DNA of 64,000 nt from Siniperca chuatsi. Lineage: Eukaryota > Chordata > Actinopteri > Centrarchiformes > Sinipercidae. The stretch is taken from NCBI RefSeq assembly GCF_020085105.1, contig NC_058051.1, positions 1,786,001-1,850,000 of the forward strand. Direction: 5' to 3'. The translations under genes were made by a program, and so were the position numbers. The notes under the pieces are model-generated. The model had not been told where the DNA came from. It made no database searches and saw nothing but the letters and a program-made list of their open reading frames with translations. Positions 1 through 64,000 of the stretch are shown one piece after another. The first letter of the stretch is position 1. The number at the start of each line of letters is the position of its first letter.

Positions 1-1363
1 CGAGCGACACTGAGCTTTGCTCCAGTGCTACCTTGGGTGTTGCACACTAACTGTCTTTTACTGCTGTGTTCAAAGTTCAAATACAGTGAAAATAAGTAAC
101 TGAGGATGTTGATGAATCACTTAAACATGTCACGGAGGAGAGAGGAGGCTTTCAGAGCAGCCTGAGATGAGGAACCACAGGTGAATCCTAGAAGTCTTTT
201 ACCCTTCACTGGGAATCTGTTTATTAACTGGTCACTGCAGATTAAACCAGTTATATTTTTTACCCGGTATATTTTCAGTAGTTTGTTAACAAGCGAAACC
301 AGCCGAAGAACAAACAGCGTGCAGCTGCTTTTCAAAGCAACGTTTTCTTGGGTGGGAATAACGGCTTCTTGGCTAGGAGCAGTAACTTCCTGGAGTCTCT
401 GCTGGTTGCCTGGCAACTGCTCAGAGCCCACAAACAGTCGGACATATTTCCCCCTGTGAAACGACAAACTGACAGCTGGTAAATGTGTTAGTGCCTGAGC
501 TTTACAGGTGCTGGTAGGAAGATTTTGTTAGCCTCGGCTCTCTTTGTGCTAAGCTAAGCTAACTGGCTGAAGCCTTATATTTAACATCCTTATATCAAAC
601 AGAGTGCTATCGATCTTCTTTTCTAATTCTCTGCCAGAAAGCAAATAAGCACATTTCCCAAGATGTCAAAGTATTCCTCTAATTAGCTGAAGTGATGAGT
701 GTGAATATTGGCTTGTATTTAGATGTAGGCCTAAGTGTCAGTGCAGCCATCTTTCCACAGTTTGTTGGCATTTCTGTAACGTGAGTTCTTTTAACCCAGT
801 GGCTTCGCTCTTCTGTTTTACGACATCATTAAACCTGCTGCACATTTTTGGTTTTTTACTATCAATACATGTTTGAAAGAACTAAAGCTCAGAGCAACAT
901 GGGACACAGACTCTCTGTCCATTTACAAACAGATATCTGCTGTGTGTTGACAAACCTGTGGACACACAGGCAAAATTAAAAAAGAAATCAACTGCACAAC
1001 TGCTGAGATTTGCATCCCCTGTTTTTCAGTTCTTATGAAATTCTCACTGTGAAGTCAAAAGGGCTGGAATCCAATTTAAAACTATTTGACTCCAGGTCTC
1101 CAGAGACAAAGTTAAGGACTAAAGCTAGCGTAGGGAAGCAGGAGAAACCAAGAGACAGCTCGACTTTGAAACGATCCAACTGAGAAAATCCCCCAGATCA
1201 GATGCTTTTATCAGCACATACTTTATCTGATCGACTTCATTTTTCCGCATTTAAAAAACTGACTTTAGAACATTTAGCGGAACTTCAAAATGTCTCTGTC
1301 TGCCTCCCTGCTGTCCCTCTGTCTCCGGCTGATTGACGGATCGATGAAGTCCGGACATCTGTT
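1..1363. other. No gene recognised
   Basis: I see no exon, RNA gene or classifiable transposon here. Open frames of about 92 aa (+) and 116 aa (-) overlap around 117-467, but they overlap each other, show no family motif and look fortuitous. A short tandem AGCTAAGCTAAC stretch near 548 is common in fish repeats. Confidence 0.4.
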
Positions 1364-1780
1364 GCGTGACAGTCTCATGATGACTGAACCTGATCTGGTC
1401 TCACACAGGACACAGCGCCTCACTGCAGCTCTAATGTAGCTTTGGAGCATATAAAGCTGCTCTGACTCAACACACGAGGGTGCTTGGCTGTAAGAGAGAC
1501 CGGCCAGTCCCCATCAGGGTTTTTGGCCCCTATTTGGATCTGGGTCCTTTAATATTGATTATGTGCTGACAGAGCAAGAAGCGGGCCTGACTGTAAACGT
1601 TCAGAAACTACAGACTGAAGATCAAAGAAGGTTGAATCCTGTTTAAACAGAAATCTTTCCAGTGTCTGGTCTCTTTAGCTGCACTCGGCTCTTGTTTCAC
1701 CAGAACATCTGGACCACAGCTGGACTGTGCCATTAGGATGCAGCGCTTCCTATCCAAAGCACTCCCGATGATACTAAGCT

Positions 1781-1808
1781 CACACACACACACACACACA
1801 CACACACT
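1781..1808. repeat. (CA)n microsatellite
   Basis: Uninterrupted CA dinucleotides. A cysteine/valine-rich frame read across it is an artefact of the repeat. Confidence 0.95.
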
Positions 1809-2179
1809 ATATTTGTATGATTATGACCTGATTTGCTGAGTAAAGACTGTGAGACGCAGCTGAAAGCTCTGACCAAACAGAGTTTAGACTCAGAGATTCA
1901 TTAGTTACATACATTTACCTTTTCTGTTAAGCGACTTGTTGTGGTCTTATGAATAACAGCAGTACTTTTTTAACCACCACCATCTTTATCTTTGCTGCAT
2001 GTCAGGCCGTCTCCCCCCCCCCGTTTCCTGTCTCTCTACACTGACTGTTCACTGAAGGCAAACTGCAGAACAGATAAACATTATTACACTGCCAGTAGGC
2101 CACCAGCTCAGACAGAGCTCACATATCATGTTAGACCTGACAAAGCCCAGTGCTGTTGCTGAGGTACTAATATCAGACT

Positions 2180-2620
2180 GTCATACTGACTAACTGTCTT
2201 ACTGAAACCTGGCTGGGTCATGAAGAATATGTTGCCTAAATGAATCCACACCCAGTCATGTTAATACTTCACATTCCTCGAGGAGGTGGAGTTGCAGCCA
2301 TCTTTGAGCCGATTAATCAAAACTAAACGGAATCTAAATAATAACTCACTCGAAAGCTTTGTTCTTAGTCTCTCTCCCCCGACCTGGAAAACATGACAGC
2401 CAGTTCTGTTTGTTACAGAGCACCGCGCTCCTGGTCCAGTTTTTATCAAGTTCAGTCCTTAAAACAGAAAGTAAAGCACATACATAAAAACACTCAGTTT
2501 TAGCACCTCGACCTTGTTCTGGTGTACGGCCCTGAAACTGAACATGTAATAGTCTTTCCACAGAATCCTTCTTCATCGGATCATTATTTAATAACTCTTG
2601 AGCTGCTAAGATCAAAGAAG
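2180..2620 (+). mobile_element. LINE endonuclease-domain fragment (L2/Rex-like)
   Basis: Plus-strand translation in broken frames gives pieces typical of the apurinic-type endonuclease of fish non-LTR retrotransposons: LTETWLGHEEYV near 2,195, IPRGGGVAA near 2,275, and HLDLVLVYGPETE followed by SSSDHYLITLE at 2,505-2,600. The last matches the LDLV...SDH block at the end of the domain. Stops and frame changes show it is dead. No reverse transcriptase follows in this block. The second half recurs at 15,400-15,490. Confidence 0.6.
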
Positions 2621-3614
2621 GTTGAATCCTGTTTAAACAGAAATCTTTCCAGAGTCCGGCCGTTTCTCTTTAGCTGCACTCGGCAGGACAGCTCTTGTTT
2701 CACCTTAAATAACCGATCACCGGAACATCTGGACCCACAGCAGCCGGGCTGCAGGACTTTCAGCTGTAATATAACAGCAGCTGGCTCTGCAGAGTTTTAC
2801 TGCGTTACTTCTTTAATGAAATATATCGAGAGAAAAGACGAACGGCTCACCTGGTTTCAGCGACACATTAAGGCTGATGCAGCTTCAGGATACTGCGGAC
2901 CCGAGCCTTCAAAGTAAAATAAAATATAATAATATTATTTGTAATAATAATAAAATAAAAACACAGCTGTCAGCCATACACTGTATAATGGGGACATTTT
3001 GACAAAACAAACATTTGTGATTAGTGCCCATGTTGTGTTTCGTTTCTGTTTCCAGCAATACAATAAAATAAATGGCTACCAAAACTTCAGCTGCAGTTGC
3101 ATTAAAGGATTTGGATGCAAATGTATCCATCAGTAGTGCATCACAAAGATGTAATGCAGGAGAGCAGCTGCAGTGGCCGACTGAAGGCTTGAAGATGTCT
3201 CTTGCGTCCCTGGTATGCTTTCTGATGGTCCCCTAAAGTAGACAGCTATACACCTTTACATGGAGAACTTTGTGTATGACAGGGCTCATAAAGGTGCAGA
3301 GGACGACGATCCTGTCTCTGCATCAGGGCTTTATTCTCTCCATCAAAGGCAACTGGTTAGTTTTCACAAACAGACTTGGATCTGCTTCAGTTAACCAAAC
3401 AGTTACCAAGACATTTCCAGCTTCGTTACTACTCATCATCAAAAGCAAATGATCTGAGTAAAAGCTCACACGGCCGTCTCCCTCTCCCCTGCACAGCACT
3501 GAGGAGTGGACTTTGAGACTGTCCTCCACAGACAAACAGCAGCGTCAGTCCGAGGGAGGAGGTCAGGGTGGAGGGCTTGGTCAACAAAAAGTTGAACTTT
3601 AACAGGAGAGCACC

Positions 3615-3715
3615 GGGGCGGCCGTGGCTCAGCTGGCAGAGATCGTCTAGTAATCGAAGCGTCGCCAGTTTGACCGGTCGAAGATTCAGAACCACAAGCT
3701 CCGGATGGCTGTGCC
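3615..3715 (+). mobile_element. SINE-like element with tRNA-derived head
   Basis: The segment GGGGCGGCCGTGGCTCAGCT followed by a GTCTAGTAATCG stretch has an A-box-like TGGCTCAGCTGG at 3,625-3,636 and a degenerate B-box-like sequence at 3,666-3,675. The following GCTCCGGATGGCTGTGCCAT matches the body of common fish tRNA-derived SINEs. It is not a functional tRNA gene because no cloverleaf with a complete acceptor stem can be drawn. Confidence 0.5.
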
Positions 3716-3763
3716 ATTAATATACAGCGCTTCCTATCCAAAGCACTCCCGATGATACTAAGC

Positions 3764-3782
3764 TCACACACACACACACACA
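3764..3782. repeat. (CA)n microsatellite
   Basis: Short CA tract in the same flanking context as the tract at 1,781, which shows that both derive from one repeat family. Confidence 0.9.
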
Positions 3783-4135
3783 CTATATTTGTATGATGAT
3801 GACCTAATTAACCTGAGCCCAGCTCCATTTGCTGAGTAAAGACTGAGACGCAGCTGAAAGCTCTGACCAAACAGAGTTTAGACTCAGAGATTCATTAGTT
3901 ACATACATTTACCTTTTCTGTTAAGCGACTTGTTGTGGTCTTATGAATAACAGCAGTACTTTTTTAACCACCACCCTATCTCTTCCGTTGCTGCATGTCA
4001 GCCCGTCTCCCTCACCTGTTTCCTATCTCTCTACACTGACTGTTCACTGAAGGCAACAACCCAGTGCTGTTGCTGAGGTATGAGGACTGCTGGGGAACAA
4101 ATTTACGAAGCATTAAGGCTCTGTTGGTATTTTGT

Positions 4136-7100
4136 TTTTGAACGCAGCACTAGAGTCAGCATCCCGACTAAGAGACTGGTCAAAGTTAACTTCAGCACAT
4201 TTTTACTTCATGTTACACACATTTCCTTTTCATACTGCAGTGGCCTATGACATTTGCAGAGCACTGTACAGCTTTTGCTTGGCCTTACATTTCAGTGTCT
4301 CAAAACTGGACTGATGCTCAGTGTAACAACAGGCACAGTAGTCAAGTTTAATCAGGACTCACCTCTTTTGAAATGGAAGCTTCTTCCATTAGTGCAACGA
4401 ATTGTGGTGCAAAGTGAAATGAAAGAGAAGTGTGCAGTAAATGACACCTCTGACCAAAGTCCACCTTCCTTCCTCCTCACTACTGATGACTTCACATAGT
4501 CACAGCAATCTAAACAGTTCAAAGGTCGGTGTGTATTATTATTACAGACCACTTTCACTAGTTGTCGGACCAATACCTGCAGATATTTGTACATGCCTCG
4601 TACGATTCTTTGCCTTTTGTCACGTCAAACATTTGGAAAGTTACACATTTGTCTGCTGTGTTATTAAAATCAAAGAGGTGACGTAGTGTCTAAACAAAGT
4701 GCTCACTGGTTTTATTGTCAGTCCATTATGTGTAGCCTCCACAGTCTAAAATGCTGCATGTTGTACTACTTTCAGTATTTTTCTGTCACCAGTTGCTGAG
4801 GTTTCATTAATGGGTGTGACAATTAGACACCAAGTTACAGTTCTTATTAAAACAAAAGCATTCTCAGCTTTTATTCTGAAGGCGCACAGACTGGAAGTTG
4901 AACCCTTCCTCTGGGTTTGAATTTGTTTTTTTAGAGATACTGGTAATCCCCTAACCAATCTTGTTTTACTTTCACTTCTGAGTATTTGTGCTCACAGTGA
5001 TCTGATTGTTTCCCCACAGACTGTAGTTCTTGGTTCCTTCATCAGAGACCTGCACATTAATGATCTTGTTGACTTGTATTTCCTTAAATACGCAGACACT
5101 CTGGTGTCATCAGAGATATGCTGACATGATGTTGACTAAGTGTACTTGTATAACTTGTGTTATGTTCTGCATTTGCACATGTTGCGTACAGAGCAAATCA
5201 GAGATGTGGACAGCAATTCAACGGTCTGGAACCAGGTTATTATATAACAACACAAAACTATGTTTCGATGACCTGATTTGAGGGCCTTTCTTCTAAAAGC
5301 AGTTTTCACATCTCAAAACTGAAAGAAAATCCAGATTACAGACACTTCCCTTTCCCCATGCATGTTGAAATAGTTCTGCTTTCTGAACCAACAAAAACGA
5401 GAAATTGGGTCAGAAACAACCCTGGACATCAGCTCGTGACTGTGACCAACATTTTTGGTTCTCCTTTCCAACGACAAACATAATGTTACAAGCTGATGTG
5501 TTGAACTTTGTTCTCCACATGCAGCATCAGCTTCAGCAGTTCATGATTTAAAGCAGCTGTAGCTTCACTGAGTGAAAATGTATACATTTATGAATAACGC
5601 AATTTTGCTGCTTTTTAAGAAGTCACGTTCGACCATGACTTCACTGTGTGTCTGACAAGATGTTCAGTAAATGTTCAGTTTCTGTGTCTCATCAGTGCTG
5701 TAACGGCTCAGTAGAGAGACAGCTTTGAACCCAGATGCACGACTCAGAGACAGCAGGACGGGTAAAGTTCGCATTTAGCTGTGGTCAAAAACAAGCAAAA
5801 TTAAAAACCGGCAGGCAGATCAAAACAGGCAAAAAGATCCAAAAAGGGGTCAGGCTGAGAGGCAGAAGTCCGATGGGCAGGCAGTGGATCAAGCTGGCAG
5901 AGTCAGGCAGGCAGAACATGAGGCTGGAAAGCTAAGGCCTAAGCACAATAGACAATCTGGCGAGGAATACGTGGAAATGGGCCGGTAGAAACTGCAGATT
6001 TATTATCTTTATCATCAGATATTTTATCTCCCCATTTATATCCATGAGGGTAGGCTAAATAACAGAAATACCTCTCTGTATAATGGACTACAGTAGCACA
6101 AACTACATCCTCCAAATGATCACATGTTGAATCAACACGTCTCTGAAACAGTTTCAACAGAAGCTGAACATTATAACCTTCATGAAGGAGGATTTCTTGC
6201 AGGACTGCTGTATTAGACTGCAGTAGTTTAGGCTAGGTGTACCTAATAAACTGGCCACTGAGTGTATTCCTGAGTGTTAACTGCTGAGAACTGAAACTTG
6301 AAACTCAGTGTGGCCATTTCTGTTTTAGTGGCCAACACATTTATTCTTAAAGTATCCTGTTTGAAAATAATTTACTTTAAGATCTGCAGCTCTGTTTTGA
6401 TCCCTAACGCCGGGTTCAGACTACACATTATTTGTTCTGTTTCGATGGTCACTGCGTCAGGTTTTTCTATTGTAAAGTCACAAATTCTTGCCGTGACTCG
6501 GCCGTGATACATGACAGACTCCACGTTGCTCCCCGACCAATCATAGCTTGCCATCTTTCACGATGTGCGTGATGTCATCAGGAGTAGGTGCTAGGGACCG
6601 ACTTCCGGGAACAATAATCTACACAAACAAAATGATGGACATTTATTTTATTCTCAGTGGAAAATTGAGTATTGTAAGATTTTCTGCATTCAAATGCATT
6701 TTGATAACATTTCTAGCGAGAAATGTGGATTTTATTTTCAAAATAAGTAATCAGTGAATGTATATGATCCTTAGTTTTGTTAGTTATTACGAAGATTCAT
6801 TCAGGTGTCAGATCGTTGCTATGGTGGTTGCTATGGACGCTGCTGCTTGGCGCGTTCGACTCCTGTTTCGGGCGGTCTGCCGTCAGTGGGCTTCATTCCA
6901 TTTCAGATTTCTGCCGGTCGGCCGCAACCTGAATCCAAACGCCACTTCTCGTTTTACAGCCTGTGATTGTAAATTGTGAAGTTGCTCATTTAATTTTATT
7001 TTTCCAGGAATATGTGGCTGAGGATATTTAATTATGAAATCACCTTTCTTAAGAAGGGGTTATCTGTTACAGGCTGGCAAGCAGAGCAACTGAGTGTTAC

Positions 7101-7335
7101 ATAATCAAATCATTTATTCACACACATTTGCATAACATTTAATTTATTTTAGCTCTTGTCAGCTTCATATATTTCATACACTTAATTTCTTCCATAGCAC
7201 AGTCCATATTTCCTTTGTGAAGTTAATATTTCATTTCTAATTTTATATCCCATTTCAAAACTATTACTATTTCATTCTGTGAATTGATTTTAAAATGTCA
7301 CTTTAATTTTAATATTACTTTTGTGTTTGTGCTGG

Positions 7336-7336
<1 letters not shown>
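4136..7336. other. No gene recognised
   Basis: Short open frames only (60-83 aa), none with a recognisable domain. A stretch at about 6,405-6,600 (beginning GCCGGGTTCAGACTACAC) resembles the ends of non-autonomous DNA elements in fish, but I could not find the matching inverted end. Confidence 0.4.

Positions 7337-7373
<37 letters not shown>
7337..7373. repeat. (TTA)n microsatellite
   Basis: About twelve TTA/ATT units in a row. They produce an artefactual polyisoleucine frame on the minus strand. Confidence 0.95.
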
Positions 7374-7745
7374 GTGTCTTATGCTGCGGCTCAAATTGCC
7401 GTGACCTGGAATGAGTTAGAAACGTGAAACTTGGCCCAATAAGTGGAAATAATGTGCATGTGCTTCCACAGAAACATGAGCCCAATCGGCCACATGGTGG
7501 AGCTGTAATTAATTTTGTACAGGCCACGCCCCTCACACCGTTAGTCCAAATGACTTGAAATTTCTCTCACGCGTCCAGCTCAACGTGCTCTACAAAAAAG
7601 CCTCTTGGACCACTACAGTCCGCCTCCTAAACTGTAGGTCCGATTGCTACCAAACCGAACCAACCTGAAACATACCCGGAAAGTTTCCTTTATATTGACC
7701 GCTAGGGGGCGCTACAAGGGCAACAAATGTGCATGGCATTACACG
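7374..7745. repeat. Unclassified interspersed repeat, probable
   Basis: GC-richer than its flanks, abutting the TTA microsatellite, with the phrase GACCGCTAGGGGGCGCTACA near its end. Such motifs occur in fish interspersed repeats. No second copy lies in this window, so the call rests on resemblance only. Confidence 0.35.
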
Positions 7746-10700
7746 AATCAGAAACGGATTGTTTTCTTCATTCTATTTGTGAAAATGCAAAACTCATTGT
7801 TTCACTGCTTTTTTAACATCTAGACCACATTTGACGAGGTCCAGATCAAAAGCTGCAAACTTCTAACGTCTGTGTTGCCTTGAACCCCTGAACGGTGCTT
7901 GTGGCTATATTTGTTATTATTACCTTACTTACTCATTTTTTATGCTTTCATTGGTAACAGATTCCGATTGAATGGGAATCATAAAGATACAAAACATCTC
8001 CAGGGTTGTATAAACAGCAGCCCATGCATGCCTCAGTATTAGAGGACCTGTGAAGGAGAACGAGTTGGTCTTTTCAGCCATAACCCAAGCACTTCAGGCC
8101 TTCCTCCAAGACTGTGGTACTAAGGGCCTAGATTATCAGCAGTATTTTACAATAATCTCTGAAGCCGACTCAATTTGGTCACAAGTTCCACTAAAAAACA
8201 AACAAAAAGTTGGAGCTAAACCGGATGCATAGTTGGAAAGAGTAAGATATGTCAGTATGAAGAGTCTTCATGGCTCCTGCTTTGAGATGCAGACCTCTGA
8301 ACCTTGACCTCGGTGCATGTTTGAAGGCTTATACTCCAGCAACCAAAGGGGCCGCAGACATGGGGCCAACTGTTACAGAGAGCTCCTGACTTCAGCGATC
8401 ATGTCAAATAAACACCAGGGAAATGTGCTTGTTACAGCAGCTCTAGATTCAACATGGACAGGAAAAAGGTTGATAGATAAAAAATACACATAACATAAAA
8501 ATAAAATAAGAGCTATATACACACAGTTCCCTAGAGGCCATGCAGCTTGATAGAAATCAGCACCACAGTTCTTCCGGTTTAAAAAAAAATAAATTGTGGT
8601 TTTAATACGATCGTAAAAAGATAATATCTACTAAATATATCAAATATCTACTACAGCCGAACTAGTTATTACACTTCATCTGAATAATCTATCTTAAGAA
8701 AAAGTAATCATGTTGGTTTATTTAAGATAATTTAGCCAAAACAGGAGTCGAACACCCCGGTTTACAGCTTCCGCATTACGTTACCGACTGACACCGAAAA
8801 CAGCCAATGGGAAGAGAAACAAACGTCGGATCCTGGATCAGGGAGCATTTCATGCCAAACCCCCCTGTGGAAACCTGTGTGGCACACTATGTCTGGCTGA
8901 CTAAGACTCTACGTTCACTGTACAATACGCACTTTATTAAGTAATTGAAACGTTTTCCACTTCAGGTTTAGCGGTGAGCTGGATTCCTCTTGCAGTGGTG
9001 GCTAAGTATCATGGGTAATGTAGTCTTGCCTTCCGCTATCCAAGACTGACTGAAAAAAAACTTTATTTCGGAGTCGGAGGAGAAATAACCTAAATTGATG
9101 GCCGTAACATTAACCTATCTTATTGTTGAATTATCAAGGACACTTTCGTGTTTAGTTTTGAGATGTTGAGGATCATTGAAAGAAAACCTTAACATGGGAC
9201 TTAACAGTGAGGCGGGTCCTCGGTCCTCCAATGGGACTGATCCACCGTCGCCCCTGAGGGGATTGATCTTTTCATGATAATATTTTATGATAATTATAAT
9301 AATTTTGAATCATGTTTGGGATTTTAAATCACACAATCTGCTTATTAATGTTCCTCTATGATTCTAACATTATCCAGGTTACTGATACTGTGCAGGAGTG
9401 TCTTTGATGCCTTCATCGTACAGCTTACAGTCTAGTTGAGGTCTGCATTATTTTAAGTATAGGGTCTCATAGTATTTTCCAGCGGGACTTCAGGTGTTTT
9501 TTCACTAAAAGAAGGCAGCGCGGAGGAGAAAATTAATCATCTGGACTCGGTTTGATTAGATTTGTGCACACATTTGCATTCTAAGTCTGTGAGGAGGAGT
9601 GCTTGTTTTCCAAGTTGAGTCACATAAACTGAGAACAAAGGTAACCAAGAAGCATCAGATCTGTCATGAGGAAAATGAATCAGCTGTGGGGTTTTACCGA
9701 CGGTGGATGCTTCTGCACGAGGCAGGAAAGAAATGACATGGTTCAAAGTAAGACAGCTCAGCATGCTTGTTAGCTTTTCTATTGTTTGGATGCATTGTTA
9801 GAAATAAAAGTCTGATACATGGAGCAGTTATGGCTCTGAATGGAAGGAGAGTGATGGAGTTCATTCAGTAGGTTGTTGAGTCTAATTTGCTGTTTCCCCG
9901 AGACTGATAGACTCATTTTCCAGTCACATACAGAGACATCCAGCATGGTGCTTCAGAGGGAAACTTTGTCCATATAATACTGTCTCTGCTAAGCTGGTGA
10001 AGACTTCCAGCCATCTCTGGGAAGTGGGAGTCATAGAGATGAATGAGTTGGCTTGTTACAAAGGGACTTTTACCAAGCTCCTGTTTGACTTTTAGTATTT
10101 AGTTTCTGTCTCATGTTAAACGTGTCTCTAAATCACCAAACTGGAATTTCTAGTCTAAATCCTTGTTCCCACATCAGTTATCTCTTGTGTCTTATCTATC
10201 TATCTTTTACAGATGTGTTCCCGTACTGTTGGAAGGGTTTCTAATGAAAAGACCGAAGAACGAGCCTGATCACGATTACAGTCAGGTTTAAACTTTGTTC
10301 GCTGAGTTCAGGTGTGGCTGTAACTCAGCTGTTCAGTGTGTTTTACTGCGGTCATGGGACAGTGGGAGGGTTGTTGGTATACATGCATGATGAGGGAATG
10401 GCAACTGTAGCTTGAATTTCTTCCAGTAATGTCATTGAAATAATGTGGAATCACTTTTAGTTCAGTTCCACTTTAGTCAGACACCCCACCCCCCCGAGCC
10501 TGTTGTCTGGTGTGGGAACTGGATACATGGCTTGTAATGTCAAACCCATATCCAGAAAGACTCATTTCTAAATATCTCAGGCCTGTTTCTGCATGTCAGT
10601 GCACTGCACCCAGTTTCACAGCAAGATTCATGCTGAAGCTATAAAACTGAATATGTATCACACACAGTCTGATGCAGCAGATATAACTGCTGCTGTAAGT

Positions 10701-11039
10701 CTCCCAATAAGAAACTACTGCAGTCTGAAATTCCTGCCGCCTTGTCTTCCCACCTTGTTCAGCCATTATCAGTAAGAAACAACCAGATTCATGCTGTGGC
10801 TGCTGGATGTGAACAGTACCATTGTGACGTTGGATTACAACTGAGAAATTACTTGCTTCATTTTACAAAACACACATTATACAAAACAATAACAGCAACT
10901 TTCAAGTCAAGTCACAAATCTGTACAGCATACGACACCTCTGTCCTTATTCCTTGTATTTGGATAATGAAAAACTCCCCAAAACCCCTTTAACAGGGACG
11001 ACAAGGAGGAGAAACAAGGGAGAGAGAGATAGCATGCAG

Positions 11040-11070
<31 letters not shown>

Positions 11071-11605
11071 GTTGCAGGGTTTATATAGTTGTCACTAATT
11101 TGTATTTTTTAACTGCAAGTCTACAATTTTTATTATCATTTTACTAATCTGTATATATTTGAATAGCACATTTCTTCAGTTTATGCATGTTTTTATTTCA
11201 CACTTGCTTTGGCAAGGTTACCATCTGTTTCCCATGATGCCATTAAAGCCCAACTGAACTGAAAATTGAATTGAGAGCTGTGGGACAACAAAGAAACAGA
11301 GGGTTACAGAGATGGTTCTCAGAAAGTTTACAATGTTCCCGTCGGCAGGACAAACGGACTGTAAGTACTCGTTTTAATAGATTCAGTGAGGCGGAGAGCG
11401 ACCCGACGGAAGGATAATGGTAACATGATTATTCCAGAGGAAGGGGGGATGATAGGAAAAGGCCCCGCAGTCTGCTGACTTCTGTTTAACTCTGGGGACA
11501 CACAGGAGCCTGTATTCTGAGAGCCGCGGGAGGGGACATAAGACACTTCCTAACCCTTAATTATAACTGAGGCTCCAGTTTCCACCGAGGTGGGCAGTAA
11601 CTCTG
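7746..11605. other. No gene recognised; (CA)n near 11,040
   Basis: No exon with a recognisable domain. A 60-codon frame at 8,050-8,232 (+) starting with a non-ATG codon and ending GAKPDA is not low complexity, but it has no family signature I know. A (CA)n microsatellite lies at about 11,040-11,068. Confidence 0.4.
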
Positions 11606-11810
11606 GGATCAGAATCAGACATACTTTATTGATCCCCGAGGGGAAACTCTTTTACTGCAGCAGCTCACTGTCACGTCAGTGCACACAGGGAGAGAAGCAC
11701 TAAGCAAAAAATATATTACACTATAATACAGGTCAGAAAATAAATAAATTACCGAGTGGGTGTAAGTATAAAATAAAATAAGTGTGAAGTACAAAGTGGG
11801 TTTACCGGTT
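11606..11810 (-). mobile_element. Rex1 LINE 3' end
   Basis: Read on the minus strand it ends with GGGGATCAATAAAGTATGTC and TGATTCTGAT, the typical 3' tail of Rex1 retrotransposons. It matches the plus-strand tail at 14,460-14,641. Only the untranslated 3' part is present, as expected for a 5'-truncated insertion. Confidence 0.75.
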
Positions 11811-12175
11811 AACAGATGCCAAACAGCAAGCAGCCAGTCCTCTTTTAGAACTCTTTTAGGAAAACAAGAGTTTAAGTTTTTCTGTAAGAACGTTACAGAA
11901 CATACATGCTAACATAAAAGAAAACTCTAAAATCAAACTTATCCAACAGCAGTATTTTGTCCAACAGAATGAGACAAAACATGAAAAACACGTTAACACA
12001 CAACAGTGCAGCACTGGGTGCAGTTTCTGTTAACGTGTGAAACGAGAGATCCTAATAACTCAGTAAAAGAAAACCCGAGGGCAGAAACTCAAATACTAAG
12101 CTCGGAACCAGCGACACCTATCACAGTGTGAAGATCATACACTTCAACTGCTTTGATGCTGCTCACAAGTTCAAC

Positions 12176-12223
12176 GGAAAGCCCACCGACTTCACAGGTC
12201 GGTGGGCTTTCCGACCTGTGAAG
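12176..12223. other. Two interlocking perfect hairpins
   Basis: Arms GGAAAGCCCACCGAC (12,176-12,190) and its exact complement (12,198-12,212) form a 15-bp stem with a 7-nt loop. A second perfect 13-bp stem pairs 12,190-12,202 with 12,211-12,223 across an 8-nt loop. The stems share bases, so only one can form at a time. The pattern is what a local template-switch mutation leaves. Confidence 0.85.
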
Positions 12224-12513
12224 TGGGAAGGTTTACTCATCATGAGAACTCAGCTGTGAAAATACTCAAACAGTGTCTCCTGTGGTTCTGATGGAGCTTC
12301 GTCAAGCCTGAGAAAATAACCCCTTACGATGTCGTCTAGGTTATCGTCATCTCAGCTTGGGTTTGGGGATTAGACATTTTTAAAGAAAAGCCTGCGTTAC
12401 AAACTGGGACTGTGGAGTTTGAAAGACATGAGCAACGTGGAAGATCTAAGAGACGCTAGCCATGGGCCTGTGACACACAAATATATGCTGTGTATATATA
12501 TTACAGCAATATG

Positions 12514-12516
<3 letters not shown>

Positions 12517-12557
<41 letters not shown>
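12517..12557. repeat. (TA)n microsatellite
   Basis: About twenty TA units, lying immediately 5' of an R4/Dong-like LINE fragment. Confidence 0.95.
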
Positions 12558-12561
<4 letters not shown>

Positions 12562-13527
12562 TACATAATGCTGCTGAGAGAGGTGCAATGAGAAAGCAAG
12601 TACCCAAGAAGGACAACCAGATGCCCATACCTGAAGAACTCGAAGGCTCCAAGCCTTGGCCAGCTGCCTAAAGAGGTACACGAGAGATAATGAAGCCAGA
12701 AGAATAAACCGGCTGTTCGCAACTCAACCTGCGAAAGTGTACGCTCAATGGCAGGGTAATAACAGCAGAGGCTGTTTCCACCAAGGCTGGAAACTGAACA
12801 GTACTGGAAAAGTATATGGGAGAGGGAGGCATCAGTGGCTGGTGGCTCTGAGAAAGGACCACAGCAACCTCCCTGAACAGAATCCAGTCACCATCACAGC
12901 GGCAGACATCCAAGAAAGAGTCTCAGGTATGAAGAACTGGACAGCACTGGGCCCTGACAGGATCCACACCTACTGGCTAAAGAAGCTCACTGCACTCCAT
13001 GAGCGCCTAGCAGCACAAATGAACCAGCTGCTAAGAGATGGGACGCACCCTGAATGGCTTACCGAAGGGCGCACAATCCTGATCCTGAAGGATCCCGCAA
13101 AGGGTACAGTCCCATCCAACTATCGGCCAATAACCTGTCTCTCCACAACATGGAAGCTCATGTCAGGCATCATTGCGGCTAAGATAAGTGGACACATGGA
13201 TCAATACATGAGCAAAGCACAGAAGGGCATTGGCAGAGGAACCAGAGGAGCCAAACACCAACTCCTGGTTGACAGAACAGTCACCCAAGACTGCAGAGCC
13301 CGACACACCAACCTGTGCACTGCCTGGATTGATTACAAGAAAGCATATGACTCAATGCCGCACACATGGATCACTGAATGCTTAGAGATGTACAACATCA
13401 ACAGGACTCTAAGACACTTCATTGCAAACTCGATGAGGCTGTGGAAACCACCCTGGAGGCCAATGGCAAGCCACTCGCACAAGTATCCATCAAATGTGGC
13501 ATATACCAAGGAGATGCTCTGTCCTCA

Positions 13528-13530
<3 letters not shown>
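12558..13530 (+). mobile_element. R4/Dong-like LINE fragment, reverse transcriptase part
   Basis: The plus-strand translation has reverse-transcriptase landmarks of a fish non-LTR element. These are TALGPDRIHTYWLK (the GPDgi block) near 12,945, PSNYRPITCLSTTWKLMS near 13,110, KGIGRGTRGAKHQLLVDR near 13,225 and AWIDYKKAYDSMPH near 13,320 (finger/palm block with its first Asp). A frame change near 13,440 moves the continuation ([22 protein letters not shown]) to another frame, and the copy stops at a TA repeat before the YxDD catalytic box. It therefore cannot encode active reverse transcriptase. The clade assignment is from memory of similar fish proteins; Tx1-like is the alternative. Confidence 0.65.

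Positions 13531-13600
<70 letters not shown>
13531..13600. repeat. (TA)n microsatellite
   Basis: About 35 TA units, directly replacing the rest of the LINE reverse transcriptase. Confidence 0.97.
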
Positions 13601-13609
<9 letters not shown>

Positions 13610-13615
13610 TATACA

Positions 13616-13800
13616 CAGTGGTGTGAAAAAGTGTTTGCCCCCTTCCTGATTTCTTTTTTTTTTTGCATGTTTGTCACACTTTAATGTTTCAGATCATCAA
13701 ACAGATTTAAATATTAGTCAAAGATAACACAAGTAAACACAAAATGCAGTTTTTAAATGAAGGTTGTTATTATTAAGGGAAAACAAAATCCAACAGTTTG
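13616..13800 (+). mobile_element. Tc1/mariner-type non-autonomous DNA element, end
   Basis: Starts CAGTGGTGTGAAAAAGTGTT then TGCCCCCTTCCTGATTTC, a terminal sequence seen in many fish genomes. It lies in TA-rich DNA, which fits a TA target. The opposite end is not found within the next 200 bp, so the copy is truncated. Superfamily assignment is tentative. Confidence 0.5.
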
Positions 13801-14094
13801 CCTTATCAGTCTCCCCCACCTGCCCTTTTAGGACGCCTCTAACAAGCTGAGATCAGAGATTAAGGAACTGGATGGATGCCATGAAGCTGCAGTGCTGCAT
13901 CTTTTAACACCGCCAGTCAATCGACAACAAACACATTTGCCTGGCAGACAGAGAAGAGGCATTCGGGCTCTCTGCCACACCTGGACTCCCATCAGTCCTC
14001 TTCTTTCCTCTACTGGACTTGGACCTACTGCATCCTCTGGTAGCCCCCATCACCGCCAAGGAGCGGGCTCAACATCTGCACATCCAAACTACAC

Positions 14095-14641
14095 GCCATC
14101 TTGGACAGCGTCTCCCACCCGCTCCATGACGCGCTGGTCAAACAAAGGAGCACCTTCAGTGAAAGACTCATCCCCCCACAATGCACCACAGAGCGCCACA
14201 GGAAGTCATTCCTGCCTGTGGCCATCAGACTCTTTAACTCCTCCCTCTAAGTGTCGGTCTGTATGACCCGAAGTCACTAAACTGGACACTGATCATTAAC
14301 ATCTCTGCCATACTTGAAATAATTGTGCAATATTCTGTTTAATACTCCTATGCAATATTTAGTTTCTCCTATTTATTATTCATACCTCCATTACTGCTGT
14401 TGCACTACTACTTATTACTTATAATATCACATTGTATTATTATACCGTATTATCATCATCAACCAGTAAACCCACTTGGTACTTAATTTATTTTCTGACC
14501 TGTTTTATAGTTTTTATAGTGTATTGTATTTTTTGCTAGCACTTTCTCCTGTGTGCACTGACGTAAAGACGAGCTGCTGTAACAAAGAGTTTCCCTTCAG
14601 GGATCAATGAAGTATTTCTGATTCTGATTGTGATTCTGACA
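14095..14641 (+). mobile_element. Rex1 LINE, C-terminal coding remnant and 3' tail
   Basis: The plus strand encodes LHDALVKQRSTFSERLIPPQ, then TTERHRKSFLPVAIRLFNSS, and a stop near 14,250. This is the usual C-terminus of Rex1 reverse transcriptase. A 3' untranslated region ends in a run of TGATTCTGAT-like repeats at 14,620-14,641. It is 5' truncated and keeps no catalytic motifs. Confidence 0.8.
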
Positions 14642-15670
14642 TCCAATCAATTCACTTCACTTCACTTCAGCTGGGCTTTATTGACATGGGAGACGTTTAC
14701 ATTGCCAAAACAAGTGTGAAATAAAACATGTACATAAACAGAAGAATCGTGCTATTAAAACTCCATATGTACAGAAAAGCAAAGTAAGATATAAAAATGA
14801 CATGATGACTGAACCTGATCTGGTCTCACACAGGACACAGCGCCTCACTGCAGCTCTAATGTAGCTTTGGAGCATATAAAGCTGCTCTGACTCAACACAC
14901 GAGGGTGCTTGGCTGTAAGAGAGACCGGCCAGTCCCCATCAGGGTTTTTGGCCCCTATTTGGATCTGGGTCCTTTAATATTGATTATGTGCTGACAGAGC
15001 AAGAAACGGGCCTGACTGTAAACGTTCAGAAACTACAGACTGAAGATCAAAGAAGGTTGAATCCTGTTTAAACAGAAATCTTTCCAGTGTCTGGTCTCTT
15101 TAACTGAACTCGGATCTGGACCCACAGCAGCCGGGCTGCAGGACTTTCAGCTGTAATATAACAGCAGCTGGCTCTGCAGAGTTTTACTGCGTTACTTTCT
15201 TTAATACCACGACAAAAGGAGACCGACTCACCTGGTTTCAGCGTCTCAGAAAAACTGATGCAGCTCCACTGTCCGTCCCGATCCTTCAAAGTAAAATAAT
15301 GATAAATGATGATTGATAATGAGCCTCAGTACTGTTTATCTCATTATTAGATTCGATTGGCTTCTGTCAGAGTGTGCATGAAGCCACTCACTGCTTTTAC
15401 ACCTCGACCTTGTTCTGGTCTACGGCCCTGAAACTGAACATGTAATAGTCTTTCCACAGAATCCTTCTTCATCGGATCATTATTTAATAACTCTGTAATA
15501 TAACAGCAGCTGGCTCTGCAGAGTTTTACTGCGTTACTTCTTTAATGAAATATATCGAGAGAAAAGACGAACGACTCACCTGGTTTCAGAAAAACTGATG
15601 CAGCTCCAATGTCCGTCCCGATCCTTCAAAGTAAAAGCGGAAGTCCACAACAGTCACGTGGCGACTTTTC

Positions 15671-16952
15671 TTCTTCTTCTTCTGTTGTGTTTTATGGCGG
15701 TTGGCGTCCCTAATTGCGCATTTCCGCCACCTACTGAATTTTAACATCTTCACAGTTTAAACTTTAAACATTGTCCACCCAACGTGATCCAATGCCATAG
15801 TCCATTCTATAACCCAGACCCAGCTGTCTGAGTTGGTGCAACTCCTTCCCTCAGTGTAACATCCAGATCCTCTCCAGTTATGTCCACAACATTCAAGAAT
15901 CTTCTTGCCGCATCCAGCACCATCTTAATCCTTTCTGACTTCCCCTTCATTTCAGCCGCACAGTTTATAACCGTGGCAATAAATGCCAGAAATCGCTTCT
16001 TGTCCATACTGATGTTTTGCTCGTCTCCATTTCCTTTCTTCTCCTTTTCCTTTTGAACTACCACCCTTTCACCGTTCCTCTCCATACTCTTAACAGCTTC
16101 CGGATATGACAATCCCTTTTCCGCTCTGATCTTATTCATTTTCATTTCCTTAATTCTTTTTGGACATTTTGCTGATCCCGTATAGTGGTTTCCCTCACAG
16201 TGCAGGCACTTTGCTTGTTCTTTCTCCACTTTACACTTCTCCACATTACAGTCGTCCTTCCCACATCTCCCACATCTTCTGCCTCCTCTACATACTGCCG
16301 CAACATGTCCATACTCCTGACAGCAGAAACACCTGAGAGGCGCTCTCTCATATGGCCTCACCCTGTAGCACACATAATCTAGGTACACTCTCTCTGGTAA
16401 CTCCCCCTCAAAAGTCAAACACACTGAGTTACTGTCCTCCTTCTCCCCATTTCTGAATCTTGTCAGCCTTCTTGCCTCACACACACCTTCAACCTCCCGA
16501 AATGACTCGGCCTCCACCGACAGTGGCACTCCGCTTACTACCCCCTTCTTTTTTACTTCTGCTCCGAGTGGGAAGCAATCCACACTGCTATAATCTCCAA
16601 ATGCATGAATCTTCAGGGCTCTGTCTCTCTGATGCTTTGACACACATTCAATGATAACCATCCCACTTCTTGTTATCCTGACCGATCTGACATCTCCGAG
16701 CTTTCCTCCTACAAACTTTCCGACTTCATGTGGATTCTTGAAAATGCCGTCTGTTTGTGTCACTGCTATCATCCCAACAAGATACTTTTCCTCTTTCTGA
16801 CCGGATTCACTTGAGTTACTCTTCTTCCTTTTCTTTTTATTTTCAAATCCTCTCGAATCCTCGTTTCTAATTTCGCGCTCTGATTCCTCCTCTGACTCCA
16901 TTTCCGCCTCCTCTCACTTACCTCTCATCCCCGGATACACTCTTCTTCTTCT
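15671..16952 (-). mobile_element. ORF1-only LINE-derived retroposon with 14-bp TSD
   Basis: The insertion is bracketed by a perfect duplication CGTGGCGACTTTTC at 15,657-15,670 and 16,953-16,966. On the minus strand it begins with a GAA/AGA-rich leader, holds one intact ORF, and ends with a conserved 3' segment (GGCGGAAATGCGCAATTAGG near 15,727-15,708) and a (GAA)4 tail. That tail and 3' end are typical of fish I/Nimb-clade LINEs. There is no trace of ORF2 (endonuclease/reverse transcriptase) between the ORF1 stop and the tail (136 bp). It is therefore a half-LINE that must have been mobilised in trans. Perfect TSD and intact ORF imply a young insertion. Confidence 0.85.
15807..16901 (-). CDS. 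LINE ORF1 protein with zinc knuckles, 364 aa
   Basis: This ORF encodes a nucleic-acid-binding protein of the gag-like ORF1 type found in I/Jockey-group LINEs; its role would be to coat element RNA. The N-terminal 40 residues are acidic then basic (KKKRKK at 23-28 could be a nuclear signal). Residues 40-185 form a probable RNA-recognition-like region. Residues 191-246 carry three zinc knuckles: CFCCQEYGHVAAVC (C-x2-C-x4-H-x4-C), CGRCGKDDCNVEKC (Cys in place of His) and CLHCEGNHYTGSAKC. A basic stretch and the phrase GLSYPEAVK follow. The frame starts at an ATG shortly inside the element and is unbroken over 364 codons. It is not a host gene by context because it sits wholly between target-site duplications. 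Domestication is possible but nothing here supports it. Confidence 0.85.
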   Translation of the reverse strand: MESEEESEREIRNEDSRGFENKKKRKKSNSSESGQKEEKYLVGMIAVTQTDGIFKNPHEVGKFVGGKLGDVRSVRITRSGMVIIECVSKHQRDRALKIHAFGDYSSVDCFPLGAEVKKKGVVSGVPLSVEAESFREVEGVCEARRLTRFRNGEKEDSNSVCLTFEGELPERVYLDYVCYRVRPYERAPLRCFCCQEYGHVAAVCRGGRRCGRCGKDDCNVEKCKVEKEQAKCLHCEGNHYTGSAKCPKRIKEMKMNKIRAEKGLSYPEAVKSMERNGERVVVQKEKEKKGNGDEQNISMDKKRFLAFIATVINCAAEMKGKSERIKMVLDAARRFLNVVDITGEDLDVTLREGVAPTQTAGSGL

Positions 16953-17800
16953 CGTGGCGACTTTTCGGAGCCTCTTGGCGAGTTTATTTCTAAAAAGCGA
17001 TATAAAAATCTCTTACATTGTAATTCATTCCCATGCATGCAGTGTCTCTCCCTCCTCATTATTATGAGGCCAAATATTTCTCTAGCTACGTTTCCTATGT
17101 CTTAAATTAAGATGTCTCCCTCACTGCACTAAACTGTATGTGCTGCGTTATTTAATCTGTAGCTGTCTGAGGAAAAGAGCTATAAAAACACAGCTGGCAG
17201 CCATACACTGTATAATGGTGACATTTTGACAAAACAAACATTTGTGATTAGTGCCCATGTTGTGTTTCGTTTCTGTTTCCAGCAATACAATAAAATAAAT
17301 GGCTACCAAAACTTCAGCTGCAGTTGCATTAAAGGATTTGGATGCAAATGTATCCATCAGTAGTGCATCACAAAGATGTAATGCAGGAGAGCAGCTGCAG
17401 TGGCCGACTGAAGGCTTGAAGATGTCTCTTGCGTCCCTGGTATGCTTTCTGATGGTCCCCTAAAGTAGACAGCTATACACCTTTACATGGAGAACTTTGT
17501 GTATGACATGGCTCATAAAGGTGCAGAGGACGACGATCCTGTCTCTGCATCAGGGCTTTATTCTCTCCATCAAAGGCAACTGGTTAGTTTTCACAAACAG
17601 ACTTGGATCTGCTTCACTGTTCACTGAAGGCAAAAAGCAGAACAGATAAACATTATTACACTGCCAGTAGGCCACCAGCTCAGACAGAGCTCACATATCA
17701 TGTTAGACCTGACAAAGCCCAGTGCTGTTGCTGAGGTATGAGGACTGCTGGGGAACAAATTTACGAAGCATTAAGGCTCTGTTGGTATTTGGTTGTTTCA

Positions 17801-18217
17801 TATTTACAGATAAGCAAAATATGATATAATAATAATAATAAAAATGTATATTTGCAGTTAAAAAGTACAAATAAGCGAGAACTATACTACACTGCAACAT
17901 TTTATTAAATGAATGTAAATGTGTAAGTGTGTGTGTGTGTGTGTAGGGCTCAACAATAAGGAGTAACAAGTAAAATGCCACGTTGGGCAAGTAAATCTAG
18001 CAACTCACTTGCCTGATCGGGCAAAAAGAATTAAACGTGTCTTTTTCCGGAGCTGATGATGGAAGTAGCTGTCTCTGTTGAGTACCGATGGGGCACTCGC
18101 GAGTAGGGATGGGTACTGAGACCCGGCATTAAACGGGCCCCGGGGTCAAATCATTAAAGACCGTAGTATTATCATGCTCACTGCAGACTCCTGCTGTCTG
18201 TGTCGGGCTGAGCTCCT

Positions 18218-18273
<56 letters not shown>

Positions 18274-18655
18274 CGCAGTCAGCACAGCAGGCCGCGGTGG
18301 AGATTACTCGAGGTGACGACAGCTACGCTCGTTACTGTAACTGAGTGCAATAAAAAGCCAATACTTTATCAATACACCTGATCAACAAGCGGAAACATGT
18401 AGAAAGCGATGTTTTAATCTGCTCTGTCTCATGTTTTACACAAGCACAGCGAGCTAGCTCGGCTAATAGTGAACTGCTACAAGCTCAAAGAAGCTGTCTG
18501 TACGCAGTGTGACTGTTTCTTAGTTTGCCACGAATCTTAAAAATGGCAAATTCTTGTAAACGTCCTGAGACAAAGCAGCCCCTCCTCCCTCTGCCAGGTA
18601 ACTTACCTGCAGTGAATCACAGCAGCAGCAGAGGGAGGAGGACAGACGACAGGAG
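17801..18655. other. No gene; (CA)n at 18,219-18,271 and hAT-like end
   Basis: Contains a 53-bp CA microsatellite at about 18,219-18,271. A sequence TAGGGATGGGTACTGAGACC near 18,103 resembles the end of non-autonomous hAT elements in fish, though the partner end is not identified. No coding signal is recognised. Confidence 0.45.
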
Positions 18656-19640
18656 GATTAGATTAGATAGATTAGATTCAACTTTACTGTCATTACACAT
18701 GTACGAGTACAAGGCAACGAAATGCAGTTTAGGTCAAACCAGAAGTGCAATAAGCAAGTGCAGGTTATAAAATATTATGACAATATTTTACAAGTGGTAC
18801 TATGGACATTATATACAGATGGCATTACTATAAACAGAAGTATACTGACGGATATGTACAGTAATGAGTTGGACTGGGCAGAACAGCAGTGCAGTGAATA
18901 TAAAGTAGTGCAATTTATGGAAATAGTTAACAGTGCAGTAGATGAGTTATTGCAGTATTCAGTACTGGAGTGCAAATGATGCAGTGTATGTATAAATAAA
19001 TAGTCCGGTAGTGCAAATGAACATGTGGTACATGTAGCAAAAACAATATAGCAGCATTGAAGTTAAGGTGTATGAGGGGACAGTGGAGTCAGCGGGGGGG
19101 CAGAGTTCAGCAGGAAGACAGCTCTGGGAAAAGCTGTTTCTCAGTCTGCTGGTCCTGGTCCGGAGGCACCTGAGGCGAGAAACCAGTCTCTGGGCGGGGG
19201 GAGAGGAGTCTTAAGAATGCTGCGGGCTCGACGCAGACAGCGTTTCCTCTGGACGTCCTCAGTGGCTGGAAGTGGAGTCCCTGAGGTGCGCTGGGCAGTT
19301 TTCACCACCCGCTCCAGAGCCCAGCGCTCTGCAGCAGAGCGGTTCCCATACCAGACTGTGACTCAGCTGGTTAGGATGCTCTCTACTGTGCAGCGATAGA
19401 AGTTCACCAGGACAGCTGAGGACAGTTGGGTCTTCTTCAGTGTCCTCAGGAAGAAGAGGCGCTGGTGAGCCGTCTTGACCAGGCAGGAGGTGTTGGTGGT
19501 CCAGGACAGGTTCTCCAAAATACGGGTCTCCAGGAACTTGAAGCTGGAGACACGCTAAGCAGCCATCCCGTTAATGTGGATGGGGTCATGTGTGCCTCCT
19601 CTCTCCTTCCTGAAGTCCACGATGAGCTCCTTTGTCCTTT
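18656..19640 (-). mobile_element. Rex/CR1-like LINE, 3' coding remnant and tail
   Basis: On the minus strand, in broken frames, it reads DFRKERGGTHDPIHINGM, then segments resembling FLETRILENLSWTTNTSCLV, AHQRLFFLRTLKKTQLSSAV, FYRCTVESILTSWVTVWYGN and RRARSILKTP. This is the C-terminal part of a fish LINE reverse transcriptase after the catalytic core. The 3' untranslated tail (18,656-19,080) contains the widespread CAACTTTACTGTCATTACAC motif. An internal stop near 19,555 shows it is inactive. Confidence 0.7.
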
Positions 19641-20381
19641 GATGGTAGACTGATAAAATTTCAACGAAAGTTGAAACGCTTTTCTTTCAATTCAGTTTGT
19701 GTAAACGGTTGAAATTCATGTTAAAATGAGGGACAAACTGTATATTTTTATTTTCACTGCAGAGGCTGCTAACATTTACACATGAATATCAGTTGACCCT
19801 GTGTTTACTTTCTTCACAGAGACAGACAAAAATGTAGTAATTAGTTACAGTTATTTGAAATTTTGAAAAATGTAAATATTCAACAGTGGCTCATTGGCCA
19901 TAATTATTATTGTAACAGCTAATGCACTCAAATACTGGCATATTGTCAATAAGAACAAATAAATCAAAATAAAATGTCAGTAATGCTCCACCCTAACATC
20001 TGTTGATAATTGTTTATACAGGGCAGGCACAACAGACTGACTAAAATGTGCACGTGAAGGCACATTGCAGCACTTTGAGCGTATGCTTAAATCCTGTATT
20101 CTCTACGACCGAGTGCGGTCTCACATCTGCACCGATAAACACTCCTATAGCATCGGTTATTGCTTTTGCACGGTCTGAATCTGCAGTGAGAGGCTGCCTG
20201 AACGCTGTGGAGAGAAGGACTCCTCTTCCAGTCTGTCTTTGGTCTGATGAAGCACAGTTGTGTGTGCATTTTTCAAAATGTCAAATGTTATTTTCTACAT
20301 TTTTTTTGGTTTTACCGAAACCGTGACCCCAAAACCGAGGTGCACACTGAACCTTGAAGTGTGTGTACCGTTACACCCCTG
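19641..20381. mobile_element. hAT-like DNA element remnant
   Basis: The right end reads, in reverse, CAGGGGTGTAACGGTACACA (20,362-20,381), a typical hAT terminal inverted repeat in fish. A matching left end is not evident, and an AT-rich stretch from 19,641 may or may not belong to it. No transposase is recognised. Confidence 0.4.
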
Positions 20382-20399
20382 CTGCTTTCAGTGATATTT

Positions 20400-21073
20400 C
20401 AGGGCTTGACTCCTGAGTCCATTGCTCCCCCCTCCTCCATCTTCCTTGGAGAATCCTACTCCCCCCTCAACTGGCTCTCAGGCTAACGGCCCTCTCCAGA
20501 CTGACGACTCCCCACCTGTAACCTCTGCTGTGGGCCTGACTGCTGACCAGGTGAGCGGACAGCTGATGAAACTCCACTCAAACAAGGCTGCAGGCCCCGA
20601 TGGAGTTAGCCCCGGGGTGCTAAAAGCCTGTGCCCCCCAGCTATGTGGAGTCCTTCAACATCTCTTCAACCTGAGCCTGAGTCTTCAAAAGGTTTCTGTG
20701 CCAAAGACCCAGTGGCTCCAAAGACTACAGACCGGTGGCACTGACCTCCCACTTAATGAAGACCCTGGAGAGACTGGTGCTGGAACAGCTGCGGCCCATG
20801 GTCAGACCCCTCCTGGACCCCTTCAGTTTGCCTACCATCCCCGGCTGGGAGTTGAGGATGCCATCATCTTCCTGCTGAACTGCATCTACACCCACCTGGA
20901 CAAGCCGGCGAGCACGGTGAGGATCATGTTTTTTGACTTCTCCAGTGCTTTCAACACCATCCGGCCGGCCCTGCTGGGGGAGAAGCTGGCAGCGATGCAG
21001 GGGGATGCCCCCCTCGTGTCCTGGATTGTGGACTACCTGACTGGCAGACCACAGCACGTGCGTCTGCAGCACT
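20400..21073 (+). mobile_element. Rex1 LINE, 5' part of reverse transcriptase
   Basis: The plus strand encodes LMKLHSNKAAGPDGVSPGVL, LQHLFNLSLSLQKV, LQFAYHPRLGVEDAIIFLLN and STVRIMFFDFSSAFNTIRPA (palm block with FxDFSSAF). Between 20,710 and 20,825 the frame slips twice; the middle portion (DYRPVALTSHLMKTLERL) lies in another frame, so the copy is dead. It is cut at 21,073 by a hAT element and continues at 21,594. Confidence 0.85.
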
Positions 21074-21081
21074 GAGTGTCG

Positions 21082-21585
21082 TAGTGATGAGTCATGCGCA
21101 AAAGCTGCGGCTCTGAGAGCCGATGCTTTGTAGTGAATCAGAAGAGCCGACTCGCATTGAGTGAGAGCTGGCTCCCAGTTTGTTTTTTCGCTGCTTACCT
21201 CAGTGCTCAGCCTGAGCAAGGCAGAACTTTGTTTTGATTGGTCAGCAATGGCATCGCGGCCAATCAGATGTGAGGATATGGGATCTTACCAATATGTAAA
21301 AACAGAGAGGGGGTGCTGAGAAGTGGAGCGGCGCTCCACTCAGTGTCGTTAACTTGCAGTGGAGTCCACTGCAAGTTAGGGTTAGGGTTACAGAATAAAT
21401 GCACAAAATTAGGCAATTATAAGGATTCTCATAAAAACACTGCACATGAAAGGGTTTTCAACACACAAACCATTCATTTTTGCAAGTTATGGTAAAATAA
21501 AGGCCTACAAAAAAATCCTAAATTAAGAGCCGTTCAGGAGTCGAAAGAGTGGGCTCTCTGAAAAGAGCCAAACTTCCCATCACTA
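21082..21585. mobile_element. Non-autonomous hAT element inserted in Rex1
   Basis: Ends TAGTGATG...CATCACTA form the terminal inverted repeat. Flanking 8-mers GAGTGTCG (21,074-21,081) and GTGTGTCG (21,586-21,593) are a target-site duplication with one mismatch, and the Rex1 frame resumes just after. Length 504 bp, no transposase. Inside are a 29-bp palindrome (21,350-21,378) followed by two TTAGGG units and a smaller palindrome at 21,322-21,340. Confidence 0.85.
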
Positions 21586-21593
21586 GTGTGTCG

Positions 21594-21928
21594 GAGAGCG
21601 TGGTCAGCAACACTGTGGCCCCTCAAGGGACTGTCCTCTCTCCCTTCCTCTTCCCCATCTACACCACGGACTTCAGCCACCACACAGAGTCCTGCCACTT
21701 TCAGAAGTTTTCTGATGACTCTGCTGTGGTGGGATGTATCAGCGGTGGTGATGAGACTGAGTACAGGGCTGTGGTGGGGAACTTTGTCTCATGGTGTGAA
21801 CAGAACCATCTGCAGCTCAACGCGACAAAGTCTAAGGAGCTGGTTGTAGACCTACGAAGGGCCAAGGCACCAGTGACCCCGGTCTCCATCCAGGGGGTCA
21901 GTGTGGACATGGTAGAGGATTACAAGTA
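21594..21928 (+). mobile_element. Rex1 LINE, catalytic part of reverse transcriptase
   Basis: Continuation of the interrupted Rex1. It encodes PQGTVLSPFLFPIYTTDFSH, QKFSDDSAVVGCI (the catalytic xxDD box as FSDD), WCEQNHLQLNATKSKELVVD and SVDMVEDYKY. It then stops matching at about 21,928, where short ACTACATGT repeats begin. Confidence 0.85.
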
Positions 21929-22089
21929 TGTACTACATGTACTACATGTATACATGCATATACTGTACATACCTTGAATGTGCTTGAGTAGAACATTACC
22001 CTACATACATTACGTTTTAAATAAATGTAAGTTTATTTTATCTCCTCACAGCCATCCACTCTAAATAGCAGACTTTCTGTGAACGCTCA

Positions 22090-22250
22090 GTTCTTATCAC
22101 TTACAAATACTGCCATCTACTGGCTACCTGTCAGAACACATCAAACCTGTTGCAAGAAATCTTGGTGTCCTGTTTGATAGCAATTTATGTTTTGAGCAAC
22201 TTATCACTAAGCTTGTCCAATCATGTTTTTATCACCTCAGAAATAGAGAG
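22090..22250 (+). mobile_element. L2-like LINE fragment
   Basis: The plus strand reads HIKPVARNLGVLFDSNLCFE then QLITKLVQSCFYHLRN, the region after the catalytic domain of L2-type fish LINEs. The same DNA recurs in minus orientation around 39,480-39,560, 47,340-47,430 and 53,290-53,380. Confidence 0.7.
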
Positions 22251-23392
22251 GTAAAAGTCTTTAGGAGGGTCTGCTGACAATATTCCTTTCCTACAGTTCA
22301 CTATAATGACTGAAAAACAATATGACAAACACAAGAACGTTATCACAGTAGAAAATATTTCAGATATTTTTAACTGTTTTAATCTCAATATATTGACTAA
22401 TGAGCAAGTAAAAAACACTTCTCTTAAAAGGTGCTTATGTGAAAGTTAATACCTAACTTCAGCCGCTAGAGGTCAGGAGTGCACAGTTATAAAGGAGTCT
22501 GATGATGTCAATCATGAATCTGACAGCCTGAACTCATTTAGTCCAAGTCCAAGCTTTCATATCCAGCTGTTAGCAGTGAAGCACATGACTGTCGTCAGGA
22601 TACTGAGCCATATAACAGAGTCCGAGGCTGAACGAGCCGTCCTAAACCTGGTCACCACCACTCATTACCACTGTCAGTAATCTGAACGGTCATTTAGGAA
22701 CAAAGATGGATTCAGACAGTGGAGGTAAGAGGGAACCAAAATGTGTTGGACAACTAAACTTTCAGAGCTCTGCAATCAGTGACTTGAATCTACAGTACAA
22801 CCCACAGACATCAGCAGACGCCTTTCACGCTCACTTCCTCCCTGGTAATGCTGTCAGGCCTGCACTGCAGCCATCTTCACCTTCAGTCTGCTCTTCAGCA
22901 AGTCAAACACATGTTCAATAGATATTAGACACCTTTGAGATTCAGATGAGTTAGTCAAGGCAAGGCAACTTTATTTGTATTGCAACAAGAGGACGGCTGT
23001 GTGGCCAAACAGAAACACACAAGCTGTCAACCAGGACAATACATCAGTCAGAAAGGTTGGTTTTCATCTTGATCTGTCGGTGCTGAACACTGCTGAAAGT
23101 CTAGACCTCATGAAAATAGTTTACACAGGGCCACCTTGTCCAGCTCTGGGTCTCTCGTATCATTCAGGGTATTACCTCACATTCTTCACCCCTGTGTAGG
23201 TGTATTGGTAACAACTCCACTAAATAGTATGATTACTTTAAAGAGTCTACAGCCAAACAGGACTAAGGCCGTGTGTCCACCAAAGTAGTTTTTCACAGCT
23301 GAAAACGCCCACCTGGGAGCGCAGAAGCAGAGTTATTCTGTGAGTTACAGCCCAAACAGAGTCCTATTCTGTAGTTTATAAACACAATACAT
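22251..23392. other. No gene recognised
   Basis: Short frames of 65-75 aa without domain signatures. The frame at 22,706-22,921 (+) begins at an ATG and is mixed in composition, but I cannot assign it. A possible non-autonomous element end (GGCCGTGTGTCCACCAAAG) starts near 23,267. Confidence 0.4.
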
Positions 23393-23645
23393 GAGTCAGC
23401 CAATAACTGTGCTGCTGTGCACTGAAAGGAAAGGGGCTGAATAATTTTGCACGCCCAATTTTTCAGTTTTTGATTTGTTAAAAAAGTTTGAAATATCCAA
23501 TAAATTTCGTTCCACTTCATGATTGTGTCCCACTTGTTGTTGATTCTTCACAAAAAATTGCAGTTTTATATCTTTATGTTTGAAGCCTGAAATGTGGCAA
23601 AAGGTCGCAAAGTTCAAGGGGGCCGAATACTTTCGCAAGGCACTG
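23393..23645 (-). mobile_element. Tc1-like transposon, terminal fragment
   Basis: The minus strand starts CAGTGCCTTGCGAAAGTATT immediately inside a TA (23,646-23,647). It continues with the well-known fish Tc1 terminal region containing AACAAGTGGGACACAATCAT. About 250 bp survive; no transposase coding part remains. Confidence 0.8.
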
Positions 23646-23647
23646 TA

Positions 23648-24790
23648 GTTAGAGCTGGCTTGGGTGAGCCCTGAACCATCCCTTAGTTATGCTGCTATAG
23701 GCCTAGACTGCCGGGAGACTTCCCATGATGCACCTCTTTCCTCTCTCCTCCTCTCCATCTGTATGCATTTTTATCCCATTACTGCATGTTACTAACTCGA
23801 CATCTTCTCTCTCCCGTAGTTCTGTGCTTTCTCGTCTCTCTCCTCTCTCCTTCTGTCGCTTTCAGCAGGTATTTCTGCCTCCGGAGCTGCAGAGTCTGGA
23901 TCTGTGGTTGTGGGCCACCTGCTGCCCCCGTGTTCCTGCTTGACAACTGCTACTTATTCGCAGATATTCATGAACTAATCATTACCTAATGATTCATTAA
24001 TATAGGATCACCCAGTCTGTTCTCTAGTAATTCATCATTATCTGCTGTATATTCCTCCATTAGGAATTATTAGGGAAGTACTTATTAACGATTCATCAAT
24101 AATCAAGTCGTTCCTGATTCGTTTCTCACTCGTTTCTTAATTAACTAATCATTAACTAATCATTAGCTACTCTATAAAATTAGGAGTTACTCATTAACTA
24201 ATGGTTCACTAGCAGTTAGTTTCTTACTCGTTCTTCATTTGTTCCCTGGTAACTACTCAAAATTGTTTGTCCCTTATTGTTAAAGTGTTACCGACATGGT
24301 GGCATGTCACATCAGGAAAAGCATTGGTGTAACTGATAACATTAAAAACAACTGCGTTTCATTTAGGTGAGCTAGTTCCAGGGTACTGGTATTGTACAAG
24401 CTGGCTCACTGTCGTAACTTACTGGGACACTTAATGGAACCGAACCCCATGGTTAATAAAATGTGTTTCACTTGTGCTTTTCCTGCAAGTCAAAATGTCT
24501 GCTGTGAAAAAGGGTCTGTTTGGTGTCAGTGAGAAAATATTTTTTGGGCGTGATTTTGGTGAACTAACTCTTTAAGCAATAATTCAGCGTATTGGAAAGG
24601 CTGCATGCTAAATGTTAACAGATGGTGACCTCAGCTAGAGAGCTGTTTACCTTGATGAACTGTGGGTCTCTTAGCAGTGATTGCATCATGTGTTGATGTG
24701 AGGATCTTGTTTTTTTAGCACCTCTGATTGCAGTGATACATCAGAGGTTGAGTAATGGGCTACAGGCTGAGTTGTTAAGTACCCAGAGGC
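23648..24790. other. No gene; degenerate TCATTA-rich repeat at 23,960-24,295
   Basis: The stretch 23,960-24,295 is built from many imperfect copies of ACTAATCATTA/ATTCATTA words, a degenerate low-complexity repeat. The remainder shows no coding signal. Confidence 0.5.
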
Positions 24791-24820
24791 AAATTAAAGG
24801 TGAAAGGCATTAATAACAGA

Positions 24821-24821
24821 G

Positions 24822-24871
<50 letters not shown>
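24821..24871. repeat. (GT)n microsatellite
   Basis: About 25 GT units. The minus-strand HTHTHT frame across it is an artefact. Confidence 0.95.
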
Positions 24872-24872
<1 letters not shown>

Positions 24873-24879
24873 TGTGTGT

Positions 24880-25170
24880 TTTGGAACTGTTTACTGCCAC
24901 AACACACAGGACTCTGTGTGTAATGTACAATAAAATAGATGTTTTTCCAAAGTAAAACAAACACTGATATATGTGGAGATGGGTTTTAAAAGTAATCAGT
25001 AAGATCTGAAAATCTATCCTAAAACCAACAGGGAGCCAATGTAAAGAGGCTAAAACAGGTGTGATGTGGTCGTACCTCTTGGTCCTGGTTAACAGCAGTC
25101 GTTTCAAAGTGTTTTGATTAAGACAAGTGAAAAGACTGTTACAATAATCAATATTTAAATAAATTCTATA
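24880..25170 (-). mobile_element. L2-like LINE C-terminal fragment
   Basis: The minus strand encodes YCNSLFTCLNQNTLKRL, LLLTRTKRYDHITPVLASLH and WLPVGFRIDFQILLITFK, the conserved region downstream of the reverse transcriptase in fish L2 elements. It marks the left border of the TAAR array: from about 25,150 rightwards the DNA matches the arms of the other units. Confidence 0.8.
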
Positions 25171-25812
25171 GCCTATTACATTAGTTAACAACATATTGCA
25201 AAGAAAAAGTAAAGTTAGCCTAATGGCATTTGTAAAAGTTCAAATTTCCACTCAAACTGGGGCATATCACCAACGCTGAACTGTTAAGTAGGCCTAATAA
25301 AGTTAAGTCATATTTCCGTCTTCAGCAGAAGAAAACAGTTTGAGAGACTCTTTCAATCCAAGGAAAACACTGAATTGTGTCATCAATGCTGTAGCCCTGG
25401 TGCTATTTTGCATGCTTCTGTGTTTACCCCGATTCGGATAATTTCATCCAAAGTGTCGTAGACAGCTTCATAATTATCAAGTAATGATTCAGGCTGTCCA
25501 GCAGGCTGTGGGGCAGAGCGGTATGAGGTAACTGATGATGGGTGTGACAGGAGAGGCGGAGCTGATGGTGTTAAAGATGGTGTCATAGATGGGAAGTCGT
25601 TTTGGTGAGTTATTGATTATTTCATGTATGTCATGAACTAAACTGAAGGCAGCACGTACAATGTTGCACTTTGAAGCAGCTTCTTGAAGTATTAATTTAA
25701 ACTGTGAAATTGAAATATTCTTGCCTGCTTTATTTTAACTAATGTCTTATAATGGGTGGGAATGATTGAAATGTCTTTTTACAGTTACTGTTGTACTGCT
25801 CAGTATTGAAGA

Positions 25813-26052
25813 ATGTGGGACGGGGGAAAAAGTGCGAGGGCCAATGGCCCCTTGGCCTTCCTACTTCCAACGCCAGTGGATGTGAATGTTCCCAGCTTCA
25901 CAAACACTCAGTGGGTGCAGAACATCAGAATATCCGAAGAAACATTAATCTACCTGTGCAACAAACTGCATCCAGTGATGGAGAGACAGGACACAAACTG
26001 GTGTGCACCTCTAAAGAAGACATTGGCCATCGCACTGTGGAAGCAAGTCTGA
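25813..26052 (+). pseudogene. PIF/Harbinger transposase N-terminal remnant, unit A
   Basis: Encodes about 79 aa ending WVQNIRISEETLIYLCNKLH, PVMERQDTN and PLKKTLAIALWKQV. This is the helix-turn-helix-like N-terminal region of HARBI1-type transposases. The DDE catalytic part is missing, so no activity is possible. It shares a 6-bp deletion (DTNWC instead of DTNLAWC) with the unit C copy. Confidence 0.8.
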
Positions 26053-26267
26053 GAACAACCAATGTACCATGCTGTGTTGGCACTGGAGGTTGTCAGTGCT
26101 GGTGCTGGTTCTGGTATTGATGTTGCTGCTGGAACGGAAACTCGTCAGGAGAACTGCCATCGCTAAGGGAAGGAGTCATTATTGAACCCTCCTTGCTTAT
26201 TGAAACGGAATCTTGAACAGAAAGGTTATACAAATGACTTGTTAAATACACAAACTACTGCAACACA

Positions 26268-26885
26268 TAGGGGTGTCACAAGTGTGATTCTAAATCGAAA
26301 ATTGATCGAAATGAGCTTGTGATTTCCACCTTCGGAGAAACAACAGAACTGGAAAATCCTCCTGCTTCCCTGAAGTCACCGGTGTGGCAACATTTTGCCG
26401 TCATCGTGAGTTATGTAAATGTGCATCGTTGACAGAAAAACTACAGTTTGTAGAATATGCTACACGCGGGTACCATACGCCACCTCAGGCAACACCACAA
26501 ATATGGCAGGACATTAGAAATTCTAACCTTGGTGGTTTTTTGCAGGTGAGGAAACTCAAGCTGTTGTTGTAAAGTACCCTTCTGCCATCTAGTGACTTTT
26601 CTGTTTTTTTGTGTGTACAGTTTGTTCCCACTTGACTGGTGAAATCAGTTATTGTTATTACATTTTAAATAAATTATTTAAATTTGACCATATGTCCTTA
26701 GTGTGGTACATTCCAAAGAAAAATATATGGCGGTTATATCACACTTGATACCATGTAGCCTGTCTTTTTAAAGAAGAAGAAATCAAGACTTGATAGTCTA
26801 ACAATGGCATAGCTGTCAGTGCTGAAAAATGTTTTGACCTTCAAGTCAAATCAAATTGTGGATGTGGAGAAGCGCGACACCCCTA
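26268..26885. mobile_element. Non-autonomous hAT element, unit A
   Basis: Terminal inverted repeats TAGGGGTGTC...GACACCCCTA. Flanking 8-mers GCAACACA (26,260-26,267) and GCAATACA (26,886-26,893) are a target-site duplication with one mismatch, typical of hAT. It is inserted in the Harbinger remnant; 618 bp, no transposase recognised. Confidence 0.85.
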
Positions 26886-28118
26886 GCAATACAATATGAA
26901 ATAGCAACAACAAATAAAATGAGCTTGGTTGTTAGAAGTGAGCTTTTCAGTAGCTAAAGCGTTAGCGTTGAAAAAAACTTTCCATCCTCCATCACGGACA
27001 CCAACAAAGCCATGGCCGAGTCGAGACCACTCTCCCTCCCATTGTTCGCTTGTTTATAGTCATATATTGCATCCATCTGTGAATGAGTGAAGGAACCATT
27101 GAAGCCTTGTAGTATACTAAAAAAGTACCAGGTACCAGGTAGTATCCACAACTTTTGCTAATGGAAACCAAAAGATCAGCTCTAAGTGAGTCGAGTCAAG
27201 TCAAGCCGTGCCATACTATGCAGTGGAAATGAGGCATATCTGTATTGTAGATGGGCCTGTGTCAAAATATACACTTTACGTATTGTTGAATACATTTGTG
27301 TTTTACAATATCACCACAAACAGGGTGTCATTAGGGGCCCACAGCTCATTTTTGCTCCAGGGCCCCATGTTGGGTTAATCAGGCCCTGACTGTAGTGATG
27401 GTGTGGCATCAGTACTGGAATCATTAAGCCAGACTGTCTTGAAGTGTTTGTAGTTAGATTTCAGCTGTCTGGAGCATAAACAAGTACATATAGAGGCTTG
27501 GTCCTGACTTCAGCACCTATAAATCTATTTGGTTACCTTGATGTCTGTGATAAAGTCATGCTGCACAAAGTGCTGTCTGCTCAGCAACATTACCACCACC
27601 AAAATATGTTTAGCCTATATACTATTAATTTGCACTGTTAGATATGTTTAGGAGGAAACACAATTGCTCTCTTTACTGTTTCTGCAGAGTAATCCCCGGC
27701 TGAAGGCATCTTGATTGTTTCTGCCCAAGATATTTCATTAACCAGTTTCCAACTCTGTCAGATGACCTCGTGTATTATCTGCATTATTATCTCTTCTCTG
27801 CCTCACTGGTCTCAATGTGGTTTTTGCTTACTCCAACCTCTACTGATGCCCTTACAGACAAATTATTTTGTATTATATTAATAGGTCTAATGTAGCTCAA
27901 ACTGCTGTATATACAGTACAGTAAACCATGCAAACACCTTACTTAATCATTTCATTTCAATTACATATAATAAGAATAACAAGTTGAGAAGTTTCTCATG
28001 CTTAAATATGAGGGACATTTATGTTAATGTTAATTGTGAGTTTTATTTAACACAACTGCCATCTTTCTCCTCATTAAACAACAAGTCGGTTTACCCACAT
28101 GATTTTCAAAATGTATTT

Positions 28119-28120
<2 letters not shown>

Positions 28121-28150
<30 letters not shown>
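28121..28150. repeat. (CA)n microsatellite, unit A
   Basis: 30 bp; orthologous in position to CA/GT tracts of different length downstream of each TAAR gene in the window. Confidence 0.95.
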
Positions 28151-28154
<4 letters not shown>

Positions 28155-28562
28155 CACTAAGTGTTCATATGAAACTGTTGCCCAGTTTACTGATAATCTC
28201 TGCCAGCAATAAAAGGCAGAAGAATCCCAGAGGTGTGTTTGTACAAAAATATGAAACAAACGTGGAGTAAATTCTGGTTAAGTTTGACTTTATTGACATT
28301 GGAATATTGGAAGGTAAATGTGTTTCCTTTCATTGTGGTGATTTTGATCATCATTGTGATTGATTATTCAAAGACCTTTCTGTAGCAGACAGAGAGAGAT
28401 TCTCCTGATCACAGAATCAATAACTGGAGTACAGTCTGTCCATGAATTGCAATGAAGAAAGATACAACAAAGATAATAACATAATTTTATATATATATCG
28501 TACAACATTAATAGAAGATAAGAGGCTCATGAGTCTCGTGTCAATCACTCCACAGTTTCTCT

Positions 28563-29769
28563 CTACAGTATGTTGGCCTGACAGGAGTGAGGCTGCAGTA
28601 TCTCAAGAGTAACAATGAGTCTAACAGATTTTCTAAACCAGGGGTAGAAAAAGGCGTAGATCACAGGGTTTAGACAGGAGTTAAAAATACCAGAAAAATC
28701 ATAAAGACTTCAGTTGAAGAACCGATCATGAGGTTGTAGCCTGAGAGAGAGACACAGTAAAATGGACAGTAACACATGAGAAACACAACAACAATGACAC
28801 CAAGAGTCCTGGCTGCTTTCATCTCAGATTTCTTAGCAGTTACAGTTGCTGAACGTTTCAATGCGACTGCTGCAATCTGGGAGCGCATGGCACGAGCCTG
28901 AGACACAGCCACCACAAACACTCTCACATACAGGGTGATGATGGCAGTGATGGGAATCACAAAGCCTAAAACAAGATCAACAACTCCTATTATGGTAATC
29001 ACACATTCTCCATAGCAGGACCTGTACATGCCTGGTTGTTTCAGGTTATCATATAAAAGCACAACGCTGTAGAAAACAGAGTAACCCCAACACAGGAAAA
29101 TGCAGATCTGAACTCTCTTTTGAGTGATTTTGGTGGGGTAGTGCAGAGGGTCACAGATAGCCACATAGCGGTCGACCGATATGAGCACCATGTTTACCAC
29201 TGAGGCGCAGATAGTGATAAAGGGTACAAAATAATACAGAACACACACCAGGTCACCCAGGAACCAGCAGGGCTCTGTTAGGAGGATTTGAAACGGCATC
29301 ACAAGGAGGCCCACGAGGAAGTCTGAGACAGCCAGAGAGAGGAGGAGGAGGTTGGTGGGGGTGTGGAGCTGCCTGGAGTGAGAGAATAACATCACTGTGA
29401 ATGTTACAAACACCAACAGCATTATCACCAATAGAAGTAGTTGTTTTATAAAAGCAGCAATGAAACTCCAGCATCTATATAGTAAATGTGGCTGTTTGAG
29501 CACTGATTATAAACAAAAGTCTCATAAAACCACCAGGATGTAATGCTCAGATCTCACTACAACAAAATACTATCAATGCTAAAACATTTATCTCTGCCTG
29601 AAGTGGGAGATGGAGATGATGACCAGCAGGTTGAGAGCCGCAGTGAGCAGCGAGATGGAGGACAGCAGAATGTAAATGAGCATTGCCTCAGAGTGAGGGC
29701 GTATGTGCTTCTTGCAGGAGGTGTTGAGGAGCTGTGGAAAACAGAGTTCATCTCCTCCAGGGTCTGCAT
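28563..29769 (-). pseudogene. TAAR copy A, two-exon receptor with two frame breaks
   Basis: Olfactory-type trace amine-associated receptor, a class A GPCR. Exon 1 is 29,598-29,769 and exon 2 is 28,563-29,372 on the minus strand. It is about 98% like the intact copies by eye, with DRY, PLHYPTK, PCWFLG and Asp5.42 (VVDLVLGF) present. Exon 1 is one base short near 29,753 (GGG to GG), which removes the ELCFPQLLNTSC N-terminus. Exon 2 is one base short near 28,684 (AAA to AA), which removes the NSCLNPxIY motif of TM7 and the tail. As written it cannot encode a receptor. Both losses are in homopolymers, so error in the assembly is possible. A poly(A) signal (TTTATT on the plus strand) lies at 28,289-28,294. 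It is head to head with copy B, with about 4.2 kb between start codons. Confidence 0.9.
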
Positions 29770-30650
29770 CATCAGAGAGAGAGGAGGAGAGGAGAAGCTG
29801 CTGAACAGCTTTCTCAGCAAAGTTCTGTGTCGTACAGCTGCTTTATCCCTCTCCTCATTCCCCTTCTCCCCTCCTCCTGTCTGTCAGTCTGTCTCTTGGA
29901 CACTGATCTTCCTCCTGCCTCACTCTATGCGTCATACTCCGCATCTGCATCATCATCATCAGTCTCTGGTGTAACAGGTAGCGTTTGTTTTGTTTTGGCT
30001 GATGCATGGACTCTAGTGACAACAGCATCAGTTATGGCATTTGGAACGAGATCGTGTAAAAAATGTCTCTAAGATTGTTCTTAAAAGACCAGCAGAATAA
30101 ACAGGAGCATCCTATACCATTACACATTGAACTGAAGCTGCTAATCAATATTTTTTAGTGCTGTCAATTTGCTGTGATTAATCGCAATAAATCACTTTTT
30201 TCTTCTTAATATTGAAGCTTTCAATAATGGATATTAAAATGTAAATTCACAGACTTAATGTAGAATCAATCATCAGAAGTATATTTAAATTCAAATACTA
30301 TTGTTTTATAGCATCTTTTTAACTTTGAACACAGATTCTCTCCTGTGAACTACAGATTTTCAATAAAACCATCGATATTTGTGCTTACATGCACAAATAT
30401 AAATGATTAAAGACTCTGATTCACACATGGAAGACACAGAGAGAGAGAGAGTTCAAATGGACCCTTTTCCCTTGCCAAAATTTTGCTCAACTTTGGAATA
30501 TTATTTAGCCCCCTTCCCAACAAGATAACATGACATGGGCCAGTCACAGCGCTCTCATCAACCTTGTTTTTGGCAGCAGCAGGTGAGGGTGTAGCACAAA
30601 ATTCTGGGCCCTATATATAAGTGTCATATGTCATTCCTGGTGTATAACAT

Positions 30651-32383
30651 CTGTCATATCTAATACAAGTACCGCAGGTTGAATCCTGTGTGGAATAACG
30701 ATGCTTTCTTGGCTAATGTTAATAGAAGCAGTAAAGAGTAGTTGCCCGATCAATAACCATATCCACAGCCACAGCTTCACCCTGCACAGCCAGACAGAGC
30801 AGCAATGGGGAATAAATGCATCATGCAAAGTGTCACATCATCTCTCCTTTCTGTCGAGCTTAACGCAAAAGTAGTTCAGAAAAAACATGTCCACCATGAC
30901 CCTTCGGGGGCTGTGTACCCACATGACACCTCTACATAACTACAAGGTCAAGCTTGTAAACTAACTGATTGGCTTGTCATACAGTGCGGTTATGTTAGTT
31001 TTTTGTAATTAGGCGGGGAGGGGGTTGTTATTTAAAGTAAGAAACAGTGACCCATTTGGACGGGCCTGGCCCCCTTACGGCCAAACGCTGTCCCCAGCTT
31101 TATACTGAGAGCAGTTTCTGATATTTTAGTCTACCCTCATTGATATAATTGGAGCGGACAAAATATTACAAACAGTTTCAACAAAAACTGGGAACTGTAT
31201 GTAAAACAGTGTAGCTGCTCCCATCAGAATGACAGGTAGCTCAGGCGTCCATGGTCCAGGCAGCACAGAAGGTCTCTGCCCCCTACTGGCATCAACAGGA
31301 ATTAGAGCACCTTTTTTAAATGTATATTATAGGCAAATATGAGCACTGCATCTAAATCCTGATTCTTGACTCTCACATTTTTACTCATTTTACTCACATT
31401 TCTGTTTGAGGAAAATACAGGTGAAATAATGCAAATAGCTTATTAAGGTTGGAAAGGTTAGAGTTCAGATGTCAGTCTCCCACTCGCAACTTCATAACCC
31501 ACCAACAGTGGAGGCAGACACACACACTGAAACACCAAGGCCATGGAAGGACCCGGCCTATCCCATGGGAAAGTTTGGGTCCAGGGTCTTACTCATGGAC
31601 ACATGGAGGACCTGCTCTTACTCTTTAGCTACCGCCACCTCCCAACAGACAGATGATTTTGGTGCATTCAGAGCCTTACCAGTAGTGAGGCTAAAATATT
31701 TATATACAGTATAAGTTCATATATAATGTTTGTCGTGAGGGTGGTGTCAGAGGAAAGGTGATGGGTTCATTGTGCTGAACTCATTTCATGACAATCTGCC
31801 TTTACAATATAGTAGTAATAAGGTTTCAACAAAGTCAAAGTTAAGCATGATAATAGATGTGGACATTGACCACTTCACTCTGATCAGTAGGGGCAGCCTA
31901 ACTTCTGTCCAAAGTCCAGATTGAAATGTAGAGGAACAACTTTTCTTGTGTTTGAATTCAAGTTAGCAGTGGCTTGTAGGAAACCACAAGAAGATCCAAT
32001 CGCCAAAAAACTGCTGTGCCGCTCAAAACATAGATAAACAAGTCTGACCAAGTTCTATAAAGATTGTACTGCATATTGTGCGACTTTATTATTTTATATG
32101 ACCATTAGTTAATTTTTTAGAAGTGCAGGTAGAAGTGTGGATTGGCTCTGATGCATTAAGGTCTAACAATCACTCAAGTTGAGTTGTAACACTGTCCTTG
32201 TGTTTCTGTGTTCCAGCTAATCTCTTAACCATGAACCCTAGATCACATGGTTGAGAAGGGGGCGATACAGTTGTTTTTTGTTCATTGGTCAGAGTAACTG
32301 CAGCCCTCAGGGCCAAAGTAGATCTGATTGGGTGCTGACAAGAAATGGACTGGCTGACAAGACAATTTAATTTAAAACATATT
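30651..32383. other. A/B spacer: no gene recognised
   Basis: Single-copy relative to the arms, but repeated almost unchanged as the E/F spacer (58,680-60,287). An 81-codon frame at 31,469-31,714 (+) is kept in both copies with only a few differences, which the recent duplication alone explains; it has no known motif. The region would hold the upstream regulatory DNA shared by the divergent TAAR pair. Confidence 0.6.
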
Positions 32384-32730
32384 TGTTATGGACAGAGAGG
32401 CAGGAGACACAGATATGGAAACAGATGTATGTTTATTAGATTACAGCCAGAGCAGACAGGTATGCAGGCTACGGAGACGGGGAATCCCGCTGGAGTGGAA
32501 TGAAGTGGCTACCACGCTGGAGTAGCATGGAGTAGGAACACGCTGGAGTACAATGTAGGAATCATGAAGACTCCCATGTGGAGTCCTTAGTTCAACGAGG
32601 TCGTACGACTGACAGAGGTGAGCGATGAGCCTTTTATCCTGGCTGTGATTAGGTGCTGATGGGGAACAGGAGTGTTATAGGAGCAGGTGTGTATGATCAA
32701 CTGATGGTGGAGCCTGGCGTATCCGTGACA
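32384..32730 (-). mobile_element. Solo LTR of a Gypsy-like retrotransposon (fossil)
   Basis: A 347-bp segment with TG...CA ends, inverted TGT/ACA termini and a TATA-like GATAAAAGGC on the minus strand. It is flanked by the 5-bp duplication ATATT (32,379-32,383 and 32,731-32,735). The equivalent site at 60,288-61,546 holds two LTRs around an internal piece, so this one is a solo LTR, probably left by LTR-LTR recombination. It has no coding capacity. Confidence 0.85.
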
Positions 32731-32735
32731 ATATT

Positions 32736-33154
32736 AGCTTACCTTGTTTTTTCAATGTGTTACTGTTAATGATGCATTCTGGTCAGATTGAATTCATTAT
32801 AAAAACAAGATTTGATCTTCAAAAAATCTCTTTCGAAAATGAAGAAAATAATGTTCTCTTCAGCATGATACTCCAAACAAATCTCATTTAACCACAGTAA
32901 AAGCATCACACAGTAATTGTAGGCTACAGTATGTTGAGAAAAGAGGGTTGAAATGTGGTGAGATTTGCAGCCTTGAGCACATATCACAGACTGTTATTAC
33001 TTGTTTAAATGTGGTATGAACAGTTCATTAGTGACTACCCTAATGACCACTACAGATTCAAATTGTACAGTTGTTGGCTCAATTATTTGTAAAAATGTTT
33101 CAAAAGATGCATCAGACACATGGATCAAGAGAAGAAGGGGGCCCACAGGGACTG
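32736..33154. other. A/B spacer, right part: no gene
   Basis: AT-rich DNA matching 61,552-61,950 in the E/F spacer. No coding signal is seen. Confidence 0.5.
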
Positions 33155-34009
33155 CTTATGTATAGGGCCCAGAATTTTGTGCTACACCCTCACCTGCTGC
33201 TGCCAAAAACAAGGTTGATGAGAGCGCTGTGACTGGCCCATGTCATGTTATCTTGTTGGGAAGGGGGCTAAATAATATTCCAAAGTTGAGCAAAATTTTG
33301 GCAAGGGAAAAGGGGTCCATTTGAACTCTCTCTCTCTCTGTGTCTTCCATGTGTGAATCAGAGTCTTTAATCATTTATATTTGTGCATGTAAGCACAAAT
33401 ATCTTGATGGTTTTATTGAAAATCTGTAGTTCACAGGAGAGAATCTGTGTTCAAAGTTAAAAAGATGCTATAAAACAATAGTATTTGAATTTAAATATAC
33501 TTCTGATGATTGATTCTACATTAAGTCTGTGAATTTACATTTTAATATCCATTATTGAAAGCTTCAATATTAAGAAGAAAAAAGTGATTTATTGCAATTA
33601 ATCACAGCAAATTGACAGCACTAAAAAATATTGATTAGCAGCTTCAGTTCAATGTGTAATGGTATAGGATGCTCCTGTTTATTCTGCTGGTCTTTTAAGA
33701 ACAATCTTAGAGACATTTTTACATGATCTCGTTCCAAAGGCCATAACTGATGCTGTTGTCACTAGAGTCCATGCATCAGCCAAAACAAAACAAACGCTAC
33801 CTGTTACACCAGAGAGTGATGATGATGATGCCGATGCGGAGTATGACGCATAGAGTGAGGCAGGAGGAAGATCAGTGTCCAAGAGACAGACTGACAGACA
33901 GGAGGGGAGGGAGAAGGGGAATGAGGAGAGGGATAAAGCAGCTGTACGACACAGAACTTTGCTGAGAAAGCTGTTCAGCAGCTTCTCCTCTCCTCCTCTC
34001 TCTCTGATG

Positions 34010-35218
34010 ATGCAGACCCTGGAGGGAGATGAACTCTGTTTTCCACAGCTCCTCAACACCTCCTGCAAGAAGCACATACGCCCTCACTCTGAGGCAATGC
34101 TCATTTACATTCTGCTGTCCTCCATCTCTCTGCTCACTGCGGCTCTCAACCTGCTGGTCATCATCTCCATCTCCCACTTCAGGCAGAGATAAATGTTTTA
34201 GCATTGATAGTATTTTGTTGTAGTGAGATCTGAGCATTACATCCTGGTGGTTTGATGAGACTTTTGTTTATAATCAGTGCTTAAACAGCCACATTTACTA
34301 TATAGATACTGGAGTTTCATTGCTGCTTTTATAAAACAACTACTTCTATTGGTGATAATGCTGTTGGTGTTTGTAACATTCACAGTGATGTTATTCTCTC
34401 ACTCCAGACAGCTCCACACCCCCACCAACCTCCTCCTCCTCTCTCTGGCTGTCTCAGACTTCCTCGTGGGCCTCCTTGTGATGCCGTTTCAAATCCTCCA
34501 AACAGAGCCCTGCTGGCTCCTGGGTGACCTGGTGTGTGTTCTGTATTATTTTGTACCCTTTATCACTATCTGCGCCTCAGTGGTAAACATGGTGCTCATA
34601 TCGGTCGACCGCTATGTGGCTATCTGTGACCCTCTGCACTACCCCACCAAAATCACTCAAAAGAGAGTTCAGATCTGCGTTTTCCTGTGTTGGGGTTACT
34701 CTGTTTTCTACAGCGTTGTGCTTTTATATGATAACCTGAAACAACCAGGCATGTACAGGTCCTGCTATGGAGAATGTGTGATTACCATAAAAGGAGCTGT
34801 TGACCTTGTTTTAAGCTTTGTGATTCCCATCACTGCCATCATCACCCTGTATGTGAGAGTGTTTGTGGTGGCTGTGTCTCAGGCTCGTGCCATGCGCTCC
34901 CAGATTGCAGCAGTCACATTGAAACGTTCAGCAACTGTAACTGCTAAGAAATCTGAGATGAAAGCAGCCAGGACTCTTGGTGTCGTTGTTGTTGTGTTTC
35001 TCATGTGTTACTGTCCATATTACTGTGTCTCTCTCTCAGGCTACAACCTCATGATCGGTTCTTCAACTGAAGTCTTTATGATTTTTCTGGTATTTTTAAA
35101 CTCCTGTCTAAACCCTGTGATCTACGCCTTTTTCTACCCCTGGTTTAGAAAATCTGTTAGACTCATTGTTACTCTTGAGATACTGCAGCCTCACTCCTGT
35201 CAGGCCAACATACTGTAG
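34010..35218 (+). CDS. TAAR copy B, intact two-exon receptor, 327 aa
   Basis: Trace amine-associated receptor, a Gs/Golf-coupled class A GPCR of the olfactory epithelium by family knowledge. Exon 1 is 34,010-34,182 and exon 2 is 34,408-35,218; the 225-bp intron has GC-AG ends. The join restores HF-R-QLHTPTN, the family consensus at the end of TM1. It has N-glycosylation site N16-T-S, D2.50 (D75), C3.25 (C101), DRY at 125-127, C181 in ECL2 and NSCLNPVIYAFFYPWF at 289-304, the TAAR TM7 fingerprint. Residue 3.32 is Pro108, not the amine-binding Asp. Asp190 sits at 5.42, and 6.48 is Tyr259. This is the teleost non-classical pattern. A preceding ATG at 34,007 would add one Met. Poly(A) signal AATAAA is at 35,486-35,491. 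The exact TAAR number is not assigned. Confidence 0.94.
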
Positions 35219-35627
35219 AGAGAAACTGTGGAGTGATTGACACGAGACTCATGAGCCTCTTATCTTCTATTAATGTTGTACGTATATATATAAAATGATG
35301 TTATTATCTTTGTTGTATCTTTCTTCATTGCAATTCATGGACAGACTGTACTCCAGTTATTGATTCTGTGATCAGGAGAATCTCTCTCTGTCTGCTACAG
35401 AAAGGTCTTTGAATAATCAATCACAATGATGATCAAAATCACCACAATGAAAGGAAACACATTTACCTTCCAATATTCCAATGTCAATAAAGTCAAACTT
35501 AACCAGAATTTACTCCACGTTTGTGTCATATTTTTGTACAAACACACCTCTGGGATTCTTCTGCCTTTTATTGCCGGCAGAGATTATCAGTAAACTGGGC
35601 AACAGTTTCATATGAACACTTAGTGGG

Positions 35628-35630
<3 letters not shown>

Positions 35631-35674
<44 letters not shown>
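35631..35674. repeat. (GT)n microsatellite, unit B
   Basis: 44 bp, the counterpart of the CA tracts in the inverted units. Confidence 0.95.
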
Positions 35675-35675
<1 letters not shown>

Positions 35676-36747
35676 TTAAAATACATTTTGAAAATCATGT
35701 GGGTAAACCCACTTGTTGTTTAATGAGGAGAAAGATGGCAGTTGTGTTAAATAAAACTCACAATTTTAACATTAACATAAATGTCCCTCATATTTAAGCA
35801 TGAGAAACTTCTCAACTTGTTATTCTTGTTATATGTAATTGAAATGATATGATTAAGTAAGGTGTTTGCATGGTTTACTGTACTGTATATACAGAGTTTG
35901 AGCTACATTACATCTATTAATATAATACAAATAATCTGTCTGTAAGGGCATCAGTAGAGGTTGGAGTAAGCAAAAACCACATTGAGACCAGTGAGGCAGA
36001 GAAGAGATAATAATGCAGATAATACACGAGGTCATCTGACAGAGTTGGAAACTGGTTAATGAAATATCTTGGGCAGAAACAATCAAGATGCCTTCAGCCG
36101 GGGATTACTCTGCAGAAACAGTAAAGAGAGCAATTGTGTTTCCTCCTAAACATATCTAACAGTGCAAATTAATAGTATATAGGCTAAACATATTTTGGTG
36201 GTGGTAATGTTGCTGAGCAGACAGCACTTTGTGCAGCATGACTTCATCACAGACATCAAGGTAACCAAATAGATTTATAGGTGCTGAAGTCAGGACCAAG
36301 CCTCTATATGTACTTGTTTATGCTCCAGACAGCTGAAATCTAACTACAAACACTTCAAGACAGTCTGGCTTAATGATTCCAGTACTGATGCCACACCATC
36401 ACTACAGTCAGGGCCTGATTAACCCAACATGGGGCCCTAGAGCAGAAATGAGCTGTGGGCCCCTAATGACACCCTGTTTGTGGTGATATTGTAAAACACA
36501 AATGTATTCAACAATACGTACAGTGTATATTTTGACACAGGCCCATCTACAATACAGATATGCCTCATTTCCACTGCATAGTATGGCACGGCTTGACTTG
36601 ACTCGACTCGCTTGGAGCTGATCTTTTGGTTTCCATTAGCAAAAGTTGTGGATACTACCTGGTACCTGGTACTTATTTAGTATACTACAAGGCTTCAATG
36701 GTTCCTTCACTCATTCATTCTTATTCACTTGACACAGATTTTAAATA

Positions 36748-36970
36748 ATGGCAGGCCACAAAACCACGCCATGGTCAGTTGACAAAGTGCAGACGTTCCT
36801 CTGTTTGGTTGAGGATGAAAGGATCCAGCGAGAACTGGATGGAGAGGGTCTACCAAGAAGTCTCTCAACTGTTGGCCGCACAAGATTACCAAAGGACATT
36901 CCAACAGTGTAGGGAAGAGTTAAAAAACTTAAAAGTGATTACAGAACTGTCAAGGACTGCAACGTTCGGA
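36748..36970 (+). pseudogene. Harbinger Myb/SANT-like ORF remnant, unit B
   Basis: From ATG at 36,748 it reads MAGHKTTPWSVDKVQTFLCL, VEDERIQRELDGEGLPRSLS, then a small indel near 36,875 breaks the frame. The remaining YQRTFQQCREELKNLK lies in another frame. The W...F...Q...L...K pattern is that of the trihelix/Myb-like partner protein encoded by PIF/Harbinger transposons. Confidence 0.7.
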
Positions 36971-37179
36971 GTGGTCAGACCAGATGGACGTAATATATGG
37001 CTATAGACAAGCGAACAATGGGAGGGAGAGTGGCTTTGACTCGGCCATGGCCTTGTTGGTGTCCATGATGGAGGATGGAAAGTTTTTTTCAACGCTAACG
37101 CTTTACTCTAGCTACTGAAAAGCTCACTTCTAATAACCAAGCTCATTTTAGTTGTTGTTGCTATTTCATATTGTATTGC

Positions 37180-37799
37180 TAGGGGTGTCGCGATTCTCCA
37201 CATCCACAATTTGATTTGACTTGAAGGTCAAAACAATTTTCAGCACTGACAGCTATGCCATTGTTAGACTATCAAGTCTTGATTTCTTCTTCTTTAAAAA
37301 GACAGGCTACATGGCATCAAGTGTGATACAACCACCATGTATATTTCTTTGGAATGTACCACACTAAGGACATATGGTCAAATTTAAATAATTTATTTAA
37401 AATGTAATAACAATAACTGATTTCACCAGTCACGTGGGAACAAACTGTACACACAAAAACAAAAACAAGAGTCACTAGATGGTAGAAGGGTACTTTACAA
37501 CAACATCTTGAGTTTTCTCGCCTGCAAAAAACCACCAAGGTTAGAATTTCTAATGTCCTGGCATATTTGTGGTGTTGCCTGAGGTGGCGTATGGTACCCG
37601 CGTGTAGCATATTCTACAAACTGTAGTTTTTCTGTCAACGATGCGCATTTACATAACTCACGATGACGGCAAAATGTTGCCACACCGGTGACTTCAGGGA
37701 AGCAGGAGGATTTTTCAGTTCTGTTGTTTCTCCGAAGGTCGAAATCGAAAGCTCATTTCGATCAATTTTCGATTTAGAATCACACTTGTGACACCCCTA
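37180..37799. mobile_element. Non-autonomous hAT element, unit B
   Basis: Inverted counterpart of the unit A element, with the same TAGGGGTGTC ends, 620 bp. Confidence 0.85.
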
Positions 37800-38015
37800 T
37801 GTGTTGCAGTAGTTTGTGTATTTAACAAGTCATTTGTATAACCTTTCTGTTCAAGATTCCGTTTCAATAAGCAAGGAGGGTTCAATAATGACTCCTTTCC
37901 TTAGCGATGGCAGTTCTCTGACGAGTTTCCCGTTCAGCAGCACAACATCAATACCAGAACCAGCACCAGCACTGACAACCTCCAGTGCCAACACAGCATG
38001 GTACATTGGTTGTTC

Positions 38016-38261
38016 TCAGACTTGCTTCCACAGTGCGATGGCCAATGTCTTCTTTAGAGGTGCACACCAGGCTAAGTTTGTGTCCTGTCTCTCCATCACT
38101 GGATGCAGTTTGTTGCACAGGTAGATTAATGTTTCTTCCGATATTCTGATGTTCTGCACCCACTGAGTGTTTGTGAAGCTGGGAACATTCACATCCACTG
38201 GCGCCGGAAGTAGGAAGGCCAAGGGGCCATTGGCCCTCGCACTTTTTCCCCCGTCCCACAT
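38016..38261 (-). pseudogene. PIF/Harbinger transposase N-terminal remnant, unit B
   Basis: 81 codons with RISEETLIYLCNKLHPVMER and DTNLAWCAPLKKTLAIALWK. It retains the two codons missing in units A and C. No DDE domain. Confidence 0.8.
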
Positions 38262-38615
38262 TCTTCAACACTGAGCAGTACAACAGTAACTGTAAAAAGA
38301 CTTTTCAATCATTCCCATCCACTCTAAGACATTAGTTAAAATAAAGCAGGCAAAGAAAACAGGAAGAATATTTCAATTTCACAGTTTAAATTTAATACTT
38401 CAAGAAGCTGCTTCAAAATGCTACAGTGTACATGCTGCCTTCAGTTTAGTTCATGACATACATGAAATAATCAATAACTCACCAAAACAACTTGCCATCT
38501 ATGACACCATCAGGTCTGCCTCTCCTGTCATACCCATCATCAGTTACCTCAAACCACTCTGCCCCACTTGCTGGACAGCCTGAACCAGTGCAATAAAATC
38601 ATTACTTGATGAATG

Positions 38616-39214
38616 AATGAATGATGAATGCAGACGCACGCATGTGTTCAATTCTTGTGCTGCTGGACTTAAGTGCTGCCTTTGACACAATTGATCATGA
38701 CATTCTTCTAGATAGACTGAGGCACTGGGTGGGCATATCTGGCACTGCAATAAACTGGTTCTCATCTGTGTCAGCATTAATAACTTCATGTCATCCTTTT
38801 CCCAAATCAATTATGGTATGCCTCAAGGTTCAGTTCTGGGACCATTACTGTTCGACCAATATGCTCCCCTTGATGTCATCCGCAGACATGGGATTTCATT
38901 TCATTGTTATGCAGATGTCACACAGTGGTAACTCCTGTCAAGCCCACTGACCTCAGTACGCTGAGTTCTGCCTGTCTGACATAAAAAACGGGATGTCGAT
39001 ACATTTTCTTCAGCTCAACTCAAATCAAACAGAAATATTGCAAAAATCTGATCTATTTTAAAGTTTAGTGGTGCAGAAACTGTTGTGCATGCTTTTATCT
39101 CCTCACGCCTTGATTATTGTAACAGTCTGTTCACTTGTCTTAATCCAAAAACTTTGAAATGACTGCATACTGTACAGAACTCAGCTGCTAGGCTGTTAAC
39201 CAGGACCAAGAGGT
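38616..39214 (+). mobile_element. L2-like LINE fragment at palindrome 1 axis, left
   Basis: Encodes [20 protein letters not shown] and [20 protein letters not shown] (the palm block of the reverse transcriptase), then degraded [10 protein letters not shown]-like and C-terminal (SSRLDYCNSLFTCLNPKTL) parts with frame changes. It faces the copy at 39,266-40,045. Confidence 0.85.
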
Positions 39215-39265
39215 ACAATCACATCACACCTGATTTTAAGATCTTATTGATCACATTTAAGGTTC

Positions 39266-40045
39266 ACCTCTTGGTCCTGGTTAACAGCCTAGCAGCTGAA
39301 TTCTGTACAGTCTGCAGTCGTTTCAAAGTTTTTTGATTAAGACAAGTGAACAGACTGTTACAATAATCAAGGCGTGAGGAGATAAAAGCATGCACAACAG
39401 TTTCTGCACCACTAAACTTTAAAATAGATCAGGTTTTTGCAATATTTCTGAGATGATAAAAACATGATTGGACAAGCTTAGTGATAAGTTGCTCAAAACA
39501 TAAATTGTTATCAAAAAGGACACTAAGATTTCTTGCAACAGGCTTGATATGTTGTGACAGGTAGCCAGTAGATGGCAGTATTTGTTTAGTGATGTGTTGG
39601 GCCCAATAACAAGGATTTCTGTTTGATTTGAGTTGAGCTGAAGAAAATTTATCAACATCTAGTTTTTTATGTCAGACAGGCAGTCCTGCAGAGAACTCAG
39701 CGTACTGAGGTCAGTGGGCTTGACAGGGAGGTACAACTGCGTGTCATCCGCATAACAATGAAATGAAATACCATGTCTGCGGATGACATCAAGGGGAGCA
39801 TATATAAGGAGAACAGTATTGGTTCCAGAACTGAACCTTGAGGCACACCATAATTGATTTGGGAAAAGGATGACATGAAGTTATTAATGCTGACACAGAT
39901 GAGAACCAGTTTATTGCAGTGCCAGATATGCCCACCCAGTGCCTCAGTCTATCTAGAAGAATGTCATGATCAATTGTGTCAAAGGCAGCACTTAAGTCCA
40001 GCAGCACAAGAATTGAACACATGTGTGCGTCTGCATTCATTATTC
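39266..40045 (-). mobile_element. L2-like LINE fragment at palindrome 1 axis, right
   Basis: Inverted counterpart of the left fragment, somewhat longer because it keeps a stretch around 39,440-39,720 (HLLATCHNISSLLQEI, FLQLNSNQTEILVIGP) that is reduced on the left. Reverse transcriptase palm block at 39,900-40,040. Inactive. Confidence 0.85.
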
Positions 40046-40381
40046 ATTCACTGGTTCAGGCTGTCCAGCAAGTGGGGCAGAGTGGTTTGAGGTAACTGAT
40101 GATGGGTGTGACAGGAGAGGCGGAGCTGATGGTGTTATAGATGGCAAGTCGTTTTGGTGAGTTATTGATTATTTCATGTATGTCATGAACTAAACTGAAG
40201 GCACCACGTACAATGTTGCACTTTGAAGCAGCTTCTTGAAGTATTAAATTTAAACTGTGATAACAATTTGAATATTCTTCCTGTTTTCTTTGCCTGCTTT
40301 ATTTTAACTAATGTCTTATAATGGATGGGAATGAATGAAAAGTCTTTTTACAGTTACTGTTGTACTGCTCAGTATTGAAGA

Positions 40382-40621
40382 ATGTGGGACGGGGGAAAAA
40401 GTGCGAGGGCCAATGGCCCCTTGGCCTTTCTACTTCCGGCGCCAGTGGATGTGATTGTTCCCAGCTTCACAAACACTCAGTGGGTGCAGAACATCAGAAT
40501 ATCCGAAGAAACATTAATCTACCTGTGCAACAAACTGCATCCAGTGATGGAGAGACAGGACACAAACTGGTGTGCACCTCTAAAGAAGACATTGGCCATT
40601 GCACTGTGGAAGCAAGTCTGA
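40382..40621 (+). pseudogene. PIF/Harbinger transposase N-terminal remnant, unit C
   Basis: 79 codons, same content as unit A including the shared 6-bp deletion. No catalytic domain. Confidence 0.8.
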
Positions 40622-40837
40622 GAACAACCAATGTACCATGCTGTGTTGGCACTGGAGGTTGTCAGTGCTGGTGCTGGTTCTGGTATTGATGTTGCTGCTG
40701 GAACAGGAAACTCGTCAGGAGAACTGCCATCGCTAAGGGAAGGGGTCATTGTTGAACCCTCCTTGTTTATTGAAACAGAATCTTGAACAGAAAGGTTATA
40801 CAAATGACTTGTTAAATACACAAACTACTGCAACACA

Positions 40838-41458
40838 TAGGGGTGTCACAAGTGTGATTCTAAATCGAAAATTGATCGAAATGAGCTTGTGATTTCGACC
40901 TTCGGAGAAACAACAGAACTGGAAAATCCTCCTGCTTCCCTGAAGTCAACGGTGTGGCAACATTTTGCCGTCATCGTGAGTTATGTAAATGCGCATCGTT
41001 GACAGAAAAACTACAGTTTGTAGAATATGCTGCGCGCTGGTACCATACGCCACCTCAGGCAACACCACAAATATGGCAGGACATTAGAAATTCTAACCTT
41101 GGTGGTTTTTTGCAGGTGAGGAAACTCAAGCTGTTGTTGTAAAGTACCCTTCTGCCATCTAGTGACTCTTCTTTTTTGTTTTTGTGTGTACAGTTTGTTC
41201 CCACTTGACTGGTGAAATCAGTTATTGTTATTACATTTTAAATAAATTATTAAAATTTGACCATATGGCCTTAGTATGGTACATTCCAAAGAAATATATA
41301 TGGCGGTTGTATCACACTTGATACCATGTAGCCTGTCTTTTTAAAGAAGAAGAAATCAAGACTTGATAGTCTAACAATGGCATAGCTGTCAGTGCTGAAA
41401 ATTGTTTTGACCTTCAAGTCAAATCAAATTGTGGATGTGGAGAATCGCGACACCCCTA
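40838..41458. mobile_element. Non-autonomous hAT element, unit C
   Basis: TAGGGGTGTC ends; flanking 8-mers GCAACACA and GCAATACA as in unit A; 621 bp. An identical insertion point shows it predates the duplications. Confidence 0.85.
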
Positions 41459-41579
41459 GCAATACAATATGAAATAGCAACAACAAATAAAATGAGCTTG
41501 GTTATTAGGAGTGAGCTTTTCAGTAGCTAGAGAACAGCATTAGCATATATAGCCATATATTGCGTCCATCTGGTCTGAC

Positions 41580-41803
41580 CACTCCAACCGTTGCAGTCCT
41601 TGACAGTTCTGTAATCACTTTTAAGTTTTTTAACTCTTCCCTACACTGTTGGAATGTCCTTTGGTAAACTTGTGCGGCCAACAGTTGAGAGACTTCTTGG
41701 TAGACCCTCTCCATCCAGTTCTCGCTGGATCCTTTCATCCTCAACCAAACAGAGGAACGTCTGCACTTTGTCAACTGACCATGGCGTGCTTTTGTGGGCT
41801 GCC
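41580..41803 (-). pseudogene. Harbinger Myb/SANT-like ORF remnant, unit C
   Basis: The minus strand from the ATG near 41,803 encodes MAAHKSTPWSVDKVQTFLCL and the following trihelix-like stretch, with a frame change in the middle as in unit B. Unit A has lost this segment by a deletion at about 27,078. Confidence 0.65.
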
Positions 41804-42878
41804 ATTATTTAAAATCTGTGTCAAGTGAATAAGAATGAATGAGTGAAGGAACCATTGAAGCCTTGTAGTATACTAAAAAAGTACCATGTACCAGGTAGTA
41901 TCCACAACTTTTGCTAATGGAAACCAAAAGATCAGCTCCAAGCGAGTCGAGTCAAGTCAAGCCGTGCCATACTATGCAGTGGAAATGAGGCATATCTGTA
42001 TTGTAGATGGGCCTGTGTCAAAATATACACTGTACGTATTGTTGAATACATTTGTGTTTTACAATATCACCACAAACAGGGTGTCATTAGGGGCCCACAG
42101 CTCATTTCTGCTCTAGGGCCCCATGGTGGGTTAATCAGGCCCTGACTGTAGTGATGGTGTGGCATCAGTACTGGAATCATTAAGCCAGACTGTCTTGAAG
42201 TGTTTGTAGTTAGATTTCAGCTGTCTGGAGCATAAACAAGTACATATAGAGGCTTGGTCCTGACTTCAGCACCTATAAATCTATTTGGTTACCTTGATGT
42301 CTGTGATGAAGTCATGCTGCACAAAGTGCTGTCTGCTCAGCAACATTACCACCACCAAAATATGTTTAGTCTATATACTATTAATTTGCACTGTTAGATA
42401 TGTTTAGGAGGAAACACAATTGCTCTCTTTACTGTTTCTGCAGAGTAATCCCCGGCTGAAGGCATCTTGATTGTTTCTGCCCAAGATATTTCATTAACCA
42501 GTTTCCAACTCTGTCAGATGACCTCGTGTATTATCTGCATTATTATCTCTTCTCTGCCTCACTGGTCTCAATGTGGTTTTTGCTTACTCCAACCTCTACT
42601 GATGCCCTTACAGACAGATTATTTGTATTATATTAATAGGTCTAATGTAGCTCAAACTCTGTATATACAGTACAGTATACCATGCAAACACCTTACTTAA
42701 TCATTTCATTTCAATTACATATAATAAGAATAACAAGTTGAGAAGTTTCTCATGCTTAAATATGAGGGACATTTATGTTAATGTTAAAATTGTGAGTTTT
42801 ATTTAACACAACTGCCATCTTTCTCCTCATTATACAACAAGTGGGTTTACCCACATGATTTTCAAAATGTATTTTAAC

Positions 42879-42896
42879 CACACACACACACACACA
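42879..42896. repeat. (CA)n microsatellite, unit C
   Basis: Only 18 bp, much shorter than in B or E. Confidence 0.95.
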
Positions 42897-43308
42897 AAAC
42901 CCACTAAGTGTTCATATGAAACTGTTGCCCAGTTTACTGATAATCTCTGCCGGCAATAAAAGGCAGAAGAATCCCAGAGGTGTGTTTGTGCAAAAATATG
43001 ACACAAACGTGGAGTAAATTCTGGTTAAGTTTGACTTTATTGACATTGGAATATTGGAAGGTAAATGTGTTTCCTTTCATTGTGGTGATTTTGATCATCA
43101 TTGTGATTGATTATTCAAAGACCTTTCTGTAGCAGACAGAGAGAGATTCTCCTGATCACAGAATCAATAACTGGAGTACAGTCTGTCCATGAATTGCAAT
43201 GAAGAAAGATACAACAAAGATAATAACATCATTTTATATATATACGTACAACATTAATAGAAGATAAGAGGCTCGTGAGTCTCGTGTCAATCACTCCACA
43301 GTTTCTCT

Positions 43309-44516
43309 CTACAGTATGTTGGCCTGACAGGAGTGAGGCTGCAGTATCTCAAGTGTAACAATGAGTCTAACAGATTTTCTAAACCAGGGGTAGAAAAAGG
43401 CGTAGATCATAGGGTTTAGACAGGAGTTAAAAAATATCAGAAAAATCATAAAGACTTCAGTTGAAGAACCGATCATGAGGTTGTAGCCTGAGAGAGAGAC
43501 ACAGTAATATGGACAGTAACACATGAGAAACACAACAACAATGACACCAAGAGTCCTGGCTGCTTTCATCTCAGATTTCTTAGCAGTTACAGTTGCTGAA
43601 CGTTTCAATGCGACTGCTGCATTGTGGGAGCGCATGGCACGAGCCTGAGACACAGCCACCACAAACACTCTCACATACAGGGTGATGATGGCAGTGATGG
43701 GAATCACAAAGCCTAAAACAAGATCAACAACTCCTATTATGGTAATCACACATTCTCCATAGCAGGACCTGTACATGCCTGGTTGTTTCAGGTTATCATA
43801 TAAAAGCACAACGCTGTAGAAAACAGAGTAACCCCAACACAGGAAAATGCAGATCTGAACTCTCTTTGAGTGATTTTGGTGGGGTAGTGCAGAGGGTCAC
43901 AGATAGCCACATAGCGGTCGACCGATATGAGCACCATGTTTACCACTGAGGCGCAGATAGTGATAAAGGGTACAAAATAATACAGAACACACACCAGGTC
44001 ACCCAGGAACCAGCAGGGCTCTGTTAGGAGGATTTGAAACGGCATCACAAGGAGGCCCACGAGGAAGACTGAGACAGCCAGAGAGAGGAGGAGGAGGTTG
44101 GTGGGGGTGTGGAGCTGCCTGGAGTGAGAGAATAACATCACTGTGAATGTTACAAACACCAACAGCATTATCACCAATAGAAGTAGTTGTTTTATAAAAG
44201 CAGCAATGAAACTCCAATATCTATATAGTAAATGTGGCTGTTTGAGCACTGATTATAAACAAAAGTCTCATCAAACCACCAGGATGTAATGCTCAGATCT
44301 CACTACAACAAAATACTATCAATGCTAAAACATTTATCTCTGCCTGAAGTGGGAGATGGAGATGATGACCAGCAGGTTGAGAGCCGCAGTGAGCAGCGAG
44401 ATGGAGGACAGCAGAATGTAAATGAGCATTGCCTCAGAGTGAGGGCGTATGTGCTTCTTGCAGGAGGTGTTGAGGAGCTGTGGAAAACAGAGTTCATCTC
44501 CCTCCAGGGTCTGCAT
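43309..44516 (-). pseudogene. TAAR copy C, one frame break and D2.50 changed to Val
   Basis: Exon 1 is 44,344-44,516 (intact) and exon 2 is 43,309-44,118 on the minus strand. Exon 2 is one base short near 43,866 (AAAA to AAA) just after PLHYPTKITQ in the second intracellular loop, so everything from TM4 on is out of frame. Before it, the nearly invariant sodium-site Asp2.50 is Val (SLAVSVFLVG). Downstream sequence keeps Asp5.42, C-Y-C-P in TM6 and NSCLNPMIY. Probable pseudogene; the Val change suggests real decay rather than sequencing error. Poly(A) signal (TTTATT on the plus strand) at 43,036-43,041. Tail to tail with copy B in palindrome 1. Confidence 0.9.
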
Positions 44517-45399
44517 CATCAGAGAGAGAGGAGGAGAGGAGAAGCTGCTGAACAGCTTTCTCAGCAAAGTTCTGTGTCGTACAGCTGCTTTATCCCTCTC
44601 CTCATTCCCCCTTCTCCCTCCCCTCCTGTCTGTCAGTCTGTCTCTTGGACACTGATCTTCCTCCTGCCTCACTCTATGCGTCATACTCCGCATCTGCATC
44701 ATCATCATCAGTCTCTGGTGTAACAGGTAGCGTTTGTTTTGTTTTGGCTGATGCATGGACTCTAGTGACAACAGCATCAGTTATGGCATTTGGAACGAGA
44801 TCGTGTAAAAAATGTCTCTAAGATTGTTCTTAAAAGACCAGCAGAATAAACAGGAGCATCCTATACCATTACACATTGAACTGAAGCTGCTAATCAATAT
44901 TTTTTAGTGCTGTCAATTTGCTGTGATTAATCGCAATAAATCACTTTTTTCTTCTTAATATTGAAGCTTTCAATAATGGATATTAAAATGTAAATTCACA
45001 GACTTAATGTAGAATCAATCATCGGAAGTATATTTAAATTCAAATACTATTGTTTTATAGCATCTTTTTAACTTTGAACACAGATTCTCTCCTGTGAACT
45101 ACAGATTTTCAATAAAACCATCGATATTTGTGCTTACATGCACAAATATAAATGATTAAAGACTCTGATTCACACATGGAAGACACAGAGAGAGAGAGAG
45201 TTCAAATGGACCCCTTTTCCCTTGCCAAAATTTTGCTCAACTTTGGAATATTATTTAGCCCCATTCCCAACAAGATAACATGACATGGGCCAGTCACAGC
45301 GCTCTCATCAACCTTGTTTTTGGCAGCAGCAGGTGAGGGTGTAGCACAAAATTCTGGGCCCTATATATAAGTGTCATATGTCATTCCTGGTGTATAACA

Positions 45400-45950
45400 C
45401 ATAGTTTGAGATCTTTGAGATAGTTTGAGGGTTCGTGGCTGAGCCCCAGCTAGGTGGCGAGAGTCATGTCCAGTAAATTGCCGTCTGCACCAGAATTGAT
45501 GAGAACTGAGACAGTGTGAGATTGTCCAGGACAGAGGGGTTCGGCGTGGAGCATGGGCTGGCAAATCAGAGTTCATGTTTCGATTCACCATCACCTTCTG
45601 GATTACTGGTAAGCCATGGAAGAAACAAAATGGCTGGTCTGGCAGTACAGGCATGCATCACTGTTGCTCTGCCATGGAAAGCCGGGTCGGACCAAGCTGC
45701 ATTGGTTCCAGAGCATCAGTAGAGGCTCTCAAAGCAGGCTCTGGAGAGGTTGCTGGGGAACAGAATGGCTGGTGAGGCGGCCCTCTGGGAGACAGGGCTT
45801 TCTCCCTTCTTTGCTCCCGGAAATGGTGGTCATTACGGATGATGAGGGCGATGAGAGCATCCAGATCTGCAGGAAGATCCTGAGGCGCCAACTCATCTTT
45901 AATCACTTTTATTCTGGGAGTGGAATAATCAAACACCTTTCGTAACTGGA
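45400..45950 (-). mobile_element. Gypsy-like LTR element gag-region fossil
   Basis: The minus-strand reading has FDYSTPRIKVIKDELA, DALIALIIRNDHHFREQRRE and ALEPMQLGPTRLSMAEQQ, the C-terminal gag pattern of fish Ty3/Gypsy elements. Only a fragment is present, without LTRs, and it is broken. It occupies the C/D spacer, which has no counterpart in the A/B or E/F spacers. Confidence 0.7.
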
Positions 45951-46734
45951 AAATGTTTACAGAGGATCAGACAGGGTGATGAAGTCAGCCACTCAGGATT
46001 TCTCCAAGTGAAAGGAAGAGGGCTGGAGATCGAAGATGAAGGAACATTGGACGAGAAAGGGCCGGCAAGCACCAGGAGACCCAGAAGAACGTTCCGGGGG
46101 AGGAAGTTGAGCTGAGTGGAGCAACAGCTGGCACCGGATATGAAATGGAGAGCTGCTGGTTTTGGTCATGAATGGAAAGTTAGAGACTAGTTGATGTATA
46201 ATGGAGCATTAGCAGCATGCAGGTGCAATGTCATAGCAAAGTGTGTATTGCATAACGAATGTGTGTGAGTGTGAGTGTGTGTGTGAATGGGTGGGTGGGG
46301 TTATTGCTCACAGGGGTTTACAGCTTATTTCTGCTGCTTACAAGTGGTTATTGCAGGTTTAAGGGGGATCCTGGATTATTACCTGTTTTGCCTAAGCGTT
46401 ATTTCCACTGAATTGGATGGCTTAGCTGGACTTGACTCGCTTTTGGTACCAGGTGCTTTTCTCAATGTGATCAAGGGCGCCGGATTCATTTCAGAAGTGT
46501 GGGAGCCAAAAAGTTTGTGAGTGTGTGTGTCTGTGTGTAGCGGTAGATCAAATGGAGACTTGACATGAACAAGTACAAATTCACACGATATGTCAAAACG
46601 TGTGTGTTGACTGGTTGGTTCCCAAATAGGTTTTGCCAAGGGGCGCCAGCAAGTGTCCAACTATGAAACCGTCATTTCACTTAGAAATTAAGTTGCAGCA
46701 GCACATCAGCTGGTCCACTCTCATAAAGAATTTA
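45951..46734. other. C/D spacer: no gene; Harbinger-type MITE remnant near 46,385
   Basis: The stretch 46,385-46,470 contains TTATTTCCACTGAATTGGAT and GACTTGACTCGCTTTTGGTA, matching the terminal region of the Harbinger elements elsewhere in the array (for example 36,545-36,680). The rest is unassigned. Confidence 0.5.
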
Positions 46735-47573
46735 ATAATAATAAACTTTGTTTTGTTAAGTGCTCTATAAATAAAGTACAGAGTTCTTCACAGAGAGAGA
46801 AAAAATACCACAGTGAATGATAAAATACATAAAAACCAATAAAATAAACAGACAGCTCAGGTAAAATCAGGATATGCTTTCTGATAAAAATGCATTTTGA
46901 GAAGAGACTTAAAAGAAGACACTGACTCAGACAACCTAATTTCATGGGGCAAGTTGTTCCAGATGGCAAAAGCTCTGTCCCCCTTAGTTTTCATCCTGGA
47001 CTCAGGAAGAGACAGAAGACCCCTGCCTGAAGATCTCAAACTATGTGAAGGTTCATAAGGGATTACAAGGTCTAAAATATAGCCTGGAGCCAGGCCATGA
47101 AGAACCTTAAATGTGATCAATAAGATCTTAAAATCAGGTGTGATGTGATTGTACCTCTTGGTCCTGGTTAACAGCCTAGCAGCTGAGTTCTGTACAGTCT
47201 GCAGTCGTTTCAAGTTTTTGGATTAAGACAAGTGAACAGACTGTTACAATAATCAAGGCGTGAGGAGATAAGAGCATGCACAACAGTTTCTGCACCACTA
47301 AACTTTCTAATAGATCAGATTTTTGCAATATTTCTGAGATGATAAAAACATGATTGGACAAGCTTAGTGATAAGTTGCTCAAAACATAAATTGTTATCAA
47401 ACGGGACACCAAGATTTCTTGCAACAGGCTTGATATGTTGTGACAGGTAGCCAGTAGATGGCAGTATTTGTTTAGTGATGTGTTGGGCCCAGTAACAAGG
47501 ATTTCAGTTTTTTTTTAGTTGAGCTGAAGAAAATGTATCGACATCCAGTTTTTTATGTCAGACAGGCAGAAAG
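46735..47573 (-). mobile_element. L2-like LINE, C-terminal end
   Basis: The minus strand encodes RLQTVQNSAARLLTRTKRYN, then FKVLHGLAPGYILDLVIPYE, SGRGLLSLPESRMKTKGDRA and FAIWNNLPHEIRLSESVSSF with a stop near 46,857, the true C-terminus of fish L2 elements. A deletion of the HWLP region follows HITP. The fragment abuts the truncated upstream edge of TAAR unit D at about 47,574. Confidence 0.85.
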
Positions 47574-47868
47574 GCATTTTTTACACGATCTCGTTCCAAA
47601 GGCCATAACTGATGCTGTTGTCACTAGAGTCCATGCATCAGCCAAAACAAAACAAACGCTACCTGTTACACCAGAGAGTGATGATGATGCCGATGCGGAG
47701 TATGACGCATAGAGTGAGGCAGGAGGAAGATCAGTGTCCAAGAGACAGACTGACAGACAGGAGGGGAGGGAGAAGGGGGAATGAGGAGAGGGATAAAGCA
47801 GCTGTACGACACAGAACGTTGCTTAGAAAGCTGTTCAGCAGCTTCTCCTCTCTCTCCTCTCTCTGATG

Positions 47869-49077
47869 ATGCAGACCCTGGAGGGAGATGAACTCTGTTT
47901 TCCACAGCTCCTCAACACCTCCTGCAAGAAGCACATACGCCCTCACTCTGAGGCAATGCTCATTTACATTCTGCTGTCCTCCATCTCGCTGCTCACTGTG
48001 GCTCTCAACCTGCTGGTCATCATCTCCATCTCCCACTTCAGGCAGAGATAAATGTTTTAGCATTGATAGTATTTTGTTGTAGTGAGATCTGAGCATTACA
48101 TCCTGGTGGTTTGAAGAGACTTTTGTTTATAATCAGTGCTTAAACAGCCACATTTACTATATAGATACTGGAGTTTCATTGCTGCTTTTATAAAACAACT
48201 ACTTCTATTGGTGATAATGCTGTTGGTGTTTGTAACATTCACAGTGATGTTATTCTCTCACTCCAGACAGCTCCACACCCCCACCAACCTCATCCTCCTC
48301 TCTCTGGCTGTCTCAGACTTCCTCGTGGGCCTCCTTGTGATGCCGTTTCAAATCCTCCTATCAGAGCCCTGCTGGCTCCTGGGTGACCTGGTGTGTGTTC
48401 TGTATTATTTTGTACCCTTTATCACTATCTGCGCCTCAGTGGTAAACATGGTGCTCATATCGGTCGACCGCTATGTGGCTATCTGTGACCCTCTGCACTA
48501 CCCCACCAAAATCACTCAAAAGAGAGTTCAGATCTGCATTTTCCTGTGTTGGGGTTACTCTGTTTTCTACAGCGTTGTGCTTTTATATGATAACCTGAAA
48601 CAACCAGGCATGTACAGGTCCTGCTATGGAGAATGTGTGATTACCATAATAGGAGCTGTTGATCTTGTTTTAAGCTTTGTGATTCCCATCACTGCCATCA
48701 TCACCCTGTATGTGAGAGTGTTTGTGGTGGCTGTGTCTCAAGCTCGTGCCATGCGCTCCCAGATTGCAGCAGTCACATTGAAACGTTCAGCAACTGTAAC
48801 TGCTAAGAAATCTGAGATGAAAGCAGCCAGGACTCTTGGTGTCATTGTTGTTGTGTTTCTCATGTGTTACTGTCCATTTTACTGTGTCTCTCTCACAGGC
48901 TACAACCTCGTGACCGGTTCTTCAAGTGAGGTCTTTATGATTTTTCTGATATTTTGTAACTCCTGTCTAAACCCTGTGATCTACGCCTTTTTCTACCCCT
49001 GGTTTAGAAAATCTGTTAGACTCATTGTTACACTTGAGATACTGCAGCCTCACTCCTGTCAGGCCAACATACTGTAG
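47869..49077 (+). CDS. TAAR copy D, intact two-exon receptor, 327 aa
   Basis: Exon 1 is 47,869-48,041 and exon 2 is 48,267-49,077; 225-bp GC-AG intron. All receptor landmarks described for copy B are present, including Pro3.32, Asp5.42, Tyr6.48, DRY and NSCLNPVIYAFFYPWF. It is the most divergent copy near the TM6-TM7 turn (SLTGYNLVTGSSSEV, FLIFCNSC), a region that lines the ligand entrance in class A receptors. Only about 295 bp of the conserved upstream DNA remains before an L2 LINE, so its regulation may differ from A, B, C and F. Poly(A) signal AATAAA at 49,347-49,352. Confidence 0.94.
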
Positions 49078-49495
49078 AAAGAAACTGTGGAGTGATTGAC
49101 ACGAGACTCATGAGCCTCTTATCTTTTATTAATGTTGTACGCAAATATATATAAAATGATGTTATTATCTTTGTTGTATCTTTCTTCATTGCAATTCATG
49201 GACAGACTGTACTCCAGTTATTGATTCTGTGATCAGGAGAATCTCTCTCTGTCTGCTACAGAAAGGTCTTTGAATAATCAATCACAATGATGATCAAAAT
49301 CACAACAATGAAAGGAAACATATTTACTTCCTAATATTCCAATGTCAATAAAGTCAAACTTAACCAGAATTTACTCCACGTTTGTTTCATATTTTTGCAC
49401 AAACACACCTCTGGGATTCTTCTGCCTTTTATTGCCGGCAGAGATTATCAGTAAACTGGGCAACAGTTTCATATGAACACTTAGTGGGTTTTTTT

Positions 49496-49509
49496 GTGTG
49501 TGTGTGTGG
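49496..49509. repeat. (GT)n microsatellite, unit D
   Basis: 14 bp, the shortest version. Confidence 0.9.
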
Positions 49510-50560
49510 TTAAAATACATTTTGAAAATCATGTGGGTAAACCCACTTGTTGTATAATGAGGAGAAAGATGGCAGTTGTGTTAAATAAAACTAACAATTT
49601 TAACATTAACTTAAATGTCCCTCATATTTAAGTATGAGAAACTTCTCTACTTGGTATTCTTATTATATGTAATTGAAATGAAATGATTAAGTAAGGTGTT
49701 TGCATGGTTTACTGTACTGTATATATAGCTATTAATATAATACAAATAATCTGTCTGTAAGGGCATCAGTAGAGGTTGGAGTAAGCAAAAACCACATTGA
49801 GACCAGTGAGGCAGAGAGGAGATAATAATGCAGATAATACACGAGGTCATCTGAGTTGGAAACTGGTTAATGAAAATCTTGGGCAGAGACAATCAAGATG
49901 CCTTCAGCCGGGATTACTCTGCAGAAACAGTAAAGAGAACAATTGTGTTTCCTCCTAAACATATCTAACAAATATCTGCAAATTAATAGTATATAGACTA
50001 AACATATTTTGGTGGTGTAATGTTGCTGAGCAGACAGCACTTTGTGCAGCATGACTTCATCACAGACAGCAAGGTAACCAAATAGATTTATAGGTGCTGA
50101 AGTCAGGACCAAGCCTCTATATGTACTTGTTTATGCTCCAGACAGCTGAAATCTAACTACAAACACTTCGAGACAGTCTGGCTTAATGATTCCAGTACTG
50201 ATGCCACACCATCACTACAGTCAGGGCCTGATTAACCCAACATGGGGTCCTAGAGCAGAAATGAGCTGTGGGCCCCTAATGACACCCTGTTTGTGGTGAT
50301 ATTGTAAAACACAAATGTATTCAACAATACGTACAGTGTATATTTTGACACAGGCCCATCTACAATACAGATATGCCTCATTTCCACTGCATAGTATGGC
50401 ACGGCTTGACTTGACTCGACTCGCTTGGAGCTGATCTTTTGGTTTCCATTAGCAAAAGTTGTGGATACTACCTGGTACCTGGTACTTTTTTAGTATACTA
50501 CAAGGCTTCAGTGGTTCCTTCACTCATTCATTCTTATTCACTTGACCCAGATTTTAAATA

Positions 50561-50791
50561 ATGGCAGCCCACAAAACCACGCCATGGTCAGTTGACAAAG
50601 TGCAGACATTCCTCTGTTTGGTTGAGGATGAAAGGATCCAGCGAGAGCTGGATGGAGAGGGTCTACCAAGAAGTCTCTCAACTGTTGGCGCACAAGTTTA
50701 CCAAAGGACATTCCAACAGTGTAGGGAAGAGTTAAAAAAACTTAAAAGTGATTACAGAACTGTCAAGGACTGCAACCGTCGGAGTGGTTAG
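50561..50791 (+). pseudogene. Harbinger Myb/SANT-like ORF, unit D, 76 aa
   Basis: The longest unbroken version: MAAHKTTPWSVDKVQTFLCL, VEDERIQRELDGEGL, VYQRTFQQCREELKKLKSDY, NRRSG. It corresponds to the N-terminal trihelix-like DNA-binding domain of the Harbinger accessory protein; the rest of that protein is absent. Confidence 0.7.
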
Positions 50792-51024
50792 ACCAGATGG
50801 ATGCAATATATGGCTATAAACAAGCGAACAATGGGAGGGAGAGTGGCGCTAACGCTAACTCTGTTCTCTAGCTACTGAAAAGCTCACTTCTAACAACCAA
50901 GCTCATTTTACTCTTAAACATGTGTAACATCCACATGGCGATGACAACTGCTTATGGAGCACTGGTGAGCTAGTTAGCTAGTTCAGTTTACTAGAGTTGT
51001 TGATGCTATTTCGTATTGTGTTGT

Positions 51025-51419
51025 TAGGGGTGTCACGATTCTTCAAATCTACAATTTGATTTCAAGTGGGAACAAACTGTACACACCAAAACAAAAAGAA
51101 GAGTCACTAGATGGGAGAAGGGTACTTTACAACAACAGCTTGAGTTTCCTCACCTGTAAAAAACCACCAAGGTTAGAATTTCTAATGATGATGTCCTGGC
51201 ATATTTGTGGTGTTGCCTGAGGTGTCGTAGCAAATTCTACAAGTGTAGCGCATTTACATAACTCACGATGAAGACAAAATGTTGCTACATGTTGCCAAAT
51301 GTTCCCTGTGACTTCAGGGAAGCAGGAGAATTTTCCAGTTCTGTTCTTTCTCCGAAGGTCAAAATTGAAAGCTCATTTTGATCAATTTTGGATTTAGAAT
51401 TACACATGTGACACCCCTA
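51025..51419. mobile_element. Non-autonomous hAT element, unit D, internally deleted
   Basis: Same TAGGGGTGTC ends as the other units but only 395 bp, with internal losses relative to the about 610-621 bp copies. Confidence 0.85.
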
Positions 51420-51635
51420 TGTGTTGCAGTAGTTTGTGTATTTAACAAGTCATTTGTATAACCTTTCTGTTCAAGATTCTGTTTCAATAAACAAGGAGGG
51501 TTCAACAATGACCCCTTCCCTTAGCGATGGCAGTTCTCCTGACGAGTTTCCCATTTCAGCAGCAACATCAATACCAGAACCAGCACCAGCACTGACAACC
51601 TCCAGTGCCAACACAGCATGGTACATTGGTTGTTC

Positions 51636-51929
51636 TCAGACTTGCTTCCACAATGCGATGGCCAATGTCTTCTTTAGAGGTGCACACCAGGCTAAGTTTG
51701 TGTCCTGTCTCTCCATCACTGGATGCAGTTTGTTGCACACGTACATTAATGTTTCTTCGGACAATCTGATGTTCTGCACCCATTGAGTGTTTGTGAAGCT
51801 GGGAACATTCACATCCAATGGCGTTGGAAGTAGGAAGGCCAAGGGGCCATTGGCCCTCGCACTTTTCCCCCCTGTCCCACATTCTTCAACACTGAGCAAT
51901 ACAACAGTAACTGTAAAAAGACTTTTCAA
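51636..51929 (-). pseudogene. PIF/Harbinger transposase N-terminal remnant, unit D
   Basis: 97-codon frame including RLSEETLMYVCNKLHPVMER and DTNLAWCAPLKKTLAIALWK. It carries more substitutions than the other copies. No catalytic domain. Confidence 0.8.
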
Positions 51930-52252
51930 TCATTCCCATCCATTATAAGACATTAGTTAAAATAAAGCAGGCAAAGAAAACAGGAAGAATATTTCAATTT
52001 CACAGTTTAAATTTAATACTTCAAGAAGCTGCTTCAAAATGCTACATTGTACATGCTGCCTTCAGTTTAGTTCATGACATACATGAAATAATCAATAACT
52101 CACCAAACAACTTGCCATCTTTGACACCATCAGCTCCGCCTCTCCTGTCACACCCGTCATCAGTTACCTCAAACCGCTCTGCCCCACTTGGTGGACAGCC
52201 TGAACCAGTGCAATAAAATCATTACTTGATAATTATGAAGCTGTCTACAACA

Positions 52253-52395
52253 GGAAATCATTGTCACGACTGGCATTTTTATTTTGGCATGTGTTTTACA
52301 TCGGATGCCCTTCCTGACACAACCCTCTGCATTTATTCAGACTTGGGACTGGCACAAGAAGACACTGGCTTTTGCCCCCTTGCAGTTGCATTCTG
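52253..52395 (+). mobile_element. 143-bp retroposon with 18-bp TSD, only in unit D
   Basis: Flanked by a perfect duplication ATGAAGCTGTCTACAACA at 52,235-52,252 and 52,396-52,413. Unit A has the empty site (reverse orientation, about 25,463-25,480, with one base difference). Its sequence includes CATCGGATGCCCTTCCTGAC and ACTTGGGACTGGCACAAGAA, phrases of a common fish short retroposon or LINE 3' end; the family is not certain. Confidence 0.8.
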
Positions 52396-52680
52396 ATGAA
52401 GCTGTCTACAACACTTTGGATGAAATAATCCGAATCGGGGGAGACACAGAAGCATGCAAAATAGCACCAAGGCTTGATGACACAATTGAGGGTTTTCCTT
52501 GGATTGAAAGTGACGGAATTATGACTTAACTTTATTAGGCCTACTTAACAGCATTTTGAACTTTACAAATGCCATTAGGCTAACTTTACTTTTTCTTTGC
52601 AATATGTTGTGAACTAATTTAATAGGCTATAGAATTTTATTAAATATATTCGTATACTAAATTGTATCTAAGCAGCTTCT

Positions 52681-53043
52681 TGACGCTTTGGAAAACAATA
52701 ATCCCTTTGAAATGTTCCAATCTGGATGTCATCAGCACCACAGCACTGAGACAGCCCTTCTCAAAGTCACCAATGACCTTTTAATGAATGCCGACGCACG
52801 CATGTGTTCAATTCTTGTGCTGCTGGACTTAAGTGCTGCCTTTGACACAATTGATCATGACATTCTTCTAGATAGACTGAGGCACTGGGTGGGCATATCT
52901 GGCACTGCACTAAACTGGTTCTCATCTGTGTCAGCATTAATAATTTCATTTGATCCAAAAACTTTGAAACGACTGCAGACTGTTCATAAGGGATTACAAG
53001 GTCTAAAATGTAGTCTGGAGCCAGGCCATGAAGAACCTTAAAA
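52681..53043 (+). mobile_element. L2-like LINE fragment at palindrome 2 axis, left
   Basis: Encodes [60 protein letters not shown], then jumps by deletion to the C-terminal KTLKRLQT part. Reverse transcriptase without catalytic box. Confidence 0.85.
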
Positions 53044-53044
53044 G

Positions 53045-53850
53045 TAATCAATAAGATCTTAAAATCAATCCTAAAGAGGCTAAAACAGGTGTGATGTGAT
53101 TGTACCTCTTGGTCCTGGTTAACAGCCTAGCAGCTGAGTTCTGTACAGTCTGCAGTCGTGTCAAAGTTTTTGGATTAAGACAAGTGAACAGACTGTTACA
53201 ATAATCAAGGCGTGAGGAGATAAAAGCATGCACAACAGTTTCTGCACCACTAAACTTTCTAATAGATCAGATTTTTGCAATATTTCTGAGATGATAAAAA
53301 CATGATTGGACAAGCTTAGTGATAAGTTGCTCAAAACATAAATTGTTATCAAAAAGGACACTAAGATTTCTTGCAACAGGCTTGATATGTTGTGACAGGT
53401 AGCCAGTAGATGGCAGTATTTGTTTAGTGATGTGTTGGGCCCAATAACAAGGATTTCTGTTTGATTTGAGTTGAGCTGAAGAAAATTTATCAACATCTCG
53501 TTTTTTATGTCAGACAGGCAGTCCTGCAGAGAACTCAGCGTACTGAGGTCAGTGGGCTTGACAGGGAGGTACAACTGCGTGTCATCTGCATAACAATGAA
53601 ATGAAATTCCATGTCTGCAGATGACATCAAGGGGAGCATATATAAGGAGAACAGTATTGGTCCCAGAACTGAACCTTGAGGCACACCATAATTGATTTGG
53701 GAAAAGGATGACACATTTGAGAACCAGTTTAGTGCAGTGCTAGATATGCCCACCCAGTGCCTCAGTCTATCTAGAAGAATGTCATGATCAATTGTGTCAA
53801 AGGCAGCACTTAAGTCCAGCAGCACAAGGATTGAACACGTGTGCGTCTGC
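53045..53850 (-). mobile_element. L2-like LINE fragment at palindrome 2 axis, right
   Basis: The minus strand encodes [20 protein letters not shown] (near 53,830), [20 protein letters not shown] (near 53,670), DLSTLSSLQDCLSDIKNEML and the C-terminal RLDYCNSLFTCLNPKTLTRL. It is longer than its left partner and also inactive. Confidence 0.85.
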
Positions 53851-54218
53851 ATTCATTATTCATTCATTCATCAAGTAATGATTTTATTGCACTGGTTCAG
53901 GCTGTCCAGCAAGTGGGGCCGAGTGGTTTGAGGTAACTGATGATGGGTATGACAGGAGAGGCAGAGCTGATGGTGTCATAGATGGCAAGTTGTTTTGGTG
54001 AGTTATTGATTATTTCATGTATGTCATGAACTAAACTGAAAGCAGCATGTACAATGTTGCACTTTGAAGGAGCTTCTTGAAGTATTAAATTTAAACTGTG
54101 AAATTGAAATATTCTTCCTGTTTTCTTTGCCTGCTTTATTTTAACTAATGTCTTAGAGTGGGTGGGAATGATTGAAAAGTCTTTTTACAGTTACTGTTGT
54201 ACTGCTCATTATTGAGGA

Positions 54219-54464
54219 ATGTGGGACGGGGGGAAAAGTGCGAGGGCCAATGGCCCCTTGGCCTTCCTACTTCCGGCGCCAGTGGATGTGAATGTTCCCA
54301 GCTTCACAAACACTCAGTGGGTGCAGAACATCAGAATATCCGAAGAAACATTAATCTACCTGTGCAACAAACTGCATCCAGTGATGGAGAGACAGGACAC
54401 AAACTTAGCCTGGTGTGCACCTCTAAAGAAGACATTGGCCATCGCACTGTGGAAGCAAGTCTGA
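54219..54464 (+). pseudogene. PIF/Harbinger transposase N-terminal remnant, unit E
   Basis: 81 codons; retains DTNLAW like B and D. A downstream open frame (to 54,637 in another phase) is a shadow. No DDE domain. Confidence 0.8.
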
Positions 54465-54688
54465 GAACAACCAATGTACCATGCCGCGATTTTATGTTGG
54501 CACTGGAGGTTGTCAGTGCTGGTGCTGGTTCTGGTATTGATGTTGCTGCTGGAACGGGAAACTCGTCAGGAGAACTGCCATCGCTAAGGGAAGGAGTCAT
54601 TATTGAACCCTCCTTGCTTATTGAAACGGAATCTTGAACAGAAAGGTTATACAAATGACTTGTTAAATACACAAACTACTGCAACACA

Positions 54689-55298
54689 TAGGGGTGTTAC
54701 AAGTGTGATTCTAAATCGAAAATTGATCGAAATGAGCTTTCGATTTCGACCTTCGGAGAAACAACAGAACTGGAAAATCCTCCTGCTTCCCTGAAGTCAC
54801 CGGTGTGGCAACATTTTGCCGTCATCGTGAGTTATGTAAATGCGCATCGTTGACAGAAAAACTACAGTTTGTAGAATATGCTACACGCGGGTACCATACG
54901 CCACCTCAGGCAACACCACAAATATGGCAGGACATTAGAAATTCTAACCTTGGTGGTTTTTTGCAGGTGAGGAAACTCAAGCTGTTATTGTAAAGTACCC
55001 TTCTGCCATCTAGTGACTCTTCTTTTTGTTTTTGTGTGTACAGCTTGTTCCCACGTGACTGGTGAAATAAGTTATTGTTATTACATTTTAAATAAATTAT
55101 TTAAATTTGACCATGTAGCCTTAGTGTGGTACATTCCAAAGAAATATACATGGGGGTTTTATCACACTTGATGCCATGTAGCCTGTCTTTTTAAAGAAGA
55201 AGAAATCAGTCTAACAATGGCATAGCTGTCAGTGCTGAAAAATGTTTTGACCTTCAAGTCAAATCAAATTGTGGACGTGAAGAATCGCGACACCCCTA
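54689..55298. mobile_element. Non-autonomous hAT element, unit E
   Basis: TAGGGGTGTT/GACACCCCTA ends, flanked by GCAACACA and GCAATACA; 610 bp. Confidence 0.85.
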
Positions 55299-55499
55299 GC
55301 AATACAATATGAAATAGCAACAACAACTAAAATGAGCTTGGTTATTAGGAGTGAGCTTTTCAGTAGCTAGAGTACAGCATTAGCGTTAAAAATAAATGTT
55401 CCATCCTCCATCATGGACACCAACAAAGCCATGGCCGAGTCGAGGCCACTCTCCCTCCCATTGTTCGCTTGTCTATAGCCATATATTGCGTCCATCTTG

Positions 55500-55703
55500 C
55501 AGTCTTGGACAGTTCTGTAATCACTTTTAAGTTTTTAACTCTTCCCTACACTGTTGGAATGTCCTTTTGTAAACTTGTGCACCAACAGTTGAGAGAGTAG
55601 ACCCTCTCCATCCAGCTCTCGCTGGATCCTTTCATCCTCAACCAAACAGAGGAATGTCTGCACTTTGTCAACTGACCATGGCGTGGTTTTGTGGGCTGCC
55701 ATT
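55500..55703 (-). pseudogene. Harbinger Myb/SANT-like ORF remnant, unit E
   Basis: Minus-strand counterpart of the unit D ORF, beginning MAAHKTTPWSVDKVQTFLCL near 55,703 and broken by small deletions downstream. Confidence 0.65.
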
Positions 55704-56851
55704 ATTTAAAATCTGGGTCAAGTGAATAAGAGTGATTGAGTGAAGGAACCATTGAAGCCTTGTAGTATACTAAAAAAGTACCAAGTACTATCCACAACTT
55801 TTGCTAATGGAAACCAAAAGATCCGCTCCAAACGAGTCGAGTCAAGTCAAGCCGTGCCATACTTTGCAGTGGAAATGAGGCATATCTGTATTGTAGATGG
55901 GCCTGTGTCAAAATATACACTGTACGTATTGTTGAATACATTTGTGTTTTACAATATCACCACAAACAGGGTGTCATTAGGGGCCCACAGCCCCATGTTG
56001 GGTTAATCAGGCCCTGACTGTGGTGATGGTGTGGCATCAGTACTGGAATCATTAAGCCAGACTGTCTTGAAGTGTTTGTAGTTAGATTTCAGCTGTCTGG
56101 AGCATAAACAAGTACATATAGAGGCTTGGTCCTGACTTCAGCACCTATAAATCTATTTGGTTACCTTGCTGTCTGTGATGAAGTCATGCTGCACAAAGTG
56201 CTGTCTGCTCAGCAACATTACACCACCAAAATATGTTTAGTCTATATACTATTAATTTGCAGATATTTGTTAGATATGTTTAGGAGGAAACACAATTGCT
56301 CTCTTTACTGTTTCTGCAGAGTAATTCCCGGCTGAAGGCATCTTGATTGTCTCTGCCCAAGATATTTCATTAACCAGTTTCCAACTCTGTCAGATGACCT
56401 CGTGTATTATCTGCATTATTATCTCCTCTCTGCCTCAGTGGTCTCAATGTGGTTTTTGTTTACTCCAACCTCTACTGATGCCCTTACAGACCACAATTTA
56501 GTACACATCTTATCTAATTCAGTTGTATAAAAGCATTGAAAGCCTGTTTCTATCACAATTCTTTGTCTAATTTTAAACAGTATTTTGTATTATATTAATA
56601 GGTCTAATGTAGCTCTAGGTCTAATGTAACTGCTGTATATACAGTACAGTATACCATGCAAACACCTTATTTAATCATTTAATTTCAATTACATATAATA
56701 AGAATAACACGTAGAAAAGTTTCTCATACTTAAATCTGAGGGACATTTATGTTAATGTTAAAATTGTGAGTTGTATTTAACACAACTGCCATCTTTCTCC
56801 TCATTATACAACAAGTGGGTTTACCCACATGATTTTCAAAATGTATTTTAA

Positions 56852-56852
<1 letters not shown>

Positions 56853-56912
<60 letters not shown>
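56853..56912. repeat. (CA)n microsatellite, unit E
   Basis: About 60 bp, the longest version in the array. Confidence 0.95.
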
Positions 56913-56916
<4 letters not shown>

Positions 56917-57305
56917 AACCCACTAAGTGTTCATATGAAACTGTTGCACAGTTTACTGATAATCTCTGCCGGCAATAAAAGGCACAATAATCCCAGAGGT
57001 GTGTTTGTACAAATGTATGACACAAAAGTGGATTTTGACTTTATTGACATTGGAATATTAGAAAGTAAATGTGTTTCCTGTCATTGTGGTGATTTTGATC
57101 ATTGTGATTATTCAAAGACCTTTCTGTAGCAGACAGAGAGAGATTCTCCTGATCACAGAATCAATAACTGAAGTACAGTCTGCCCTTGAATTGCAATGAA
57201 GAAAGATACAACAAAGATAACAACGTAATTTTATATATTTGCGTACAACATTAATGGAACATAAGAAGCTCATGAGTCTCGTGTCAGTCACTCCACAGTT
57301 TCTCT

Positions 57306-58513
57306 CTACAGTATGTTGGCCTGACAGGAGTGAGGCTGCAGTATCTCAAGTGTAACAATGAGTCTAACAGATTTTCTAAACCAGGGGTAGAAAAAGGCGT
57401 AGATCATAGGGTTTAGACAGGAGTTAAAAAATATCAGAAAAATCATAAAGACTTCAGTTGAAGAACCGATCATGAGGTTGTAGCCTGAGAGAGAGACACA
57501 GTAATATGGACAGTAACACATGAGAAACACAACAACAATGACACCAAGAGTCCTGGCTGCTTTCATCTCAGATTTCTTAGCAGTTATAGTTGCTGAACGA
57601 TTCAATGCGACTGCTGTATTGTGGGAGCGCATGGCACGAGCCTGAGACACAGCCACCACAAACACTCTCACATACAGGGTGATGATGGCAGTGATGGGAA
57701 TCACAAAGCTTAAAACAAGATCAACAGCTCCTATTATGGTAATCACACATTCTCCATAGCAGGACCTGTACATGCCTGGTTGTTTCAGGTTATCATATAA
57801 AAGCACAACGCTGTAGAAAACAGAGTAACCCCAACACAGGAAAATGCAGATCTGAACTCTCTTTTGAGTGATTTTGGTGGGGTAGTGCAGAGGGTCACAG
57901 ATAGCCACATAGCGGTCGACCGATATGAGCACCATGTTTACCACTGAGGCGCAGATAGTGATAAAGGGTACAAAATAATACAGAGCACACACCAGGTCAC
58001 CCAGGAGCCAGCAGGGCTCTGTTAGGAGGATTTGAAACGGCATCACAAGGAGGCCCACGAGGAAGTCTGAGACAGCCAGCGAGAGGAGGATGAGGTTGGT
58101 GGGGGTGTGGAGCTGCCTGGAGTGAGAGAATAACATCACTGTGAATGTTACAAACACCAACAGCATTATCACCAATAGAAGTAGTTGTTTTATACAAGCA
58201 GCAATGAAACTCCAGTATCTATATAGTAAATGTGGCTGCTTGAGCACTGATATAAACAAAAGTCTCATCAAACCACCAGGATGTAATGCTCAGATCTCAC
58301 TACAACAAAATACTATCAATGCTAAAACATTTATCTCTGCCTGAAGTGGGAGATGGAGATGATGACCAGCAGGTTGAGAGCCGCAGTGAGCAGAGAGATG
58401 GAGGACAGCAGAATGTAAATGAGCATTGCCTCAGAGTGAGGGCGTATGTGCTTCTTGCAGGAGGTGTTGAGGAGCTGTGGAAAACAGAGTTCATCTCCCT
58501 CCAGGGTCTGCAT
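57306..58513 (-). CDS. TAAR copy E, intact two-exon receptor, 327 aa
   Basis: Minus strand: exon 1 is 58,341-58,513 and exon 2 is 57,306-58,116, with a 224-bp GC-AG intron (one base shorter than in B). Landmarks as in copy B: Pro3.32, Asp5.42 (GAVDLVLSF), Tyr6.48, DRY, NSCLNPMIYAFFYPWF. Distinctive residues are ALYYFVP in TM3 and SHNTAVALNRSATITAKK in the third intracellular loop. The missing base in the intron removes a stop, so exon 2 plus part of the intron forms an uninterrupted frame from an ATG (320 aa, MRLLFISVLKQPHLLYR...). The conserved upstream block is absent beyond about 58,676. Poly(A) signal (TTTATT on the plus strand) at 57,040-57,045. Confidence 0.94.
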
Positions 58514-58679
58514 CATCAGAGAGAGAGGAGGAGAGGAGAAGCTGCTGAACAGCTTTCTCAGCAAAGTTCTGTGTCGTACAGCTGCTTTATCCCTCTCCTC
58601 ATTCCCCTTCTCCCTCCCCTCCTGTCTGTCAGTCTCTCTCTTGGACACTGATCTTCCTCCTGCCTCACTCTATGCGTTG

Positions 58680-60287
58680 CGGGTGCATCTGTCATATCTA
58701 ATACAAGTACCGCAGGTTGAATCCTGTGTGGAATGACGATGCTTTCTTGGCTACTGTTAATAGAAGCAGTAAAGAGTAGTTGCCCGATCAATAACCATAT
58801 CCACAGCCACAGCTTCACCCTGCACAGCCAGACAGAGCAGCAATGGGGAATAAATGCATCATGCAAAGTGTCACATCATCTCTCCTTTCTGTCGTAGCGA
58901 ACGCAAAAGTAGTTCAGAAAAAACATGTCCACCATGACCCTTCGGGGGCTGTGTACCCACATGACACCTCTACATAACTACAAGGTCAAGCTTGTAAACT
59001 AACTGATTGGCTGGTCATACAGTGCGGTTATGGTCTGCGTTTGGCCTGGCCCCCTTACGGCCAAACGCTGTCCCCAGCTTTATATTGAGAGCAGTTTCTG
59101 ATATTTTAGTCTACCCTCATTGATATAATTGGAGCGGACTAAATATTACAGTTTCAACAAAAACTGGGAACTGCGGGTATGCAAAACAGTGTAGCTGCTA
59201 CCATCAGAATGACAGGTAGCTCAGGCATCCATGGTCCAGGCAGCACAGAAGGTCTCTGCCCCCTACTGCCATCAACAGGAATTAGAGCACCTTTTTTAAA
59301 TGTATATTATAGGCAAATATGAGCACTGCATCTAAATCCTGATTCTTGACTCTCACATTTTTACTCATTTTACTCACATTTCTGTTTGAGGAAAATACAG
59401 GTGAAATAATGCAAATAGCTTATTAAGGTTGGAAAGGTTAGAGTTCAGATGTCAGTCTTCCACTCGCAACTTCATAACCCACCAACAGTGGAGGCAGACA
59501 CACACACTGAAACACCAAGGCCATGGAAGGACCCGGCCTATCCCATGGGAAAGTTTGGGTCCAGGGTCTTACTCATGGACACATGGAGGATCTGCTCTTA
59601 CTCTTTAGCTACCGCCACCTCCCAACAGACAGATGATTTTGGTGCATTTAGAGCCTTACCAGTAGTGAGGCTAAAATATTTATATACAGTATAAGTTCAT
59701 ATATAATGTTTGTCGTGAGGGTGGTGTCAGAGGAAAGGTGATGGGTTCATTGTGCTGAACTAATTTCATGACAATCTGCCTTTACAATATAGTAGTAATA
59801 AGGTTTCAACAAAGTCAAAGTTAAGCATGATAATAGATGTGGACATTGACCACTTCACTCTGATCAGTAGGGGCAGCCTAACTTCTGTCCAAAGTCCAGA
59901 TTGAAATGTAGAGGAACAACTTTTCTTGTGTTTGAATTCAAGTTAGCAGTGGCTTGTAGGAAACCACAAGAAGATCCAATCGCCAAAAAACTGCTGTGCC
60001 GCTCAAAACATAGATAAATAAGTCTGACCAAGTTCTATAAAGATTGTACTGCATATTGTGCGACTTTATTATTAATATGACTGTTAGTTAATTTTTTAGA
60101 AGTGCAGGTAGAAGTGCGGATCGGCTCTGATGCATTAAGGTCTAACAATCACTTGAGAAGTGAGCGATCCAATTGTTTTTTGTTCATTGGTCAGAGTAAC
60201 TGCAGCCCTCAGGGCCAAAGTAGATCTGATTGGGTGCTGACAAGAAATGGACTGGCTGACAAGACAATTTAATTTAAAACATATATT
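58680..60287. other. E/F spacer, left part: no gene recognised
   Basis: Near-identical copy of the A/B spacer (30,645-32,383), with small deletions such as the loss of about 60 bp near 59,036. The conserved 81-codon frame lies at 59,449-59,694. Confidence 0.6.
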
Positions 60288-61546
60288 TGTTATGGACAGA
60301 GAGGCAGGAGACACAGATATGGAAACAGATGTATGTTTATTAGATTACAGCCAGAGCAGACAGGTATGCAGGCTACGGAGACGGGGAATCTCGCTGGAGT
60401 GGAATGAAGTGGATACCACGCTGGAGTAGGACGGAGTGGGGAACATGGTGGAGTAGGATGGAGTGGTGTTATAGGGAGCAGGTGTGTATGATTAACTGAC
60501 GGTGGAGCCTGGCATATCCGTGACATTACCCCCAAGAACCCCACCGACATGGTGGTCATCCTCTTCCATGGGGAGCAGGTTGATCTGGGCGGACGGCCTG
60601 GGGGTTGTGCAGGTGCGGAGCTGGGAGCGGCTGCGATCCAGCAGGGAGTCCGCAAATGGGGAGCTTCTGCGAACCAGCAGGGAGTCCGGGAACTGGGAGC
60701 TGCTGTGTTCCAGCAGGGAGTCCTGCAGCGGAGCAGGCGAGCAGCTGGTTAGTAGTCTGATGACTGGCAGGCCGGGGTGCAGGCTGATGACTGGCGGGCC
60801 GGGGTGCAGGCTGATGACTGCCGTGCGGGGGTGCAGGCTGATGACTGGCGTGCGGGGGTGCAGGCTGATGATTTGCAGGCCAGAGTGTCGACTGATGACT
60901 GGCAGACCGGAGTGCAATCTGATGACTGCGAGGACCACCTCGAGCCAGGCAGGTGCCCCGGTATAGATTGGGAACTGTGGGCTGCATTTCCAGCGCCAAT
61001 GGATACAGCCAAAGGATGCTGTTGCAGTCCTCCGTCGAGCCAAAGAAGGGGCGCCAGTCTGGCCCTGGGCATGGCATAACCGGTGGTGCGGAAGTGTGGA
61101 TTGGTGGAGAGTATCGCTGGAGAGAATCCACCCGCTCTTGAACAGGGTCCATGGAGCTTGGGCTGTAATCCTTCGGTATAGGTCCGACCTTCTGTTACGG
61201 ACAGAGAGGCAGGAGACACCGTTATGGAAACCGATGTATATTTATTAGATTACAGCCAGAGCAGACAGGTATGCAGGCTACAGAGACGGGGAATCCCGCT
61301 GGAGTGGAATGAAGTGGATACCACGCTGGAGTAGGAACACACTGGAGTGAAGACACGCTGGAGTACAATGTAGGAATCATAAAGAATCTCATGTGGAGTC
61401 CTTAGTTCAACGAGGTCGGACAACTGATAGAGGTGAGCGATGAGCCTTTTATCCTGGCTGTGATTAGGTGCTGATGGGGAACAGGAGTGTTATAGGGAGC
61501 AGGTGTGTATGATTAACTGATGGTGGATCCTGGCGTATCCGTGACA
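60288..61546 (-). mobile_element. Gypsy-like LTR retrotransposon fossil, two LTRs
   Basis: The LTRs lie at 60,288-60,525 (3') and 61,193-61,546 (5') in minus orientation, with TG...CA ends. The element is flanked by ATATT at 60,283-60,287 and 61,547-61,551, the same duplication as the solo LTR at 32,384. A G-rich polypurine-like tract abuts the 3' LTR. The 667-bp interior encodes, next to the 5' LTR, a gag-like start (MDPVQERVDSLQRY) and two tandem repeat arrays. Polymerase is absent, so the element is broken. Shared position and duplication show that it inserted before the A/B and E/F units were duplicated. Confidence 0.8.
60640..60945. repeat. Two minisatellites inside the LTR-element interior
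   Basis: Three units of about 36 bp (AGCAGGGAGTCC...) at 60,640-60,735 are followed by about seven units of 27 bp (CTGATGACTGGCNGGCCGGG...) at 60,757-60,945. The 27-bp period keeps a 9-residue repeat (minus strand SHQPAPRPA) open in frame. The arrays make several overlapping artefactual frames on both strands. Confidence 0.85.
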
Positions 61547-61551
61547 ATATT

Positions 61552-62830
61552 AGCTTACCTTGTTTTTTCAATGTGTTACTGTTAATGATGCATTCTGGTC
61601 AGATTGAATTCATTATAAAAAAAAAATCTCTTTCAAAAATGAAGAAAATAATGTTCTCTTCAGCATGATACTCCAAACAAATCTCATTTAACCACAGTAA
61701 AAGCATCACACAGTAATTGTAGGCTACAGTATGTTGAGAAAAGAGGGTTGAAATGTGATTTGCAGCCTTAAGCACATATCACAGACTGTTATTACTTGTT
61801 TAAATGTGGTATGAACAGTTCATTAGTGACTACCCTAATGACCACTACAGATTCAAATTGTACAGTTGTTGGCTCAATTATTTGTAAAAATGTTTCAAAA
61901 GATGCATCAGACACATGGATCAAGAGAAGAAGGGGGCCCACAGAGACTGCTTATATATAGGACCCAGAATTTTGTGCTACACCCTCACCTGCTGCTGCCA
62001 AAAACAAGGTTGATGAGAGCGCTGTGACTGACCCATGTCATGTTATCTTGTCGGGAAGGGGGCTAAATAATGTTCCAGTGTTAGGCAAAATTTTGGCAAG
62101 GGAAAAGGGGTCCATTTGAACTCTCTCTCTGTGTGTGTCTTCCATGAGTGAATCAGAGTCTTTAATCATTTATATTTGTGCATGTAAGCGCAAATATCTT
62201 GATGGTTTTATTGAAAATCTGTAGTTCACAGTAGAGAATCTGTGTTCAAAGTTAAAAAGATGCTATAAAACAATAGTATTTGAATTTAAATATACTTCCG
62301 ATGATTGATTCTACATTAATTCTGTGATTTTACATTTTAATATCCATTATTGAAAGCTCCAATATTAAGAAGAAAAAAGTGATTTATTGCGATTAATCAC
62401 AGCAAAATGTGCGATTAAGTTTTTTTATTGCTTGACAGCAATAAAAAATATTGATTAGTGTAGCTTCAGTTCAATGTGTAATGGTATAGGATGCTCCTGT
62501 TTATTCTGCTGGTCTTTTAAGAACAATCTTAGAGACATTTTTTACACGATCTCGTTCCAAAGGCTATAACTGATGCTGTTGTCACTAGAGTCCATGCATC
62601 AGCCAAAACAAAACAAACGCTGCCTGTTACACCAGAGAGTGATGATGATGCCGATGCGGAGTATGACGCATAGAGTGAGGCAGGAGGAAGATCAGTGTCC
62701 AAGAGAGAGACTGACAGACAGGAGGGGAGGGAGAAGGGGCAATGAGGAGAGGGATAAAGCAGCTGTACGACACAGAACGTTGCTTAGAAAGCTGTTCAGC
62801 AGCTTCTCCTCTCCTCCTCTCTCTCTGATG
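61552..62830. other. E/F spacer right part and upstream arm of copy F
   Basis: 61,552-61,950 matches 32,736-33,154. From about 61,950 it matches the B upstream arm (33,155-34,009), including a CTATAAAACAAT box near 62,262, about 570 bp before the start codon. That box is the only TATA-like motif I would put forward as a promoter candidate, with low confidence. Confidence 0.5.
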
Positions 62831-64000
62831 ATGCAGACCCTGGAGGGAGATGAACTCTGTTTTCCACAGCTCCTCAACACCTCCTGCAAGAAGCACATAC
62901 GCCCTCACTCTGAGGCAATGCTCATTTACATTCTGCTGTCCTCCATCTCTCTGCTCACTGTGGCTCTCAACCTGCTGGTCATCATCTCCATCTCCCACTT
63001 CAGGCAGAGATAAATGTCTTAGCATTGATAGTATTTTGTTGTAGTGAGATCTGAGCATTACATCCTGGTGGTTTGATGAGACTTTTGTTTATAATCAGTG
63101 CTCAAGCAGCCACATTTACTATATAGATACTGGAGTTTCATTGCTGCTTTTATAAAACAACTACTTCTATTGGTGATAATGCTGTTGGTGTTTGTAACAT
63201 TCACAGTGATGTTATTCTCTCACTCCAGGCAGCTCCACACCCCCACCAACCTCATCCTCCTCTCGCTGGCTGTCTCAGACTTCCTCGTGGGCCTCCTTGT
63301 GATGCCGTTTCAAATCCTCCTAACAGTGCCCTGCTGGCTCCTGGGTGACCTGGTGTGTGTTCTGTATTATTTTGTACCCTTTATCACTATCTGCGCCTCA
63401 GTGGTAAACATGGTGCTCATATCGGTCGACCGCTATGTGGCTATCTGTGACCCTCTGCACTACCCCACCAAAATCACTCAAAAGAGAGTTCAGATCTGCA
63501 TTTTCCTGTGTTGGGGTTACTCTGTTTTCTACAGCGTTGTGCTTTTATATGATAACCTGAAACAACCAGGCATGTACAGGTCCTGCTATGGAGAATGTGT
63601 GATTACCATAATAGGAGCTGTTGATCTTGTTTTAGGCTTTGTGATTCCCATCACTGCCATCATCACCCTGTATGTGAGAGTGTTTGTGGTGGCTGTGTCT
63701 CAAGCTCGTGCCATGCGCTCCCACAATGCAGCAGTCGCATTGAAACGTTCAGCAACTATAACTGCTAAGAAATCTGAGATGAAAGCAGCCAGGACTCTTG
63801 GTGTCATTGTTGTTGTGTTTCTCATGTGTTACTGTCCATATTACTGTGTCTCTCTCTCAGGCTACAACCTCATGATCGGTTCGTCAAGTGAGGTCTTTAT
63901 GCTTTTTCTGGTATTTTTTAACTCCTGTCTAAACCCTGTGATCTACGCCTTTTTCTACCCCTGGTTTAGAAAATCTGTTAGACTCATTGTTACACTTGAG
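62831..64000 (+). CDS. TAAR copy F, intact to window end (partial)
   Basis: Exon 1 is 62,831-63,003 and exon 2 runs from 63,229 to the window end, about 13 codons (including stop) short of the expected terminus. The frame is open throughout. Pro3.32, Asp5.42 (GAVDLVLGF), Tyr6.48, DRY and NSCLNPVIYAFFYPWF are present. Differences from the other copies include LLTVPCW in the first extracellular loop, SHNAAVALKRSATITAKK in the third intracellular loop and EVFMLFLVFFNSC in TM7. It is head to head with copy E and is the direct-repeat counterpart of copy B (offset 28,821). Confidence 0.92.

Follow-up and report, generated by a model that had tools for sequence, protein, structure and literature searches.

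The 12-kb palindrome in this part of the Siniperca chuatsi genome is probably one tail-to-tail joint of a longer gene array that would have arisen by inverted duplication of a TAAR gene, followed by amplification of the inverted dimer and trimming of the palindrome centres. In the window (the whole 64-kb stretch of DNA that was analysed), we found a TAAR gene unit with two predicted exons six times (A to F) from position 25.4 kb to the window end, each unit alternating in orientation with its neighbours (Table 1). The array includes two inverted axes, which break at different points of one L2-like element, and a fragment, X, in which that element is not inverted. Open and frameshifted TAAR genes of the clade III type are mixed along it, and similarity between the copies is distributed as a patchwork. 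Proteins were compared against PDB and Pfam and DNA was compared within the window.

Table 1. Coordinates in the window of the palindrome, its genes and the surrounding TAAR array.
Feature	Position	Strand	Remark
Unit A	25485..30649	-	TAAR A 28563-29772, two 1-bp deletions
Head-to-head linker A/B	30648..33154	.	parts match 58686-60528 and 61193-61995 at 92-98%
Left arm = unit B	33155..39214	+	inverted match to 39266-45371
TAAR B exon 1 (predicted)	34007..34182	+	precedes GC donor; with exon 2, open 328-aa frame
TAAR B intron (predicted)	34183..34407	+	225 bp, GC-AG
TAAR B exon 2, open	34408..35218	+	7tm_1 E=1.6e-44 for ORF 34358-35215
Spacer, 51 bp	39215..39265	.	left arm's L2-like sequence continued; also un-inverted in X
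Right arm = unit C	39266..45371	-	self-BLAST and end-to-end alignment
TAAR C pseudogene	43309..44519	-	exon 2 1-bp deletion; Asp2.50 to Val
Fragment X	46601..47571	.	un-inverted L2-like end: what lies beyond the axis in a non-inverted copy
Unit D	47572..52982	+	open TAAR D 47866-49077
Second inverted joint D/E	52983..53146	.	spacer ~163 bp; right edge approximate, overlaps unit E
Unit E	53104..58685	-	open TAAR E 57306-58516
Head-to-head linker E/F	58686..61949	.	homologous in parts to A/B linker
Unit F	61950..64000	+	TAAR F 62828-64000, open up to window end

The near-spacerless palindrome that had been predicted from the sequence was recovered both by self-BLAST of the window and by end-to-end alignment of its arms. 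In the end-to-end alignment, 5790 of 5913 aligned bases are identical (97.9%), leaving 123 that differ (2.1% overall divergence, at most 5.3% per 300 bp), and the largest indels between the arms measure 25, 26, 85 and 171 bp. Identity per 300-bp bin is 97.3-99.7% over the outer 3.6 kb (33155-36754) and 94.7-98.6% over the inner 2.5 kb (36755-39214). Self-BLAST matched 41548-45371 with 37005-33155 (98.0% over 3853 columns), 39615-41544 with 39036-37094 (93.7%) and the core 39030-39450 with its own inverse (91.1%). Beside the spacer the arms are perfectly complementary for 34 bp, and the 421-bp core, folded as single-stranded DNA, reaches -217.7 kcal/mol, whereas 100 shuffles average -42.2 (sd 4.2). 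The inverted symmetry is far beyond chance. The element labels originally given to the arms fared less well, as the L2 segment has only a weak reverse transcriptase match (RVT_1, E=0.0064) and the Harbinger segment only a weak Myb/SANT-like match (E=1.9e-4), both below the Pfam cut-off, and the hAT label was not confirmed; five of the seven short arm frames are without any Pfam family. Apart from its weak match, the name L2 for the arm element is our presumption.

A short spacer between long arms is also how a fold-back or chimeric read looks, in which a single strand is read forward and then back, and the original prediction had raised this concern. Such an artefact is very improbable here, since base differences and several indels separate the arms, and since along their length they are not most closely related to each other. 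In addition, the match between A and C (98.5% over 3577 columns by self-BLAST) is as good as that between the palindrome arms, and the spacer sequence is present un-inverted in X. A misjoin in assembly, bringing two haplotypes or collapsed copies together in opposite orientation, would agree with an outer-arm divergence of 1.1%, which falls within fish heterozygosity. It would also agree with the complex, repetitive and hard-to-map sequence in which salmon TAARs sit (PMC4065256). We nevertheless consider a misjoin unlikely, as the sequences flanking the palindrome beyond 33155 and beyond 45399 are unlike, the inner arms differ at 81 of 2057 sites, and the alternation is found again at the four other joints.

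The ORFs of the TAAR copies match the Pfam family 7tm_1, and the predicted first exon supplies the N-terminus and TM1. For copy B, TAARs or TAAR1 fusions take the first 15 places among 108 PDB sequences (E 1.6e-56 to 2.5e-35), and the first non-TAAR match among the best 60 of 108 is an alpha-1A adrenergic fusion (2.3e-33). The best matches (E 1.6e-56 to 1e-54) are named TAAR13, structures that we take to be from zebrafish. With the DRY Arg and the TM5 Pro as reference points for positions 5.42 and 3.32, all six copies carry Asp5.42 and have Pro3.32 instead of Asp3.32. Each copy also has Tyr at 6.48, where Trp is the usual residue. The TM7 signature of TAARs, defined as NSX2NPX2[Y/H]X3YXWF (PMC4786312), is likewise present in 6/6. 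Clade III teleost TAARs, which bind amines through TM5, share the pattern of Asp5.42 with Asp3.32 lost and also occur as clustered duplicates (PMC4695389), and by these residues the window's genes look like clade III (non-classical) TAARs, from which the Tyr at 6.48 sets them apart.

The frames of B, D and E are open, with 328 aa each, and that of F is open over 948 of the 987 bases compared within the window. As originally described, two TAAR loci converge in the palindrome, with ~8 kb between the gene ends at 35218 and 43309, but two intact genes are not what the arms hold: TAAR B in the left arm is open and TAAR C in the right arm is frameshifted. Among B, D, E and F, dN/dS is 0.7-1.2 with 13-22 differing codons per pair, and on so few codons these values do not demonstrate purifying selection since duplication.

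The predicted intron has identical edges in all six copies, a length of 224-225 bp and GC at the donor in every case. It falls at a Phe-Arg pair of the first intracellular loop, in codon 59 from the first ATG; a GC-AG reading splits the Arg codon into AG and A, and the spliced message is unchanged by this choice, AG being on both sides. Family A TAARs of cichlid, stickleback, medaka and fugu have an intron at a Phe-Arg pair in the same loop, near codon 55 and in phase 0 (PMC4415300). Since fish TAARs have an intron at this place, that of the window's genes is, judged by its position, probably the known intron of two-exon family A TAARs, although the Arg codon is split here. TAARs of zebrafish (PMC4415300) and salmon (PMC4065256) are reported to be single-exon, unlike the window's copies with their two predicted coding exons and GC donor. 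Between the end of exon 1 and the final 13 bases of the intron, 11 of 13 positions agree (shuffle p 0.0009), a likeness that could be a relic of intron gain by exon-edge duplication or a coincidence of the pyrimidine-rich tract.

The palindrome that had been described is real, but it is one joint of the six-copy alternating array, which includes a second inverted pair. All five neighbouring unit pairs are non-parallel (A-, B+, C-, D+, E-, F+), whereas in a survey of 11 vertebrates 72-94% of the pairs of adjacent tandem genes are parallel (PMC2547482). Taking the highest share of non-parallel pairs in that survey, 28%, a run of five out of five has p ~0.002 for independent pairs, and copying of a dimer would break that independence. 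The A/B and E/F head-to-head linkers have five pieces in common at 92-98% identity. The C/D head joint, which consists of X and sequence without a match in the window, is not of the A/B type, and we counted this against the dimer-amplification model. The layout of the array is known in kind and uncommon in arrangement. Among the matches listed for literature on TAAR conversion and inversion and on fish palindromes, we found no description of a palindromic TAAR array.

Fragment X carries the L2-like end in the orientation of the right arm and runs past both axes without inversion, its positions 236-470 matching 39030-39265 at 97.5%. In X coordinates, the B/C axis reads forward as far as 470 and then backward starting at 419, and for the D/E axis the corresponding positions are ~378 and 521; the four breakpoints all lie inside ~145 bp of one L2-like element. 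Read by eye, the junction overlap is none at B/C and two bases at D/E, and fold-back or template-switch priming at the B/C spacer was dropped as a candidate, with no microhomology visible there. Origin-dependent amplification of inverted repeats would be expected to leave short inverted repeats at the spacer edges; none was seen by eye at the B/C junction, where centre trimming could have removed them. Different breakpoints at the two axes would also result from separate inversions into one L2-like element, which is a possible alternative to descent of both axes from a longer palindrome.

According to the alignments, B and C do not have a sister relationship over their full length. Of 59 sites with a base in every one of A to E and a two-to-three split among them, not one groups B with C (DE 11, AC 8, AD 8, BE 7, BD 7, CE 6, CD 5, AB 4, AE 3). 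This count includes five sites in stretches where unit D aligns poorly (around 37055-37404, 37605 and 37905 and from 38605 on, in B coordinates), and without these stretches it is 0 of 54. Among 31 four-way sites of A, B, C and E, 16 unite A with C, 11 A with B, and 4 B with C. Pair comparisons of the inner region leave out D, which is more diverged there. In this region, B-C has the most differences of all pairs over the 1456 columns covering A, B, C and E (54; other pairs 40-52), and 6 of 2000 bootstraps make it the closest pair; for the 2057 inner columns covering B, C and E, 41 of 2000 do so. In the outer 3510 columns, differences number 42 for A-B, 34 for A-C and 40 for B-C, the last being the closest of the three in 356 of 2000 bootstraps. 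In 35219-36716, B and C differ at 12 of 1424 columns compared with 61 and 56 for the other pairs of B, C and E, and are closest in 2000/2000. The B-C differences thus amount to 1.1% in the outer part and 3.9% in the inner part (40/3510 vs 81/2057, p=2e-11), and those of B-E to 61/1424 in 35219-36716 vs 70/2057 in the inner part (p=0.20).

These counts bear on two further explanations of the palindrome, each of which we regard as rather improbable. If B and C were the direct sister arms of a single recent inverted duplication, independent of the other copies, their closeness in 35219-36716 would follow, as would a variant of two adjacent bases in the 185-bp core that they have in common against E and X. 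The absence of B-C among the 59 five-way sites (~0.002 if ten pairs are equally likely and sites independent, a rough guide), the few inner-region bootstraps that place the pair closest, and the outer similarity of A all argue against such an origin. Conversion would account for the closeness in 35219-36716, and so would a recent origin of this part as sisters. The core variant and the 4 of 31 four-way sites fitting B with C were counted against the dimer-amplification model. The second explanation is a palindrome like those of the Y chromosome, the arms of which are kept alike by frequent arm-to-arm gene conversion, and an outer part less diverged than the inner part is consistent with it. 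However, A is equally alike in the outer part, in the inner part no pair of A, B, C and E differs more than B-C, and the frameshift of C has not been overwritten from B. Palindromes of mammalian Y chromosomes likewise have inverted, gene-carrying arms; compared with their arm sizes and identities, the window's arms are shorter and more diverged, and they are not mutual closest relatives along their length.

Exchange among the copies is supported by the order of the variable sites. Compatibility between neighbouring sites is higher than in shuffled order for the 59 five-way sites (p=0.0015), for the 54 without poorly aligned D (p=0.006), for A, B, C and E (p=0.0065) and for the inner part (p=0.044); restricted to 33700-36716 (p=0.20), or to 33700-35170 with six copies (p=0.15), the patchwork signal does not reach significance. 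This sequence pattern supports exchange among copies, inverted ones included. As the outer 3.5 kb are alike in A, B and C and B is inverted relative to both, at least one transfer would have crossed orientations, unless the likeness stems from the duplication itself. The original expectation that the palindrome promotes conversion between its arms is therefore upheld only as exchange among copies in general, and conversion particular to the B and C arms is not supported by the five-way and four-way sites.

On the reading that we consider probable, a TAAR gene would have been duplicated in inverted orientation, and the inverted dimer would have been amplified to give alternating copies with recurring joint types. 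Both axes would descend from a longer palindrome, the centre of which was trimmed by asymmetric end-joining deletions, and this trimming may have given the palindrome the stability that it needed to persist. The outer 3.5 kb of A, B and C would then have been made alike by non-allelic gene conversion, acting between copies in direct as well as in inverted orientation. Palindromes have been described as unstable precursors, the spacers of which grow by secondary rearrangement (PMC10766186), and asymmetric deletion takes away the central symmetry of inverted tandem genes (PMC2547482). The window's array is like the inverted gene pairs and eroded palindromes of these two papers in its inverted copies, little or no junction homology and centre deletions that remove symmetry. 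Six units, one of them truncated at the window end, are too few to fix the order of events.

The palindrome itself would be without function of its own, and its payload, as judged from the genes, would be olfactory-type amine-receptor genes under birth and death. The TAAR repertoire ranges from 12 to 109 genes across ten fishes (PMC4415300). We tentatively propose, as an idea with somewhat less than even chances, that this chemoreceptor cluster grew by amplification of an inverted dimer and not by direct tandem duplication, and that the window preserves successive stages of the process. The stages in such a reading are the un-inverted X, the two trimmed axes in one L2-like element, and conversion between opposite orientations. 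If an inverted dimer did drive the cluster, the mechanism that changes copy number would also produce alternating genes, exchange across opposite strands and unstable joints, and the stages left in place would make the decay of palindromes in a vertebrate germ line measurable. Counts of TAAR genes in such clusters hinge on correct assembly of near-spacerless joints.

The un-inverted L2-like end, fragment X, lies in the joint between units C and D of the array formed by the six alternating-orientation copies of the TAAR-bearing unit (A-F), and directly borders unit D, whose outer end is at position 47572. This placement suggests that a unit has been lost here or that a direct repeat of older date once existed.

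Beyond the array, both copies of a 435-bp direct repeat (2955-3389 and 17182-17616) were found with 99.3% identity, and the 364-aa open reading frame appears gag-like by eye. Pfam searches of this frame and of the 198-aa frame returned no match.

Coordinates of the features
Feature	Position	Detail
364-aa ORF	15807-16901	cysteine-rich, zinc-knuckle-like stretch
predicted GC-AG intron	34183-34407 in copy B	equivalent place in five other copies
un-inverted L2-like end (fragment X)	46601-47571	inside C/D joint
tandem repeats, 27 and 36 bp	60392-60928	overlap 198-aa ORF
198-aa ORF	60556-61152 (-)	

Tryptophan is the usual TAAR residue at one position of TM6, where all six TAAR copies (A-F) instead carry a tyrosine within a CYCP[YF] motif. 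In unit E (57306-58268), the second-exon frame extends 34 codons farther upstream than the B or D open reading frame, entering the intron and coding for a hydrophobic stretch. When the end of exon 1 was compared with the final 13 bases of the predicted intron, 11 positions matched; this exon-1-like 3′ end is possibly a trace of intron gain via a duplicated exon edge.
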